Shown here: positions 1-64,000 of the stretch, piece by piece
Position numbering within the stretch: position 1 is the stretch's first letter
How the letters are laid out: every line of letters starts with the position of its first letter
Assembly: GCA_907163375.1 (NCBI GenBank)
Contig: CAJQUW010008610.1
Location: forward strand, 62,001-126,000
DNA: 64,000 nt
Direction: 5' to 3'
From: Prostheceraeus crozeri
Taxonomy: Eukaryota > Platyhelminthes > Polycladida > Euryleptidae
Notes under the pieces: generated by a model
Told to the model about the DNA's origin: nothing
The model's input: only the letters and a program-made list of their open reading frames with translations
The model's database searches: none
Program-made: the position numbers and the translations under genes

Positions 1-1229
1 TTCTTTTAAATTTGACGCGTGCATTTAAGCAAAATTTCCTTGTAGAAAGTCTGGAAATTTTCGTTCAAATTTGACGCCTGATTTTTGGTAAATTTCCCTG
101 GAAAACCTGGAAAGTGAATTTTATCCTGGTAATCCTGGAAAACACCTGGAAATTTTCATTCAGATTTGCGCAGACACCCTGTTTTATATTTTTCTTCATT
201 TATCTGAGAGAAATGCGTCACTTTTTGTACTTGATGCGCTTGACAGCCTGTGTATCTACAACTCAACGTATTTTGATGAGAGTAAAATATTTGGAAGTCC
301 ACACAAAATTCTATCATCGCCATACAGGATGCCTTAAATGACCATCAGCAATAGCAAGAAGTCGAGTTGATTAATATTTTCCATTTGAATGATTGACAAT
401 GTGACGCTTTAGATGATCTATTTATTTTAATACTCAGCATATACTTACGAGCTTTCAAATCAATTTGCTCTGCATGTATATGATCTTAGTAGGCCCCTAG
501 TTTGAGGTATTTTCTATTTTGGAATCATACAGCTGAGGAGACATGTAAGGGGTTTTCTCATCTCTCAAAGTCATTAATTTTCATTCTGAGAAGTGCATTT
601 TATACGTATCCAAAAGTTTTGATCTTTATGGCATTTTTTCGCCTCACACGTAACATACATGAACGGAAGCAAAATCTTCTATCTTAACAGTGAAATCATT
701 TTATTTGTATAAAGCGAATAGGAATAGCTCATAACTAGTGCAATTTTTTGTGCAGTAAAAAGTTGAAAACTGTATATTTGATGATTGTGATGTTTCTGTG
801 ATACTAGCAGCCTTGACATATGATAGTTAAGCAGTTTTTACCCGAAGATTTATTAAGCAGAACCTTCGATGCTTACAAGTTCTATTTACAGAAACTATTG
901 TGTAGCGGTATTGCAATGAAGAAACAAATGATTTTTGACATTATCGTTGTGAAGATTCTTTCGACTCTTATACGACTTAAATCAACGATGCAGTTCGGAA
1001 ATGTGGAACTGAGAAATGCAGCTAATTTGTGGTCGTCTGTCTTAAGTTTCATTTTCAAGGTGTTCATTCTGCACTACTGTTCACTGTAACCTATTCTACA
1101 AGCATGTCGTTTTATTCAATCTGGTGTGATGCGCACTTCAAAAAGTACCGTTACCTGCATTTCAATGACATTTCGTAGCAGTCCAGTCCTTTTATTGCCA
1201 TCATTGAGGTCGTTTTGTATTCATTTCAG
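1..1229. other. Non-coding, presumed host intron
   Basis: No convincing gene. The first ~170 bases carry a degenerate repeat of the phrase CCTGGAAA followed by TTTTCnTTCAnATTTG (near 49 and 147), a short interspersed or low-complexity pattern. An 89-codon ORF at 820-1089 has no recognisable domain and is probably chance. The segment ends in a polypyrimidine tract and the acceptor of the exon at 1230. Confidence 0.5.
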
Positions 1230-1454
1230 ATGACAAAGCTGATGAATTGGTTCTCAGCTATCAAGAAAAGCTTAGTAAGCTTTTACTGGAATACGATACA
1301 CTAATGAGAAAGCACAATGATGCAGAAAAGACGATATCACGTATGAGATCAATAATCGAGGGGTTGCAAGAAGATCTGTACAATGAAAAGACCAAGCGAA
1401 ATGAGAGTGAAACAAATCGCCGAACATTGCAGGAAGCTCTGAATCGTTACACAA
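1230..1454 (+). CDS. Host gene internal exon, coiled coil
   Basis: A 225-nt exon bounded by a clear acceptor (TTCATTTCAG|AT) and a consensus donor (ACAA|GTAAGT). It starts with two bases and ends with one base of split codons, so it is symmetric phase 1-1 and holds 75 codons. The translation is charged and heptad-like (motifs LSKLLLEYDTLM, KTISRMRSIIEGLQEDLY, NRRTLQEALNRY), which predicts a continuous coiled coil. No catalytic motif is visible and I do not recognise the protein. The next compatible exons are at 56328 and 57310, also phase 1. That link is inferred from phase, strand and order; it is not shown directly. Confidence 0.7.
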
Positions 1455-1901
1455 GTAAGTCCCATTAGAAAGTTCATCAAGGCATTCAGTTGCTGCACTG
1501 GACACTACTACAATTTCCCAATAATTGTTTATGGAAGTAATCGCACGATTATTTCATCGGAGCTTTTGTGTTGATTGACCACCGATAATGATCAATACTT
1601 CAATTTATTTCGCCTTACCACTAGTGCGTTTACTCCATTCTAAGTAGTACCCACAATAATTTCCAGTTCTCCAGTTTTTATGAATGTCGTGCTTCTACAA
1701 AACATTCTTGAATTTTCCATCCTACTCGCAATTTGGGTGGATTCATTAAGTAGGGGAGAACTGGGTGTCGTATGGGCCATATGGAGCTATGGGCAGTTTA
1801 CTGACATTATTTAGCATTTAATAAGTCTATCAGTGTTTGTCAAAGTATTCATTTACAGCTCCCATGTTTTCAATAACAGCTTTGAATATTATGCAGGCCT
1901 T

Positions 1902-2893
1902 TAGACTCCGCCAAAAGTCTTTGGCCACCTTAGGCATTTTACTTAATTGACTGTAACTTTCTTCAAAGTTAGAATTGCTAAAATATTCTCTCAACTTAAC
2001 TAAGAACTACCTTTGTAATCCAAATTAATGTATTAAGAACAATACAAATAGAACATCGTTGTTATCAAAAACTCAATTTTCAGTATCTGGTAGAGCCAGA
2101 GTTTGGCCTTTGCTATAGCACATGCTCATTGGGGAATCACTGAATGTCATCGAATCATGTTCAGTGATGAAGCTGTGGTATCTCAGTTTAACAGTTGTCG
2201 CCCACATGTTCGACGCCCACCAGGAGAGTGAAATAATCAAATGTACGAAATTGCAGCCTCAAAGAATCCATCAAATGTGATGATCTGGGGAAGTATTGCA
2301 GCTTCAGGACGAGGTCTTGTTCTTCCTTCCGCAGGATTCAATGATGATAGCTGCAAACTATTTTGAGATGCTGAAGGACAAATTACCGGTTGGATGTCAC
2401 TGTTTGAGACAGCCATTTTCCAACAAGACGACGCGGCGTGCCACATGACTAGAACTATGAAGCAGTGGTGAAACACTCAATCATTCAATGTCTGTCACCG
2501 TGGCGCGGATCCTCCCAACACCTTGCATGCAATCCCATCGAGGATGCATAGACACTGTTGAAAAAGAAATCATCAGCGAAGAATGCCACTTCCTTGGCAA
2601 ATCTCAAAGAATGTATCCGTGATGTATAGGCGCGTGAAATGTTAGTCGAAGACTGCCACACCCTCGTGAACTCTACGTCTGGCAATATCCAGGCAGTGAT
2701 AACTGTCTATGGAGGCCCTACCAGATATTGAAAACGATGTTCTATTTGTATTGTTCTTAATACATTTATTTGGATTATAAAGAGAGTTCTTAGTTAAGTT
2801 GAGATGATATTTTAGTAATTCAAACTTTAAAGAAAGTTACAGTGAATTAAATAAAATGTTTAAAGGTGACCAAATACTTTTGGCGGGATCTGT
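1902..2893 (+). mobile_element. Decayed Tc1-like element
   Basis: Inverted repeats of ~165 bp flank the element. Left CCGCCAAAAGTCTTTGG matches right (reverse complement) CCGCCAAAAGTATTTGG, and similarity continues to the shared phrase ATACAAATAGAACATCGTT. TA dinucleotides sit at both outer ends (1902-1903 and 2892-2893), as expected for Tc1/mariner targets. Total length ~1 kb. Confidence 0.8.
2095..2730 (+). pseudogene. Tc1-like transposase remnant
   Basis: Conceptual translation across several frames gives Tc1 transposase landmarks in the right order: HWGITECHRIMFSDEAV (FSDE, first catalytic region visible), VMIWGSIAASGRG, then FQQDDAACHMTRTM (the QQDN-like second Asp region), and a C-terminal tail. 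Stops and frame changes interrupt it (for example TGA after the PPGE segment near 2225 and near 2365), and the N-terminal HTH part is absent. It is non-functional and lies between the long inverted repeats of its element. Confidence 0.75.
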
Positions 2894-3312
2894 ATGTTGT
2901 AGCGAGAGAGCCTAGTTATTCGTCAAAATTGAAGTAATGCCGGTTAACCACCAATCTAAACCGGTCAGTCAAATATGTTAATCGCTTTTATGTGTAGGGA
3001 GCATCTCAAATTTGACTGTTCCGGATCATCATTAAATGTATGTCGCGTTATTGCAACTATTGATGGATGATCCATAATACCCCAGCAGGTGGCCCAAAAG
3101 TCCCTCGAAATTTTGAAAATGGCAAATTTGCCTCTTTTCCGATCATTTCCTGTACAACAAAGTAAAACGGGCATTATGGGAAAATCTCATATGGAACCTT
3201 GCGTCTGTGTCCATGGCTGGTGATTGAGCAAAACAATTTGTTCACAGGGCGGAAGTAGTGGTCTCTATAACCCTTAAACTTAGGTGACCCATAACACCCC
3301 GTTCTCCCCTCC

Positions 3313-3643
3313 TTTTTGCTTCATGATGGGAAAGATTTTTAATCAACAACCAGACAAGTTGTTATGCCCAAGATCTTTCGTGCCACCACCAGTGGACACC
3401 ATGATGCGAGTGAAACAGTTGTAATCAAGTTACCGAACAGTACAGTTCAAACATTGCACGAAGAGTAGCGTCGACAGAGATTGTCAACTGACATGAATAC
3501 CAAAGATGTGGGAAGTAAATTGGAGGACATATCAAGAGTAATCATATAGGGTAAGGAAACATGATCAAGATAACACTGGACGGAATATCAGAGAATAAAA
3601 GATAAAAAATAATACAAAGCCTAAAGCTCTCAACTGTCACCAA
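3313..3643. other. No gene seen
   Basis: AT-rich non-coding stretch between the AGGGGAGA element and the hAT insertion. Nothing recognised. Confidence 0.4.
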
Positions 3644-3651
3644 CTGATAAC

Positions 3652-5254
3652 CAGAGCTGGAAAAATTCCACTGAAATTTTTTAATTCCAATTCCAATTCC
3701 ATAATAAGATTCAATTCCGATAATTGCAAGTCGCGTATAGTGTCTTAAGATAACGTATCTAACGTTTGTTCGTTTCAATCTAACCCATGTGCCCTTATCC
3801 TATCCTCTTTGTTCCTGTGTGCCGTTCCCTGCGTCGTTCCTATGTGCGTTTTCATGCTCATAGTTCATATTTCTAGTGTACATGTATATATGCAACCGGT
3901 CAGCCTACGCCATTTTCGTTTCGTAAACGAGATATTCAATATCTCGTGAAAAAAATAAAAGAAAGTTAACGGTCAGCAAAGAATCAAACGCTGAGAGAGA
4001 GAGAGAGAGAGAGAGATAAGACGCGAATAAATCTATTAATAAACTGACAGGAGAAAGAAATTCACTGTGCGAATAACGTGATTGTTGATGAAAGAAAAAA
4101 CGACGATAAAAATGATATCATGAAAACTGATTAATTGGTCCATGTTAAAAAAGGAGATTAAAAATTCCGTGATAAGAACGAAATGTGGTCGGGTCGAAAG
4201 CAAGCGAGCACAGATTAAAGGAAACTCTTTCAATTTTCAAAGAAAAGTGGTTTTATCGTCAAGTCTCAAAAATTTGTATAAATTAGAGACGATGAGAAAT
4301 TGACACAACAACAACACATACGACATCTTCAGTAGCTGCTAGAAGAACTCCGGGCTCTCGCGGTGTCACATAACTACAGAAGTAACAACAACAACTGCCT
4401 GCCAGCGAACAACAACACAGCAGCATATACGGCAGCACATCAGCTAGCGCGATTGAAGATTGACGGTATAAGTGACACTGATATTTATGATATTATTTTG
4501 GTATAAGTGAGTCCGATCGAATTGAAGTGAATTCAACATTAAGAAGTGAACTGTAAGTGTAAAGTTTTTCTTTTATCGTTGCGTATCGTATCTATATAAC
4601 TATAGTCTTAAAAATTAATATTGTTAATTGTTGTGATTGGAAGTTGAATAATAGTTCATGTAATTGAATAATTAATTATTAGAATAACTTGCTGACACTG
4701 TCTATATCATGATTTGAACTGACAGGGTTGACGCCCTTTGGTGCAGCGTTAATTATACTCTTTCCAAACCAACTGTTTTTCGTGCGCGCAACAATTAAGT
4801 TAGTTTCCAATTTTTTTTGCTTGTCCTATCTAAAACTAAATTCAACAATTGTTTTATTTTGATCAATTATCTTACTTGATAAATAACTAAATAACAGATT
4901 GAACAAAGATGATTGTCTTTTCATGGCCTGCTTAATCGCTGAAATAACATTGTCCGGGGCTGTAGGCCCATCGAAGTCATAAAAAACACCCTTTATTCAA
5001 CAATAGAATAAAGCTACCTCTGTCGATCTATCTCTCTCTAATCTCTGCAATTAACACAACGGCCGAGTAGTGTGATTTCAATTTTTGTACAAATAGATTT
5101 ATCACAGGTCTATCGAAAAAGTGGAATTGAGGTTTATCAAGGTCAATTCCAATTCCAATTCCAGTAGATTTGAATATCGTCAATTCCAATTCCGACGAAA
5201 AATGGAATTAATTCCGGATCGGAATAAAATTCAATTCCGACTTTTCCAACTCTG
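3652..5254. mobile_element. Non-autonomous hAT element with 8-bp TSD
   Basis: The left terminus CAGAGCTGGAAAAATTCC matches the reverse complement of the right terminus, CAGAGTTGGAAAAGTCGG. Perfect 8-bp target duplications CTGATAAC lie at 3644-3651 and 5255-5262, the length hAT transposases produce. Subterminal regions are rich in AATTCCAATTCC repeats at both ends. The 1.6 kb interior has no transposase ORF, only a GA microsatellite and AAC-rich sequence, so this is a deletion derivative or MITE-like copy. Confidence 0.85.
3993..4016. repeat. (GA)n microsatellite
   Basis: About 12 uninterrupted GA units inside the hAT derivative. Confidence 0.9.
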
Positions 5255-5262
5255 CTGATAAC

Positions 5263-6906
5263 TCGACTTAGTTGCGCAAAGAAAATTCCCTTGTCCACAA
5301 AGCTTCCATTTGGACATATTATCAATCATATTTGTGTTTGAAATATCAACATCATGTCTATTATTTATACTACGCTTTGCCACTCCAGACTTTTCGGGCA
5401 TCCTTCTTCATAATGGCGTTTAGGCGCTCCTTCATCCTTGTCTCTATAGGCCTGACTGCTTCTCCCACATAAGACTATGAACACGTTGACTCGTTACTAG
5501 GAATGCGGTATACGGAACCGAGGCAAACTGCAGGATCATGTCTCTTTTGCACAAGTAAGGAGCGGAGTGTATGTAGCGACAGGTTTCATAGATGTCTACC
5601 TGTCTTAAGACAGATACCAGGCACTCTGAAACTCTGAACATGCTGCAATGCATGTTGTTTGCGTTGCAGTGACCTTTTGACTAGGGCCCTCCGAGTCGGT
5701 CTTTTGTCAACCTCGAGTCGAGTCGGCCAAAATTTTCAGATATTAAGAGGCAAAAATGTGTTTAGGCCTACTTAGGCTAATAAAAGCAACAGAGAGAATA
5801 AGAAAATCGTTGATGGAGTGAGTGGGTTATCCTTTGTTGAGTATATGTAATTGTGGACATTCGACATACACTATACAAATTTCAAAAAATCCATGCATGC
5901 AATCAACTGTTTTTTTCAATCAGTTTTTTAAAACTTTTAGTTTAAGCTTTGTCTATATTTTGCCTTGTAGGCATTCTCATACGATGATGAAAATCATCCC
6001 AGCAGCCATTTATAATAGAATATAATGCTTACTAATTCAAATTATTAATTGAAGTAGTCCTAATGATGATTGATGGCGTTCTCCAATCCGCAAGTGTACA
6101 GATGCAATGCTACTGTAACCATTGGATTAATCAGTTCTTAAAAGAACTCAATGTAGCTTTCTCGTGGCAACGAATTAAAATTGATCAGCTTTGGCCAAAT
6201 ATCTGGTAAAAGTGGAAATCTTAAGATTTGTAACACTACTCATTCTTACTGTTAATATACTAATACCATAGATTCCAAACACTGCCGCATACACGTTCAA
6301 AACAGACGTCTAATATACCTTAACGACTACAGATGCTGATAGTGGAAATACAATAGGACGATGGTCATCATAGGTTAAGGAAATTAAAAATGTATATATA
6401 AAACAACAGGAGACTGCAGTGGCTTCACTACAGGAATTTCTACAGACAAATGAACCGGATAATGTTATCCCTTATCTGCAACAGTGATATCTACATGCAA
6501 CACTCATATGTCTGAGACCCTCCGGGTATAATACTAAGAGATTTTTGATGTTGGATACGTTTTTTTACATGAAGGGGTCCTACTGATGGATGTCCGCCAA
6601 AGAAAGCGTGTAAGAAAGGTGGCATACAAAAATCAGCGGAAAAGAGGAATGGACGAATTACGACCCTTTTCCTCATGAAATTTGCAAAACAGTTTGTCGT
6701 TTTTCAATTAGCTTTATATACATTGTATAAGATGGATCACATTCACTACATCACCAAACTTATCCCTTAAAATGTCGAAATGACAATTCGTTTGACTTCG
6801 AGAACTTTATTATACTACAGTACTATGACAGCATTATGATGTGACGATTTTCAATGAGAGTTGAATTCAAGGACTTGACGCTGACGTTATTGACTAGCAG
6901 ATATAT
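5263..6906. other. No gene seen
   Basis: AT-rich non-coding sequence with no domain-bearing ORF, splice-bounded exon or paired termini that I could find. Short ORFs at 5444-5653 (-) and 5822-6025 (+) show no family features. Confidence 0.4.
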
Positions 6907-9460
6907 GAAGTCGGAGATGTATGTTATGTCGAACGGTTATGAAGTCGGAGATGTATGATATGTCGAACGGTTATGAAGTCGGAGATGTATGTAGGCGAAC
7001 GGTTATGAAGTCGGAGATGTATGTTATGTCGAACGGTTAAGAAGTCGGAGATGTATGATATGTCGAACGGTTAAGAAGTCGGAGATGTATGATATGTCGA
7101 ACGGTTATGAAGTCGAAGATGTATGTAGGCGAACGGTTATGAAGTCGAAGATGTATGTAGGCGAACGGTTATGAAGTCGAAGATGTATGTAGGCGAACGG
7201 TTATGAAGTCGAAGATGTATGTAGGCGAACGGTTATGAAGTCGGAGATGTATGTAGGCGAACGGTTATGAAGTCGAAGATGTATGTAGGCGAACGGTTAT
7301 GAAGTCGAAGATGTATGTAGGCGAACGGTTAAGAAGTCGGAGATGTATGTAGGCGAACGGTTATGAAGTCGAAGATGTATGTTATGTCGAACGGTTATGA
7401 AGTCGAAGATGTATGTAGGCGAACGGTTATGAAGTCGAAGATGTATGTAGGCGAACGGTTATGAAGTCGAAGATGTATGTAGGCGAACAGTTATGAAGTC
7501 GAAGATGTATGTAGGCGAACGGTTATGAAGTCGGAGATGTATGTAGGCGAACGGTTATGAAGTCGGAGATGTATGTAGGCGAACGGTTATGAAGTCGAAG
7601 ATGTATGTTATGTCGAACGGTTATGAAGTCGGAGATGTATGTAGGCGAACGGTTATGAAGTCGGAGATGTATGTAGGCGAACGGTTATGAAGTCGAAGAT
7701 GTATGTTATGTCGAACGGTTATGAAGTCGGAGATGTATGTAGGCGAACGGTTATGAAGTCGAAGATGTATGTAGGCGAACGGTTATGAAGTCGAAGATGT
7801 ATGTAGGCGAACGGTTATGAAGTCGAAGATGTATGTAGGCGAACAGTTATGAAGTCGAAGATGTATGTAGGCGAACGGTTATGAAGTCGGAGATGTATGT
7901 AGGCGAACGGTTATGAAGTCGGAGATGTATGTAGGCGAACGGTTATGAAGTCGAAGATGTATGTTATGTCGAACGGTTATGAAGTCGGAGATGTATGTAG
8001 GCGAACGGTTATGAAGTCGGAGATGTATGTAGGCGAACGGTTATGAAGTCGAAGATGTATGTTATGTCGAACGGTTATGAAGTCGGAGATGTATGTAGGC
8101 GAACGGTTATGAAGTCGAAGATGTATGTAGGCGAACGGTTATGAAGTCGAAGATGTATGTAGGCGAACGGTTATGAAGTCGGAGATGTATGTAGGCGAAC
8201 GGTTATGAAGTCGAAGATGTATGTAGGCGAACGGTTATGAAGTCGGAGATGTATGTAGGCGAACGGTTATGAAGTCGAAGATGTATGTAGGCGAACGGTT
8301 ATGAAGTCGAAGATGTATGTTATGTCGAACGGTTATGAAGTCGGAGATGTATGCTATGTCGAACGGTTATGAAGTCGGAGATGTATGTAGGCGAACGGTT
8401 ATGAAGTCGGAGATGTATGTAGGCGAACGGTTATGAAGTCGGAGATGTATGTAGGCGAACGGTTATGAAGTCGAAGATGTATGTTATGTCGAACGGTTAT
8501 GAAGTCGAAGATGTATGTTATGTCGAACGGTTATGAAGTCGGAGATGTATGTACGCGAACGGTTATGAAGTCGAAGATGTATGCTATGTCGAACGGTTAT
8601 GAAGTCGGAGATGTATGTAGGCGAACGGTTATGAAGTCGGAGATGTATGTAGGCGAACGGTTATGAAGTCGGAGATGTATGTAGGTGAACGGTTATGAAG
8701 TCGAAGATGTATGTAGGCGAACGGTTATGAAGTCGAAGATGTATGTAGGCGAACGGTTATGAAGTCGGAGATGTATGTAGGCGAACGGTTATGAAGTCGA
8801 AGATGTATGTAGGCGAACGGTTATGAAGTCGAAGATGTATGTAGGCGAACGGTTATGAAGTCGGAGATGTATGTAGGCGAACGGTTATGAAGTCGAAGAT
8901 GTATGTTATGTCGAACGGTTATGAAGTCGAAGATGTATGTTATGTCGAACGGTTATGAAGTCGAAGATGTATGTAGGCGAACGGTTATGAAGTCGGAGAT
9001 GTATGTAGGCGAACGGTTATGAAGTCGAAGATGTATGTAGGCGAACGATTATGAAGTCGAAGATGTATGTTATGTCGAACGGTTATGAAGTCGGAGATGT
9101 ATGTAGGCGAACGGTTATGAAGTCGAAGATGTATGTAGGCGAACGATTATGAAGTCGAAGATGTATGTAGGCGAACGGTTATGAAGTCGGAGATGTATGT
9201 AGGCGAACGGTTATGAAGTCGAAGATGTATGTTATGTCGAACGGTTATGAAGTCGAAGATGTATGTAGGCGAACGGTTATGAAGTCGAAGATGTATGTAG
9301 GCGAACGGTTATGAAGTCGGAGATGTGTGTATAGGCGAACGGTTATGAAGTCGAAGATGTATGTAGGCGAACGGTTATGAAGTCGAAGATGTATGTAGGC
9401 GAACGGTTATGAAGTCGAAGATGTATGTAGGCGAACGGTTATGAAGTCGGAGATGTATGT
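6907..9460. repeat. 32/34-bp minisatellite with higher-order structure
   Basis: About 78 tandem units of two types differing at one site: 32 bp (GAAGTCGAAGATGTATGT then AGGCGAACGGTTAT) and 34 bp (TATGTCG replacing AGGCG). Position 8 alternates G/A (GTCGGAG or GTCGAAG). A rare GAACAG variant recurs at 7485 and 7841, 356 bp apart, which equals nine 32-bp plus two 34-bp units, so an 11-unit block was duplicated. Unit length is not a multiple of three and no long ORF crosses the array. The array stops exactly where the CCCGCGAGG element begins. Confidence 0.95.
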
Positions 9461-11449
9461 CCCGCGAGGAAATAAGTGGGTATGAATCATACTATGATTT
9501 GAGTATGAATTTTTCATGCGTATGAAAAAAGAAATTTTCATACTCAAATCATAGCATGAAAATTTCATACTTTTGCTAAAAAATTAGGTTTTAACACTTT
9601 TTGCTTACAGAGCTAGCTGTTTACTTTCGAGCGAACAATTGTGCAATCGCTGCCGTGAACCGCGTCGCAAGACAGGTGAATCAAGAAACTAAAAATCAGT
9701 GGCGTACCCGCAAAGAACAGGCAGATTATATCGATGAACAGACAAACGATGAAGACGAAGAAGAGACTATTGTGAATGAGCTTGCTGATTCATCAGTTAA
9801 AGAAACTATTTAATTATTTGACGATCGAGCCTAAGTCATTTTTCTTATAGATGATATACTGTGAAGGCTGTATGGATTATATTTTGCAGTTGTTGTGGAC
9901 TAAGAATAGTGAAAAAGTTTTGGAAATGCCTACTATTCTAATTCTAGTAATACTTAGTCATGAACCATCACAATGCATGATCTTCTTAATTTTAAACGAA
10001 AATTTATTATGCAGCGGTTCTCATTTGTAGCATACATCAATGCCCCTTATGTTTAACCTTAAAGATTGACAGAATGACCTCAGATTTTAACAGCTGAAGC
10101 ACTATTTCCTTTGCAGCCGCAAACATTGCGTTTCGCCTTCAAGAGCCCATCAGTACGGTTAGAAATGGTTTAAACTAGCCTATGATATCGAAATGGTCAA
10201 GCAAGATAAAGAACGGGGAACAGATTGATCTGCGTTTATTTATCATGGTTTTGCCGTGCGGCTGATAAATGAGATATCAGTGTCAATGCTTTTGGCTGGG
10301 CATAATAGGCGGACATGTCCAGATTTAAAAAATCAAGCTCTGAATAACTTAAGTCACCGTCACTGCTTTCTCCCAAAAGTACTCCAGATCTTGATTTTTA
10401 TCAAGTATGTGCACAGTCTACCCCATCTATATGCCCAGCCAGGATCATTGACATTGCGATCTTTCAATTATCAGCTGCACGTCAAGGACAGGATAAAGAA
10501 ACGCAGATCAACATGTTCGACCACTTGGATATCACACGCTATTTTGGGCCTCTCAATCTATACTGATGAGCTCTTGTGCGGAAAACGGTGTCGACGCCTT
10601 CTAATGAAACAGGTGTTTCAGCTGTTTAAGGATGTGGTTATTCTTCTATTCTACATGATGCACTATGATGAACACTATGTAAATAACTTATTCATCATAT
10701 TCCGCCTACATCGTCATTCTCAGACCTGATAACTTCCCCAGTTGACTTATGGGATGTAGAATATTATCTTGTGTTTATACCTTTATATTGTAAACGATTT
10801 TCTCTAATTTCTCTTGCTATAGAAAGCCTTCACAGTATTTTGATCACTAGCATTATTCTCTGGACTTGATGAATGTACAGATTTATACTATGTAATTTTG
10901 GGAAACATGAACTATCAAAGTCAAACGCATTTTCATTTTAAATGTTATTCCTGGAATAATAGATTAAATTATCATTTGAAGATCAGGATAGTATCCTTGG
11001 AAGAAGATCTGTTGGAACAGATCAACTGATCTGTTGTATAGATAGCATTGATGGTTATTTAATGGGAGAAGTGTCATTATTGAGAGGTTTGGATTCAGCA
11101 GTAAACTGTTCAAGGTCTGATTTTTTGCATTTAACGTGCAGACTTAAAAATTGTTTCTTAAATAAAGAATTCATCATTATTATTATAAACTCTATCCCTT
11201 CGTAGTCATAAACGTAAAGATTTCAATGATCAGCATAGGAAGAAAGGATATACACTGTAGAATGATTTAATATAGATGATTACATTACGAAAATTCGCGC
11301 AGAATTTAGGCATGGAACGAACCACTGCGCGGATGACAAATAGCAGTATGAAATTTTCATACTATGATTTGTGTACAAAAAATATTTCACTTTCATACTA
11401 TGATCATATGAAACATACGTATGATCATACCCACTTATTTCCTCGCGGG
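9461..11449. mobile_element. Unclassified TIR element (CCCGCGAGGAAATAAG)
   Basis: The left end CCCGCGAGGAAATAAGTGGG is mirrored exactly by the right end CCCACTTATTTCCTCGCGGG. Next to it on both sides lie subterminal arrays of short ATGATTTG/TCATACTATGAT palindromes. No clean target duplication is visible because the left flank is the minisatellite. Internal ORFs at 9601-9813 (acidic C-terminus) and 10256-10729 have no transposase signature, so I treat it as non-autonomous and leave the superfamily open. Confidence 0.75.
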
Positions 11450-12404
11450 ACTACTATAACACTTATTTTCTACTTGCTCACCATTTGCCCAAACACAATG
11501 TGATTCTTCGGTCAGCAGCTCAAGAACATATCTCCACACAATCGTCGATCTGCAAAATTCTTTTCCACAGTTCATCCAAATGCATATGATGACTCTAATG
11601 CACCATTTCTTAAACGTGCCCAAAAGAAAAAAGTCACGGCATTGAATCTGATGTTATCGGAGGCCATTCCAAAGGCTCCCATGACGGCCAATCCAAGATT
11701 TAGAAAATTGCTGCTGACATAATTTACGATGGGTCTGCAGTAGTGCGCTGACATTCCATTCTGCATGACATTCTGTATATTTTGTACAGCATGGAAAGGA
11801 AGATTGTACCATGCATTCTCGGTTTCTCGAAAGAAAAATGGCTCCCTCAGAGAAAATGCCTGTTCAAGCAATTAGACTTATTGTAGCAGCTATGGCACCT
11901 AAAAAGTCGGTGCAATTTGTGACGATGAATACCTGTTTTTCTTAGCATGAACGAGTGTCCGAATAAACAACATCCATGGCGAAGAATCCGTTTATAGATA
12001 ATTTGAAAACAAGTACAGGTATTCGTTTTAATTCCTACACCTGTATTTGGGCATTCGCATGTATTCCTTTTATGCCATGAGTAGAATGGTGAAATCGCTG
12101 TCTTTCAACATGCAATGAAGATCGCAGCACGACTGCTCTGGATGTGAATATTTTTCCATTGAAGTGGTTAGGCCTACATGCACCTAAATGGCGACAAAAG
12201 CATTCATCCTACGTGCTCTTGCATTTGATACCTCGTGGAATTACATGTATATGCAACTTTTTGTGCATTGGTTGAGTGAATGATCAAAATTATTTTCTGA
12301 AACAATACAGGTTTCGATCTGATGTGTCGATATGAACACTACGTATTACCTATTATACTATTCATATTCGTAGATAGCGTCTATGTGGTCAATGAATGGA
12401 TGAT
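11450..12404. other. No gene recognised
   Basis: Holds a 99-codon ORF on the - strand (11572-11871) with no recognisable domain. No paired termini or splice-bounded exon was identified. Confidence 0.35.
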
Positions 12405-12645
12405 ATCCAGAATACACCACCAGACTGTGGTCTCCGTGGCACAGTGGTTAAGTGCTTGTCCTAGCGATCTTTTGGTCCAGAGGTCGAGCCCCGAAGCTGT
12501 CATTGGAAGTCGGCAGGAAGGGCATCCGGACTGAAAGTACTACAACGCTCCATAAGTCTGACTATGTCAGCACCGTCCAAGCCCCAAGTATGGGGAGTAG
12601 TGACGTAAAAGCTTCCTTTTCATTTTTTTCATCCAGAATACACCA
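12405..12645 (+). mobile_element. tRNA-derived SINE with 15-bp TSD
   Basis: The body (12420-12630) starts with a tRNA-like promoter: A box GTGGCACAGTGGTTAAGTGC near 12437 and B box AGAGGTCGAGCCCC near 12479. A tRNA-unrelated region containing GGCAGGAAGGGCATCCGG and a short T-rich tail CATTTTTTT follow. Perfect 15-bp direct repeats ATCCAGAATACACCA flank it at 12405-12419 and 12631-12645, the mark of LINE-mediated insertion. The intact duplications suggest a recent event. Confidence 0.9.
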
Positions 12646-12853
12646 GTGTTAGGGGCTAGAGATGACTACATTTTTAGTTCAGTCATATGAAGGGAGGCCC
12701 CACTAATGGATCACATCGTTCATTCTAAGATTTTACCTCTGAAAATAACATACATATACATGTATGTATTTGAGTTGATGCTTAAAAACAGCTTTCGTCT
12801 CTCCTTGAAATTTATTGACCAGATTAAAATAGATAATTAAAAGATATGTACAA

Positions 12854-12890
12854 CCCCTACGCGTTTCGAGCGTTCGCTCTTCCTCAGGGG
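12854..12890 (-). ncRNA. Hammerhead-ribozyme-like motif of a Penelope element
   Basis: Reading the - strand from 12890: CCC, then CTGAGGA (fits CUGANGA), a 5-bp stem II GAGCG/CGCTC closed by AA, then GAAA, a very short stem III (CGCG), the cleavage triplet GTA and a closing GGGG that pairs with the 5' CCCC. This is the compact, short-stem-III hammerhead layout known from Penelope-like elements. It lies just downstream (-) of the GIY-YIG ORF, the expected place. Ribozyme activity is inferred from the motif only. Confidence 0.7.
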
Positions 12891-12965
12891 GTAATTCGCT
12901 AAAACCAACTGATCTGGCCGCTCATGTGGGCTGCTTATATACACTTCCTATCGGTTGAGAGATGT

Positions 12966-13376
12966 TTAAAATACCGTCAACTCTTTTCTTCGATTGATTT
13001 TTGGAATCAACTGTTTAATGTAACGAGCTTCAGTCAGTCTAGTGTCCAATGCATCTTTGCACTTATCAAGAATTTCAAGGTCAAAATCAGTCAAACGTTT
13101 TGGTCTACATTTCAGACAATGTTCTGCCATAGCACTCGAATCAACATTACCTTTATCTACAGCACGCTTGTGTTCATTAAAACGATGCTTAAAAGGACGC
13201 GAGGTTTGACCAATATAGAAATCTTTACAATGATGGCATGTAAATTTGTATACCAAAAACCGATCTGTACACTTCATCTTATTAGGCAAACTCTCACAAA
13301 CAAGGCAACTTTCGTGTTTTTCTACTTTTTGTTTGAATTTCAAGGCATTATATAAAGTTTTATTAGGGGAGCTCAC
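12966..13376 (-). CDS. Penelope-like element C-terminus, GIY-YIG endonuclease
   Basis: A 136-codon ORF with the C-terminal endonuclease module of Penelope-like retroelements. A Cys/His knuckle (CLVCESLPNKMKC) is followed by VYKFTCHHCKDFYIGQTSR, the divergent GIY-YIG core with Zn-binding cysteines. Then come an Arg-rich helix (FKHRFNEHKRAV), HCL, and the conserved LDTRLTEARYIKQLIPKIN segment with the catalytic Glu. The reverse transcriptase that should precede it (coordinates above 13376) is missing, so this is a 5'-truncated copy. The hammerhead-like motif lies ~75 bp past its stop. Confidence 0.85.
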   Translation of the reverse strand: MSSPNKTLYNALKFKQKVEKHESCLVCESLPNKMKCTDRFLVYKFTCHHCKDFYIGQTSRPFKHRFNEHKRAVDKGNVDSSAMAEHCLKCRPKRLTDFDLEILDKCKDALDTRLTEARYIKQLIPKINRRKELTVF

Positions 13377-14122
13377 AAGATTTATCGGTAACTCATATTT
13401 TTTTAATTAATTTGCGAATATCACGATCATGTATGTATGTACATGAGAGTATTTAATTCAGGTGGGTGGGGTGAAAATGATTGAAAAATGCATTATTGAC
13501 ATCCGCAAAAATGATGCACGAATTTTCAAAATTTAAGAATCCGACCACTGATTGCAATGTCATATTCAACTAATCTTATTCAGTTAGAATCGTGCGTCGA
13601 ATTGTTTTTCACATACATGTATGATATAATCATTTCAATGATATAACTACAAAATAAGTATTTTGAATTACAATACAATGTCAACTATTCGATGTTTGTG
13701 CCTGTTATTTTGATTCATCAAAATTAGAATAGATTTTCTAGAAAATCCAGTGGAAAGACTGTATTAAGTCACCCCGTTCTGCGTACGGTGCATGAAGCTT
13801 TATATTGTAATAAACTTCATTTTCTATGCATAATGTAAGTCCTACTTGCAACCTTGACATATTTAGGAAGCTCTGTAAATTTCTTATATTCCTGGCAGGA
13901 CAAGGAGAGCGACTTAGCGCCTTAGTCGTGGAACTTCGTCGGCATGGTGATCGATGCTGTTGATATTCAACCATTTCATTCAAATTGTACCCAGTGATGG
14001 ATAAGTTTATCGACCGACTATGTGAAAATGCAACAAGTACACACATGAGGCTTCTTTTAGAAACGTTGAGGGACTCAAGGGAACGTGCAGTAGCCTACAT
14101 AGCACACATTTGTATGAAAATA
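13377..14122. other. No gene seen
   Basis: Non-coding sequence between the Penelope fragment and the hAT-like element. A 102-codon - strand ORF (13738-14046) has no recognisable family signature. Confidence 0.4.
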
Positions 14123-14402
14123 TAGGAACAGGCCTCCCAAAAAAACCTATAAAAACCTATTTTTTAAAAACTGACATATATTTTTAAAAAATAACCTATA
14201 AAACCTATATAAACCATTTTTTTCGGACTTCTTATGATTTTTGACTGAGATGATCACATTTCTTATGCTATTTTACATATCACGTAAGTTTTCTTGATTA
14301 TCAATAAGGAAAGCAATTTTTAATACTATCTGGTTTCAGATTGTGTGTTATTCGTCTTTTGAAGGCCGCTTTTTGATAAATATCTCATCGTCTTTCAAAC
14401 AG

Positions 14403-15217
14403 AAGGCCCCTTGATACATTATCTATATCCTTCTATGTGTGATTTGATAAAGTCTGTCTTGTTCCGCTTTCAAAACCAGAGTTATGTAAAAGAAAACTCA
14501 AAGAAGTTGAAATCAATCGATGTGTCACAGAACCATTTGGCTAATGAAGATATTGAAATCGGACATGCAGCCAGAGACGCGATTGAGAAGGTCGAATCGA
14601 AATCGAAGGATGAAGTCATGAAACAGATACTGTCGTTCTACCAAACTGCATCGCAGTACTTGATCGATAAACTTCCACATGATAACAAAATACTTCGAGC
14701 CCTCCGCGTACTACATCCAAAAGAACAATCCAACAAGAAAGGATGCCGCTATATCAAAATCATAGCAGAAGCGATGCCTTTTCTCAAAGATGACGACATC
14801 GTGAAAATCATCCACGAATGGAAATTGTACGGTGAAGAAAAAGTTAAGTCAGACATTCATGAAATCCGCATTGATGAATTCTGGTCTCAGATACTAGAAC
14901 ATGAATCAGTAAGTGGAAGAAAGAAATACCCGAATCTTTCCCGTGTCGTAAAAGCAGCTCTCACATTGGCTCACAGCAATGCCGACTCAGAAAGGGGACT
15001 TTCAGTTAATAAACGATTGCTTGGTACGGATAGAACAGCGCATTCTGCAAAATCTGTAATCGGAATAAGAGCATGTAAAGACACTGACCGATCATTTGAT
15101 GGCATTACAAACGTTCCCATCACAAAAGACCTTATCAGCGTGGCGAGGGCATCTTCAAAGGTGTATCAACAGGAATTGGAGGAAGAAAGGAAAAAGGCGG
15201 AAAAACTTAAACAGGAA
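14403..15217 (+). pseudogene. hAT-like transposase C-terminal exon, interrupted
   Basis: It opens after a plausible acceptor (TTTCAAACAG|AA) and reads 269 codons from 14411 to the Polinton junction. The hAT dimerisation signature is clear: PNLSRVVKAALTLAHSNADS followed by ERGLSVNKRLL, with the conserved N-A-[DE]-S-E-R core. Downstream, VPITKDLI and a charged helix EEERKKAEKLKQE begin a coiled coil. Upstream exons with the DDE catalytic residues are absent from the 274 bp between the terminus and this exon, so the element was already non-autonomous. The Polinton entered between codons of the coiled coil. The remainder resumes at 55119. Confidence 0.8.
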
Positions 15218-15880
15218 AGTAGTAAGTAAAACTCCACTTCTGGATAGCGCAAGATGGCCGCCATCGCTGAGTCCCCCCCCTCTGGCACGGCAGAGTGTCG
15301 TGGTCGGCCGCCGTGGTGCTTCGTGTCTGAGTCCCCCCCCCCTCTGGAACGACAGAGTGTGAGACTCGGGTGAGTTGGTCCGACCGCCTGGTTGACGTGG
15401 GCGACCGCCAGGATTAGTCTTGAGGCTATAGTGTGTGATGTTTTTGGTGCAATCTGCTGAATGTTGGGTTGTAAAATGGGTTGTTTCGAGTGGAAGGAGT
15501 GGTCGGATGAGAAAACGGAGGTCGGATTCGTGTTCAGCGTGAAATTCTGCATCGGTAGGGTGAGTTTCAAGTCAATCGGTGAGAAAAAATTTTCAACATT
15601 TTTCGAAAAAACGACAGAGTTAGAATTTGGGACGTTTTGGTGTGTAGCGTCCAAACGAAGCATCGGATGAGAAAACGGAGGTCAGATTCGGATTCAGCGT
15701 GAAATTCTGCATCGGTAGGGTGAGTTTCAAGTCAATCGGAGAGAAAAAATTTTCGGCTGACGTCCCCCCCCTGGACAGCTTGCTTCCAGTGGACGGATTT
15801 TGTCGTGCGATAGCTCGTTTGAAAGCTAAGAGTGAGACAAATTCAGTGAAAGAATCGGCTTGTTCCTATCTGCCTTCGTT
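15218..15880. repeat. Polinton left terminal inverted repeat
   Basis: Inverted match to 54376-55118. It contains subrepeats of the form GAGTCCCCCCCC-TCTGGMACGRCAGAG and a second, ~163-bp-spaced duplication (GAGAAAACGGAGGTC... at 15509 and 15669). It is 80 bp shorter than the right repeat because one C-tract subrepeat unit is missing after 15357, probably lost by recombination between subrepeats. ORFs in this segment are repeat artefacts. Confidence 0.9.
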
Positions 15881-16021
15881 TAGATGTGAGACGCCATTTA
15901 AGATTTTGGGACATTGGCGAAAAACGACAGAGTTAGAATTTGGGACGTTTTGGGCTGTAGCTTCAAAACGAAGCATCGGATTGGAAAACGGAGGCCAGAT
16001 TTGGAATCAGCTTGATGTTAT

Positions 16022-16172
16022 TGTCCAATGAGGATCATCATCCAATGAGAATCAAGCATTTCTTTATAAATAGCGAGCCTTCCACAGTGAGAATCATTCC
16101 ATCGTTGAATCACACGAGTGACGGACGCACATTTTCTCTCTCCCTAGTTCCCTGTTCTATTATCCAACTAAA
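16022..16172 (+). promoter_or_regulatory. Left-end Pol II promoter and 5' leader
   Basis: Two CCAAT motifs (TGTCCAATGAGG at 16022, ATCCAATGAGA at 16040) precede a TATA box TTTATAAATAG at ~16063. The start codon follows ~100 bp downstream at 16173. The leader block GAATCACACGAGTGACGGAC is similar to the leader of the zinc-finger gene at the other end of the element (- strand, ~48600-48660), indicating a shared promoter cassette. Confidence 0.75.
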
Positions 16173-16948
16173 ATGGTAAGTCGCTACTTCCCTCCCTCTC
16201 CTCCCTTGAACGTAAACTTAATACAATCTTTTTTCATTTTCAGGCATCTACTCCATCTGCTGCACTAGTAGGACAAAATGGCGGTCAAACGTTACAAGGT
16301 TCGCTACGGTCAGATCATCTACAACTGAGGCCAGTGGAAGAAACAACCAAGGTACATAATCCTACACCGCTACAGCGTAAATTTAAACAAGCCTTGCGTT
16401 ATGATGATCATAGCGTAGTACTCCAAACGGGAATGCTCCCTTCCACGGATGTCAAGATAATGCACAATCAGTATGGGGACTACATACTGATCCCCGTGAG
16501 TCCGTACATTCGCCACCAACTTGATGTTATTGAGGAGTACGTGACATTAAATATGGACATTCCTACTCCTCTTGCTCAAGAGTGGAAGGCTAGAGATGAC
16601 AAGGATACTCCCTATAGAAAGATTTGGGATGGTAATCACATTTGCCTACCGGTATCACATTGGTGTACTTACTATAAGAAGGATGGAGATCATTCAATAC
16701 CCATCAGATGTGATGAGCTCGGAGAAGGTACTTGGGATATCCTTTTCAAAGTGAATGGGCTATATTATGGTCGACACAAGGATATTAAAATAGCCTCTCT
16801 CTCCATGCATATGGAATCCATCCTATATATTCCGAAACCACCCAACGTGGACGACATAATTGATCAAATCCTTAACAGCAGTGGTACGAAGCGCAAGTCG
16901 GAGAAGAATGCTACATCAAAACGCAAATCAAAGAAGGAGAATTACTAG
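16173..16948 (+). CDS. Polinton gene 1, spliced, unknown function
   Basis: Exon 1 is only the start codon (AAA ATG|GTAAGT, 16173-16175). A 68-bp intron (16176-16243) ends TTTTCATTTTCAG, and exon 2 (16244-16948) begins GCA TCT ACT (A-S-T) and is open to the stop: 235 aa in total. The 30 codons before the first plain in-frame start (16334) remain open, which supports splicing. The protein has a mixed core (GDYILIPVSPYIRHQLDVIE) and a strongly basic Lys-rich C-terminus (KRKSEKNATSKRKSKKEN), a likely nuclear or DNA-binding tail. No family recognised. TATA-driven and first in the element, so possibly early expressed. Confidence 0.75.
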
Positions 16949-16982
16949 TCCTTTCCTAACTCTACCCTATGACAATTCGCTT

Positions 16983-17108
16983 ATGTGCTTTGAGTGTCGT
17001 AGACGTGGTCTTATTAGATACATTTTACTTCTTCGTTGCCATCAAATCATTTGTGTATTTTGTCGTGAAAAGCATCGTTGTAATTCTTCATTTTGTAATA
17101 TGTTATAG
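16983..17108 (+). CDS. Small RING-like Cys/His protein
   Basis: A 41-codon ORF (a longer form from ATG 16908 would overlap gene 1). The spacing CFEC, then RCHQIICVFC, then CNSSFC gives C-x2-C...C-H-x3-C-x2-C...C-x4-C, resembling a minimal RING or treble-clef zinc site. It is conserved in the second copy with one substitution (CHH for CHQ). It may be a separate small protein or an exon of a spliced transcript; no start context decides this. Possible role: ubiquitin ligase-like or structural zinc finger (inference). Confidence 0.4.
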   Translation: MCFECRRRGLIRYILLLRCHQIICVFCREKHRCNSSFCNML

Positions 17109-17160
17109 AACGTTTCCTTAGATGTGTAAATTTCCGTTTTAGGCTTCTATCATCATTTTT

Positions 17161-17667
17161 ATGGATTGTGAGGGTGAACCTGTACAGGAGCTCAGTGCTA
17201 TTGCTATGAACAATTGGACATATCAGATTGTTAGTGTCTATCATCAACATGCCAACTGCGATCCCAATGTTGATCAATGGGCGAGAAAACACATTCATGG
17301 ACTTAATCTGAAATATTTGCAAGACTATGGCTTTTCTTGTGAAAGTGCTCTTCTTATTGACTTTAAACGATGGTTAGCTGCTTTCAATGTTATACGCATC
17401 TTTTGTAATAATCCTGGTAAGGAGAGGAAAGTATTTCCCAATCTAATCATTGATGATATTTTGCTCCCGCCTTGGGATAGTAGAGTGAATCAACATTATC
17501 ATGAAGTCACGAAACGTTTTAAGGATTTGTGTGTTCCTATTTTGTCTGCTCGTTGTAGTAGCTACGTTCATAACCAATGCTTCTTTCCTCCTTACCTCAA
17601 CACTGCCAAAGTCCTGTATGGTTATCAGCTGTATCTATTTTATCTCTTTCAAACCATTGATTTATAA
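17161..17667 (+). CDS. DxE exonuclease-like protein
   Basis: A 168-aa ORF opening with MDCEGEPVQELSAI, a D-x-E motif typical of the first metal-binding site of DEDD 3'-5' exonucleases. HIHGLNLKYLQDYG (HGL segment) and SALLIDFKRWL follow, an order also seen in DnaQ-like nucleases. In-frame codons back to 17143 (after TTTTAG|GCT) would add the hydrophobic strand ASIIIF just before D-x-E, so translation or splicing from upstream is plausible. The last acidic residue of the family is not obvious. Catalysis is inferred. The corresponding region of the second copy is unreadable because of dense indels. Confidence 0.5.
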   Translation: MDCEGEPVQELSAIAMNNWTYQIVSVYHQHANCDPNVDQWARKHIHGLNLKYLQDYGFSCESALLIDFKRWLAAFNVIRIFCNNPGKERKVFPNLIIDDILLPPWDSRVNQHYHEVTKRFKDLCVPILSARCSSYVHNQCFFPPYLNTAKVLYGYQLYLFYLFQTIDL

Positions 17668-17754
17668 TGCATGCTTGTTACCGTTATTCAATAAATGTTA
17701 CTATGAGAAGAGTTGTTGTTTTCATGCAATGGATGGGTTAGATAAAGGGCGATC

Positions 17755-18165
17755 ATGTCTTTCTCAAACGACAGCGGAACATTACGTTTTCATAGGCAAA
17801 GTTTAAAAGGAGCTGTTCAAGATTATGTGATAAAATTTCATAAAGATGAGACCGACATCGAAGCAGTGGTCGATGATGCTAGCACTCTTTTTCTAGAATT
17901 AATGAATACATTCTCTGATAGCATTATCATGGCGCGATTAGTTGCGAAAATTAAGTTTAGTCATTTTGGAAAGGAAGAGGTGGAAAGTCGCTCTTTCCAT
18001 TTTGCTTCTTACTCAATGGAAGTGGTAGATCACCCCCAAGAATTTTTTAAAAGGCATATGATAAAAATTGCTGAACGTCTTAACGCATTTAACCATCATG
18101 GTAGCAGTCTAGTGATTGAAGCGATTTCAGATATTCACATTCAACTTTCCATAAAGAAAAATTGA
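17755..18165 (+). CDS. Conserved Polinton-type protein, 136 aa
   Basis: Starts ATGTCTTTCTCAAACGACAG and gives a 136-aa mixed alpha/beta protein: LKGAVQDYVIKFHKDETDI near the N-terminus, then MARLVAKIKFSHFGKEEV and the C-terminal IKIAERLNAFNHHGSSLVIE with an H-G-S-S-x-V pattern. This resembles small ORFs that commonly accompany polymerase genes in invertebrate Polintons (general recollection of the family; function unknown). It ends 2 nt before the next ORF's ATG. Confidence 0.6.
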   Translation: MSFSNDSGTLRFHRQSLKGAVQDYVIKFHKDETDIEAVVDDASTLFLELMNTFSDSIIMARLVAKIKFSHFGKEEVESRSFHFASYSMEVVDHPQEFFKRHMIKIAERLNAFNHHGSSLVIEAISDIHIQLSIKKN

Positions 18166-18167
18166 AA

Positions 18168-18419
18168 ATGCAGTGGTACTTGATTGTAGCACAACTGGTT
18201 TTCGAGCTATGTCTGCTCACTCTCGAAGTATATTCCTTCTGTACATGCGTCTATTATTTAGAAAATGCTAGCAAATTCATATCTTCAAAAAGACTTGCTA
18301 TAGACATCAGTAACGGTGAAACTATGTGTTGCGATGTATGTAAGCGAAAGGATGGAAATGAAAAGCGCATCTTCAAGAGATGTAAGCATGCTTTTTGTCA
18401 AACGCTGTTTCATACGTAA
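18168..18419 (+). CDS. Membrane-anchored RING-like protein, probably frame-broken
   Basis: An 83-aa ORF from ATG 18168. The N-terminus is strongly hydrophobic (WYLIVAQLVFELCLLTLEVY), a signal anchor. The C-terminal half has CCDVCKRK and RCKHAFC, i.e. C-x2-C then C-x-H-x2-C as in RING domains. After the stop at 18417 another frame carries on with CIQLCQCNHC and CHLC up to 18490, which would complete a RING-like cysteine set. A one-base slip or unrecognised splice near 18400 may therefore break the real gene. Role could be a membrane E3 ligase (inference). Confidence 0.45.
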   Translation: MQWYLIVAQLVFELCLLTLEVYSFCTCVYYLENASKFISSKRLAIDISNGETMCCDVCKRKDGNEKRIFKRCKHAFCQTLFHT

Positions 18420-18543
18420 TTGCATTCAACTTTGCCAATGTAACCACTGTGATATTGCTCATTTCGAGTGTCACTTATGTCGCAATAGTTAGTACCTATG
18501 CAAATGTGGTAAAGATAGGTTTTAGCAAAGACTAACACGGAAA

Positions 18544-18885
18544 ATGGCGAAACGTAAAAGTCAAAAGTTTTCTTCAGCCATTCAAGCTCTCCGACGAATG
18601 AAAGCAAATCAGCGATACAATGCTATACGACATGCTAACGATAAATTCATTTGTGAAATTATTTCTCATGTGAGGAAGTTGAGGACGAAGAAATTAGCGC
18701 CAAAACAACGAAAGTTACTTAAGCGATATGCTACGAAATTGCGTTTCATCTCCAATCCTAAAGTTACCCTTCAAAGAAAGAGGAAAACTTTAACACAAAA
18801 GGGCGGTTTCCTTTCAGCAATACTTCCAATGATAGCTCCTGCCGTGGGCAACCTATTGGGTAATATCTTTGGCTCTAAGCGTTAA
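18544..18885 (+). CDS. Basic protein with C-terminal amphipathic/hydrophobic segment
   Basis: 113 aa, very rich in Lys/Arg (MAKRKSQKF, KKLAPKQRKLLKRY, LQRKRKTLTQK), then GG and a hydrophobic glycine-containing tail (FLSAILPMIAPAVGNLLGNI). This architecture recurs in Polintons just upstream of the ATPase and recalls adenovirus minor core or membrane-lytic peptides. A role in genome condensation or membrane disruption during entry is inference. It is followed 31 nt later by the ATPase start. Confidence 0.7.
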   Translation: MAKRKSQKFSSAIQALRRMKANQRYNAIRHANDKFICEIISHVRKLRTKKLAPKQRKLLKRYATKLRFISNPKVTLQRKRKTLTQKGGFLSAILPMIAPAVGNLLGNIFGSKR

Positions 18886-18916
18886 TTATGCAAATGTTGA
18901 ATCTCAAAGTGATAAA

Positions 18917-19534
18917 ATGGATTTCAGACTTCAATGTGATAAAGTTCTGACTGTATCAGGTCCATCTCATGCAGGTAAAACTGTTTTCACGCTGAATTTA
19001 TTGGATAAAAGAAGGGAGTTGTTTAAGGAACCTATCAATCGAGTGATTTGGTGTTATGGTATTTATCAACCGTCGCTGTTTCAGGAATTGCAAAGTCGCA
19101 ACTTTATTCGACATGAAGGAATTATTGCAGTGGATAAACTTCAGTCTAATGATGTTGTTGTATTGGATGATTTATTAAAAGAAAGTAAGAATTCAAAAGA
19201 TGTTACAGATATGTTCACTCGCGCAGCACACCATAAAAGGTGCTTTATCATCTATATCACACAAAATTTGTTTCCTGATGGAAAAGAAGCTCGTACACGA
19301 AACCTGAATACACACTATTATGCTATTTTCAAGAATCCGCGAGATAAAAGTCAATTTGAAATTTTAGCGCGACAAGTTGCACCCAGAGGATCAAAAGCCT
19401 TAATTGAAATTTTTCAAGCAGCTACTGAAAAACCATACGGTTACTTATTCATTGACTTTACGCAAGAGTGTCCGGAAGAATTTAGATTTCGAAGTGATAT
19501 TTTGAAAACTCCCATGATTATCTACAAACTATGA
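18917..19534 (+). CDS. Genome-packaging ATPase (FtsK/HerA-A32 type)
   Basis: ATG 18917 gives 205 aa; the ORF is open further upstream only through a non-ATG codon. Walker A GPSHAGKT is at residues ~15-22, and Walker B VVVLDDLL (acidic pair ~84-85) follows. YITQNLF downstream is a plausible sensor motif. Length and motif spacing match the small packaging ATPases of Polintons and related viruses, which pump DNA into capsids. The stop overlaps the next start (ATGA at 19531), consistent with a tightly coupled structural gene cluster. Confidence 0.9.
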   Translation: MDFRLQCDKVLTVSGPSHAGKTVFTLNLLDKRRELFKEPINRVIWCYGIYQPSLFQELQSRNFIRHEGIIAVDKLQSNDVVVLDDLLKESKNSKDVTDMFTRAAHHKRCFIIYITQNLFPDGKEARTRNLNTHYYAIFKNPRDKSQFEILARQVAPRGSKALIEIFQAATEKPYGYLFIDFTQECPEEFRFRSDILKTPMIIYKL

Positions 19535-20223
19535 GTTCTTATTCTCGCATGATTGTTATTCCTCAGGATGAATATGTACAATTGACTGCCATGCAGCAAG
19601 TAAAGCAACCTCTTGCAAATCAAATGTATAGGAAAGAAATAGATTATCAGCAAAATGTTCACATCAAAGATCCACATCGTGCTGTATTATTACAATCGGA
19701 AACTGTTGAGCAATTGAAAAACTTGAAGAATAAGATGCGTGACTCTGTATCGACTGCTACACCTTTAGCATCTCGCGCACATGCCATATCTCTTTTCAAC
19801 AGTATTGAACCCCATCTCAATGTAAATGATAGAGGAGAAATCATTACAGATGAAAATAAAGTGATTGATGCTTCACGTTATGAAGACTTGATTCAGTATG
19901 CGACACGTAGAAAGCGCCGTCAGGGCTATGTTCCACCTGGTTGGTCATACTTTCTTAAACTATTGAAAAAGCATAATGTACTAAAATTTGCTTTAAATAA
20001 TGAGACATTGAAAGAACTTGATTCAACAGTGGCTACTACTCCAATGCCTCAGACGATGAAAATGCCAACAAATTGGTTTAAGACGTCACCTGCTACATCC
20101 CCTCCGACACTCACTAAGCAAACAAGAGGAAGAACTCGACGTAGATCTACATCGCCACTAAAACTGGTAAAAGGAAAACGTAAAACAGCTCCTCCTAGGA
20201 AATACATGTTCTCAGACTATTAA
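19531..20223 (+). CDS. Conserved Polinton protein, 230 aa, basic C-terminus
   Basis: Overlaps the ATPase stop by 4 nt. N-terminus MSSYSRMIVIPQDEYVQL, central SLFNSIEPHLNVNDRGEII and a module ASRYEDLIQYATRRK...GWSYFLKLLKKHNVLKF, then a Ser/Thr/Pro linker and a basic tail (RGRTRRRSTSPLKLVKGKRK). Proteins with this middle module sit between ATPase and integrase or capsid genes in other Polintons; function unknown. The basic tail suggests nucleic-acid contact or a virion core role. Intact in both copies. Confidence 0.7.
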   Translation: MSSYSRMIVIPQDEYVQLTAMQQVKQPLANQMYRKEIDYQQNVHIKDPHRAVLLQSETVEQLKNLKNKMRDSVSTATPLASRAHAISLFNSIEPHLNVNDRGEIITDENKVIDASRYEDLIQYATRRKRRQGYVPPGWSYFLKLLKKHNVLKFALNNETLKELDSTVATTPMPQTMKMPTNWFKTSPATSPPTLTKQTRGRTRRRSTSPLKLVKGKRKTAPPRKYMFSDY

Positions 20224-20224
20224 T

Positions 20225-20440
20225 ATGAAGCAGATGTGTTGCTTGCCATGTAATGAGCCGCCAGAGGTGAATGTCGTTGTCACTTGCACTTGCTGCGCCA
20301 GCTCTCATAATGAAACCCCTAAGCAATGTGAACACGATCGCAAAACCGCTAAAGCTAAATGCTGCAGTTGTTGTAAATGTAGAAAGGCAAGAAAACAAAA
20401 AGATGAGAAGGAGGAAAAAGAGTCAGCCGTCATCGACTGA
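20225..20440 (+). CDS. Cysteine-rich small protein overlapping the integrase
   Basis: 71 codons beginning 1 nt after the preceding stop. The ORF has about 15 Cys, including MCCLPC, CTCCASS and CCSCCKC, then a charged tail (KARKQKDEKEEKE). The Cys clustering resembles metallothionein-like or metal-binding peptides. The reading frame differs from the overlapping integrase N-terminal extension, and this frame is unchanged in the second copy. It could be a real small gene or an accidental product of the integrase leader. The tight spacing favours a gene. Confidence 0.4.
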   Translation: MKQMCCLPCNEPPEVNVVVTCTCCASSHNETPKQCEHDRKTAKAKCCSCCKCRKARKQKDEKEEKESAVID

Positions 20441-21491
20441 ACGTTTGAAGTCAATCTATTATGATGTAAAACATCCGGCAGGATTTGCATCTATCAAGAA
20501 ATTATCAAAAGCGAGTGGTCTTCCACAATCACAAGTGAAACGATGGTTAAAGGGTCAGGCTACCTATACACTCCACAAACAAGCGAAAAAGAAGTACCGC
20601 ACCCGCCATTATATTGTTCATGACATCGATGAACAGTGGCAAGCAGATTTGTGTGATGTTGCCTCCATTTCAAAACATAACTCGGGCAATAATTTTATTT
20701 TAACCGTCATTGATATTTTCTCGCGTTATGCGTGGGCTCAACCTTTAAAAACTAAAGAAGGGAAAGGAGTAGCAAAAGCATTCCAAACAATTTTTCGAGA
20801 AGGTCGCATTCCAAAAAGAATTCAGAGTGATCAAGGAAAAGAGTTTGAAAATCAGCATGTGACAAGATTATTTGAGAGGCATGACATTGAGTTGTTTAGT
20901 GTAAAGAGCGCTTATAAAGCTGCACTCGTTGAACGTTTTAATCGCACATTAAAAAATCGCTTGTGGCGACATTTTACTGCCAACTTGACACAAAATTGGA
21001 CAAAGGTTCTACAAGATACACTCCATGCCTACAATCACTCTATCCATCGTTCTATTGGACTCAGACCAGTAGATGTAAATGCTGACAATGTAGATAAAGT
21101 GCGCGAATCATTCCAACGTAAACGCACTCATGTGAAAAGTGATGTGAAAATTGGCGATAAAGTTCGTATCTCAAAAGTGAAAAGTGTTTTTGCTAAAGGG
21201 TACCTCCCGAATTGGACAGAGGAGGTATTTACAGTATCAAGGATTAATCAAAAAGACTCTCCGACCACCTACAAGTTGAAAGATTACGATAATGAAGAAA
21301 TTGAGGGTAGCTTTTACCGCGATGAGATTGAGGTAGTCACTGAAAGTGAAACATATTTGGTAGAGAAAATCATTCGATGTAAAAAACGGCAAGGTGAAGA
21401 ATGGTGTCTTGTTAAATGGACTGGTTATCCTTCAAGTATGAACTCTTGGATGCGTCGTGCCGACATCTTTCATCTAAGTGATCGACAGTGA
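20403..21491 (+). CDS. INT: Polinton integrase (RVE core plus chromodomain)
   Basis: 362 aa from ATG 20403; an in-frame ATG at 20271 would add 44 residues but overlaps the Cys-rich ORF. An N-terminal helical domain (LSKASGLPQSQVKRWL) precedes the rve catalytic core. Catalytic residues are visible as D in QWQADLCDV, D in IQSDQGKEFEN and E in LVERFNRTLKNRLW. The C-terminus has a chromodomain: YLVEKIIRCKKRQ, EEWCLVKWTGYPSSMNSW. The integrase inserts the element with 6-bp duplication, and the chromodomain probably guides it to chromatin. The second copy encodes the same protein. Confidence 0.95.
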   Translation: MRRRKKSQPSSTERLKSIYYDVKHPAGFASIKKLSKASGLPQSQVKRWLKGQATYTLHKQAKKKYRTRHYIVHDIDEQWQADLCDVASISKHNSGNNFILTVIDIFSRYAWAQPLKTKEGKGVAKAFQTIFREGRIPKRIQSDQGKEFENQHVTRLFERHDIELFSVKSAYKAALVERFNRTLKNRLWRHFTANLTQNWTKVLQDTLHAYNHSIHRSIGLRPVDVNADNVDKVRESFQRKRTHVKSDVKIGDKVRISKVKSVFAKGYLPNWTEEVFTVSRINQKDSPTTYKLKDYDNEEIEGSFYRDEIEVVTESETYLVEKIIRCKKRQGEEWCLVKWTGYPSSMNSWMRRADIFHLSDRQ

Positions 21492-21532
21492 TTCATGCAA
21501 AGTTGTAACTAACAATGTTTAGGGTTTGAGCT

Positions 21533-21987
21533 ATGAATCCAACTGCCTCATTTTATTCACGACCCTCCTACGTAAGTGGTGGAGGACAAATTTACATCGG
21601 CGCTCGCCGCCAACGTGGAGGTAGCATACTTGGTGCACTGAAATCTGTTGTAGCACCTCTCATATCCAATGTCGGTAGATCTTTAAAACGAAATGTTTTA
21701 AGTAATGCCGTTGGCTTTGCTGGTGATGTTGCTAGTGATCTTTCCAGAGGTAGAAGTTTTAAGAGCAGTTTGTTGAATCGTGGGAAGGAACGCGGTTTAA
21801 AAACATTGAAGCAGACCATTGCTGGTGTTACTCAAGGAAGAAATCACCTAAACGAATGAATAAAGGAAGGTGGAAACATCGCGGAGCTGGTAAGGTGCGA
21901 TCTTCAGTCAAAAGGCATTCACGCAAACGTCGTAGAGGCTCTAATCATTCATCAGGCGCTAAACGACGACGCTGCTATAATTTCTAA
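21533..21987 (+). pseudogene. pVI/core-like basic protein, frameshifted in copy 1
   Basis: Begins MNPTASFYSRPSYVSGGGQI and shares the Gly-rich start, RRQRGGSILGAL amphipathic helix and basic C-terminus of Polinton minor virion proteins compared with adenovirus pVI. A one-base deletion near 21840 (AAGGAAGAAATC versus AAGGAAAGAAATC in copy 2) ends the frame after 108 aa and separates it from the arginine-rich tail that is still readable to 21987. Probable role: membrane lysis or a capsid-DNA linker. Confidence 0.75.
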
Positions 21988-21989
21988 TC

Positions 21990-23267
21990 ATGTAGTGTAA
22001 AACTTCCGGTTTTTGTTTGTTCGATCAACAAGCCATACAGACAGATATTCTTAGTTCAAGTATTGTAGATTATCATCCTCGAACAGCTGAGAATGCTGGC
22101 CCCATTGAATTTGTTATTCCTGGTGGTAGTGATGACTACATAGATTTGAGTTATGCGATGCTTGATTTGAGGTTTGGAATTCAGCAAGCAGATGGAACTG
22201 CTATTGACGATGCACATAAAGTTGGACTGAACAATTTACCATTGACTACATTACTTCGCGATGTTTCTCTAACGATTGGAGAGCAGCAGGTGGAAGGTGG
22301 TCAAAGCGATTATCCCTATAAATCATATTTCAATCATGTATCACAGTTTCATCCAGCAGCACAAAAAAGTCATATGGAAGCCATGGGATGGTACAGAGAT
22401 GAAGCAGGAAAATTTGATGTTGAAACAAACAGTGGCTTTGTAAAGCGATCTGCTATGATTAAAGATAGTAGAGTATGTCAGCTATATGGTCCGCTGAATT
22501 TAGACTTCTTTAGACAGTCAAAGTTTTTACTCTGTAATACCAGCATGCGACTCAAGCTGACATTGAATAAGCCTGAATTTGCGCTGAATGCATTTGCTAA
22601 AGTTGACAATTTTAGAATTCATGTGGAAGATATTGCACTTTACATTCGTCGAGTAGTACCGAATCCAAGTGTCATTAGAGGGCATGCTGAAGGCCTTAAC
22701 CGCCAAAATGCCATTTACCCCGTTCAGCATACAAAGCTTCTCACCTTTACAATTCCGAAAGATCAAAAGAGTTTCATGAAAGATGGCCTCTTTCCATCGG
22801 AAGCACCGAAGCTCCTCATGGTGGCAATGGTTGAAAATGATGCATTTAATGGTAATATAAAGAAGAATCCTTTCAATTTTAAACACAATCAGTTAAGTGA
22901 AATTGCTTTACGTGTAAATGGTGTGAGTCATCCTGGTCCACCCTACAAACCAGATTTTGCTTCGGATCAATTTATGCGCAGTTATGTTGATTTCATGGAT
23001 GTCTTTGGCTTTTACAATACGGATGACACCAACGGACTGACTATGAAAGAGTTTAAGAGTGGATATACTATTTATGCATTTGATTTGACTGCTGACAGCG
23101 ATATTAGTGCACCCTATCGTCAAGCGAACGTGCCTCATAATATTCGTTTGGATTTGACGTTCAAAAGAACACTACCTGAGACGATCAATGTATTAATTTA
23201 TGCAGTTTTCGATTCAAATATTGAAATTACAAAGTATCGTGACGTGATTCTTCAGTATAATCGTTAA
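21990..23267 (+). pseudogene. Probable major capsid protein, nonsense codon in copy 1
   Basis: The start codon (21990) is followed by TAG, where copy 2 has GAG, so codon 2 is a stop here. The rest (416 aa from 22017) is open. Recognisable blocks: PIEFVIPGGSDDYIDLSYAM, TTLLRDVSLTIGEQQVE, DFFRQSKFLLCNTSMRLKL and a beta-rich C-terminus (INVLIYAVFDSNIEITK). Family memory: this type is the DJR hexon-like capsid protein of Polintons/adintoviruses, widespread in invertebrate genomes as a hypothetical protein. Position between pVI-like and protease genes fits. Confidence 0.7.
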
Positions 23268-23722
23268 TGAGTTGGTTGACTGCTGACGATATTAAGACTA
23301 AAGTGCAGCGTAATGCAGACGAAGCGACGTTGAAAGCTTTCGATAATCTCTATTCACTCGATACCTTACCACCTGCAGTAAATCACTATCCCATCTTTAT
23401 TGTGCTAAACACTCATTCACAGAATTTAGGCGGTGAGCATTGGAAAGCGATCTTTATTGGAGAAGACCGACGTGGTGAACTATTTGACTCTCTTGCTCAA
23501 CCTCCAAATATACCAACACAGCAGTGGTTGAGAAAACATACGCGTCAATATCAGCGAAATGAACGCATACTACAACATCCACTTTCATCAACGTGTGGTG
23601 CTTTTGTACTGTACTTCATCTTAAGACGTTTACATGTATCTCGATTTGCATCTGTTATTCAAAACTTTTCATGTAATCCATCCTCTAATGAAAAAATGAT
23701 TTGTAAGTCTATCATGATTTGA
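23267..23722 (+). CDS. PRO: Adenain-like cysteine protease
   Basis: The start shares one base with the capsid stop (TAATG). 151 aa with the adenovirus-protease/Ulp1 triad order: H58 in GGEHWKAIFI, D74 in GELFDSLA and C110 in SSTCGAFVLYFIL. It would process capsid or core precursors during virion maturation. Near the 3' end a one-base deletion (TAAGTCTATC versus TAAGTTCTATC) changes the last residues relative to copy 2 (CKSIMI versus CKFYHDLK); the catalytic part is unaffected. AATAAA follows at the stop, convergent with the next - strand gene. Confidence 0.9.
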   Translation: MSWLTADDIKTKVQRNADEATLKAFDNLYSLDTLPPAVNHYPIFIVLNTHSQNLGGEHWKAIFIGEDRRGELFDSLAQPPNIPTQQWLRKHTRQYQRNERILQHPLSSTCGAFVLYFILRRLHVSRFASVIQNFSCNPSSNEKMICKSIMI

Positions 23723-23755
23723 AATAAAAACATCATGTTGGAAAAAAATTGTTTT

Positions 23756-24300
23756 TTATTTTACAATCCGCTGGGTACGTACATACTCAATGAGATAGTC
23801 TAGGATCATATTTGCTTGTACATGAGATTTTAGTCCAGTAATGATCACTTTACTATTATGAAAGATTGCCACATGCACAGGTAACCAACAACTAATGAGA
23901 GCTGCCGGAAAAAGTTCGGGTTCATAACACAAACTGTAACTGCTGGTACGAATCTTCAAAAATGATAGACTGTCACTCAATTGAGTAGAGATCACCATAT
24001 TGTCCACAGTCAGATTCGACATCACACACCTCTCCCTCTTCCATATCCGACGTAGTAGTCTTTGTAGCTCTAAGCGCATTGACTGCGCCGATGAATGAGA
24101 AAGGGCGCCGAGAATCTGTACAGTCCCATTTGGGAAGAGTTGAAGATTCCGTGAATTGTTCATCTTCACCACTAACATTTGAGGACGGCCCGGGTAATAC
24201 TTGCTGTTGGAAGCTGTTGGTGTAATGTTGTGAGATCGATTTTGGTGTAGAGTCTGAAGCGACGGAGAATGTTGACGATGGTGTAGTGATGGCGCTTCAT
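23756..24300 (-). CDS. TBP-like protein (TATA-binding protein core)
   Basis: The - strand ATG at 24300 opens a frame of ~180 codons, the size of a bare TBP core. Repeat 1 shows YTIVNILRRFRLYTKIDL then LFPNGTVQILGA. Repeat 2 shows MSNLTVDNMVISTQL then CYEPELFPAALI and HNSKVIITGLKS. The YEPELFP and [IV]xTG signatures are diagnostic of TBP. In this copy a one-base deletion near 24200 (in LP-NSKYY) moves the second part into the PC4-like frame; copy 2 keeps repeat 1 in frame but breaks in repeat 2. Role (inferred): directs transcription of element genes with TATA boxes. Confidence 0.85.
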
Positions 24301-24622
24301 GATGAAAGAATGAGTAAATTGAGCGATGTACCTTCCTTTTATACTTTTCCCAACTACCTTGATGAAATGTGAAGTTAGTATGAAGTTGGGAATGATAGAG
24401 TTGAATTCGCCGATTGTTGACGCGCAGCCAGATGCGATTTCCAATACGTGAATGTCTTTTCATATAGAAGTATTTCAAGTCCTTCATGATATGATGTAGA
24501 GATTGAAAATGACGATAAGATAAAGCAAACTCTCTTCTCACATTTCCAGTTGAATCTTTGAAATAGACGTTTCGATCATGATCCGTTTCAATACGTTGTA
24601 GGGAATCTAATTTCCAACTCAT
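23756..24622 (-). CDS. PC4-like ORF, fused by frameshift to TBP-like sequence
   Basis: As assembled this is one 288-aa ORF. Residues 1-~105 are a PC4-like unit (MSWKLDSLQRIETDHDRNVY, REFALSYRHFQSLHHIMKDL, GSWEKYKRKVHRSIYSFF) homologous to the gene at 24645-25001. After a Ser/His/Gln-rich linker the frame enters TBP-like sequence because of a one-base deletion that copy 2 lacks. In copy 2 the PC4 frame instead continues as an acidic, disordered-looking tail over the TBP gene. I regard the fusion as a copy-specific break, not a designed chimera. PC4 proteins bind ssDNA and coactivate Pol II. Confidence 0.55.
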   Translation of the reverse strand: MSWKLDSLQRIETDHDRNVYFKDSTGNVRREFALSYRHFQSLHHIMKDLKYFYMKRHSRIGNRIWLRVNNRRIQLYHSQLHTNFTFHQGSWEKYKRKVHRSIYSFFHHEAPSLHHRQHSPSLQTLHQNRSHNITPTASNSKYYPGRPQMLVVKMNNSRNLQLFPNGTVQILGALSHSSAQSMRLELQRLLRRIWKRERCVMSNLTVDNMVISTQLSDSLSFLKIRTSSYSLCYEPELFPAALISCWLPVHVAIFHNSKVIITGLKSHVQANMILDYLIEYVRTQRIVK

Positions 24623-24644
24623 GATGTGTGGTAGTCATGTCTGA

Positions 24645-25001
24645 TTAAGATTTGCATACTAGGGCGATGAACTCACGACGAATAAATGTCATGATGGAGC
24701 GATGTATGTATCTTCTATACTTCTCCCAATTGTATTTGCGAAATGAGAAACAGTTTGCGGAATGAGAACGGTAGATTTGAATTTCATTTCTGTAATGTTG
24801 AAGCCAAACTTGATCACCCAAGGAGATGAATCTTAATGTTTCAAAATATTCCAAATCCCTCATGATATCATTGAGGTTGACAAATTGTCGCCATGTTAAT
24901 GTAATTCCTCTTGATGTATGACCATGAAAATTTTTGAAATGTACGTTTCCATCACGATCAACTCTGATATATTGTAGAGAGTCCAAAATCCAAGTCTTCA
25001 T
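24645..25001 (-). CDS. PC4-like protein 2
   Basis: 118 aa from ATG 25001. Aligns along its length with the neighbouring PC4-like unit: LDSLQYIRVDRDGNVHFKN, RGITLTWRQFVNLNDIMRDL, ISLGDQVWLQ, NWEKYRRYIHRSIMTFI. The beta-strand/loop pattern with R-G-I-[TS]-L-T-x-x-Q-[FW] resembles the PC4/p15 transcription coactivator ssDNA-binding fold, and the second half (IQIYRS...FSFRKYNWEKY) looks like a degenerate repeat of it. Its stop is 22 nt from the start of the next - strand gene. Probable tandem duplicate. Fold assignment by eye only. Confidence 0.55.
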   Translation of the reverse strand: MKTWILDSLQYIRVDRDGNVHFKNFHGHTSRGITLTWRQFVNLNDIMRDLEYFETLRFISLGDQVWLQHYRNEIQIYRSHSANCFSFRKYNWEKYRRYIHRSIMTFIRREFIALVCKS

Positions 25002-25036
25002 GATGTTATGCAAAGTTGCAGATTAGCAATATAAAA

Positions 25037-26434
25037 ATGTCGTTTTATCATATTTTGCTTAGCAATGCGGCTACAAAGAGATTTACTAGTAATCGAGCTG
25101 CACTCTTTTCTACTCCCATTGATCATGCACAACAGCTAAATGGGAATTGGGAAGTGGGTGTCACTCAACTTGTTTATAGCAACTGTGTCTATACTTTTGA
25201 TCATGAGGTGATGACTATTAATATGAGACGTACAGCTGCTTATCAATGTGAAAAGGGGTGCCGAGTATACATTCCACAGTGGCCAAAGAAAGATCTCTTA
25301 TCATGTAAAAAGTTTATATATGATTTCTTGAATAAAGCGTGTAAACATATTGTCCAATTTACTCCGCACAATGATGATTATAATTATGTACATCATGTAG
25401 TTGAGAAAGATTGGATTGTTGGTTTAAGTCCAAGTTTAAGAAATGATTTAGGCTACCTCGCTAGCGCCTTGACAAGCTATGATAATTTTAACGTTAATTA
25501 CCACATAAGTGGGCATAAACAGTTAATATATCGAGAGGAAGCTTATTATGTAGATCTTATTCCAAGAAATGAGAAGACGTTGGTGAAGAAGATTGTGATT
25601 AAGCCAAGAAAGACAAACATGACTCCTGAAACATTATTGAAGAAATTTAATTATCTCCTTCGAGTTGATGGTAAACAAGTGGCAGCATTGACTTATATTA
25701 AATCATCTAATCATATTGCAATAAGTAAATTAAATGATGATGATCTAGTATTAGTTTGTTCAAAAGATTTTCATCAGTTCTTACGACATCGTTCTGCAGC
25801 TGTTCATGGAAAATCTGATATGCAACATTTACCATGTGAAAGGTCAAATCAATTTGATACAGAATGGACCGTATCTTTATACAGAAAGTGTGTAGAGCCT
25901 TTAGGTGGTATCTTACATGAAACAAGAGTGTTGATGCCTCGCATTATTACTTCGGTTAAATTGGTTGTAGATTATTTAAATGAAGTGATTAATGAGCAAC
26001 ATATTTCATTTTCTGAAAAAGAAGGTACTTTGTCTCTCACTATAAGTGGAAAAGGTATTGAACTAATTATGGATAAAACTCTAATGGACATTTTGGGTTT
26101 TGACCAAAATATCTTTAAAAGTGGTACTGTAACCAAAGCTAGCGCAGACATGTCGCTATCGCGTCGTATTAACTATTTTCAGATATATTCCAATATTGGT
26201 GAAGATGTACGTGTGGGAGATGTTGAAGCTCCATTGCTAGCAATGATACCATACCAGCCAAAAACCTGCAGTATTTTATCTGAGCATACTTTCAAGAAAG
26301 TGCATTATACAAAGCTGAAATCAAACTACATCCCACAAATTGATATTGCCATTTATGACGATGCTGGTGCGTTGATTCCTTTTCATAAAGATGCTGTGAC
26401 AAGTATCACACTCCATTTCCGAATGAAGAGTTAA
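25037..26434 (+). CDS. Capsid-associated protein, WEVG family, paralogue 1
   Basis: ATG 25037 (MSFYHILLSNAATKRFTSN) gives 465 aa. N-terminal LNGNWEVGVTQLVYSN is the L-x-G-x-W-E-V-G block found in a protein conserved across invertebrate Polintons. The C-terminal YFQIYSNIGEDVRVGDVEAP, then PQIDIAIYDDAGALIPF and ITLHFRM, matches the same family's ending. It pairs with paralogue 2 immediately downstream (26474). Function unproven. Position and size suggest a penton, fibre-base or other minor capsid protein. Divergent from the PC4-like gene with only 35 bp between the starts. Confidence 0.65.
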   Translation: MSFYHILLSNAATKRFTSNRAALFSTPIDHAQQLNGNWEVGVTQLVYSNCVYTFDHEVMTINMRRTAAYQCEKGCRVYIPQWPKKDLLSCKKFIYDFLNKACKHIVQFTPHNDDYNYVHHVVEKDWIVGLSPSLRNDLGYLASALTSYDNFNVNYHISGHKQLIYREEAYYVDLIPRNEKTLVKKIVIKPRKTNMTPETLLKKFNYLLRVDGKQVAALTYIKSSNHIAISKLNDDDLVLVCSKDFHQFLRHRSAAVHGKSDMQHLPCERSNQFDTEWTVSLYRKCVEPLGGILHETRVLMPRIITSVKLVVDYLNEVINEQHISFSEKEGTLSLTISGKGIELIMDKTLMDILGFDQNIFKSGTVTKASADMSLSRRINYFQIYSNIGEDVRVGDVEAPLLAMIPYQPKTCSILSEHTFKKVHYTKLKSNYIPQIDIAIYDDAGALIPFHKDAVTSITLHFRMKS

Positions 26435-26473
26435 TGCAAACGTATGCTAATATATTTTTCCAATGTGAATAAT

Positions 26474-28000
26474 ATGGAAAGTGAAAATAAGGACTCGTTT
26501 TTAATCTACTTGCCCAGTAATGCTTCTATGAATAAATTTCCCAAAAATAAACCATCAGACCATCGAGTAGAATTAAATCGCCCACTGCATTTAGAAGGTG
26601 AATGGGAGGTTGGCGTTTCTAGTATTTGCTATGATAGCAATATTCAGAATGTGAATGATTTGGAAGAAATGATATTGACTCCTCGCACCCATGATGGAAT
26701 AACGATGAATAATGCATTTCAGTTCCCATACAATTTAACATCAGATGGAAAGTGGAACTATGAATGGATTCAGATAAAATCAGATTCTTATGAGCCATTT
26801 GGGAATGAGAAAATTATTAAGGCATTCAACAGTGGTAATACTTCCATCATGAAGAATAAAAATCAGAAAGCTTATGAGTTTACTATCTATCATTGGAGTG
26901 GGAGACAGTTCCTTCGCTTTCATTCTTTTACTAAAGGTCTTACACTGAGGTTGGATAATGAATTCTATCCGCATCTCGGTTTTGGTCATGGACTACATCT
27001 AACGTCAATTGCTACTGCAAATGTTAGAAAAGTTTATTCAAATCGAATCAACAAATTTCATTATAGATTTAAAATATTTGATGAAGATGTTGTAGAATGT
27101 GAAGAACGGATCATTTTGAAAAAGCGTGGTGTTCAACCTTTATCACTTATTGAGTTAGTAAAACGATGGAATGAGACTGTGGGTAAGAAGTATGGAGAGA
27201 AAATTATGGCGGACAAAAATAAGTTGGTTATTCATAAATATAATGACAAACTTACAGTTTATTTCTCTCCAACCTTGCGTCATTTTGTAAGACATTATAC
27301 ACCTATTATTGGAAGCGGTGTGGTGTATGCTTCTCATGAATATCACACTAAAGCTGATTCAGTTAATGATGAATGGTGGGTGGACATCTATGGCGATCGC
27401 ATCAAGAAAATTTACCAGTCTTATGAAGAATCTAAAGTTGCTATCAATATAATGCCGCGTCTATATCATACAGTTGAAAGCTTCATTCATGTAGTAAATC
27501 CTTATATACAACAGAAGTTGAAGCATGTGATGAAAAGTAAATATGATGCAAAGACACACCACATTTCGTTTTCAATTGAAAATCAACGCGTTGTTCTGAA
27601 ACTGGGTGATGACATTCAATGTCAATTGAGTAAAAATTTGAAAAAACTCTTTGGCTTTTCAATGCTACAAACTGTGTTTGCTGCTGCGCATACGATTGGT
27701 ATAGAAACACCAATGACACTTGATAAACATGAACAGCACCTTTACATTCAAAGTGATTTGATTTTACCTATTTCTGTTGGCGAGAAAAAAGAATACATTT
27801 TACGTGATTTCATTCATGATAAAGACGCTTCATATGGAATAGTCGAGAAGATGTTTGAATCTGAATCTATTTTCTATCATCCCGTCGTCAAACAAACTAT
27901 ACCCTCTATTGCTATCAAAATTACCAATGGTTTACAAGAGTGTATCCATGTGAAAGATACTAAATCCCTCATAACTTTAGTGTTTCGGAAAACAAAGTGA
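26474..28000 (+). CDS. Capsid-associated protein, WEVG family, paralogue 2
   Basis: 508 aa from ATG 26474 (an in-frame ATG at 26444 adds ten residues). N-terminal LHLEGEWEVGVSSICYDSN aligns with paralogue 1's block, as do the central CxxRxI..K and the C-terminal LYIQSDLILPISVG and SLITLVFRK. The paralogues are now very divergent, so duplication is old. Two different WEVG proteins in one element may build two capsid vertex or spike components. Stop at 28000 followed by AATAAA-like GAAATAAAAATA, convergent with the polymerase gene. Confidence 0.65.
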   Translation: MESENKDSFLIYLPSNASMNKFPKNKPSDHRVELNRPLHLEGEWEVGVSSICYDSNIQNVNDLEEMILTPRTHDGITMNNAFQFPYNLTSDGKWNYEWIQIKSDSYEPFGNEKIIKAFNSGNTSIMKNKNQKAYEFTIYHWSGRQFLRFHSFTKGLTLRLDNEFYPHLGFGHGLHLTSIATANVRKVYSNRINKFHYRFKIFDEDVVECEERIILKKRGVQPLSLIELVKRWNETVGKKYGEKIMADKNKLVIHKYNDKLTVYFSPTLRHFVRHYTPIIGSGVVYASHEYHTKADSVNDEWWVDIYGDRIKKIYQSYEESKVAINIMPRLYHTVESFIHVVNPYIQQKLKHVMKSKYDAKTHHISFSIENQRVVLKLGDDIQCQLSKNLKKLFGFSMLQTVFAAAHTIGIETPMTLDKHEQHLYIQSDLILPISVGEKKEYILRDFIHDKDASYGIVEKMFESESIFYHPVVKQTIPSIAIKITNGLQECIHVKDTKSLITLVFRKTK

Positions 28001-28002
28001 AG

Positions 28003-31000
28003 TCATTGTGATATGTTTATTGAAATAAAAATATGTATATGAAAAAGAATCTGCAAAAAGAACAATACATCTCCTGAATGTGGTAGCGGGAGTTTTATTC
28101 TTTTGGGTGGAGGTATGTTTGTGTCAGGATGTCCATGTGGAAGAGATGTGTTATGTCCTATCCAACACCTCTTATCCTCCCATGCTGAAAGTGCTCGTTT
28201 CTTGAACGTGTACGTTTTCACAGTATGAACTTGAGATTTTAAGATTGTCATATTGACAAACGTTATAGTTTTATTTTTATAGGCCTTCTTATAGGACCGA
28301 TGTTTCATTTTATGAACAATGGATTTTGATATACCTTTAGCACGCTTAATACTATCTGCACATTCTTTTAGTTTCATGGAATACATTTTAGGACGGAGGA
28401 GAATCATTTCATCTATTTCCTTTCCTGCTGTTTCATCCTTAAAACAACCAAGTTTGGCTTTATTCTGTATGGAATAGAGTGGATGAGTGGGATTGTAGTT
28501 AGATGTGTCGAAATATTTTTCTAATGACTTACCTACTTCATTAAAATTTAAATCTTTTTGAGTGGTAATTCCTAAAAAGAAACTATCTGTATCACCACCC
28601 AGCAAGCGAACCTCTTTTACGAGAGGGCATGGTTTTAATATTTTGTAGAAGAGTTGATACATTTCAAGCTTGGAATAATCTAAAACGGCTTGCCAATATA
28701 GATGGGTTTGCACAACTCAACTTCTGATTTAATCATTTTAACACCTACAAGATCCTCATCGATGATGTCTCTATCAATGAAAAGAGGTGATGAGGTCAAT
28801 TTGTGATATTTTTGTTTATCAACGACTAGTTTGTAATTCATACGTTTTCTAACATCCTCCATGGTCTTTCCGAATAGACTGTTATTCTTATATTTATAAA
28901 AATCCTTTTCAAAATTATTTTGGGCGAGTGCACGTTTTTGACTGTTACTATCTATGTAGGGTTTGAGGAAGGCTTTCTGTCTAAATTTGATAATGCGGTG
29001 AACTGACTTTAGAAGCATGCCATTTCTAAATAGAATTTTAATATGCAGAAGTGTACGAGATAATTTTTCTTATCATATTGGGTGAGTAAAAGTTTGCGGC
29101 ATGGTTTGTACCTTGGCTGTTCACACTCTGTTAAGTTATTATGAAATTGTGACATGAATGGTGAAAACATATCTTCAGTCACTTCACCAGATTCAGGTGC
29201 GAGTGGGAAATCAGCAGTTTTATTTTTAATGCTATTTAGATAAATCAAATCCACTTCAAAATAATATCCCCAATCACCTTCATCTGGAATCTTCAGTATG
29301 TTTGAAGGGTTGGAGTAATACTCAAGCTCATCTTGATTTAACCAACTAAACTCGGAATGAGGTAGTGGTTTAGACAGTGAACTGCCATATAAATTATTTT
29401 GGTCATAGTACTTTAGGTGGATATGATCATCACCTACTGTTTCAGATTTTATATGATGTTTATTTACAAATGTGAGACCACGCGTATTCCGCGCTCAAAT
29501 ATGTTATACGTCTCGGGGTCTGGTAAGAGATGGATGGACTCACCAGGCAGTTTAATGGGTGATTTAAAGGACATGGCGGGTAGACTGACAAAGTGGACAG
29601 GATCTAATTTGTCTTCTTCTAATGCCACTCGTCGAAACTCCTGAAAGACATCAGCCAGCAAAATGACATCTAATTCTAAGTAAGCGATCATATAATCGCC
29701 AAACGTTTTACAATCAAATTTTAACCATGCCTCTTGAGCATGTTCATAGTCCTCTACTGGACAATCTTCACCCGTCAAATCGTTTTTGAATTTGTCAATG
29801 GAAGGAAGGGTTGTTTCATTTAGTTTAGACATTGAGCTAAAATACGCATAAGGAAAGACTCCTTTGCGAGTGATTATTTCATCCGTTAAGTTAAGTTTGG
29901 ATAGTGTTTCTTCAAAGTTTGACTATGGGGAAGAAACTTGAGATTACGAACGAGAGAAGCTAGTGACGCTGACATGAATTGAAATGAATCTAAAAATTTT
30001 ATTTCGAAGAAGACTGTCTTATTTTCTTTAGTTTTATCTACTGGTACTTTTGCTGTCATTGCATGAATTTTTCTCTCGTTTGTGCTATTACATTAAACTG
30101 CCACGATTTCATCTGGCTCAACCCTCCTTTTATGAGCATATGACTGTCATAGCCCTTAAAGTTATGAAAAATGACGGGTAGTACACGACGTCTCAACCTA
30201 AGTGAAAAGTTACATTTGGAGCAGAGTGCGTTTCTAAATTTACCAGTGATGTGATCATGATCACGCACTTTCTTAATTTTATCGTCATCAAACGTTTATG
30301 ACATTTAGGACAGGATGTGCAACTTTCAAATTTTTGTTTGTCTTCATCTGACATATGTAGTGACTTACGCTGCAATTGGGAATCATATGATTGTTGAAAT
30401 TTAGCAGCTTTATCGAGAAATTCTAGAAATTTTGAAATGCAATCTTCACCTTGCCAAGTATGCATTTTGTTTTGTCTATTCCTAAAGTGGTCATGCCATA
30501 CTTCATAGCAGGATATGGCTGCTGGCTTGTGGATGATATCATCAATGTAGCATTCTATGTCTGCGTAAATGACACGCAGGGGACTTAATTCGTCACCATT
30601 ATCCCTATGTGAAAATATTTTATCTTTGGGCATGCGTTCCATTTGTAATTTACCTCGCTTGCACCATTCATAGTGAGTTTCAAATTTATCTTTTACTCCA
30701 AAAGGAGCGGATGCAGCGGTCGCATACAAATGTTCACCTCTTTTAGAGTGCCCAAGTGAGTGTACAAGCGAGAGATTTTGGGAATACCACAGTAGTGCAT
30801 TCCTCGCTATCATCTTGTTTTACTAATAAGAGGTTGACTACACGTTCATAACAAGTTGAACGTGAATTATAGCGGGCACCCTTCAACCCCTTCTCCCACA
30901 CTGGAACGACAATTTTAATCTTATTATGTTTTTCGAACGTTTCTACATCTTTGATTTTCATGTTGTCACTATCACAACCTTCAAAGTCTAGTTCATCCTC

Positions 31001-31370
31001 CCACTGTCTATAGCTATAGGTATGATTTCGATTCGCGTTGATATCATTATAGTGAAGGATGGATAGGACTGCATGTTTGAAACACTGTGATGACAGCTTT
31101 CTTATTATACAACGTTTTTGGTAGCTTAAATGTGCCTCGAGCTGCATGACTTTCTAATAGGGAAATTTTGAATATGGCTGAGTCCACACCATCAAAAATG
31201 AGAGCGCTGTCGCGTTCATTGAATTTATCTAACATTTGATTTTAAACATTGAATGTGAAAATTTAGCCAAGACTCGCAGTCTACAACTTCGGTTGCGGAA
31301 GAGGAAGGAACATGAAACTGTATTCTCTCCGTCACTTGACCGTTTGAAAATCTATCTTAATATAATTTTA
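28003..31370 (-). pseudogene. POLB: Family-B DNA polymerase, copy 1, broken and cut by gap
   Basis: Fragments in order along the - strand: VIYADIECYIDD (Exo I), FHNFKGYDSHML (Exo II), DVILLADVFQEFRR (Exo III), motif A absent from the open frames here but readable near 29390, NSLFGKTMEDVRKR (motif B) and LLGGDTDSFFLGI (motif C). Several single-base indels split it (near 29030, 28693, 29930, 30290, 30770), and the 5' end is lost at the 100-N gap. The C-terminus differs from copy 2 because ~250 bp present there are missing after ~28050. Confidence 0.85.
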
Positions 31371-31470
31371 NNNNNNNNNNNNNNNNNNNNNNNNNNNNNN
31401 NNNNNNNNNNNNNNNNNNNNNNNNNNNNNNNNNNNNNNNNNNNNNNNNNNNNNNNNNNNNNNNNNNNNNN
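31371..31470. other. Assembly gap, exactly 100 N
   Basis: A fixed-size scaffold gap. The left flank ends inside the polymerase gene at the point equal to ~47940. The right flank starts 33 bp inside the left TIR (equal to 15251). Neither break is biological in appearance. Confidence 0.98.
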
Positions 31471-32170
31471 AAGATGGCCCCATCGCTGGTCCCCCCCCCT
31501 GGCACGGCAGAGTGTCGTGGTCGGCCGCCGTGGTGCTTCGTGTCTGAGTCCCCCCCCCTCTGGAACGACAGAGGTTGTGGTCTGTCGTGGGTGCGCCAGG
31601 TGGGTTACGTTCACAACATGTTCGCTGACTCCCCCCCCTCTGCACGACAGAGTGTGAGACTCGAGTTGGTCCGACGCTGGGTTGACGTGGGCGACCGCCA
31701 GGATTAGTCTTGAGGCTATAGTGTGTGATGTTTTTGGTGCAATCTGCTGAATGTTGGGTTGTAAAATGGGTTGTTTCGAGTGGAAGGAGTGGTCGGATGA
31801 GAAAACGGAGGTCGGATTCGTGTTCAGCGTGAAATTCTGCATCGGTAGGGTGAGTTTCAAGGCAATCGGTGAGAAAAAATTTTCAACATTTTTCGAAAAA
31901 CGACAGAGTTAGAATTTGGGACGTTTTGGTGTGTAGCGTCCAAACGAAGCATCGGATGAGAAAACGGAGGCCAGATTCGGAATCTACGTGAAATTTTGGG
32001 TTAGGAAGGATGTTTCCAGCGAAATCGGAGAGAAAAAATTTTCGGCTGACGTCCCCCCCCCTGGACAGCTTGCTTCCAGTGGACGGATTTTGTCGTGCGA
32101 TAGCTCGTTTGAAAGCTAAGAGTGAGACAAATTCAGTGAAAGAATCGGCTTGTTCCTATCTGCCTTCGTT
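31471..32170. repeat. Second left terminal repeat, missing outer 33 bp
   Basis: Matches 15251-15880 but retains the ~80-bp C-tract subrepeat (with TTCACAACATGTTCGCTGAC) that the first left TIR lacks and the right TIR has. The outermost 33 bases lie in or beyond the gap. This retention shows the two left ends are distinct sequences, not a simple copy of one read set. Confidence 0.9.
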
Positions 32171-32462
32171 TAGATGTGAGACGCCATTTAAGATTTTGGG
32201 ACATTGGCGAAAAACGACAGAGTTAGAATTTGGGACGTTTTGGGCTGTAGCTTCAAAACGAAGCATCGGATTGGTAAACGGAGGCCAGATTTGGAATCAG
32301 CTTGATGTTATTGTCCAATGAGGATCATCATCCAATGAGAATCAAGCATTTCTTTATAAATAGCGAGCCTTCCACAGTGAGAATCATTCCATCGTTGAAT
32401 CACACGAGTGACGGACGCACATTTTCTCTCTCTCTAGTTCCCTGTTCTATTATCCAACTAAA

Positions 32463-33238
32463 ATGGTAAGTCGCTACTTCCCTCCCTCTCCTCCCTTGAA
32501 CGTAAACTTAATACAATCTTTTTTCATTTTCAGGCATCTACTCCATCTGCTGCACTAGTAGGACAAAATGGCGGTCAAACGTTACAAGGTTCGCTACGGT
32601 CAGATCATCTACAACTGAGGCCAGTGGAAGAAACATCCAAGGTACATAATCCTACACCGCTACAGCGTAAATTTAAACAAGCCTTGCGTTATGATGATCA
32701 TAGCGTAGTACTCCAAACGGGAATGCTCCCTTCCACGGATGTCAAGATAATGCACAATCAGTATGGGGACTACATACTGATCCCCGTGAGTCCGTACATT
32801 CGCCACCAACTTGATATTATTGAGGAGTACGTGACATTAAATATGGACATTCCTACTCCTCTTGCTCAAGAGTGGAAGGCGAGAGATGACAAGGATACTC
32901 CCTATAGAAAGATTTGGGATGGTAATCACATTTGCCTACCGGTATCACATTGGTGTACTTACTATAAGAAGGAGGGAGATCATTCAATACCCATCAGATG
33001 TGATGAGCTCGGAGAAGGTACTTGGGATATCCTTTTCAAAGTGAATGGGCTATATTATGGTCGACACAAGGATAATAAAATAGCCTCTCTCTCCATGCAT
33101 ATGGAATCCATCCTATATATTCCGAAACCACCCAACGTGGACGACATAATTGATCAAATCCTTAACAGCAGTGGTACGAAGCGCAAGTCGGAGAAGAATG
33201 CTACATCAAAACGCAAATCAAAGAAGGAGAATTGCTAG
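32463..33238 (+). CDS. Polinton gene 1, copy 2
   Basis: Same ATG-only exon (32463-32465), 68-bp intron and 234-codon second exon (32534-33238) as copy 1. A few substitutions (for example KDIKI to KDNKI near 33075). Preceded by the same CCAAT/TATA promoter (TATA ~32353). Ends with the Lys-rich tail ...KKENC. Confidence 0.75.
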
Positions 33239-33272
33239 TCCTTTCCTAACTCTACCCTATGACAATTCGCTT

Positions 33273-33398
33273 ATGTGCTTTGAGTGTCGTAGACGTGGTC
33301 TTATTAGATACATTTTACTTCTTCGTTGCCATCATATCATTTGTGTATTTTGTCGTGAAAAGCATCGATGTAATTCTTCATTTTGTAATATGTTATAG
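33273..33398 (+). CDS. Small RING-like Cys/His protein, copy 2
   Basis: Identical cysteine layout to the copy at 16983, with CHHIICVFC in place of CHQIICVFC. Intact; the sequence quality collapses shortly after it. Confidence 0.4.
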   Translation: MCFECRRRGLIRYILLLRCHHIICVFCREKHRCNSSFCNML

Positions 33399-33450
33399 AA
33401 CGTTTCCTTAGATGTGTAAATTTCCGTTTTAGGCTTCTATCATCATTTTT

Positions 33451-34720
33451 ATGGATTGTGAGGTTGAACTGTATTGTACAGGAGCTCAGTGTATTGTATG
33501 ACCAATTGGATATCAGATTGTTAGTGTCTATCATCACATGCCAAACTGCGGATCCATGTTGACCAATGGGGCGAGAAAACACATTTCATGGACTAATCTG
33601 AAATATTTGCAAGGCCTATGGCTATTCTTGTGAAAGTGCTCTTATTTATTGACTTTATTTTAAACGATGGTTAGCTGCTTTCTATGTTCTAGATCTTTTG
33701 TTTTATAATAATTGGTAAGGAGAGGAAAGTATTTCCCAATTAATCATTGATGATATTTTGCGTCGCCTTGGGATTAGTAGGTGAATCCAACATTCTCATG
33801 AAGTCAGAAACGTTTAAGGATTTGTGGTTCCTATTATGTCTGTTCGATTTAGTGAGCTAGATTCATAACAATGCTTCTTTCTCCTTACTAAACACGGCCA
33901 AAAGTCCTGGTATGGTTATCCATTGCTCGCTATATGATAGTACAGCTGGTATTATTTTTCTGTTTCAAACCATGATTTCTACTGCATGCATTGTTACAGT
34001 TATTCCATACATGTTACTATGAGAAAGAGTTGTGTTTTTCATGCAATGGATGGTTAGCTAAAGGGCGATCATTGTCTTTCTCAACGATGCGGACATTACG
34101 TTTTCTTAGGCAAAGGTTTTAAAAGGAGTGTTCAAGATTATGTGATAAAATTTCATAAAGATGAGCCGACATGAAGCAGTGGTGCGATGATGCTCGCACT
34201 CTTTTCTAGAATTAATGAATTTCATTCTCTTGATAGCTTATATGGCGCGAATAGTTGCGAAAAATTCAGTTTTAGTCATTTTGGAAAGCAAGAGGAGGAA
34301 AGTCGATCTTTCCATTTTGTTCTTACTCATGGAAGAGGTTGATCACCCAAGAATTTTTACAAGGCCTATGATAATAATTGGCTGGAACTTATTAAGCATT
34401 TAACCATCCTGGTCGCGTCTAGTGATTGAAGCGATTTCAGATATTACATTCAACTTTCCATAAAGAAAAATTGAAAATGCAGTGGTACTTGATTGTAGCA
34501 CAACTGGTTTTCGAGCTATGTCTGCTCACTCTCGAAGTATATTCCTTCTGTACATGCGTCTATTATTTAGAAAAGGCTAGCAAATTCATATCTTCAAAAA
34601 GACTTGCTATAGACATCAGTAACGGTGAAACTATATGTTGCGATGTATGTAAGCGAAAGGATGGAAATGAAAAGCGCATCTTCAAGAGATGTCTAGGCAT
34701 GGCCTTTTTGTCAACGCTGT
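33451..34720 (+). other. Dense-indel patch over exonuclease-like and 136-aa genes
   Basis: This stretch corresponds to 17155-18405 but carries an insertion or deletion about every 10-20 bases, while flanking sequence on both sides is ~99% identical between copies. The DxE exonuclease-like and 136-aa genes are unreadable here. Abrupt edges and an indel-dominated spectrum point to uncorrected long-read sequence, not decay. I make no gene call inside except the partial one at 34477. Confidence 0.8.
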
Positions 34721-34731
34721 TTCATACGTAA
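34477..34731 (+). pseudogene. Membrane-anchored RING-like protein, copy 2
   Basis: ATG 34477; hydrophobic anchor as in copy 1 (WYLIVAQLVFELCLLTL) and CCDVCKRK. The C-x-H-x2-C part is altered by indels (KRCLGMAF), placing it in the tail of the low-quality patch. Confidence 0.45.
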
Positions 34732-34855
34732 TTGCATTCAACTTTGCAAATGTAACCACTGTGATATTGCTCATTTCGAGTGTCACTTATGTCGCAATAG
34801 TTAGTACCTATGCAAATGTGGTAAAGATAGGTTTTAGCAAAGACTAACACGGAAA

Positions 34856-35212
34856 ATGGCGAAACGTAAAATGGCGAAACGTAAAAGTCAAAAGTTTTCT
34901 TCAGCCATTCAAGCTCTCCGACGAATGAAAGCAAATCAGCGATACAATGCTATACGACATGCCAACGATAAATTCATTTGTGAAATTATTTCTCATGTGA
35001 GGAAGTTGAGGACGAAGAAATTAGCGCCAAAACAACGAAAGTTACTTAAGCGATATGCTACGAAATTGCGTTTCATCTCCAATCCTAAAGTCACCCTTCA
35101 AAGAAAGAGGAAAACTCTAACACAAAAGGGCGGTTTCCTTTCAGCAATACTTCCAATGATAGCTCCTGCCGTGGGCAACCTATTGGGTAATATCTTTGGC
35201 TCTAAGCGTTAA
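34856..35212 (+). CDS. Basic/lytic-like core protein, copy 2
   Basis: 118 aa. It differs from copy 1 by a 15-bp tandem duplication at the start (MAKRKMAKRK), which supplies two possible ATGs. Downstream it is identical, including the hydrophobic FLSAILPMIAPAVGNLLG tail. Confidence 0.7.
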   Translation: MAKRKMAKRKSQKFSSAIQALRRMKANQRYNAIRHANDKFICEIISHVRKLRTKKLAPKQRKLLKRYATKLRFISNPKVTLQRKRKTLTQKGGFLSAILPMIAPAVGNLLGNIFGSKR

Positions 35213-35243
35213 TTATGCAAATGTTGAATCTCAAAGTAATAAA

Positions 35244-35861
35244 ATGGATTTCAGACTTCAATGTGATAAAGTTCTGACTGTATCAGGTCCATCTCATGCA
35301 GGTAAAACTGTTTTCACGCTGAATTTATTGGATAAAAGAAGGGAGTTGTTTAAGGAACCTATCAATCGAGTGATTTGGTGTTATGGTATTTATCAACCGT
35401 CGCTGTTTCAGGAATTGCAAAGTCGCAACTTTATTCGACATGAAGGAATTATTCCAGTGGATAAACTTCAGTCTAATGATGTTGTTGTATTGGATGATTT
35501 ATTAAAAGAAAGTAAGAATTCAAAAGATGTTACAGATATGTTCACTCGCGCAGCACACCATAAAAGGTGCTTTATCATCTATATTACACAAAATTTGTTT
35601 CCTGATGGAAAAGAAGCTCGTACACGAAACCTGAATACACACTATTATGCTATTTTCAAGAATCCGCGAGATAAAAGTCAATTTGAAATTTTAGCGCGAC
35701 AAGTTGCACCCAGAGGATCAAAAGCCTTAATTGAAATTTTTCAAGCAGCTACTGAAAAACCATACGGTTACTTATTCATTGACTTTACGCAAGAGTGTCC
35801 GGAAGAATTTAGATTTCGAAGTGATATTTTGAAAACTCCCATGATTATCTACAAACTATGA
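35244..35861 (+). CDS. Genome-packaging ATPase, copy 2
   Basis: 205 aa from ATG 35244. Walker A GPSHAGKT and Walker B VVVLDDLL intact; one substitution (GIIPVDK for GIIAVDK). Its stop overlaps the next start by 4 nt. Confidence 0.9.
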   Translation: MDFRLQCDKVLTVSGPSHAGKTVFTLNLLDKRRELFKEPINRVIWCYGIYQPSLFQELQSRNFIRHEGIIPVDKLQSNDVVVLDDLLKESKNSKDVTDMFTRAAHHKRCFIIYITQNLFPDGKEARTRNLNTHYYAIFKNPRDKSQFEILARQVAPRGSKALIEIFQAATEKPYGYLFIDFTQECPEEFRFRSDILKTPMIIYKL

Positions 35862-36550
35862 GTTCTTATTCTCGCATGATTGTTATTCCTCAGGATGAAT
35901 ATGTACAATTGACTGCCATGCAGCAAGTAAAGCAACCTCTTGCAAATCAAATGTATAGGAAAGAAATAGATTATCAGCAAAATGTTCACATCAAAGATCC
36001 ACATCGTGCTGTATTATTACAATCGGAAACTGTTGAGCAATTGAAAAACTTGAAGAATAAGATGCGTGACTCTGTATCGACTGCTACACCTTTAGCATCT
36101 CGCGCACATGCCATATCTCTTTTCAACAGTATTGAACCCCATCTCAATGTAAATGATAGAGGAGAAATCATTACAGATGAAAATAAAGTGATTGATGCTT
36201 CACGTTATGAAGACTTGATTCAGTATGCGACACGTAGAAAGCGCCGTCAGGGCTATGTTCCACCTGGTTGGTCATACTTTCTTAAACTATTGAAAAAGCA
36301 TAATGTGCCAAAATTTGCTTTAAATAATGAGACATTGAAAGAACTTGATTCAACAGTGGCTACTACTCCAATGCTTCAGGCGATGAAAATGCCAACAAAT
36401 TGGTTTAAGACGTCACCTGCTACATCCCCTCCCACACTCACTAAGCAAACAAGAGGAAGAACTCGACGTAGATCTACATCGCCACTAAAACTGGTAAAAG
36501 GAAAACGTAAAACAGCTCCTCCTAGGAAATACATGTTCTCAGACTATTAA
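35858..36550 (+). CDS. Conserved Polinton protein, 230 aa, copy 2
   Basis: Full length, overlapping the ATPase stop. Differs from copy 1 at a handful of residues (KHNVPKF, TTPMLQAMK). Confidence 0.7.
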   Translation: MSSYSRMIVIPQDEYVQLTAMQQVKQPLANQMYRKEIDYQQNVHIKDPHRAVLLQSETVEQLKNLKNKMRDSVSTATPLASRAHAISLFNSIEPHLNVNDRGEIITDENKVIDASRYEDLIQYATRRKRRQGYVPPGWSYFLKLLKKHNVPKFALNNETLKELDSTVATTPMLQAMKMPTNWFKTSPATSPPTLTKQTRGRTRRRSTSPLKLVKGKRKTAPPRKYMFSDY

Positions 36551-36551
36551 T

Positions 36552-36767
36552 ATGAAGCAGATGTGTTGCTTGCCATGTAATGAGCCGCCAGAGGTGAATG
36601 TCGTTGTCACTTGCACTTGCTGCGCCAGCTCTCATAATGAAACCCCTAAGCAATGTGAACACGATCGCAAAACCGCTAAAGCTAAATGCTGCAGTTGTTG
36701 TAAATGTAGAAAGGCAAGAAAACAAAAAGATGAGAAGGAGGAAAAAGAGTCAGCCGTCATCGACTGA
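36552..36767 (+). CDS. Cysteine-rich small protein, copy 2
   Basis: Identical 71-codon ORF, again 1 nt after the preceding stop and overlapping the integrase leader. Confidence 0.4.
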   Translation: MKQMCCLPCNEPPEVNVVVTCTCCASSHNETPKQCEHDRKTAKAKCCSCCKCRKARKQKDEKEEKESAVID

Positions 36768-37818
36768 ACGTTTGAAGTCAATCTATTATGATGTAAAACA
36801 TCCGGCAGGATTTGCATCTATCAAGAAATTATCAAAAGCGAGTGGTCTTCCACAATCACAAGTGAAACGATGGTTAAAGGGTCAGGCTACCTATACACTC
36901 CACAAACAAGCGAAAAAGAAGTACCGCACCCGCCATTATATTGTTCATGACATCGATGAACAGTGGCAAGCAGATTTGTGCGATGTTGCCTCCATTTCAA
37001 AACATAACTCGGGCAATAATTTTATTTTAACCGTCATTGATATTTTCTCGCGTTATGCGTGGGCTCAACCTTTAAAAACTAAAGAAGGGAAAGGAGTAGC
37101 AAAAGCATTCCAAACAATTTTTCGAGAAGGTCGCATTCCAAAAAGAATTCAGAGTGATCAAGGAAAAGAGTTTGAAAATCAGCATGTGACAAGATTATTT
37201 GAGAGGCATGACATTGAGTTGTTTAGTGTAAAGAGCGCTTATAAAGCTGCACTCGTTGAACGTTTTAATCGCACATTAAAAAATCGCTTGTGGCGACATT
37301 TTACTGCCAACTTGACACAAAATTGGACAAAGGTTCTACAAGATACACTCCATGCCTACAATCACTCTATCCATCGTTCTATTGGACTCAGACCAGTAGA
37401 TGTAAATGCTGACAATGTAGATAAAGTGCGCGAATCATTCCAACGTAAACGCACTCATGTGAAAAGTGATGTGAAAATTGGCGATAAAGTTCGTATCTCA
37501 AAAGTGAAAAGTGTTTTTGCTAAAGGGTACCTCCCGAATTGGACAGAGGAGGTATTTACAGTATCAAGGATTAATCAAAAAGACTCTCCGACCACCTACA
37601 AGTTGAAAGATTACGATAATGAAGAAATTGAGGGTAGCTTTTACCGCGATGAGATTGAGGTAGTCACTGAAAGTGAAACATATTTGGTAGAGAAAATCAT
37701 TCGATGTAAAAAACGGCAAGGTGAAGAATGGTGTCTTGTTAAATGGACTGGTTATCCTTCAAGTATGAACTCTTGGATGCGTCGTGCCGACATCTTTCAT
37801 CTAAGTGATCGACAGTGA
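36730..37818 (+). CDS. INT: Polinton integrase, copy 2
   Basis: Same protein as copy 1, with DDE residues and chromodomain intact. One silent change near 36981 (TGCGAT for TGTGAT) shows the copies are separately derived sequences. Alternative upstream ATG at 36598. Confidence 0.95.
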   Translation: MRRRKKSQPSSTERLKSIYYDVKHPAGFASIKKLSKASGLPQSQVKRWLKGQATYTLHKQAKKKYRTRHYIVHDIDEQWQADLCDVASISKHNSGNNFILTVIDIFSRYAWAQPLKTKEGKGVAKAFQTIFREGRIPKRIQSDQGKEFENQHVTRLFERHDIELFSVKSAYKAALVERFNRTLKNRLWRHFTANLTQNWTKVLQDTLHAYNHSIHRSIGLRPVDVNADNVDKVRESFQRKRTHVKSDVKIGDKVRISKVKSVFAKGYLPNWTEEVFTVSRINQKDSPTTYKLKDYDNEEIEGSFYRDEIEVVTESETYLVEKIIRCKKRQGEEWCLVKWTGYPSSMNSWMRRADIFHLSDRQ

Positions 37819-37859
37819 TTCATGCAAAGTTGTAACTAACAATGTTTAGGGTTTGAGCT

Positions 37860-38315
37860 ATGAATCCAACTGCCTCATTTTATTCACGACCCTCCTATGT
37901 AAGTGGTGGAGGACAAATTTACATCGGTGCTCGCCGCCAACGTGGAGGTAGCATACTTGGTGCACTGAAATCTGTTGTAGCACCTCTCATATCCAATGTC
38001 GGTAGATCTTTAAAACGAAATGTTTTAAGTAATGCCGTTGGCTTTGCTGGTGATGTTGCTAGTGATCTTTCCAGAGGTAGAAGTTTTAAGAGCAGTTTGT
38101 TGAATCGTGGGAAGGAACGCGGTTTAAAAACATTGAAGCAGACCATTGCTGGTGTTACTCAAGGAAAGAAATCACCTAAACGAATGAATAAAGGAAGGAG
38201 GAAACATCGCGGAGCTGGTAAGGTGCGATCTTCAGTCAAAAGGCATTCACGCAAACGTCGCAGAGGCTCTAATCATTCATCAGGCGCTAAACGACGACGC
38301 TGCTATAACTTCTAA
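37860..38315 (+). CDS. pVI/core-like basic protein, copy 2, intact
   Basis: 151 aa. Contains the base missing from copy 1, so the reading frame continues into the Arg/Lys-rich C-terminus (RRKHRGAGKVRSS, SRKRRRGSNHSSGAKRRR). This shows the full architecture: Gly-rich N-terminus, amphipathic helix with GGSILGALKSVVAPL, then a DNA-binding tail. Two bases separate its stop from the capsid ATG. Confidence 0.75.
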   Translation: MNPTASFYSRPSYVSGGGQIYIGARRQRGGSILGALKSVVAPLISNVGRSLKRNVLSNAVGFAGDVASDLSRGRSFKSSLLNRGKERGLKTLKQTIAGVTQGKKSPKRMNKGRRKHRGAGKVRSSVKRHSRKRRRGSNHSSGAKRRRCYNF

Positions 38316-38317
38316 TC

Positions 38318-39595
38318 ATGGAGTGTAAAACTTCCGGTTTTTGTTTGTTCGATCAACAAGCCATACAGACAGATATTCTTAGTTCAAGTATTGTAGATTA
38401 TCATCCTCGAACAGCTGAGAATGCTGGCCCCATTGAATTTGTTATTCCTGGTGGTAGTGATGACTACATAGATTTGAGTTATGCGATGCTTGATTTGAGG
38501 TTTAGAATTCAGCAAGCAGATGGAACTGCTATTGACGATGCACATAAAGTTGGACTGAACAATTTACCATTGACTACATTACTTCGCGATGTTTCTCTAA
38601 CGATTGGAGAGCAGCAGGTGGAAGGTGGTCAAAGCGATTATCCCTATAAATCATATTTCAATCATGTATCACAGTTTCATCCAGCAGCACAAAAAAGTCA
38701 TATGGAAGCCATGGGATGGTACAGAGATGAAGCAGGAAAATTTGATGTTGAAACAAACAGTGGCTTTGTAAAGCGATCTGCTATGATTAAAGATAGTAGA
38801 GTATGTCAGCTATATGGTCCGCTGAATTTAGACTTCTTTAGACAGTCAAAGTTTTTACTCTGTAATACCAGCATGCGACTCAAGCTGACATTGAATAAGC
38901 CTGAATTTGCGCTGAATGCATTTGCTAAAGTTGACAATTTTAGAATTCATGTGGAAGATATTGCACTTTACATTCGTCGAGTAGTACCGAATCCAAGTGT
39001 CATTAGAGGGCATGCTGAAGGCCTTAACCGCCAAAATGCCATTTACCCCGTTCAGCATACAAAGCTTCTCACCTTTACAATTCCGAAAGATCAAAAGAGT
39101 TTCATGAAAGATGGCCTCTTTCCATCGGAAGCACCGAAGCTCCTCATGGTGGCAATGGTTGAAAATGATGCATTTAATGGTAATATAAAGAAGAATCCTT
39201 TCAATTTTAAACACAATCAGTTAAGTGAAATTGCTTTACGTGTAAATGGTGTGAGTCATCCTGGTCCACCCTACAAACCAGATTTTGCTTCGGATCAATT
39301 TATGCGCAGTTATGTTGATTTTATGGATGTCTTTGGCTTTTACAATACGGATGACACCAACGGACTGACTATGAAAGAGTTTAAGAGTGGATATACTATT
39401 TATGCATTTGATTTGACTGCTGACAGCGATATTAGTGCACCCTATCGTCAAGCGAACGTGCCTCATAATATTCGTTTGGATTTGACGTTCAAAAGAACAC
39501 TACCTGAGACGATCAATGTATTAATTTATGCAGTCTTCGATTCAAATATTGAAATTACAAAGTATCGTGACGTGATTCTTCAGTATAATCGTTAA
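38318..39595 (+). CDS. Probable major capsid protein, copy 2, intact
   Basis: 425 aa from ATG 38318 (MECKTSGFCLFDQQ). Codon 2 is GAG, so the premature stop of copy 1 is absent. Otherwise nearly identical (RFRIQQ for RFGIQQ). Length is compatible with a compact double jelly-roll protein. The stop TAA shares its last base with the protease ATG. Confidence 0.7.
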   Translation: MECKTSGFCLFDQQAIQTDILSSSIVDYHPRTAENAGPIEFVIPGGSDDYIDLSYAMLDLRFRIQQADGTAIDDAHKVGLNNLPLTTLLRDVSLTIGEQQVEGGQSDYPYKSYFNHVSQFHPAAQKSHMEAMGWYRDEAGKFDVETNSGFVKRSAMIKDSRVCQLYGPLNLDFFRQSKFLLCNTSMRLKLTLNKPEFALNAFAKVDNFRIHVEDIALYIRRVVPNPSVIRGHAEGLNRQNAIYPVQHTKLLTFTIPKDQKSFMKDGLFPSEAPKLLMVAMVENDAFNGNIKKNPFNFKHNQLSEIALRVNGVSHPGPPYKPDFASDQFMRSYVDFMDVFGFYNTDDTNGLTMKEFKSGYTIYAFDLTADSDISAPYRQANVPHNIRLDLTFKRTLPETINVLIYAVFDSNIEITKYRDVILQYNR

Positions 39596-40056
39596 TGAGT
39601 TGGTTGACTGCTGACGATATTAAGACTAAAGTGCAGCGTAATGCAGACGAAGCGACGTTGAAAGCTTTCGATAATGTCTATTCACTCGATACCTTACCAC
39701 CTGCAGTAAATCACTATCCCATCTTTATTGTGCTAAACACTCATTCACAGAATTTAGGCGGTGAGCATTGGAAAGCGATCTTTATTGGAGAAGACCGACG
39801 TGGTGAACTATTTGACTCTCTTGCTCAACCTCCAAATATACCAACACAGCAGTGGTTGAGAAAACATACGCGTCAATATCAGCGAAATGAACGCATACTA
39901 CAACATCCACTTTCATCAACGTGTGGTGCTTTTGTACTGTACTTCATCTTAAAACGTTTACATGTATCTCGATTTGCATCTGTTATTCAAAACTTTTCAT
40001 GTAATCCATCCTCTAATGAAAAAATGATTTGTAAGTTCTATCATGATTTGAAATAA
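39595..40056 (+). CDS. PRO: Adenain-like cysteine protease, copy 2
   Basis: 153 aa with the H/D/C triad (GEHWKA, LFDSLA, STCGAF) and a C-terminus CKFYHDLK that probably represents the true end. AATAAA lies directly after the stop. Confidence 0.9.
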   Translation: MSWLTADDIKTKVQRNADEATLKAFDNVYSLDTLPPAVNHYPIFIVLNTHSQNLGGEHWKAIFIGEDRRGELFDSLAQPPNIPTQQWLRKHTRQYQRNERILQHPLSSTCGAFVLYFILKRLHVSRFASVIQNFSCNPSSNEKMICKFYHDLK

Positions 40057-40083
40057 AAACATCATGTTGGAAAAAATTGTTTT

Positions 40084-40631
40084 TTATTTTACAATCCGCT
40101 GGGTACGTACATACTCAATGAGATAGTCTAGGATCATATTTGCTTGTACATGAGATTTTAGTCCAGTAATGATCACTTTACTATTATGAAAGATTGCCAC
40201 ATGCACAGGTAAACCAACAACTAATGAGAGCTGCAGGAAAAAGTTCGGGTTCATAAACACAAACTGTAACTGCTGGTACGAATCTTCAAAAATGATAGAC
40301 TGTCACTCAATTGAGTAGAGATCACCATATTGTCCACAGTCAGATTCGACATCACACACCTCTCCCTCTTCCATATCCGACGTAGTAGTCTTTGTAGCTC
40401 TAAGCGCATTGACTGCGCCGATGAATGAGAAAGGGCGCCGAGAATCTGTACAGTCCCATTTGGGAAGAGTTGAAGATTCCGTGAATTGTTCATCTTCACC
40501 ACTAACATTTGAGGACGGCCCGGGTAATACTTGCTGTTTGGAAGCTGTTGGTGTAATGTTGTGAGATCGATTTTGGTGTAGAGTCTGAAGCGACGGAGAA
40601 TGTTGACGATGGTGTAGCGATGGCGCTTCAT
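40084..40631 (-). pseudogene. TBP-like protein, copy 2, frame-broken in repeat 2
   Basis: From ATG 40631 the frame runs uninterrupted through repeat 1 (HRYTIVNILRRF, IDLTTLHQQLPNSKYYPG, LFPNGTVQILGA) and into repeat 2 (NLTVDNMVISTQL). Repeat 1 is therefore a proper in-frame TBP half here. An extra A near 40257 (CATAAACACAA versus CATAACACAA) ends it before YEPELFP, and a second extra A lies near 40212. Copy 1 has the complementary state. Confidence 0.8.
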
Positions 40632-40953
40632 GATGAAAGAATGAGTAAATTGAGCGATGTACCTTCCTTTTATACTTTTCCCAACTACCTTGATGAAATG
40701 TGAAGTTAGTATGAAGTTGGGAATGATAGAGTTGAATTCGCCGATTGTTGACGCGCAGCCAGATGCGATTTCCAATACGTGAATGTCTTTTCATATAGAA
40801 GTATTTCAAGTCCTTCATGATATGATGTAGAGATTGAAAATGACGATAAGATAAAGCAAACTCTCTTCTCACATTTCCAGTTGAATCTTTGAAATAGACG
40901 TTTCGATCATGATCCGTTTCAATACGTTGTAGGGAATCTAATTTCCAACTCAT
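40303..40953 (-). CDS. PC4-like protein 1, copy 2, with overprinted acidic tail
   Basis: 216 aa. The PC4-like unit is as in copy 1. The frame then stays open for ~110 codons over the TBP-like gene in the other frame, giving a Ser/Thr/Gln-rich linker and a strongly acidic end (TTSDMEEGEVCDVESD). A structured protein in one frame and a disordered acidic tail in the other is typical of viral overprinting; acidic tails are also typical of activation domains. Both readings are inference. Confidence 0.5.
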   Translation of the reverse strand: MSWKLDSLQRIETDHDRNVYFKDSTGNVRREFALSYRHFQSLHHIMKDLKYFYMKRHSRIGNRIWLRVNNRRIQLYHSQLHTNFTFHQGSWEKYKRKVHRSIYSFFHHEAPSLHHRQHSPSLQTLHQNRSHNITPTASKQQVLPGPSSNVSGEDEQFTESSTLPKWDCTDSRRPFSFIGAVNALRATKTTTSDMEEGEVCDVESDCGQYGDLYSIE

Positions 40954-40975
40954 GATGTGTGGTAGTCATGTCTGA

Positions 40976-41336
40976 TTAAGATTTGCATAGTAGGGCGATG
41001 AACTCACGACGAATAAATGTCATGATGGAGCGATGTATGTATCTTCTATACTTCTCCCAATTGTATTTGCGAAATGAGAAACAGTTTGCGGAATGAGAAT
41101 GGTAGATTTGAATTTCATTTCTGTAATGTTGAAGCCAAACTTGATCACCCAAGGAGATGAATCTTAATGTTTCAAAATATTCCAAATCCCTCATGATATC
41201 ATTGAGGTTGACAAATTGTCGCCATGTTAATGTAATTAATTCCTCTTGATGTATGACCATGAGAATTTTTGAAATGTACGTTTCCATCACGATCAACTCT
41301 GATATATTGTAGAGAGTCCAAAATCCAAGTCTTCAT
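40976..41336 (-). pseudogene. PC4-like protein 2, copy 2, 4-bp insertion
   Basis: ATG 41336 as in copy 1, but an extra AATT (GTAATTAATTCC versus GTAATTCC, near 41234) shifts the frame in the PC4-like core. The remaining 3' part (LTWRQFVNLNDIMRDL onward) is intact. Confidence 0.6.
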
Positions 41337-41371
41337 GATGTTATGCAAAGTTGCAGATTAGCAATATAAAA

Positions 41372-42768
41372 ATGTCGTTTTATCATATTTTGCTTAGCAA
41401 TGCGGCTACAAAGAGATTTACTAGTAATCGAGCTGCACTCTTTTCTACTCCCATTGATCATGCACAACAGCTAATTGGGAAGTGGGTGTCACTCAACTTG
41501 TTTATAGCAACTGTGTCTATACTTTTGATCATGAGGTGATGACTATTAATATGAGGCGTACAGCTGCTTATCAATGTGAAAAGGGGTGCCGAGTATACAT
41601 TCCACAGTGGCCAAAGAAAGATCTCTTATCATGTAAAAAGTTTATATATGATTTCTTGAATAAAGCGTGTAAACATATTGTCCAATTTACGAGTACTCCG
41701 CACAATGATGATTATAATTATGTACATCATGTAGTTGAGAAAGATTGGATTGTTGGTTTAAGTCCAAGTTTAAGAAATGATTTAGGCTACCTCGCTAGCG
41801 CCTTAACAAGCTATGATAATTTTAACGTTAATTACCACATAAGTGGTCATAAACAGTTAATATATCGAGAGGAAGCTTATTATGTAGATCTTATTCCAAG
41901 AAATGAGAAGACGTTGGTGAAGAAGATTGTGATTAAGCCAAGAAAGACAAACATGACTCCTGAAACATTATTGAAGAAATTTAATTATCTCCTTCGAGTT
42001 GATGGTAAACAAGTGGCAACATTGACTTATATTAAATCATCTAATCATATTGCAATAAGCAAATTAAATGATGATGATCTAGTATTAGTTTGTTCAAAAG
42101 ATTTTCATCAGTTCTTACGACATCGTTCTGCAGCTGTTCATGGAAAATCTGATATGCAACATTTACCATGTGAAAGGTCAAATCAATTTGATACAGAATG
42201 GACCGTATCTTTATACAGAAAGTGTGTAGAGCCTTTAGGTGGTATCTTACATGAAACAAGAGTGTTGATGCCTCGCATTATTACTTCGGTTAAATTGGTT
42301 GTAGATTATTTAAATGAAGTGATTAATGAGCAACATATTTCATTTTCTGAAAAAGAAGGTACTTTGTCTCTCACTATAAGTGGAAAAGGTATTGAACTAA
42401 TTATGGATAAAACTCTAATGGACATTTTGGGTTTTGACCAAAATATCTTTAAAAGTGGTACTGTAACCAAAGCTAGCGCAGACATGTCGCTATCGCGTCG
42501 TATTAACTATTTTCAGATATATTCCAATATTGGTGAAGATGTACGTGTGGGAGATGTTGAAGCTCCATTGCTAGCAATGATACCATACCAGCCAAAAAGC
42601 TGCAGTATTTTATCTGAGCATACTTTCAAGAAAGTGCATTATACAAAGCTGAAATCAAACTACATCCCACAAATTGATATTGCCATTTATGACGATGCTG
42701 GTGCGTTGATTCCTTTTCATAAAGATGCTGTGACAAGTATCACACTCCATTTCCGAATGAAGAGTTAA
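41372..42768 (+). pseudogene. WEVG-family capsid-associated protein 1, copy 2
   Basis: A 7-bp deletion near 41477 (CTAATTGGGAAG versus CTAAATGGGAATTGGGAAG) removes the start of the WEVG block and shifts frame. The C-terminal 428 codons from 41482 are open. A 6-bp insertion (GAGTAC, near 41691) adds two residues relative to copy 1. Confidence 0.65.
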
Positions 42769-42808
42769 TGCAAAACGTATGCTAATATATTTTTCCAATG
42801 TGAATAAT

Positions 42809-44329
42809 ATGAAAGTGAAAATAAGGACTCGTTTCTAATCTACTTGCCCAGTAATGCTTCTATGAATAAATTTCCCAAAAATAAACCATCAGACTATCGA
42901 GTAGAATTAAATCGCCCACTGCATTTAGAAGGTGAATGGGAGGTTGGCGTTTCTAGTATTTGCTATGATAGCAATATTCAGAATGTGAATGATTTGGAAG
43001 AAATGATATTGACTCCTCGCACCCATGATGGAATAACGATGAATAATGCATTTCAGTTCCCATACAATTTAACATCAGATGGAAAGTGGAACTATGAATG
43101 GATTCAGATAAAATCAGATTCTTATGAGCCATTTGGGAATGAGAAAATTATTAAGGCATTCAACAGTGGTAATACTTCCATCATGAAGAATAAAAATCAG
43201 AAAGCTTATGAGTTTACTATCTATCATTGGAGTGGGAGACAGTTCCTCCGCTTTCATTCTTTTACTAAAGGTCTTACGCTGAGGTTGGATAGTGAATTCT
43301 ATCCGCACATCTTGGTTTTGGTCATGGACTACATCTAACGTCAATTGCTACTGCAAATGTTAAAAAAGTTTATTCAAATCGAATCAACAAATTTCATTAT
43401 AGATTTAAAATATTTGATGAAGATGTTGTAGAATGCGAAGAACGCATCATTTTGAAAAAGCGTGGTGTTCAACCTTTATCACTTATTGAGTTAGTAAAAC
43501 GATGGAATGAGACTGTGGGTAAGAAGTATGGAGAGAAAATTATGGCGGACAAAAATAAGTTGGTTATTCAGAAATATAATGACAAACTTACAGTTTATTT
43601 CTCTCCAACCTTGCGTCATTTTGTAAGACATTATACACCTATTATTGGAAGCGGTGTGGTGTATGCTTCTCATGAATATCACACTAAAGCTGATTCAGTT
43701 AATGATGAATGGTGGGTGGACATCTATGGCGATCGCATCAAGAAAATTTACCAGTCTTATGAAGAATCTAAAGTTGCTATCAATATAATGCCGCGTCTAT
43801 ATCATACAGTTGAAAGCTTCATTCATGTAGTAAATCCTTATATACAACAGAAGTTGAAGCATGTGATGAAAAGTAAATATGATGCAAAGACACACCACAT
43901 TTCGTTTTCAATTGAAAATCAACGCGTTGTTCTGAAACTGGGTGATGACATTCAATGTCAATTGAGTAAAAATTTGAAAAAACTCTTTGGTTTTCAATGC
44001 TACAAACTGTGTTTGCTGCTGCGCATACGATTGGTATAGAAACACCAATGACACTTGATAAACATGAACAGCACCTTTACATTCAAAGTGATTTGATTCT
44101 ACCTATTTCTGTTGGTGAGAAAAAAGAATACATTTTACGTGATTTCATTCATGATAAAGACGCTTCATATGGAATAGTCGAGAAGATGTTTGAATCTATT
44201 TTCTATCATCCCGTCGTCAAACAAACTATACCCTCTATTGCTATCAAAATTACCAATGGTTTACAAGAGTGCATCCATGTGAAAGATACTAAATCCCTCA
44301 TAACTTTAGTGTTTCGGAAAACAAAGTGA
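42809..44329 (+). pseudogene. WEVG-family capsid-associated protein 2, copy 2
   Basis: One-base loss at ~42812 (ATGAAAGTG versus ATGGAAAGTG), another frame change near 43312 and a third near 43993 split the gene into three open segments. It also lacks six bases (one Glu-Ser repeat) near 44196. Identity to copy 1 is otherwise very high. Confidence 0.65.
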
Positions 44330-44376
44330 AGTCATTGTGATATGTTTATTGAAATAAAAATATGTATATGAAAAAG

Positions 44377-44628
44377 TCTTTTCACAGATATAGGGGGGAA
44401 TGGGGCCTGATTGTCGGCATATTAGGAAGAGGAAAAGAAGGAAACGATCTCATGCGAAGCATAAAACATACCATGTATATCTACAAAGCAAATCTTTTGC
44501 AAAAAGAATGGGCTGATATGTTGCTAAGCATACATATAAGAAAGGAGCGTAAGAAAAAACTCACATATAAAGATATCTTACCATTACAATATACAAATAG
44601 CACAATCAAAATACTAGTTAAAGTTTTT
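44377..44628. other. ~250 bp present only in copy 2
   Basis: Copy 1 reads GAAAAAG followed by AATCTGCAAAAAGAAC and then the shared CAATACATCTCCTG; here ~250 bp occupy that interval. The segment carries most of a 99-codon ORF (44362-44661; contains GEWGLIVGILGRGKEG and KERKKKLTYKDIL) of unknown nature and lies at the 3' ends of convergent genes. It is a true structural difference between copies. Confidence 0.7.
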
Positions 44629-47600
44629 ATGTCAATACATCTCCTGAATGTGGTAGCGTGAGTTTTATTCTTTTGGGTGGAGGTATGTTTGTGTCAGGAT
44701 GTCCATGTGGAAGAGATGTGTTATGTCCTATCCAACACCTCTTATCCTCCCATGCTGAAAGTGCTCGTTTCTTGAACGTGTACGTTTTCACAGTATGAAC
44801 TTGAGATTTTAAGATTGTCATATTGACAAACGTTATAGTTTTATTTTTATAGGCCTTCTTATAGGACCGATGTTTCATTTTATGAACAATGGATTTTGAT
44901 ATACCTTTAGCACGCTTAATACTATCTGCACATTCTTTTAGTTTCATGGAATACATTTTAGGACGGAGGAGAATCATTTCATCTATTTCCTTTCCTGCTG
45001 TTTCATCCTTAAAACAACCAAGTTTGGCTTTATTCTGTATGGAATAGAGTGGATGAGTGGGATTGTAGTTAGATGTGTCGAAATATTTTTCTAATGACTT
45101 ACCTACTTCATTAAAATTTAAATCTTTTTGAGTGGTAATTCCTAAAAAGAAACTATCTGTATCACCACCCAGCAAGCGAACCTCTTTTACGAGAGGGCAT
45201 GGTTTTAATATTTTGTAGAAGAGTTGATACATTTCAAGCTTGGAATAATCTAAAACGGCTTGCCCAATATAGATGGGTTTGCACAACTCAACTTCTGATT
45301 TAATCATTTTAACACCTACAAGATCCTCATCGATGATGTCTCTATCAATGAAAAGAGGTGATGAGGTCAATTTGTGATATTTTTGTTCATCAACGACTAG
45401 TTTGTAATTCATACGTTTTCTAACATCCTCCATGGTCTTTCCGAATAGACTGTTATTCTTATATTTATAAAAATCCTTTTCAAAATTATTTTGGGCGAGT
45501 GCACGTTTTTGACTGTTACTATCTATGTAGGGTTTGAGGAAGCTTTCTGTCTAAATTTGATAATGCGGTGAACTGACTTTAGAAGCATGCCCATTTCTAA
45601 ATAGAATTTTAATATGCAGAAGTGTACGAGATAATTTTTCTTATCATATTGGGTGAGTAAAAGTTTGCGGCATGGTTTGTACCTTGGCTGTCCACACTCT
45701 GTTAAGTTATTATGAAATTGTGACATGAATGGTGAAAACATATCTTCAGTCACTTCACCAGATTCAGGTGCGAGTGGGAAATCAGCAGTTTTATTTTTAA
45801 TGCTATTTGGATAAATCAAATCCACTTCAAAATAATATCCCCAATCACCTTCATCTGGAATCTTCAGTATGTTTGAAGGGTTGGAGTAATACTCAAGCTC
45901 ATCTTGATTTAACCAACTAAACTCGGAATGAGGTAGTGGTTTAGACAGTGAACTGCCATATAAATTATTTTGGTCATAGTACTTTAGGTGGATATGATCA
46001 TCACCTACTGTTTCAGATTTTATATGATGTTTATTTACAAATGTGAGACCACCGCGTATTCCGCGCTCAAATATATTATACATCTCCGGGTCTTGTAAGA
46101 GATGAATGGTCTCACCAGTCATTTTAAAGGCTGATTTAAAGGACATGGCGGGTAGACTGACAAAGTGGACAGGATCTAATTTGTCTTCTTCTAATGCCAC
46201 TCGTCGAAACTCCTGAAAGACATCAGCCAGCAAAATGACATCTAATTCTAAGTAAGCGATCATATAATCGCCAAACGTTTTACAATCAAATTTTAACCAT
46301 GCCTCTTGAGCATGTTCATAGTCCTCTACTGGACAATCTTCACCCGTCAAATCGTTTTTGAATTTGTCAATGGAAGGAAGGGTTGTTTCATTTAGTTTAG
46401 ACATTGAGCTAAAATACGCATAAGGAAAGACTCCTTTGCGAGTGATTATTTCATCCGTTAAGTTTGGATAGTGTTTCTTCAAAGTTTGACTATGGGGAAG
46501 AAACTTGAGATTACGAACGAGAGAAGCTAGTGACGCTGACATGAATTGAAATGAATCTAAAAATTTTATTTCGAAGAAGACTGTCTTATTTTCTTTAGTT
46601 TTATCTACTGGTACTTTTGCTGTCATTGCCATGAATTTTTCTCTCGTTTGTGCTATTACATTAAACTGCCACGATTTCATCTGGCTCAACCCTCCTTTTA
46701 TGAGCATATGACTGTCATAGCCCTTAAAGTTATGAAAAATGACGGGTAGTACACGACGTCTCAACCTAAGTGAAAAGTTACATTTGGAGCAGAGTGCGTT
46801 TCTAAATTTACCAGTGATGTGATCATGATCACGCACTTTCTTAATTTTATCGTCATCAAACGTTTTATGACATTTAGGACAGGATGTGCAACTTTCAAAT
46901 TTTTGTTTGTCTTCATCTGACATATGTAGTGACTTACGCTGCAATTGGGAATCATATGATTGTTGAAATTTAGCAGCTTTATCGAGAAATTCTAGAAATT
47001 TTGAAATGCAATCTTCACCTTGCCAAGTATGCATTTTGTTTTGTCTATTCCTAAAGTGGTCATGCCATACTTCATAGCAGGATATGGCTGCTGCTTGTGG
47101 ATGATATCATCAATGTAGCATTCTATGTCTGCGTAAATGACACGCAGGGGACTTAATTCGTCACCATTATCCCTATGTGAAAATATTTTATCTTTGGGCA
47201 TGCGTTCCATTTGTAATTTACCTCGCTTGCACCATTCATAGTGAGTTTCAAATTTATCTTTACTCCAAAAAGGAGCGCATACAAAATGTTCACCTCTTTT
47301 AGAGTGCCCCAAGTGAGTGTACAAGCGAGAGATTTTGGGAATACCACAGTAGTGCCATTCCTCGCTATCATCTTGTTTTACTAATAAGAGGTTGACTACA
47401 CGTTCATAACAAGTTGAACGTGAATTATAGCGGGCACCCTTCAACCCCTTCTCCCACACGTGAACGACAATTTTAATCTTATTATGTTTTTTCGAACGTT
47501 TCTACATCTTTGATTTTCATGTTGTTACTATCACAACCTTCAAAGTCTAGTTCATCCTCCCACTGTCTATAGCTATAGGTATGATTTCGATTCGCGTTGA

Positions 47601-47968
47601 TATCATTATAGTGAAGGATGGATAGGACTGCATATTTGAAACACTGATTTACAATCGACATTGATGACAGCTTTCTTATTATACAACGTTTTTGGTAGTT
47701 TAAATGTGCCTCGAGCTGCATGACTTTCTAATAGGGAAATTTTGAATATGGCTGAGTCCACACCATCAAAAATGAGAGCGCTGTCGCGTTCATTGAATTT
47801 ATCTACATTTGATTTTAAACATTGAATGTGAAAATTTAGCCAAGACTCGCAGTCTACAACTTCGGTTGCGGAAGAGGAAGGAACATGAAACTGTATTCTC
47901 TCCGTCACTTGACCCGTTTGAAAATCTATCTTAATATATTTTAGTTTGAGGTAGATGAGGGCCTTCAT
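44627..47968 (-). pseudogene. POLB: Family-B protein-primed DNA polymerase, copy 2
   Basis: Starts at - strand ATG 47968 (MKALIYLKLKYIKIDF). About 1,110 codons. Exo I YADIECYIDD (~47129), a Cys-rich knuckle CTSCPKCHK with CSKC, Exo II FHNFKGYDSHM (~46716), Exo III ELDVILLADVF (~46235), motif A YDQNNLYGSSLSKPLP (~45965), motif B NSLFGKTMEDVRKR (~45440), motif C GGDTDSFFLGI (~45170). Frame breaks near 47660, 47485, 47090 and 45541 are single-base events not shared with copy 1, so they are probably consensus errors. It replicates the element using a terminal protein primer (family knowledge). Confidence 0.9.
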
Positions 47969-48077
47969 TCTAAATTGTCTAAATTGTTGAAGAGCGCTTC
48001 GATAATGTTAGAATTTTGAAGGAGCCACTCAGGAAAATCTACTATTTGAGTATTGGACTCCATGCAGTAGTCGCGTA

Positions 48078-48584
48078 CTAAATTATTGTGTGAAACATTA
48101 ATGAGGGAGATGGTAGAGGTACCGTTGGTGTAGTGATCATTGCATGCGTGTGTTGAAGTCTGTGCGAAGATCGCTGAAAGTGACTATCAAAAGAAAGAGG
48201 GCACAAATCGCAAGGAAAGGAGATGTCATCGTCAGAATCAACTTCACCTCCGGAGATTGACGCCGCTTTGCGTTGACACACACGTTGTTTGATGTGTCGA
48301 AGGAGACTGTGCTTCCTTGTAAACATATGTCCGCAGTCGGCACATTCCCACTCGTTGCCATGTCGCGACAGTCCTGAGCTGGAACTCACATCACCTGAAA
48401 GAGAAATCATTCTATCATCTCTGTTCAAGTCTCAGTGTAGTGTTACAACCTACCTTGACTCAATAACTCTAAACTTTCCTCGAGAAGAGAGGGCGTTGGT
48501 GATGAAGTTGATGCCTGAAATTGAGGAAGATGCTATTAGTCACACGTTTGAGGGAGATGAGAGAGGAAATCTTTAACTTACCAT
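48078..48584 (-). CDS. Spliced zinc-finger protein
   Basis: Exon 1 is the ATG alone (48582-48584, followed by GTAAGT). Introns are 48515-48581 (67 bp) and 48395-48453 (59 bp); exon 2 is 48454-48514 and exon 3 48078-48394. Phases agree, giving M-A-S-T-S-S-P...LLSQ-G-D-V-S. Finger 1 is C2HC (WECADCGHMFTRKHSLLRH...C); finger 2 is C2H2 (FPCDLCPLSFDSHFQRSSHR, LQHTH). Probably a DNA-binding regulator. The start-codon exon and leader match gene 1 at the other end of the element. Confidence 0.75.
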
Positions 48585-48809
48585 TTTAACGAAATATGAT
48601 CGGACGGAATAATAGTCAAAGAGAGAGATCGTGCGTTCGTCACTTGTATGATTCACAGATTAAATGAAATGACCTGAATGTCACTTTGCTTATATACTTT
48701 CATTCTCTTCATTCATTGGATGTTCATTCTGATTGGCTGCTTGTGTATACTTAAGAATTAGAAAAATGTTAAAGTTATCATTATTCAAAGTCAGCATTTC
48801 AAAGACAAC
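48585..48809. promoter_or_regulatory. Divergent promoter region
   Basis: Lies between the - strand zinc-finger gene and the + strand 132-aa gene. On the - strand AGTATATAAGC (TATA box, ~48690-48698) is followed by a leader GAATCATACAAGTGACGAAC similar to that of gene 1. A CATTGGATG/CCAAT-type motif sits at ~48714. The + strand promoter is less clear. Confidence 0.6.
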
Positions 48810-49208
48810 ATGACAAGTCCTCCAACAACACCAAATACCGCATTGGAGTTCTCCTCTCCATGTACATCAGCAAAGGTGCTCGTTACACCAAATGCACCAA
48901 GAAAGGCGAAGGTGGAGAAGACATACAATCTCGACAATATACGAAAGTTATCATTATTGGAGGACGATGAAGAGGAGTTGCCCGACCTAGCAGGCATACG
49001 GTGGAAATATTTACAATATGATGCCGAAGGGGTGATGGAGATGACCAGCAAGTCGCACTTGCATCAAATATGGGAGTGGTACACCCCTAACTCCCAACCG
49101 CGAACCGTGGCGGAGTGGGCGTACATTGAGAAAGTGAGGGACGCTGCAGAAGAACGTTTAAAGCAGCTCAACTGTTTTTGTGATCTATGTGAAGCCAGAC
49201 GATATTGA
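48810..49208 (+). CDS. Unknown Polinton protein, 132 aa
   Basis: ATG at 48810 after AAAGACAAC. Pro/Thr/Ser-rich N-terminus (MTSPPTTPNTALEF), then an acidic patch (LLEDDEEELPDLAG), a Trp-rich segment (IRWKYLQYD, HQIWEWYTPNS) and a C-terminal helix ending CFCDLCEARRY, a possible partial zinc site. AATAAA ~28 bp after the stop (49237) supports a real transcription unit. No family recognised; only one assembled copy, as the left contig stops before here. Confidence 0.6.
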   Translation: MTSPPTTPNTALEFSSPCTSAKVLVTPNAPRKAKVEKTYNLDNIRKLSLLEDDEEELPDLAGIRWKYLQYDAEGVMEMTSKSHLHQIWEWYTPNSQPRTVAEWAYIEKVRDAAEERLKQLNCFCDLCEARRY

Positions 49209-49303
49209 CGATGAAGACCTTTTGAAATACATGCCATAATAAATGTTTATTTCGTATTATCTTTGCTTTCATACTGACTTACTTGAATGGGGTTTTAGTG
49301 AAT

Positions 49304-49699
49304 AATTTAACCATGTATACTTTTTCATTTGGAAATAGTAGCACGCTTAGTCTAACTTGTAAATCTTAAAACATTTCATATGGACGATGATGGTAGATAA
49401 AATAGTGTCAAATAAATTAAGATAGCTTACACTTCTGATACAGGGATAGCAATCGACTGCGATCCATGTGTAAAGAGCTTGTTAGACTACGGATGGGCTT
49501 AAGTGGATGATTTAACCATGTATACTTTTTCATTTGGAAATAGTAGCACGCTTAGTCTAACTTGTAAATCTTAAAACATTTCATATGGACGATGATGGTA
49601 GATAAAATAGTGTCAAATAAATTAAGATAGCTTACACTTCTGATACAGGGATAGCAATCGACTGCGATCCATGTGTAAAGAGCTTGTTAGACTACGGAA
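49304..49699. repeat. 206-bp tandem duplication
   Basis: Two near-perfect copies of ~190 bp, starting ATTTAACCATGTATAC at 49304 and 49510 and each ending at GTTAGACTACGGA. No coding potential seen. The internal phrase CAGGGATAGCAATCGACT recurs a third time at ~50539 before the second 141-bp module. Confidence 0.9.
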
Positions 49700-49809
49700 G
49701 AGAGAAGTGTGTTATGTTGCGTGTGGCGCGTGAGTGTCCTCCCATTTCATTCCATTCATCAATTCGTCTCATTGATAGAGACAGGTAGAACTCATGGTTC
49801 TCATAACGT

Positions 49810-50184
49810 ATGCAATGGAAAGTTTTAGGCAACCTTCGACAGTTGGCTAAATGTCGCCCTGGCGCGAATGCATACTACGTTGAGACAGAGGCAATCACTT
49901 GCAAACATGACGCAGAGAGGTTTAACAAGATTGACCATTGCCGAATGTCCCCTGCGGTATACATAGCTACGGGTTTCACCGCCGCCCTTTACAGGAACGC
50001 CCGTCGAAAGGAAGTATTACACCGAACTTCATTTGCAACGTTCAAGTTGACTGATAGCAGATTCAACTTAATGATAGTATTCGCCAGTCCGAAGACTGCC
50101 CAGGGCAAACCGCGAGGAGGTTCTATCATATCTTGCCCCATGGTGGCCCTTAAGAGAGCCGATGGTTCGTTCTCGGGGACGTGA
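49810..50184 (+). CDS. Possible small protein spanning repeat module R1
   Basis: A 124-codon ORF with a natural-looking composition (YVETEAITCKHDAERFNKID, PAVYIATGFTAALYRNARRK) whose C-terminal 47 codons are the + strand reading of module R1 (FKLTDSRFNLMIVFASPKTA, then SCPMVALKRADGSFSG). R2 keeps this frame open; R3 does not. It could be a genuine gene or an accidental frame opposite - strand genes. Confidence 0.3.
   Translation: MQWKVLGNLRQLAKCRPGANAYYVETEAITCKHDAERFNKIDHCRMSPAVYIATGFTAALYRNARRKEVLHRTSFATFKLTDSRFNLMIVFASPKTAQGKPRGGSIISCPMVALKRADGSFSGT
50037..50178. repeat. Intergenic module R1 (~141 bp)
   Basis: First of three near-identical segments running from AACGTTCAAGTTGACTGATA to GATGGTTCGTTCTCGGG. 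Lies just past the 3' end of the - strand gene at 50191-50445. Confidence 0.9.
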
Positions 50185-50190
50185 ATTTGA

Positions 50191-50445
50191 CTATTGACTG
50201 GAATAGTCAATGGGTATGACGGTTAGGTTCTCGTATACCCTATACCGCCTAAGCCGTGGTGGTGCATCTGGCACCTTTCGGATGCGAGAGGTATATGCAG
50301 TCCACACTCCATCCGCCCAAACGATCCTCTTGATCTTCCCCTTCTTCTCATCCTCCTCATCCCACTCGTCGAGGATGACGAACTCGGGAATGCCGTTGTC
50401 TTCATCAGTGAAGACGGGAATGTTGTCGGCAGATGTCGCTTCCAT
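50191..50445 (-). CDS. Small acidic protein of the right arm
   Basis: 84 aa, ATG 50445. Acidic centre (FVILDEWDEEDEKKGKIKRI) then WADGVWTAYTSRIRK and a basic stretch PPRLRRYRVYEN. A TATA box (CTATATAAG on the - strand, ~50482-50490) lies ~40 bp upstream of the ATG, a credible independent promoter. Module R2 sits upstream of that TATA and R1 follows the stop. Function unknown. Confidence 0.55.
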   Translation of the reverse strand: MEATSADNIPVFTDEDNGIPEFVILDEWDEEDEKKGKIKRIVWADGVWTAYTSRIRKVPDAPPRLRRYRVYENLTVIPIDYSSQ

Positions 50446-50560
50446 CGTGACTTCAAATTGAATGAGAAGCGCTACAATCTTCTAGCTTATATAGGGTTTT
50501 CAACAATGAATTGCTCAACAGCGAATCAGAATGCTTCAGGGATAGCAATCGACTACATAA

Positions 50561-50700
50561 TGTTCAAGTTGACTGATAGCAGATTCAACTTAATGATAGT
50601 ATTCGCCAGTCCGAAGACTGCCCAGGGCAAACCGCGAGGAGGTTCTATCATGTCTTGCCCCATGGTGGCCCTTAAGAGAGCCGATGGTTCGTTCTCGGGA
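50561..50700. repeat. Intergenic module R2 (~141 bp)
   Basis: Second copy; ~70 bp upstream of the TATA box of the 84-aa - strand gene and overlapping the C-terminus of the 101-aa ORF. Almost identical to R1. Confidence 0.9.
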
Positions 50701-50977
50701 GTAACGTCATCTTACACCCTACCAATTCTGCTGAGAGAGTCTTTGACTCTCTCTTTGGTAGCACTGTCGACTTCCACACTAACTGTACATGGCTAAAAAG
50801 TGGAATGTAGCGCCATTCCGTTGGATTGACAGCAGTTGCTGTCATCGGATTGCCAATCCGAGCAAGATTATTAAAAACTCTGTCTTGCTCCTCTAGCCTG
50901 ACAAACTCCTCAAATAAATTTCGCGGCCTTAACTGTGGTCCGCGAGGAGAGCTGACTTGACTGTTCGGCGTCTGCAT
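50672..50977 (-). CDS. Unknown right-arm protein, 101 aa
   Basis: ATG 50977 preceded by a - strand TATA box (GGTATATAAACC, ~51003-51012). MQTPNSQVSSPRGPQLRPRN, then helical FEEFVRLEEQDRVFNNLARI and TEWRYIPLFSHVQLVWKST. The last ~11 codons read into module R2 (LLPRTNHRLS), so the natural end may lie earlier or be spliced. Function unknown. Confidence 0.5.
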   Translation of the reverse strand: MQTPNSQVSSPRGPQLRPRNLFEEFVRLEEQDRVFNNLARIGNPMTATAVNPTEWRYIPLFSHVQLVWKSTVLPKRESKTLSAELVGCKMTLLPRTNHRLS

Positions 50978-51028
50978 GATTGAAATGAAATGAGAGGCAG
51001 TGGTTTATATACCCCTCTAACGCGACGC

Positions 51029-51170
51029 AACGTTCAAGTTGACTGATAGCAGATTCAACTTAATGATAGTATTCGCCAGTCCGAAGACTGCCCAGGGCAA
51101 ACCGCGTGGAGGTTCTATCATGTCTTGCCCCTAGGTGGCCCTTAAGAGAGCCGATGGTTCGTTCTCGGGA
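51029..51170. repeat. Intergenic module R3 (~141 bp)
   Basis: Third copy, 17 bp upstream of the TATA box of the 101-aa - strand gene. CCTAGG replaces CCATGG near 51130, closing both the + and - frames open in R1/R2, which argues against conserved coding. Confidence 0.9.
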
Positions 51171-51269
51171 GTGACGTGATGGGGTGGTGAAGGCGGGCAA
51201 AGATCTGCAATGAAAATGATATGTATTAGAATAGGATATACTATCTTATTTACTTTTTCACTTACCAAG

Positions 51270-52437
51270 TTAGTCATCCTTTGGCAGTCTCGCGCGTTTC
51301 CGAATCGAGAATTTATGTAGGTGACCGCGCATTCTCAGGCTGGCATGGAGACACTTCTTGCTCGGATGACCATTGTAGCATACTATACTTTCGTCGAGGC
51401 TTTGATTTACCAATACTTCGCCGGCCAAATGATTATCCCGAATAGGGATGTGAAACTCAAACAAACGATCCTCATTCACACGTTCCCACTCATCCCTCAT
51501 GCGCTCCAACTTCTCATACGCCTGCCTCTCATCACCCCGCCGAGCCACAGTCCTCTCCAACTCAACATTCCTCGCTCTCAACACACTCATCTCCTTCATC
51601 ATCTCAAACTTCGCCTCTGCATCTCTCATTCTTCTCTCCGCAGCACTCGCCCTCTTCTCACACTCATCATTCTTCTCTTCCAACTCTCGCGTCTTATTCT
51701 TCAAATCAGTCACACAACGCCTCATTCTAATGTTTTCATCCGCCACCCTCCTTCGACTTTCAGTTCCTTCTTTTTTAACTCATCCAACTCCTTCACAACT
51801 TCATCCTTCACTTTCTTCAAACTCTCATACTTATTTACCAACAAATCATGCGCCATCTGTGCTGCGAAACATGCCTCTTCTCTTCATCCTTCAACCACCT
51901 CGCCGACTGCACACGAATCCCACCACTCTTCACTTTTGGGGAAGATGAGCTCTTCGGGGGGTCGGTGATGACAATGTTTGACACCTCCGACGACGAAGAG
52001 CTCAACTTCCTCACACGCTCCCTATCTAAATCCACATCATCCTCATCATCACTCTCAAGCACTCTCTTTCGCTCAATCTCACCCTCCAACGACGCAACCG
52101 CTCTCGCCAACTCATCATTCTCAACAGCATTCTCAACAACATTCTCAACCTTACCCTCTCGCTCGATCGCCAACATTCGCTCCCTCTCTTCCACAATCAA
52201 CTGCGTAAATCTCAAATCACTCACTAAACCACCACTACAGTCAGCATGCACTCTGTAAAAACGCGCCTCATCCTCATCACCCTTCAGCACTCTACACTTC
52301 ACGCACGCAACCCTATTCAAGATAATCATGTGGCCGGTGCCCGCCTTCTTGACGTGAGCCTTGGCGTCCGCACTGCGATTTATACGACCGCACACACACA
52401 TTTTGATATGGTATTTTCTGTTTTTATCGTTTGCCAT
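51270..52437 (-). pseudogene. Long coiled-coil protein with N-terminal Cys motif, frame-broken
   Basis: From ATG 52437: MANDKNRKYHIKMCVCGRIN, then VACVKCRVLKG, i.e. C-x-C...H...C-x2-C, a likely zinc site. An acidic/Ser region (LESDDEDDVDLDRERVRKL) and a long coiled coil follow (KNKTRELEEKNDECEKRAS; KLERMRDEWERVNED). The frame changes near 51868, so two ORFs together represent ~380 codons. A donor TTG|GTAAGT (51266) and acceptor TTTTCATTGCAG (ending ~51208) suggest a 58-bp intron at the 3' end. Probably a structural or scaffold protein; no homologue recognised. Confidence 0.55.
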
Positions 52438-53239
52438 GCCTGTTTTATCGTTAGCTGTAAGATAATGAAATTTGTATAAGTTTGGAATCTTGTAGTACAG
52501 TCATATTCCTAAAGAGTGTAGTGAGTGGCACTCGATCCCGTCGACAGCCCGAAGGCCTTGTACTGATCACTAGGGAAGTGAGAGATCTTCCCCGATACCC
52601 GCTCTTTACAGCTGAAGACATCATTGTCACTGCCCCGAAGTGGTAACAGGAACGCCGAGTCAAAGGTAGTGATCAGTAGCTGGGATCTAACCCCTCAAAG
52701 CTGCCTTAGACTTAGTTAAATTTCAAATCTGATACCATATTTGAACTCAGGATACTTGAAAACCTTAGTCTATATGTTAAAACTTTGAAAAAAGTGAAAA
52801 TTAAAAAATTTTAAAAAATTCCGCATTTTACTACTCATACTACTTTTAAAAAATTTTATCAGTAGTAAAGACACTATCAAACTCTATCATACAAACTTTG
52901 AAGTAAGAAGATAGCTTGCCTACTTCAAAAGATAGAGTCCTTTGAAACACCCGATATCGGGAGCTCAGAGCGACGACCGTCGCTTACCTCGTCTTTCGAT
53001 GAAGTGATCAGACTTACGTTGTCGGGGTTTATATATGCTCGGAAGAAAACTTAAAATGGCTCTATCTCCGAAAGTATTCATCGTAGCGACATGCGGTTTG
53101 TTGCAAACGATTCGTCTCATCATTCTTTACAATATGACACCTGAACCATTCTCATATGACCACGGGAAGTTGGTCCGTCAGCACATATGCATGTAACATG
53201 CCACAAGTGAAAAAATTCCTAAGTGTGAGAGCTCCAGTG
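52438..53239. other. Non-coding right arm, no gene seen
   Basis: AT-rich except for a GC-richer block 52510-52680. Notable only for a perfect 12-bp palindrome CCCGATATCGGG near 52950 followed by CGACGACCGTCG. Nothing else recognised. Confidence 0.4.
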
Positions 53240-53413
53240 TGGTGAAAATTTTGAAAAATTTAAAACTTCCGAATTTCGACCTGGGACTTTTACCAAAACA
53301 TTTTTCATCAAATTTCAATGACCTCCCCCCCCTCATTCACAGAAATTTGATGAAAAATGTTTTGGTGACGGTCCCAGGTCGAAATTCCACACTTTGGAAA
53401 ATTTTCAAAATTT
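53240..53413. repeat. ~73-bp imperfect inverted repeat (hairpin)
   Basis: The left arm (ending CATTTTTCATCAAATTTC at ~53312) and right arm (starting GAAATTTGATGAAAAATG at ~53341) are near-perfect inverted copies separated by ~28 bp containing CCTCCCCCCCCTC. The right arm is also the start of the 292-bp tandem unit. Confidence 0.85.
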
Positions 53414-54375
53414 TACCCATACAAAGTCACTCTGACACTTAGGATTTTTTCAGGTGAGCGAGCTCCGACCTAAAATCTTAAATGGTCTCACATCTAAACG
53501 AAGACAGATAGGAGCAAGCCGATTCTTTCACTGAATTTGTCTCACTCTTAGCTTTCAAACGAGCTATCGCACGACAAAATCCGTCCACTAGAACCAAAGT
53601 TAGTAGATTGCTGTCGGGGGGGGGAGGTCAGTGAAATTTGATGAAAAATGTTTTGGTGACGGTCCCAGGTCGAAATTCCACACTTTGGAAAATTTTCAAA
53701 ATTTTACCCATACAAAGCCACTCTGACACTTAGGATTTTTTCAGGTGAGCGAGCTCCGACCTAAAATCTTGTAACCGCTCTAACTTTTGAACGGCTGGTC
53801 CGATTGACTCGCAACAAAAAATGTTGTCGAGCAGTTTTTTCTCCTCTTTCAAACGAGTAGCTGTAAGACAAAATCCGTCCACTAGAACCAAAGTTAGAAG
53901 ATTGCTGTCGGGGGGGGGGTCAGTGAAATTTGATGAAAAATGTTTTGGTGACGGTCCCAGGTCGAAATTCCACACTTTGGAAAATTTTCAAAATTTTACC
54001 CATACAAAGCCACTCTGACACTTAGGATTTTTTCAGGTGAGCGAGCTCAGACCTAAAATCTTGTAACCGCTCTAACTTTTGAACGGCTGGTCCGATTGAC
54101 TCGCAACAAAAAATGTTGTCGAGCAGTTTTTTCTCCTCTTTCAAACGAGTAGCTGTAAGACAAAATCCGTCCACTAGAACCAAAGTTAGTAGATCGCTGT
54201 CGGGGGGGGGGGGTCAGTGAAATTTGATGAAAAATGTTTTGGTGGCGGTCCCAGGTCGAAATTCCACACTTTGGAAAATTTTCAAAATTTTGCCCATACA
54301 AAGTCACTCTGACACTTAGGATTTTTTCAGGTGAGCGAGCTCCGACCTAAAATCTTGTAACCGCTCTAACTTTTG
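53341..54375. repeat. Subterminal ~292-bp tandem repeats
   Basis: About 3.5 units beginning GTGAAATTTGATGAAAAATG at 53631, 53923 and 54217 (period 292-294), with a partial, shuffled first unit at 53341. Each unit ends in CTGTCGGGGGGGG, an 8-11 G run. Part of the first unit (53470-53600) matches TIR-proximal sequence, so the array appears to have been built from TIR fragments. ORFs here are repeat artefacts. Confidence 0.9.
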
Positions 54376-55118
54376 AACGAAGACAGATAGGAACAAGTCG
54401 ATTCTTTCACTGAATTTGTCTCACTCTTAGCTTTCAAACGAGCTATCGCACGACAAAATCCGTCCACTGGAAGCAAGCTGTCCAGGGGGGGGGACGTCAG
54501 CCGAAAATTTTTTCTCTCCGATTGACTTGAAACTCACCCTACCGATGCAGAATTTCACGCTGAATCCGAATCTGACCTCCGTTTTCTCATCCGATGCTTC
54601 GTTTGGACGCTACACACCAAAACGTCCCAAATTCTAACTCTGTCGTTTTTCGAAAAATGTTGAAAATTTTTTCTCACCGATTGACTTGAAACTCACCCTA
54701 CCGATGCAGAATTTCACGCTGAACACGAATCCGACCTCCGTTTTCTCATCCGACCACTCCTTCCACTCGAAACAACCCATTTTACAACCCAACATTCAGC
54801 AGATTGCACCAAAAACATCACACACTATAGCCTCAAGACTAATCCTGGCGGTCGCCCACGTCAACCAGGCGGTCGGACCAACTCACCCGAGTCTCACACT
54901 CTGTCGTTCCAGAGGGGGGGAGTCAGCGAACATGTTGTGAACGTGGACCCACCTGGCCGGCACACCACGACAGACCACAACCTCTGTCGTTCCAGAGGGG
55001 GGGACTCAGACACGAAGCACCACGGCGGCCGACCACGACACTCTGCCGTGCCAGAGGGGGGGGACTCAGCGATGGCGGCCATCTTGCGCTATCCAGAAGT
55101 GGAGTTTTACTTACTACT
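54376..55118. repeat. Polinton right terminal inverted repeat
   Basis: 743 bp, inverse of 15218-15880 plus the ~80-bp subrepeat missing there. It carries three AGAGGGGGGG-GACTCAG tracts near 54910, 54995 and 55055. It ends TTACTTACTACT at 55118, directly before CAGGAA. Confidence 0.95.
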
Positions 55119-55462
55119 CAGGAAAAAGAAAGAACGCTAAGAGAAAGAAATTCAAGCAGAAAAGGAACACAATGAAAAAATAGAAAAAATGGACGCGCAA
55201 ACATATGCCTTATTGCGAAAGACGAAGAAAACATTAACGTTGAAACGTCGAGAGCCAATCTTCTATTAAGGGATGCACAAACCCGTCTCGATGAAAGCAT
55301 AAAAAAGAATGATATGGATGGCATCAGTATAGCATCAGATCTTTTGCGATTGGCAGAAGAAAAAATCGAAACATCCGCAAAGAAGCAACTTGAATTACAG
55401 AATAAAAAGCGGCAGCTCATGACAACTTACCACGAAATGACAATAAAGAAAAAAAGACTGTA
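55119..55462 (+). pseudogene. hAT-like transposase tail after Polinton insertion
   Basis: Begins with the second CAGGAA and continues the charged coiled coil of the ORF that stops at 15217. Three frames contribute: AAGAAAGAACGC..., then EKEIQAEKEHNEKIEKMDA, then ANLLLRDAQTRLDESIKKND, ISIASDLLRLAEEK and a TAA at ~55460. Frame changes show decay either before or after the insertion. No catalytic residues are expected in this part. Confidence 0.65.
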
Positions 55463-56125
55463 ATAACGAACTTCAACTCTGTTGATGAGAGATAGTTGAC
55501 TGTAGTGATAGCAATTTGCTTGTCCTCATTATTTGTATAGATTATTTAACTAGTGTCACATTTTCAGTTGTTGAACTTTTTAGTGAAAAGATTGGACATT
55601 TTTACAAGTGTTTGTTTTGAAGTTTTCTGTTCGGTAAAGCTGTAAGTAAATTTTGTACAAAACTTAACAATTCACGAAGTATTTTTCTTAATTTCCAAAG
55701 ACTGCTTTCTCTAATAACCGAGAAGTTTGTAATTTTTTAATAGAGTTGCTTTTTTATAATGAATGTCAATATTTTATAGCTCCCTACATTTACAAAATAT
55801 TCATAAAGTTAAATAGCACTTGAACGTATTAATGCATTTATTGGATGATAGTCGTTGACTTCAATTTTCAACGTATTTTACTTTTTCATTTACGTAATTG
55901 TACTTCTCATAATAAACCTACTTGTTGATTGCAATCAAATTTACGTGAACGATCATATTAGTTTGGTTGGAGTTTCACATGTAATTGAACAAGATTGATG
56001 ACATGATAAATTTAATTTCAATTAAACAATATTATGCCTATACATAATAAGATTATGAAAACCTATAAAAGCCTATATATTTTTTTGGGACCTATAATTT
56101 TAGCCTATATTCTCACTAAAATTCG
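55463..56125. other. 3' non-coding part of hAT-like element
   Basis: AT-rich, with AATAAA at ~55911 and ACCTATAAAAGCC/CCTATA-type subterminal repeats near 56060-56110 that mirror those after 14141. Confidence 0.6.
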
Positions 56126-56327
56126 TTGGGAGGCCTGTAGGAATTTCCCGCTCTATCGATGTCTTTTTGATGACAGAGAACGTTGACAATAGACCTGCGA
56201 AATATAGATAATGGGAAACGTTATGCGTTAATTCTGTGCATGTTTTGACTGAAGAATTATTTGATTGTCATTCATTCCTAATGTCTGTTTTGCTCTGAAC
56301 GTTGATGAATTGATTTTTATTTTACAG

Positions 56328-56384
56328 ATATTCCCAAGAAGGATTCAAGTGTACAATATCCTTCTCCTCCTCCTACTCAGTCTT
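56328..56384 (+). CDS. Host gene micro-exon, Pro-rich
   Basis: 57 nt bounded by TTTTATTTTACAG and TCTT|GTAAGT, phase 1-1, open in the matching frame: IPKKDSSVQYPSPPPTQS. Its phases are compatible with both the coiled-coil exon (1230) and the terminal exon (57310). It would link coiled coil to C-terminal domain as a Pro/Ser-rich hinge. Confidence 0.6.
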
Positions 56385-57309
56385 GTAAGTTGAATTTCTG
56401 CTGAAATTGTTTTACTTAACATTCAGTCCAGATAGAATTTCATAGAAACGTCACCGAAAGGGACGTGAGCACGGGTTAAGTCTGCACTCAAATTCTCATT
56501 GATATTTCAAAAGTAAAGGAATTTTACAGCTAATAAATTCAAATATCTGTCTTCCTCACGAAGCTGGATTAAAGGAACTAAACTTATGTGTTACCAGATG
56601 GATTCATGACGAAGACAGACATTAATAGGACATTATTTGTTATAAAACAAACATGTGTTAGCTTGTCATTCACTAACTTTTCAATCATTTGTGAATGCAT
56701 CGACACTGAAGCTCCAAATTGATAATTACAGACTGAGATAAATGCTGTTCGTTCCTCTGAACTGAACCGCGATATCGATAACGAACAAATTTATTACTAG
56801 TTATAAAGTTCTTTGAAATCTGAAGTTCTCAGAATGAACTGCTTGAACATGACGGAGTTTAAAAGGTAAATTTGTAGCTTAGATGTCTCCTACTGACATT
56901 CTACGATAACCGAATTCTATTTAGAACAACCCAGACTCGTCCTCCTTGACGGGAATGATAAAAAAGATGAAATCCGACCAAACAAGTTAAATCTGAAAGA
57001 AATGAAAACAAAAATTATTCAATATTTTTCCATTTCGATGACTTTTGATTGTCATTTTCATTGGATTTCAATCATTTGAATGCGGAGAATCCGTTTTGAA
57101 AGATTTTCTTTTAATAAATGAATTGTAGACAGAAAAGATGAATAAGAGAAGAAATGAATGGAAAAGACGTTCACAGGACGATCAGCAGTTGTCAATTCTC
57201 CGTTTCCAAACAGTGAAAAATGATTCGATTAACAGAACGGAACCTTCAACTGATTTTCCTTCCAAACAACTTCTTTGCGTGAAATTCTTTCATTTTCTCT
57301 TCTTTGCAG

Positions 57310-57665
57310 TTGGATTCTATCTTCAGGACAGAACGGGCGCAGGGAAAGGAGGTTTCCAGGACTTGCAACTGCCACAGACGCCGACAGTCGGCGATGTACG
57401 AAATGCTGTGGCGGAGCTGTGTGGGAGACGTCCGCAGAATACAAAGATTGAGCGACTGACGGTGAAGTCGAAGGTTGGAGAGAAATGCTTATTCCTGGTG
57501 GTGAAGGAAGGAAGAGAAGTCTTCTATTGGACAACAGCTGATGGAAAGGAAGAATTTTCACCGCAGCAGGCGAAGGATTGGAAGTATGAAACTCTAGAAA
57601 ACGATGCGGAACTTCTTCTCCTTCCTCCGGGACACTGTCTGTGGCTCCAAATCCTTCCCCGATGA
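57310..57665 (+). CDS. Host gene terminal exon
   Basis: The acceptor TCTTCTTTGCAG|TT enters in phase 1. 118 codons to TGA: GFYLQDRTGAGKGGFQDLQL, TVGDVRNAVAELCGRRPQN, then beta-rich KCLFLVVKEGREVFYWTTAD and LLLLPPGHCLWLQILPR. The V-x-D-V-R-x-A-V-A-E-L start after a strand could be a ubiquitin-like (beta-grasp) domain, but I do not recognise the family. A polyA signal AATAAA lies at 57732, ~67 bp past the stop. Confidence 0.7.
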
Positions 57666-57737
57666 AAATTCAACAAAAAAACTTCAAATTTCCTTCCATT
57701 TTGCATTTGTCATCTTTTCCCTTTCATTTCCAATAAA

Positions 57738-58308
57738 TTGTTTTCCTCATTGAAGATTTTCATCAAAAATTTAGAAATGTCGTCGATTTTTGGAAATTCA
57801 ATGAAAATAACTTTTGGTTTCCACTTTGCAAATTAATGACCACCGACAAGAATTCTTGAATGAAATAGATGAGAAAGTACTTTCCGATTCATTTTCACAT
57901 CAAATCAGTTTCACATTTCTTTCCATCCAATTGTCTATCATCAAAATATTTTCTCCTCTCACAAACACGTGGCAATGAAAAGCGTTACAAAGTGAATGAA
58001 TGATATCTGTGAAAGATTTTGATCATCATTGAATTTTTTGAATTCAAAATGAATTACATAGTTGATCAAAGAATAGACACATCAGGGATAGATATCTTCA
58101 TCTGCACTATACGATGAATAAGCATGCGCACATAGTAATCGTAGATATCTATAATTTTGAATCCATCACCGCTCTTGTGGAAACATTCCCTCGAGGAAGT
58201 ATAGTCATCGATCATGAACCGAAAAATTCAAATGAAAAGTAATAAATAGTCACCTGTAAAATTCCTGATTGTAAAGCCTTTGAAAACTCGTCTTTTACTT
58301 TCATTTAT
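57738..58308. other. No gene seen
   Basis: AT-rich intergenic sequence after the host gene polyA site. A (GA)TATCTATAATTTTGAAT-type low-complexity stretch only. Confidence 0.4.
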
Positions 58309-60008
58309 TTAACCTTTTCACTACGGCTGGCATACCAGGTATGCCATGCAAATCATTCCGCCAGCAGCGGTAAGGTTTTTCCCATCACGCGCGCATTTTA
58401 CGATTGTCTATTGAACTGACAACGAAGTCATTGCTCTATAATACGGGTAATTTTGCCTGTCGAGGTATGTTTTGTTGTAAATACTTAAACACTAAACATG
58501 AGGTTAAGTTAGTGAATAAAACTGCAATTTATGAAAATCTTCTAAAAATATTAAAACAAACTCGATCTTACATAATCATTAACAAACTAAACTCTTATTC
58601 ATTATTGGTAGCAGTTAATAACAATCACAAGCTAATCGAGTGAAAAAGTTGGAAGCACTTTCCAGTTGAGCACAGTCCAGGTTTTCCCGCACAGGTAGTG
58701 CATTGGAACCGTGACATCTTTCGAAGACCATTTTTAAAAACAGATTCTGCATCTCTTCTGGGGCTTTGAGCTCAAATCAGTAGCTGGAATCTTTTCCATA
58801 CAATGCTCCTGGCTATATGCAAGCGACATTCGCGCTCCAGAGTTGTTTGCTTGTTGAGATTCTCCGCTAGTTTCAATCAGTCGACGACGGTTAGGTTTTC
58901 GTTTGCGAGCAGAGCCAGTTTCAAGTACGAGATATTCGATGACTTTGTCTGTGTAGCGTAGAAGAGTGAGCCACCGTACCTTTGATAAAGAACAAAGGAA
59001 TTTCTGACCAATATATGAATTAGGTAAATAGCGTATTTGGTAAACCACTTGTATGTTTTTCGTGTGGGGGAATATGGTTCCAGGCATCTGTCTGCGAGAT
59101 CTACCTCGCCCATTTTTTTATTGTAGAGCAAAACTGAGTTGGGTTTGCTGACAGGAGTTGAAACTCTATCCTTTGAGCGGGACACAACTTCCGTGGTACC
59201 AGCGTGGGAAAAAGAATCTATCATGTAGATCAGTTTTTTCCGCTTGCTTTTTTGTCATCATATCGACTGATTAGTACGTCACCCTTGCGCATAAAAAGAC
59301 ATTGCTGCGCTTGAAAATTGCGATTGCGTAATTGAGGCGGTGGGCCTCTGTTGCTGCGGATGGTTCCAGTAAGTAACGTATCATATTCCAAGAGATATTC
59401 GGCGAGAGCACATGAAGAAAACCAATTGTCGAGGAAAATGTGATATCCCAAATCAAAGAGCGGACGAGAAAGTTGAACAACAACTTGTTCGGACTTCTTC
59501 AATGAGCAGTTTATTTCATCATCCTAAGTGTTTTTTCCAGAATACAGAAGAAAATTCCAAACGTATCCAGTACTCGCCTCAGACAAGACAAAAGTTTTCA
59601 AACCGTAGCGGGCGCGCTTATTTGGCACATATTGCCGAAAGTGCAATCTACCTTTGAATAAAAGCACAGTCTCATCAACAGAAATTTCACGTTCAGGCAA
59701 GTAGTTATTCATACAAATATCACGAACCCTATCACAAAAAGGCAGAATTTTATCTTCACTCTTTGAATCAGTAGAAAGCGAGTTGTAGGATGCAAAGCGA
59801 ACAAATTTAGTTATTGAGAAAAATCGGTCTCGTGGCAAGCACTCCATTCGTTCAAAGAAAGGACTGAAGTATTTTTCGTCTTTGCTCCAGTAACGGCCCA
59901 GTGTGAAAGCCAAAGTCGGCCAGAAGTCGGTCTGACTTCCGCCGGTTGGCATAATTTTTTAATTTCGAAATCTAGTACTTTTTGAGTAAAGAAATCATGA
60001 TAAAACAA
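58309..60008 (-). mobile_element. Decayed piggyBac-like element
   Basis: One end is TTAACCTTTTCACTACG at 58309, matching the TTAA target plus CCYTTT start of piggyBac termini. Next to it is a short palindrome GGCATACCAGGTATGCC. The opposite terminus was not found, so the right boundary is set by the transposase start. Confidence 0.65.
58640..60008 (-). pseudogene. piggyBac transposase (DDD) with frame breaks
   Basis: Three - strand ORFs in sequence. 59952-59524: REISVDETVLLFKGRLHFRQ with first Asp. 59502-59230: LGYHIFLDNWFSSCALAEYL with second Asp. 59224-58734: YNKKMGEVDLADRCLEPYSP with third Asp, and KWFTKYAIYLIHILVRN. A C-terminal Cys-rich domain RCRICF then FQCTTCAGKPGLCSTGKC follows in another frame. 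Breaks near 59510, 59228 and 58735 disable it. Confidence 0.85.
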
Positions 60009-61307
60009 AGTAAATGATGCTTACAGTTGAATCTAGACAGTTTGTGATTGATCGTTTATCAGTGTATAGATTTTTATTATGTTGGCAAAAGTTGGCATGC
60101 CAAGCTGGCGCATAAGTTGGCAACCGAAATTGGTCCCACTTCCCTCAGAGTTTGGCAACACAAGTAGTTCTGCTTACTTCTGTGTTGTCGTTGGTTTGGT
60201 ATTATATATTTTTACCTCTTTATGAATTGTTTCCATTGTATATGTGCAAATAAGGTGGAGAAGTAGGGCCTAATGCATTCTTTCACCACAATTGGAATAA
60301 TTTTCAATTACGATTATGTGATGCATTGATTAAACTTTCAGAATAAATTATTTGCATATCACCTAAGCCTACCGGAGTTCCGGTACTATTTTTAACAAAT
60401 GCATCATTTTGGTCTCTTCGGGTACCAGTTGGGCCTACTTCAATTATTAAGTGCTATCGATATCAGTAAGCCCTAATTAGGCCTAATTTTTATTGCGTTA
60501 TTAGGATCTTTTTAATTCATATTTAACAATAATTTGTAGACCTGCATTTATGGATAATATTCATTACCATTGATATTGATCATATTGATTTTGTGTTACC
60601 GATGTTTCCTAATAATTCGTCATAATCGCCTTCGAATTTCAAAAGTAAGGCAAAGAGCCTGAGGACTCGTCACTCCGCCCACTAATACAGGAAGCAAAAA
60701 CAACCAAGTGTTGCAAGCGAAGACCGATTTCTTGAAAAGATTTTTCTCAATTCACTTGCTATCAAGGACAAATGTTTCCTTATAATTCGTTATAATCGCT
60801 ATCGAAGTCAAAAAACTAGCATGTATAGGACTATAGATGCACTTCTATTATGGCCTCCGCAATTGTGAGCATCGTCTACGAGCGTGTGCGCGCAAGGCAC
60901 AGAAAACTTAAATGGTCGGAGAGTTATCAACAAAAACATTGCATTGTTTCATTATGCAAGCTGGAAAAGAAACAAAAAGAGACTGGATCTTATACAGGAA
61001 AGTGGTGTTCTTGACTTTATTTCGGTGTTATTCGTTCTAATAATGCTCATACATTGATAAACTTTTTACAGCCGCTTGTCAGTCTCTGACCACGTACCTC
61101 AGTTCTATTCGCTGCTCCGCCTTCGGATCATGTGATGTAGCATATTACACTTTATAATGGAAAATGCAGGCTTTATAATCCTGACATTGTGGTGAATTAA
61201 ATTTTTTTGCATTATTTTAAAAATTGTGGTCGTACTATCGAAATCAAGTAGGCCTTTCATCGTCACAAGTTGTCCATTTAGATCAGAAGGCAAGTACAGG
61301 AACAATA
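60009..61307. other. No gene seen
   Basis: Contains a TTGGCA-rich patch (60080-60160) and an imperfect direct repeat TAATTCGT[CT]ATAATCGC at ~60612 and ~60784. No coding feature supported. Confidence 0.35.
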
Positions 61308-61309
61308 TA

Positions 61310-63224
61310 AGTAGGGGAGATTGGGGACCTATGAGCATAGGGGACCAAAGTGCATCTGCCAGTTCGACGTGATAAAGACCGAATTCGAACTTCTTCTTCT
61401 AGTTGAGTAATTCTCTGATCAAACATGACTTTCAACGGAAAAATCAAGATCTATCTCAAAATATTTCATTTGGTAGGTCTTGAAATACATTTAATGCAGT
61501 CGAAAGTAAATTTTTGAGTCTCCGTTGTTTATTTTTTCTAAATTTCATTCGTCAACATTGTGCCTAGAATAACAATAATTTCTAACATTTAAGGCATCTA
61601 GAATTGCTTCATAATTCGGGGATGGCATCTGTATACCCAGTTATTTGTCAATGTTGGTTTTTTGAAAATGAGTTGCTTTGGGGTCCAAAGTGCCCTCTGA
61701 AATGGGGACCAAAGTGCAATACATGATAAATTTCCTTTTTTCTTTTGTATTTTGCAAACCATGTATTCAGTGTCTCAACGTAATGAAATAAGTGTAATTA
61801 AACCTTAAAAATGTAATTTAAGCCATCGCATGCAGCCCTTGGACGTCTGCGTCTATGGTCCATTTAAGACGTTCTATGTGAGTGAGTGCAACAATCAAAT
61901 GCTCACTCATCCATGAAAACCAATTGCTATTCACGACGTTGCCTCACTAAGTTCAGCTTCATTTTACAAAGCTTTTGCGCCCATGAATATCATATCGGGC
62001 TTTCAAAAAGCCGGCATATTCCCAGTCAACTCAAACGCTTTCAGCTAAGGGGATTTCCTGCTATCCATTCCCTCCGATTGAGTGCTTGAACTTCGTAAAT
62101 TGAACAACCTTCTACAAGCACATATCCTGCTGATGACGGTGCCCTGTTGACGACGAGGCGTGATAATTATGTGAGCCAGTGTTACCTGAAATAATCAGAC
62201 CTTATCCGACGAAGGCTCTGTCTGAAAAATTTAAACACAAACGATCAAGAAAAAGAAAATCAACTCACCGATATGCCCCCGGAGAATGCTGCATCCAAAA
62301 GTAACGAAACCAATTCTGGAACCCAGGACTCCTCAATTGAAAACACGGTTGAACTTGAACTGGAATGTGGCTAGCACATTCTGGTTGAGTACAAGACAAA
62401 TGTTTTTAAAGCAACATTCCCGACTCCTGTCTGTTTTTATTATGTTACATAATGCACTATTTGCATAATGTATATTCAAAAATCGCCAATTTTTGTTGGT
62501 AGATCGCTGGAGTGTTTACTTTTTTAAAAAATGATTATTTACTGACTTCTTACCAAATCCAATCTGTTGAACCATTATAACCATTTTTGTCCGTAAGGTC
62601 ATTATTTTCAGAAGTCAAACACATCTTTAAATTGATGAGAAGAAAGTGGGGTAGGCCTATAGGCCTAGGCCTATAATAAAGATTTTATCCTAGGTCAAAA
62701 TATTAATCTCATAGAGAGAAATGATTATCATTTTCGAACTCACCACATCCGAATTGACTATTAACAGTTAATTAATGTAATAAAGATGCGTCCAATAAGC
62801 AATTAGTAAAAATTGCTGTAAAAAATTAATTCATTTTTTGCCTATGATAGTTTTTATATCCACTTACTAATTCACAAAAAATAAATGAATACAGTAAAAA
62901 TCATAGAAAAATGTGTTTTGGCGATATCTATTTTATAAAATGAAATTTCCGTGCGCAATCATGGTTTTTTTATTCAGTGCACTTTGGTCCCCATGCAGTG
63001 CACATTGGTCCCCGCTATAGGGGACCAATGTGCAGGGTCGTTACATGTTACAAAAACATGTCTTATGCAAAAACTAGATATGCTAGAGTTACACTTCAAA
63101 AAATATTTTATTTGTGAAGATATCTTTCACATCTGTGTAAAATTTTGAGTTCTGATTTGCAATAATTTCGTCAAAAAATGAGAATGAGTGAAAAAATGCA
63201 CTTTGGTCCCCAGTCTCCCCTACT
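61310..63224 (+). mobile_element. Decayed pogo-like element, TIR AGTAGGGGAGAYTGGGGACC
   Basis: The left AGTAGGGGAGATTGGGGACC and right (reverse complement) AGTAGGGGAGACTGGGGACC are near-perfect inverted repeats with TA next to both ends. The phrase GGGGACCAAAGTGC recurs several times inside (61340, 61700, 62985-63030, 63200). The interior keeps a pogo/Jerky-type transposase remnant. Confidence 0.8.
61830..62095 (+). pseudogene. Pogo-family (DDE_1) transposase remnant
   Basis: Readable fragment MQPLDVCVYGPFKTFYVSEC, then KPIAIHDVASLSSASFYKAF and APMNIISGFQKAGIFPVN, the C-terminal signature of pogo/Tigger transposases (QPLD...GPFK...NIxxGFxxxGIxP). In-frame stops occur after THP and after NAFS. 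Only the C-terminal third survives. Confidence 0.75.
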
Positions 63225-63299
63225 AGGATAAGTAAGGATTATATAAAGGACTATTTCTATGCAGAGAATTATCATGAATGACTATGTAAAGACAAATTT

Positions 63300-63585
63300 T
63301 AAACTTTCATTTTGATTTCTTTTCTACCTCGTTCTCTCCCTTACTCTCTCTTCTTTCCTTCCTCACTTCTCTAATTCCTTTCCGTCCTTGCTCTCACATC
63401 AGCCATCTCCTTTTTGTTCTCTTTCTACTCACTTATCTTCCTCTTCCATTTCTAATTGTCTCTCCTCACTTCTCTTCTTTATCTTCTTGTTCTCTCCCTC
63501 TCTTCGTCATATCTCTTCTGTCGTTCATCTTCTCTCTTTCTCTCTCCCTCACTCACTTCTTGCTGTCTATTTCCTAAATAGTTTT
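63300..63585. repeat. Polypyrimidine-rich low-complexity tract
   Basis: Almost entirely C and T on the + strand (TCTCTC/TTCCTC mixtures). The ORFs spanning it are compositional artefacts. Confidence 0.85.
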
Positions 63586-64000
63586 TGTAAACTATACTAA
63601 TGTTCATCTTCGAAAACAAATTGATCTTTATGCATATCCTGCGTAAAAATGCATCAAAAATTTCTCCCCATAAATTTCTTAAAAATTTGATTCATGAAGT
63701 CATAATTATTTCGCATGATATGATATACTATTATGAAATCTGTGCTATATGTATGGACGAGGTGAAAACGAGCGTTGTCACGAGGATGCGTATTTATATG
63801 TTGTGAAACATGCACATCAAAATCACTTTCAGTTGTGATCAATTTATCATAGCATATATGAACAAATATCAAATACATCACATTCCTCCCCTCTTGACAA
63901 TTAGTCATTCATAAAAAAGTGAGGAGGTTCAATCACACGATTTGATCTACGCAAAGGTTGCGTAATGTCGTTTGTAGTCATGGTCACAGTCTCAGCAGCT
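63586..64000. other. No gene seen
   Basis: AT-rich end of window. The - strand ORF at 63654-63908 has no recognisable features. Confidence 0.35.

Follow-up and report, generated by a model that had tools for sequence, protein, structure and literature searches.

The window, that is, the whole stretch of 64,000 nucleotides of Prostheceraeus crozeri DNA that was analysed, contains between positions 15218 and 55118 a Polinton, inserted in a hAT-like ORF (14411-15229, plus strand), which carries on the minus strand a gene for a TATA-binding protein (TBP) preceded by two genes with a predicted Pur-alpha-like fold (PUR-like genes A and B). A 6-bp duplication is found only at the outermost ends of this stretch. 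The features are the following.

15212-15217, no strand: left 6-bp flanking repeat, CAGGAA.
15218-15339, plus: left terminal inverted repeat, outermost exact arm, starting with AGTAGT.
18869-19534, plus: packaging-ATPase-like gene, weak Pox_A32 match (E 0.019, 14.9 bits, cut-off 22.8).
20271-21491, plus (copy 2 at 36598-37818): integrase with chromodomain (rve E 1.3e-10, Chromo E 6.4e-7, both above cut-off).
23267-23722, plus (copy 2 at 39595-40056): probable cysteine protease, convergent with the TBP gene (Peptidase_C48 E 0.001, 19.4 bits, cut-off 20.7).
23756-24300, minus: TBP gene, copy 1, placed by PF00352, motif positions and frames; frame change inside lobe 1.
24305-24622, minus: PUR-like gene B, copy 1; end approximate, overlapping the TBP start in another frame.
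24645-25013, minus: PUR-like gene A, copy 1, an ORF listed from TTG, with an in-frame ATG at 25001.
38318-39595, plus: capsid-like gene, copy 2; homologues are found next to TBP in 11 of the 20 places fetched from the genome.
40084-40631, minus: TBP gene, copy 2, placed by PF00352 on the ORF 40251-40775 and by motif positions; frame change inside lobe 2.
40636-40953, minus: PUR-like gene B, copy 2, placed by the ORF 40303-40953 and motif positions; end approximate.
40976-41296, minus: PUR-like gene A, copy 2, an ORF, placed by alignment; first part out of frame.
45523-47034, minus: right-arm polymerase-like gene, piece of copy 2, named from its position and because the right arm of copy 1 contains a DTDS motif.
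54997-55118, minus: right terminal inverted repeat, outermost exact arm, ending with ACTACT.
55119-55124, no strand: right 6-bp flanking repeat, CAGGAA.

The integrase with chromodomain, the AGT-repeat ends, the 6-bp duplication and, with a match just under the cut-off, the probable protease are shared with Polinton/Maverick elements and adintoviruses. The capsid-like gene, named from its position, has no Pfam or PDB match, and the right-arm polymerase-like pieces, candidates for the protein-primed DNA polymerase B of Polintons, match no Pfam or PDB polymerase; the one Pfam domain found in the latter gene is an Endonuclease_7, located towards the N-terminus (E 6.2e-7, above cut-off). A C2H2 zinc-finger gene (48078-48428, minus, E 8.7e-7) also lies in the right part of the element. 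Other mobile-element remains in the window comprise pieces of a DDE_Tnp_1_7 transposase, presumably of piggyBac type, and a GIY-YIG piece (58877-59952 and 12966-13376, both minus), and an array of repeats of about 32 bp with strong GC skew lies outside the element, at about 6930-9000. Scans for Rfam families and tRNAs returned nothing, a PHROGs search returned nothing useful, and weak Nudix rows in the Pfam scan (E 0.06 and 0.1), being under the cut-off, were set aside.

Read from right to left on the minus strand, the order of the genes is PUR-like A, PUR-like B and TBP, bounded by the protease (23267-23722) and by a gene at 25016. The copy-1 TBP frame starts with an ATG at 24300 and stops at 23756, exactly the ends originally proposed for it. 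Because this frame changes inside lobe 1, a 288-aa ORF at 23756-24622 is regarded as an accidental fusion, in which the start of PUR-like gene B crosses into the TBP frame. For copy 2, the low end of the gene (40084) was set by offset from copy 1. Between the two copies lies a 100-N gap (31371-31470). Their identity is 97.7-98.0%, an alignment of 16,141 columns showing 150 mismatches and 122 gap events, and they have in common a single outer pair of ends with the 6-bp repeat; for these reasons they are not independent evidence, and the tandem pair may be one locus or element rendered twice by the assembly. The claim that both copies hold the gene stands as to its presence, but in neither copy is it one open frame. 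The frame changes may be due to decay or to assembly error; open TBP frames are present elsewhere in the host genome and among public relatives.

The identity of the gene as a TBP, proposed from short motifs, was borne out by profile and structure comparisons. PF00352 (cut-off 22.9 bits) matches the copy-1 ORF with E 3.4e-13 and 49.7 bits over two stretches, in agreement with the two TBP-type repeats originally described, and the copy-2 ORF with E 1.6e-11 and 44.3 bits. A search of PDB sequences gave 35 distinct sequences per window copy, all of them TBPs or TBP fusions, and the predicted structure is the two-lobed TBP saddle. The NCBIfam TBP models match far under their curated cut-offs (best E 6.8e-19, 68 bits against 181). 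A profile search of public proteins found 233 relatives at E <= 0.001, of which 120, all marked PF00352, were examined; these are 157-250 aa long, PF00352 was matched by all 40 relatives tested, and 40 aligned relatives show 34-68% identity to P0003. TBP relatives were not found in IMG/VR, in GTDB contigs or, with one relative as query, in phage records. A search of IMG/VR, reaching close relatives only, found none of the capsid-like gene, the ATPase or the integrase, and an ATPase pattern there picked out 6 contigs, which have neither genes like those of the window nor the TBP profile.

That the gene belongs to the Polinton can be seen from the rest of the host genome. Its 2.05 Gb in 14,165 contigs were searched with PF00352, giving at least 150 rows past the cut-off (the best 150 of 10,982 candidates, all 150 of which passed). 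Among the 150 matches listed, four rows are exons of the host TBP (L007 and L009, on contig C9306) and a second gene (L008, on C3829), which by its motifs is probably TRF2/TBPL1-like; at least 146 rows are thus not host genes, and a stop lies inside the match in 8 of the 146 listed. Twenty of these 146 places, hand-picked over the list, were fetched with about 5 kb on each side, and their neighbouring genes were identified with the window proteins as queries. The integrase, the capsid-like gene and the convergent protease stand beside TBP in 11 places, and a homologue of the right-arm polymerase-like gene lies near it in 8 others (weakly in L024, 24%, E 2e-8); L027 is the only place with neither gene set. 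All 20 are Polinton-type in their TBP sequence, and 19 lie beside element genes. By gene order and by identity to the best of four query relatives they form at least three groups: the window's own (7 places, 75-81%), one with the same gene order as the window (4 places, 39-43%), and one in which TBP is nearer the polymerase-like gene (9 places, 41-50%, L027 being included by identity). At least three lineages of Polintons in this genome carry TBP. An open frame spans the whole match in 15 of the 20 places (in two of these, L029 and L030, the match is partial), so intact copies of the gene exist.

The gene is also well separated from the TBPs of the host. A 37-row tree was built from 20 of the aligned 40 relatives, nine of the 20 fetched places, the two window copies and six cellular rows. 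In it the cellular rows, among them a host TBP exon and the TRF2-like gene, are separated from the remaining 31 with support 100/100; the same split appears in a 47-row tree, and the branch between cellular and Polinton TBPs is long. The rival reading that a host TBP pseudogene was caught by one copy could appeal to the frame shifts in both window copies, but it is contradicted by the place of both host genes in the tree, by the at least 146 further non-host rows, with all 20 fetched places Polinton-type and 19 beside element genes, and by the 233 public relatives; it is hardly conceivable and was rejected. The absence of a significant TBP match, named at the outset as another way in which the prediction could fail, was likewise not what the profile returned for either copy.

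The aligned residues, in yeast TBP numbering anchored on the E. cuniculi chain, differ between the two lobes. In lobe 2, N159, V161, E188, F190, F207 and T215 are kept in all 120 relatives and E186 in 118 (Asp in two), and the L205 position is Ala in 119. In lobe 1, N69 is kept in 106 of the 107 relatives reaching that position and F116 in all 120, and the remaining contacts are changed: the F99 position is Pro in 117 and never Phe, the three exceptions having Gln, Thr or Leu; the L114 and V122 positions are Gln in 120/120; and the T124 position is Leu in 113 and Phe in 7. The motif Q-x-F-x2-G-x2-Q is found in every one of the 120. Judged by motif, 13 of the 20 host-genome copies have P, Q, F, Q in lobe 1, and 17 of the 20 agree with the relatives in lobe 2. 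The second group has Met at the T124 position, and L020, L027, L029, L030 and L031 depart from the pattern. By alignment, Pro at F99 is absent in three of the 20 places (L027, L029 and L030), which have broken frames or align poorly. The Polinton TBP thus shares with canonical TATA-binding TBPs the Asn pair N69 and N159 and the acidic TFIIB contacts of the lobe-2 loop (E186 and E188), but of their four DNA-inserting Phe (F99, F116, F190 and F207) it lacks F99. One half of the DNA saddle is thus canonical, and the other has been remodelled in a constant manner.

Mainly because the rebuilt lobe 1 has lost canonical TATA-contact residues, the site recognised by the Polinton TBP is probably not a classical TATA box. 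TATA boxes before several element genes had been offered in support of the original prediction, and this part of it fell away: in 16 upstream stretches of 200 bp TATAWA was found 3 times with 2.1 expected (some of the 16 start sites are approximate and the TBP start is 3 bases off), and this lack of enrichment is in line with a non-TATA site. No upstream promoter motif was found in the 16 stretches either; the top 7-mer, ATGCAAA, present in 5 of them with 0.7 expected, came first among many candidates and is not put forward as a motif. The scan of element ORFs revealed nothing resembling TFIIB, although a broken ORF could conceal such a gene. Together with the TFIIB-contact acids kept in lobe 2, this points to the use of host TFIIB.

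The original prediction did not include the Pur-alpha-like pair directly upstream of TBP. PUR-like B is a paralogue of A (43% identical), A has six public relatives (up to 97% identical), and a Pur-alpha-like fold is predicted for the family. The likeness to Pur-alpha, MRP1-2, Whirly and PC4 is one of predicted fold, not of sequence, since no Pfam match and no PDB sequence match to those chains was found. PC4, the first guess for the upstream gene, was rejected as it was not found by sequence, and an adiponectin row (E 2.3e-6) was set aside, consisting of three weak copies of one piece. In the host genome PUR-like A has at least 150 matches (the best 150 of 13,999 candidates); because none of those listed contains a stop and 141 of them have an equal score, the element seems to be very abundant, with many young copies in this genome.

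The TBP gene is tied to this partner, which is predicted to bind nucleic acid, namely single-stranded DNA. Of the 13 places that do not belong to the window's lineage, 12 have a PUR-like ORF, much of the match being the tail of the gene, and at these places no match was found on the reverse strand or on the downstream side; L020 shows no PUR-like ORF (E 0.096). In a shuffle test of the tie covering 22 relatives, the other frame outscored every one of the 60 shuffles for two of them (P0106 and P0113) and 58 of 60 for P0104, the other-frame scores being below those of the true frame. For P0106 the true frame did not pass, 2 of its 60 shuffles being as good, and P0042, with a leader of 12 residues, fails another test (31/100).

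Cellular TBP, the TFIID subunit, and archaeal TBP have in common with the Polinton protein the PF00352 domain, the two lobes, the predicted saddle and the lobe-2 contacts to DNA and TFIIB; it differs from them in being only 18-26% identical in structural alignment, in the rebuilt lobe-1 DNA face and in its carriage by a mobile element. The TRF2/TBPL1-like paralogues of animals are also TBP relatives with changed DNA-contact residues, but in the tree the one of the host (L008) groups with the cellular rows. Polintons are proposed ancestors of many eukaryotic DNA viruses, and the large DNA viruses with TBPs of their own bring much of their transcription machinery, herpesviruses having a mimic. 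The TBPs of giant DNA viruses (Nucleocytoviricota) are likewise virus-encoded and are the nearest named rows in a viral structure library. According to PMC7221094, they vary at the TFIIB acids and mostly occur with a virus-encoded TFIIB, whereas the Polinton TBP keeps these acids and no TFIIB was seen in the element ORFs scanned. Three families of large dsDNA viruses with TBPs were known and four have been added, as stated in PMC11410667, and in the passages of PMC10675990 that mention TBPs these are only in elements of putative mirusvirus origin. In literature on Polintons, Mavericks or adintoviruses together with TBP, TFIIB or PC4, TBP as a Polinton gene was not found in titles and abstract openings among the matches listed (the gene lists of Kapitonov and Jurka 2006, the adintovirus paper and Krupovic and Koonin 2015 lie outside this search), and "TATA" is absent from the main texts of PMC11071308, PMC9683012, PMC11071296, PMC10120064, PMC4028283, PMC10675110, PMC8097293, PMC12721341 and PMC3671162. 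In contrast to the Polinton/Maverick and adintovirus gene lists searched, the element described here has TBP and PUR-like genes.

On this evidence, we consider that the gene at 23756-24300 (minus strand) is the Polinton's TBP and that its product would likely bind promoters of the element and recruit host TFIIB and RNA polymerase II (probability roughly 0.6). Lobe 2 would bend the promoter and dock host TFIIB, and the rebuilt lobe 1 would read a non-TATA half-site, so that the complex could select element promoters and escape the regulators of host TBP; the Pur-alpha-like protein may bind the melted strand and help to open the promoter. Whether all this amounts to a Polinton promoter code, in which an element of roughly 16-24 kb without RNA polymerase uses a two-part module (the TBP with rebuilt lobe 1 and the Pur-alpha-like protein), a non-TATA signal and borrowed host TFIIB and polymerase II, is an evenly balanced question.

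Other roles can be envisaged for a protein of this kind. It might act as herpesvirus ORF24 does, serving one class of element genes, for example a late capsid gene, and recruiting polymerase II without host TFIIB. ORF24, a viral mimic of TBP, has a DNA face that is more polar, which the lobe-1 Gln changes recall, but according to PMC12529657 it has further domains and is without the TFIIB-contact acids (printed there as E184 and E188, here 186 and 188), which the Polinton TBP keeps; the 120 relatives of 157-250 aa also leave no room for a large extra domain, and such a role seems unlikely. The retention of the TFIIB-contact side with half of the DNA face changed would equally suit a partial TBP directed at the host, one that sequesters TFIIB or host promoters and lowers host transcription or defence. 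Against this, the new lobe-1 residues are constant over the 120 relatives, which speaks for selected DNA contacts, and the gene goes together with a partner predicted to bind nucleic acid, so that we hold an action on the host to be quite improbable. Replication requires the binding of single strands, of which Pur-alpha-fold proteins are capable, and no promoter motif was found; both would fit TBP and PUR-like proteins serving replication or packaging instead of transcription, for instance by binding and bending DNA at the termini. A role in replication leaves unexplained why the two acids in contact with TFIIB persist in no fewer than 118 of the 120 relatives, and it too must be considered quite improbable.

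If the reading as a promoter-binding TBP of the Polinton is true, this would be the smallest mobile element known with a general transcription factor of its own, long kept in several Polinton lineages. It would mean that promoter selectivity is possible without an own polymerase, and would explain how an integrated element can have its genes read independently of the host's control. Two small proteins would then be available whose altered, invariant DNA face offers a test case for the rewiring of TBP specificity.
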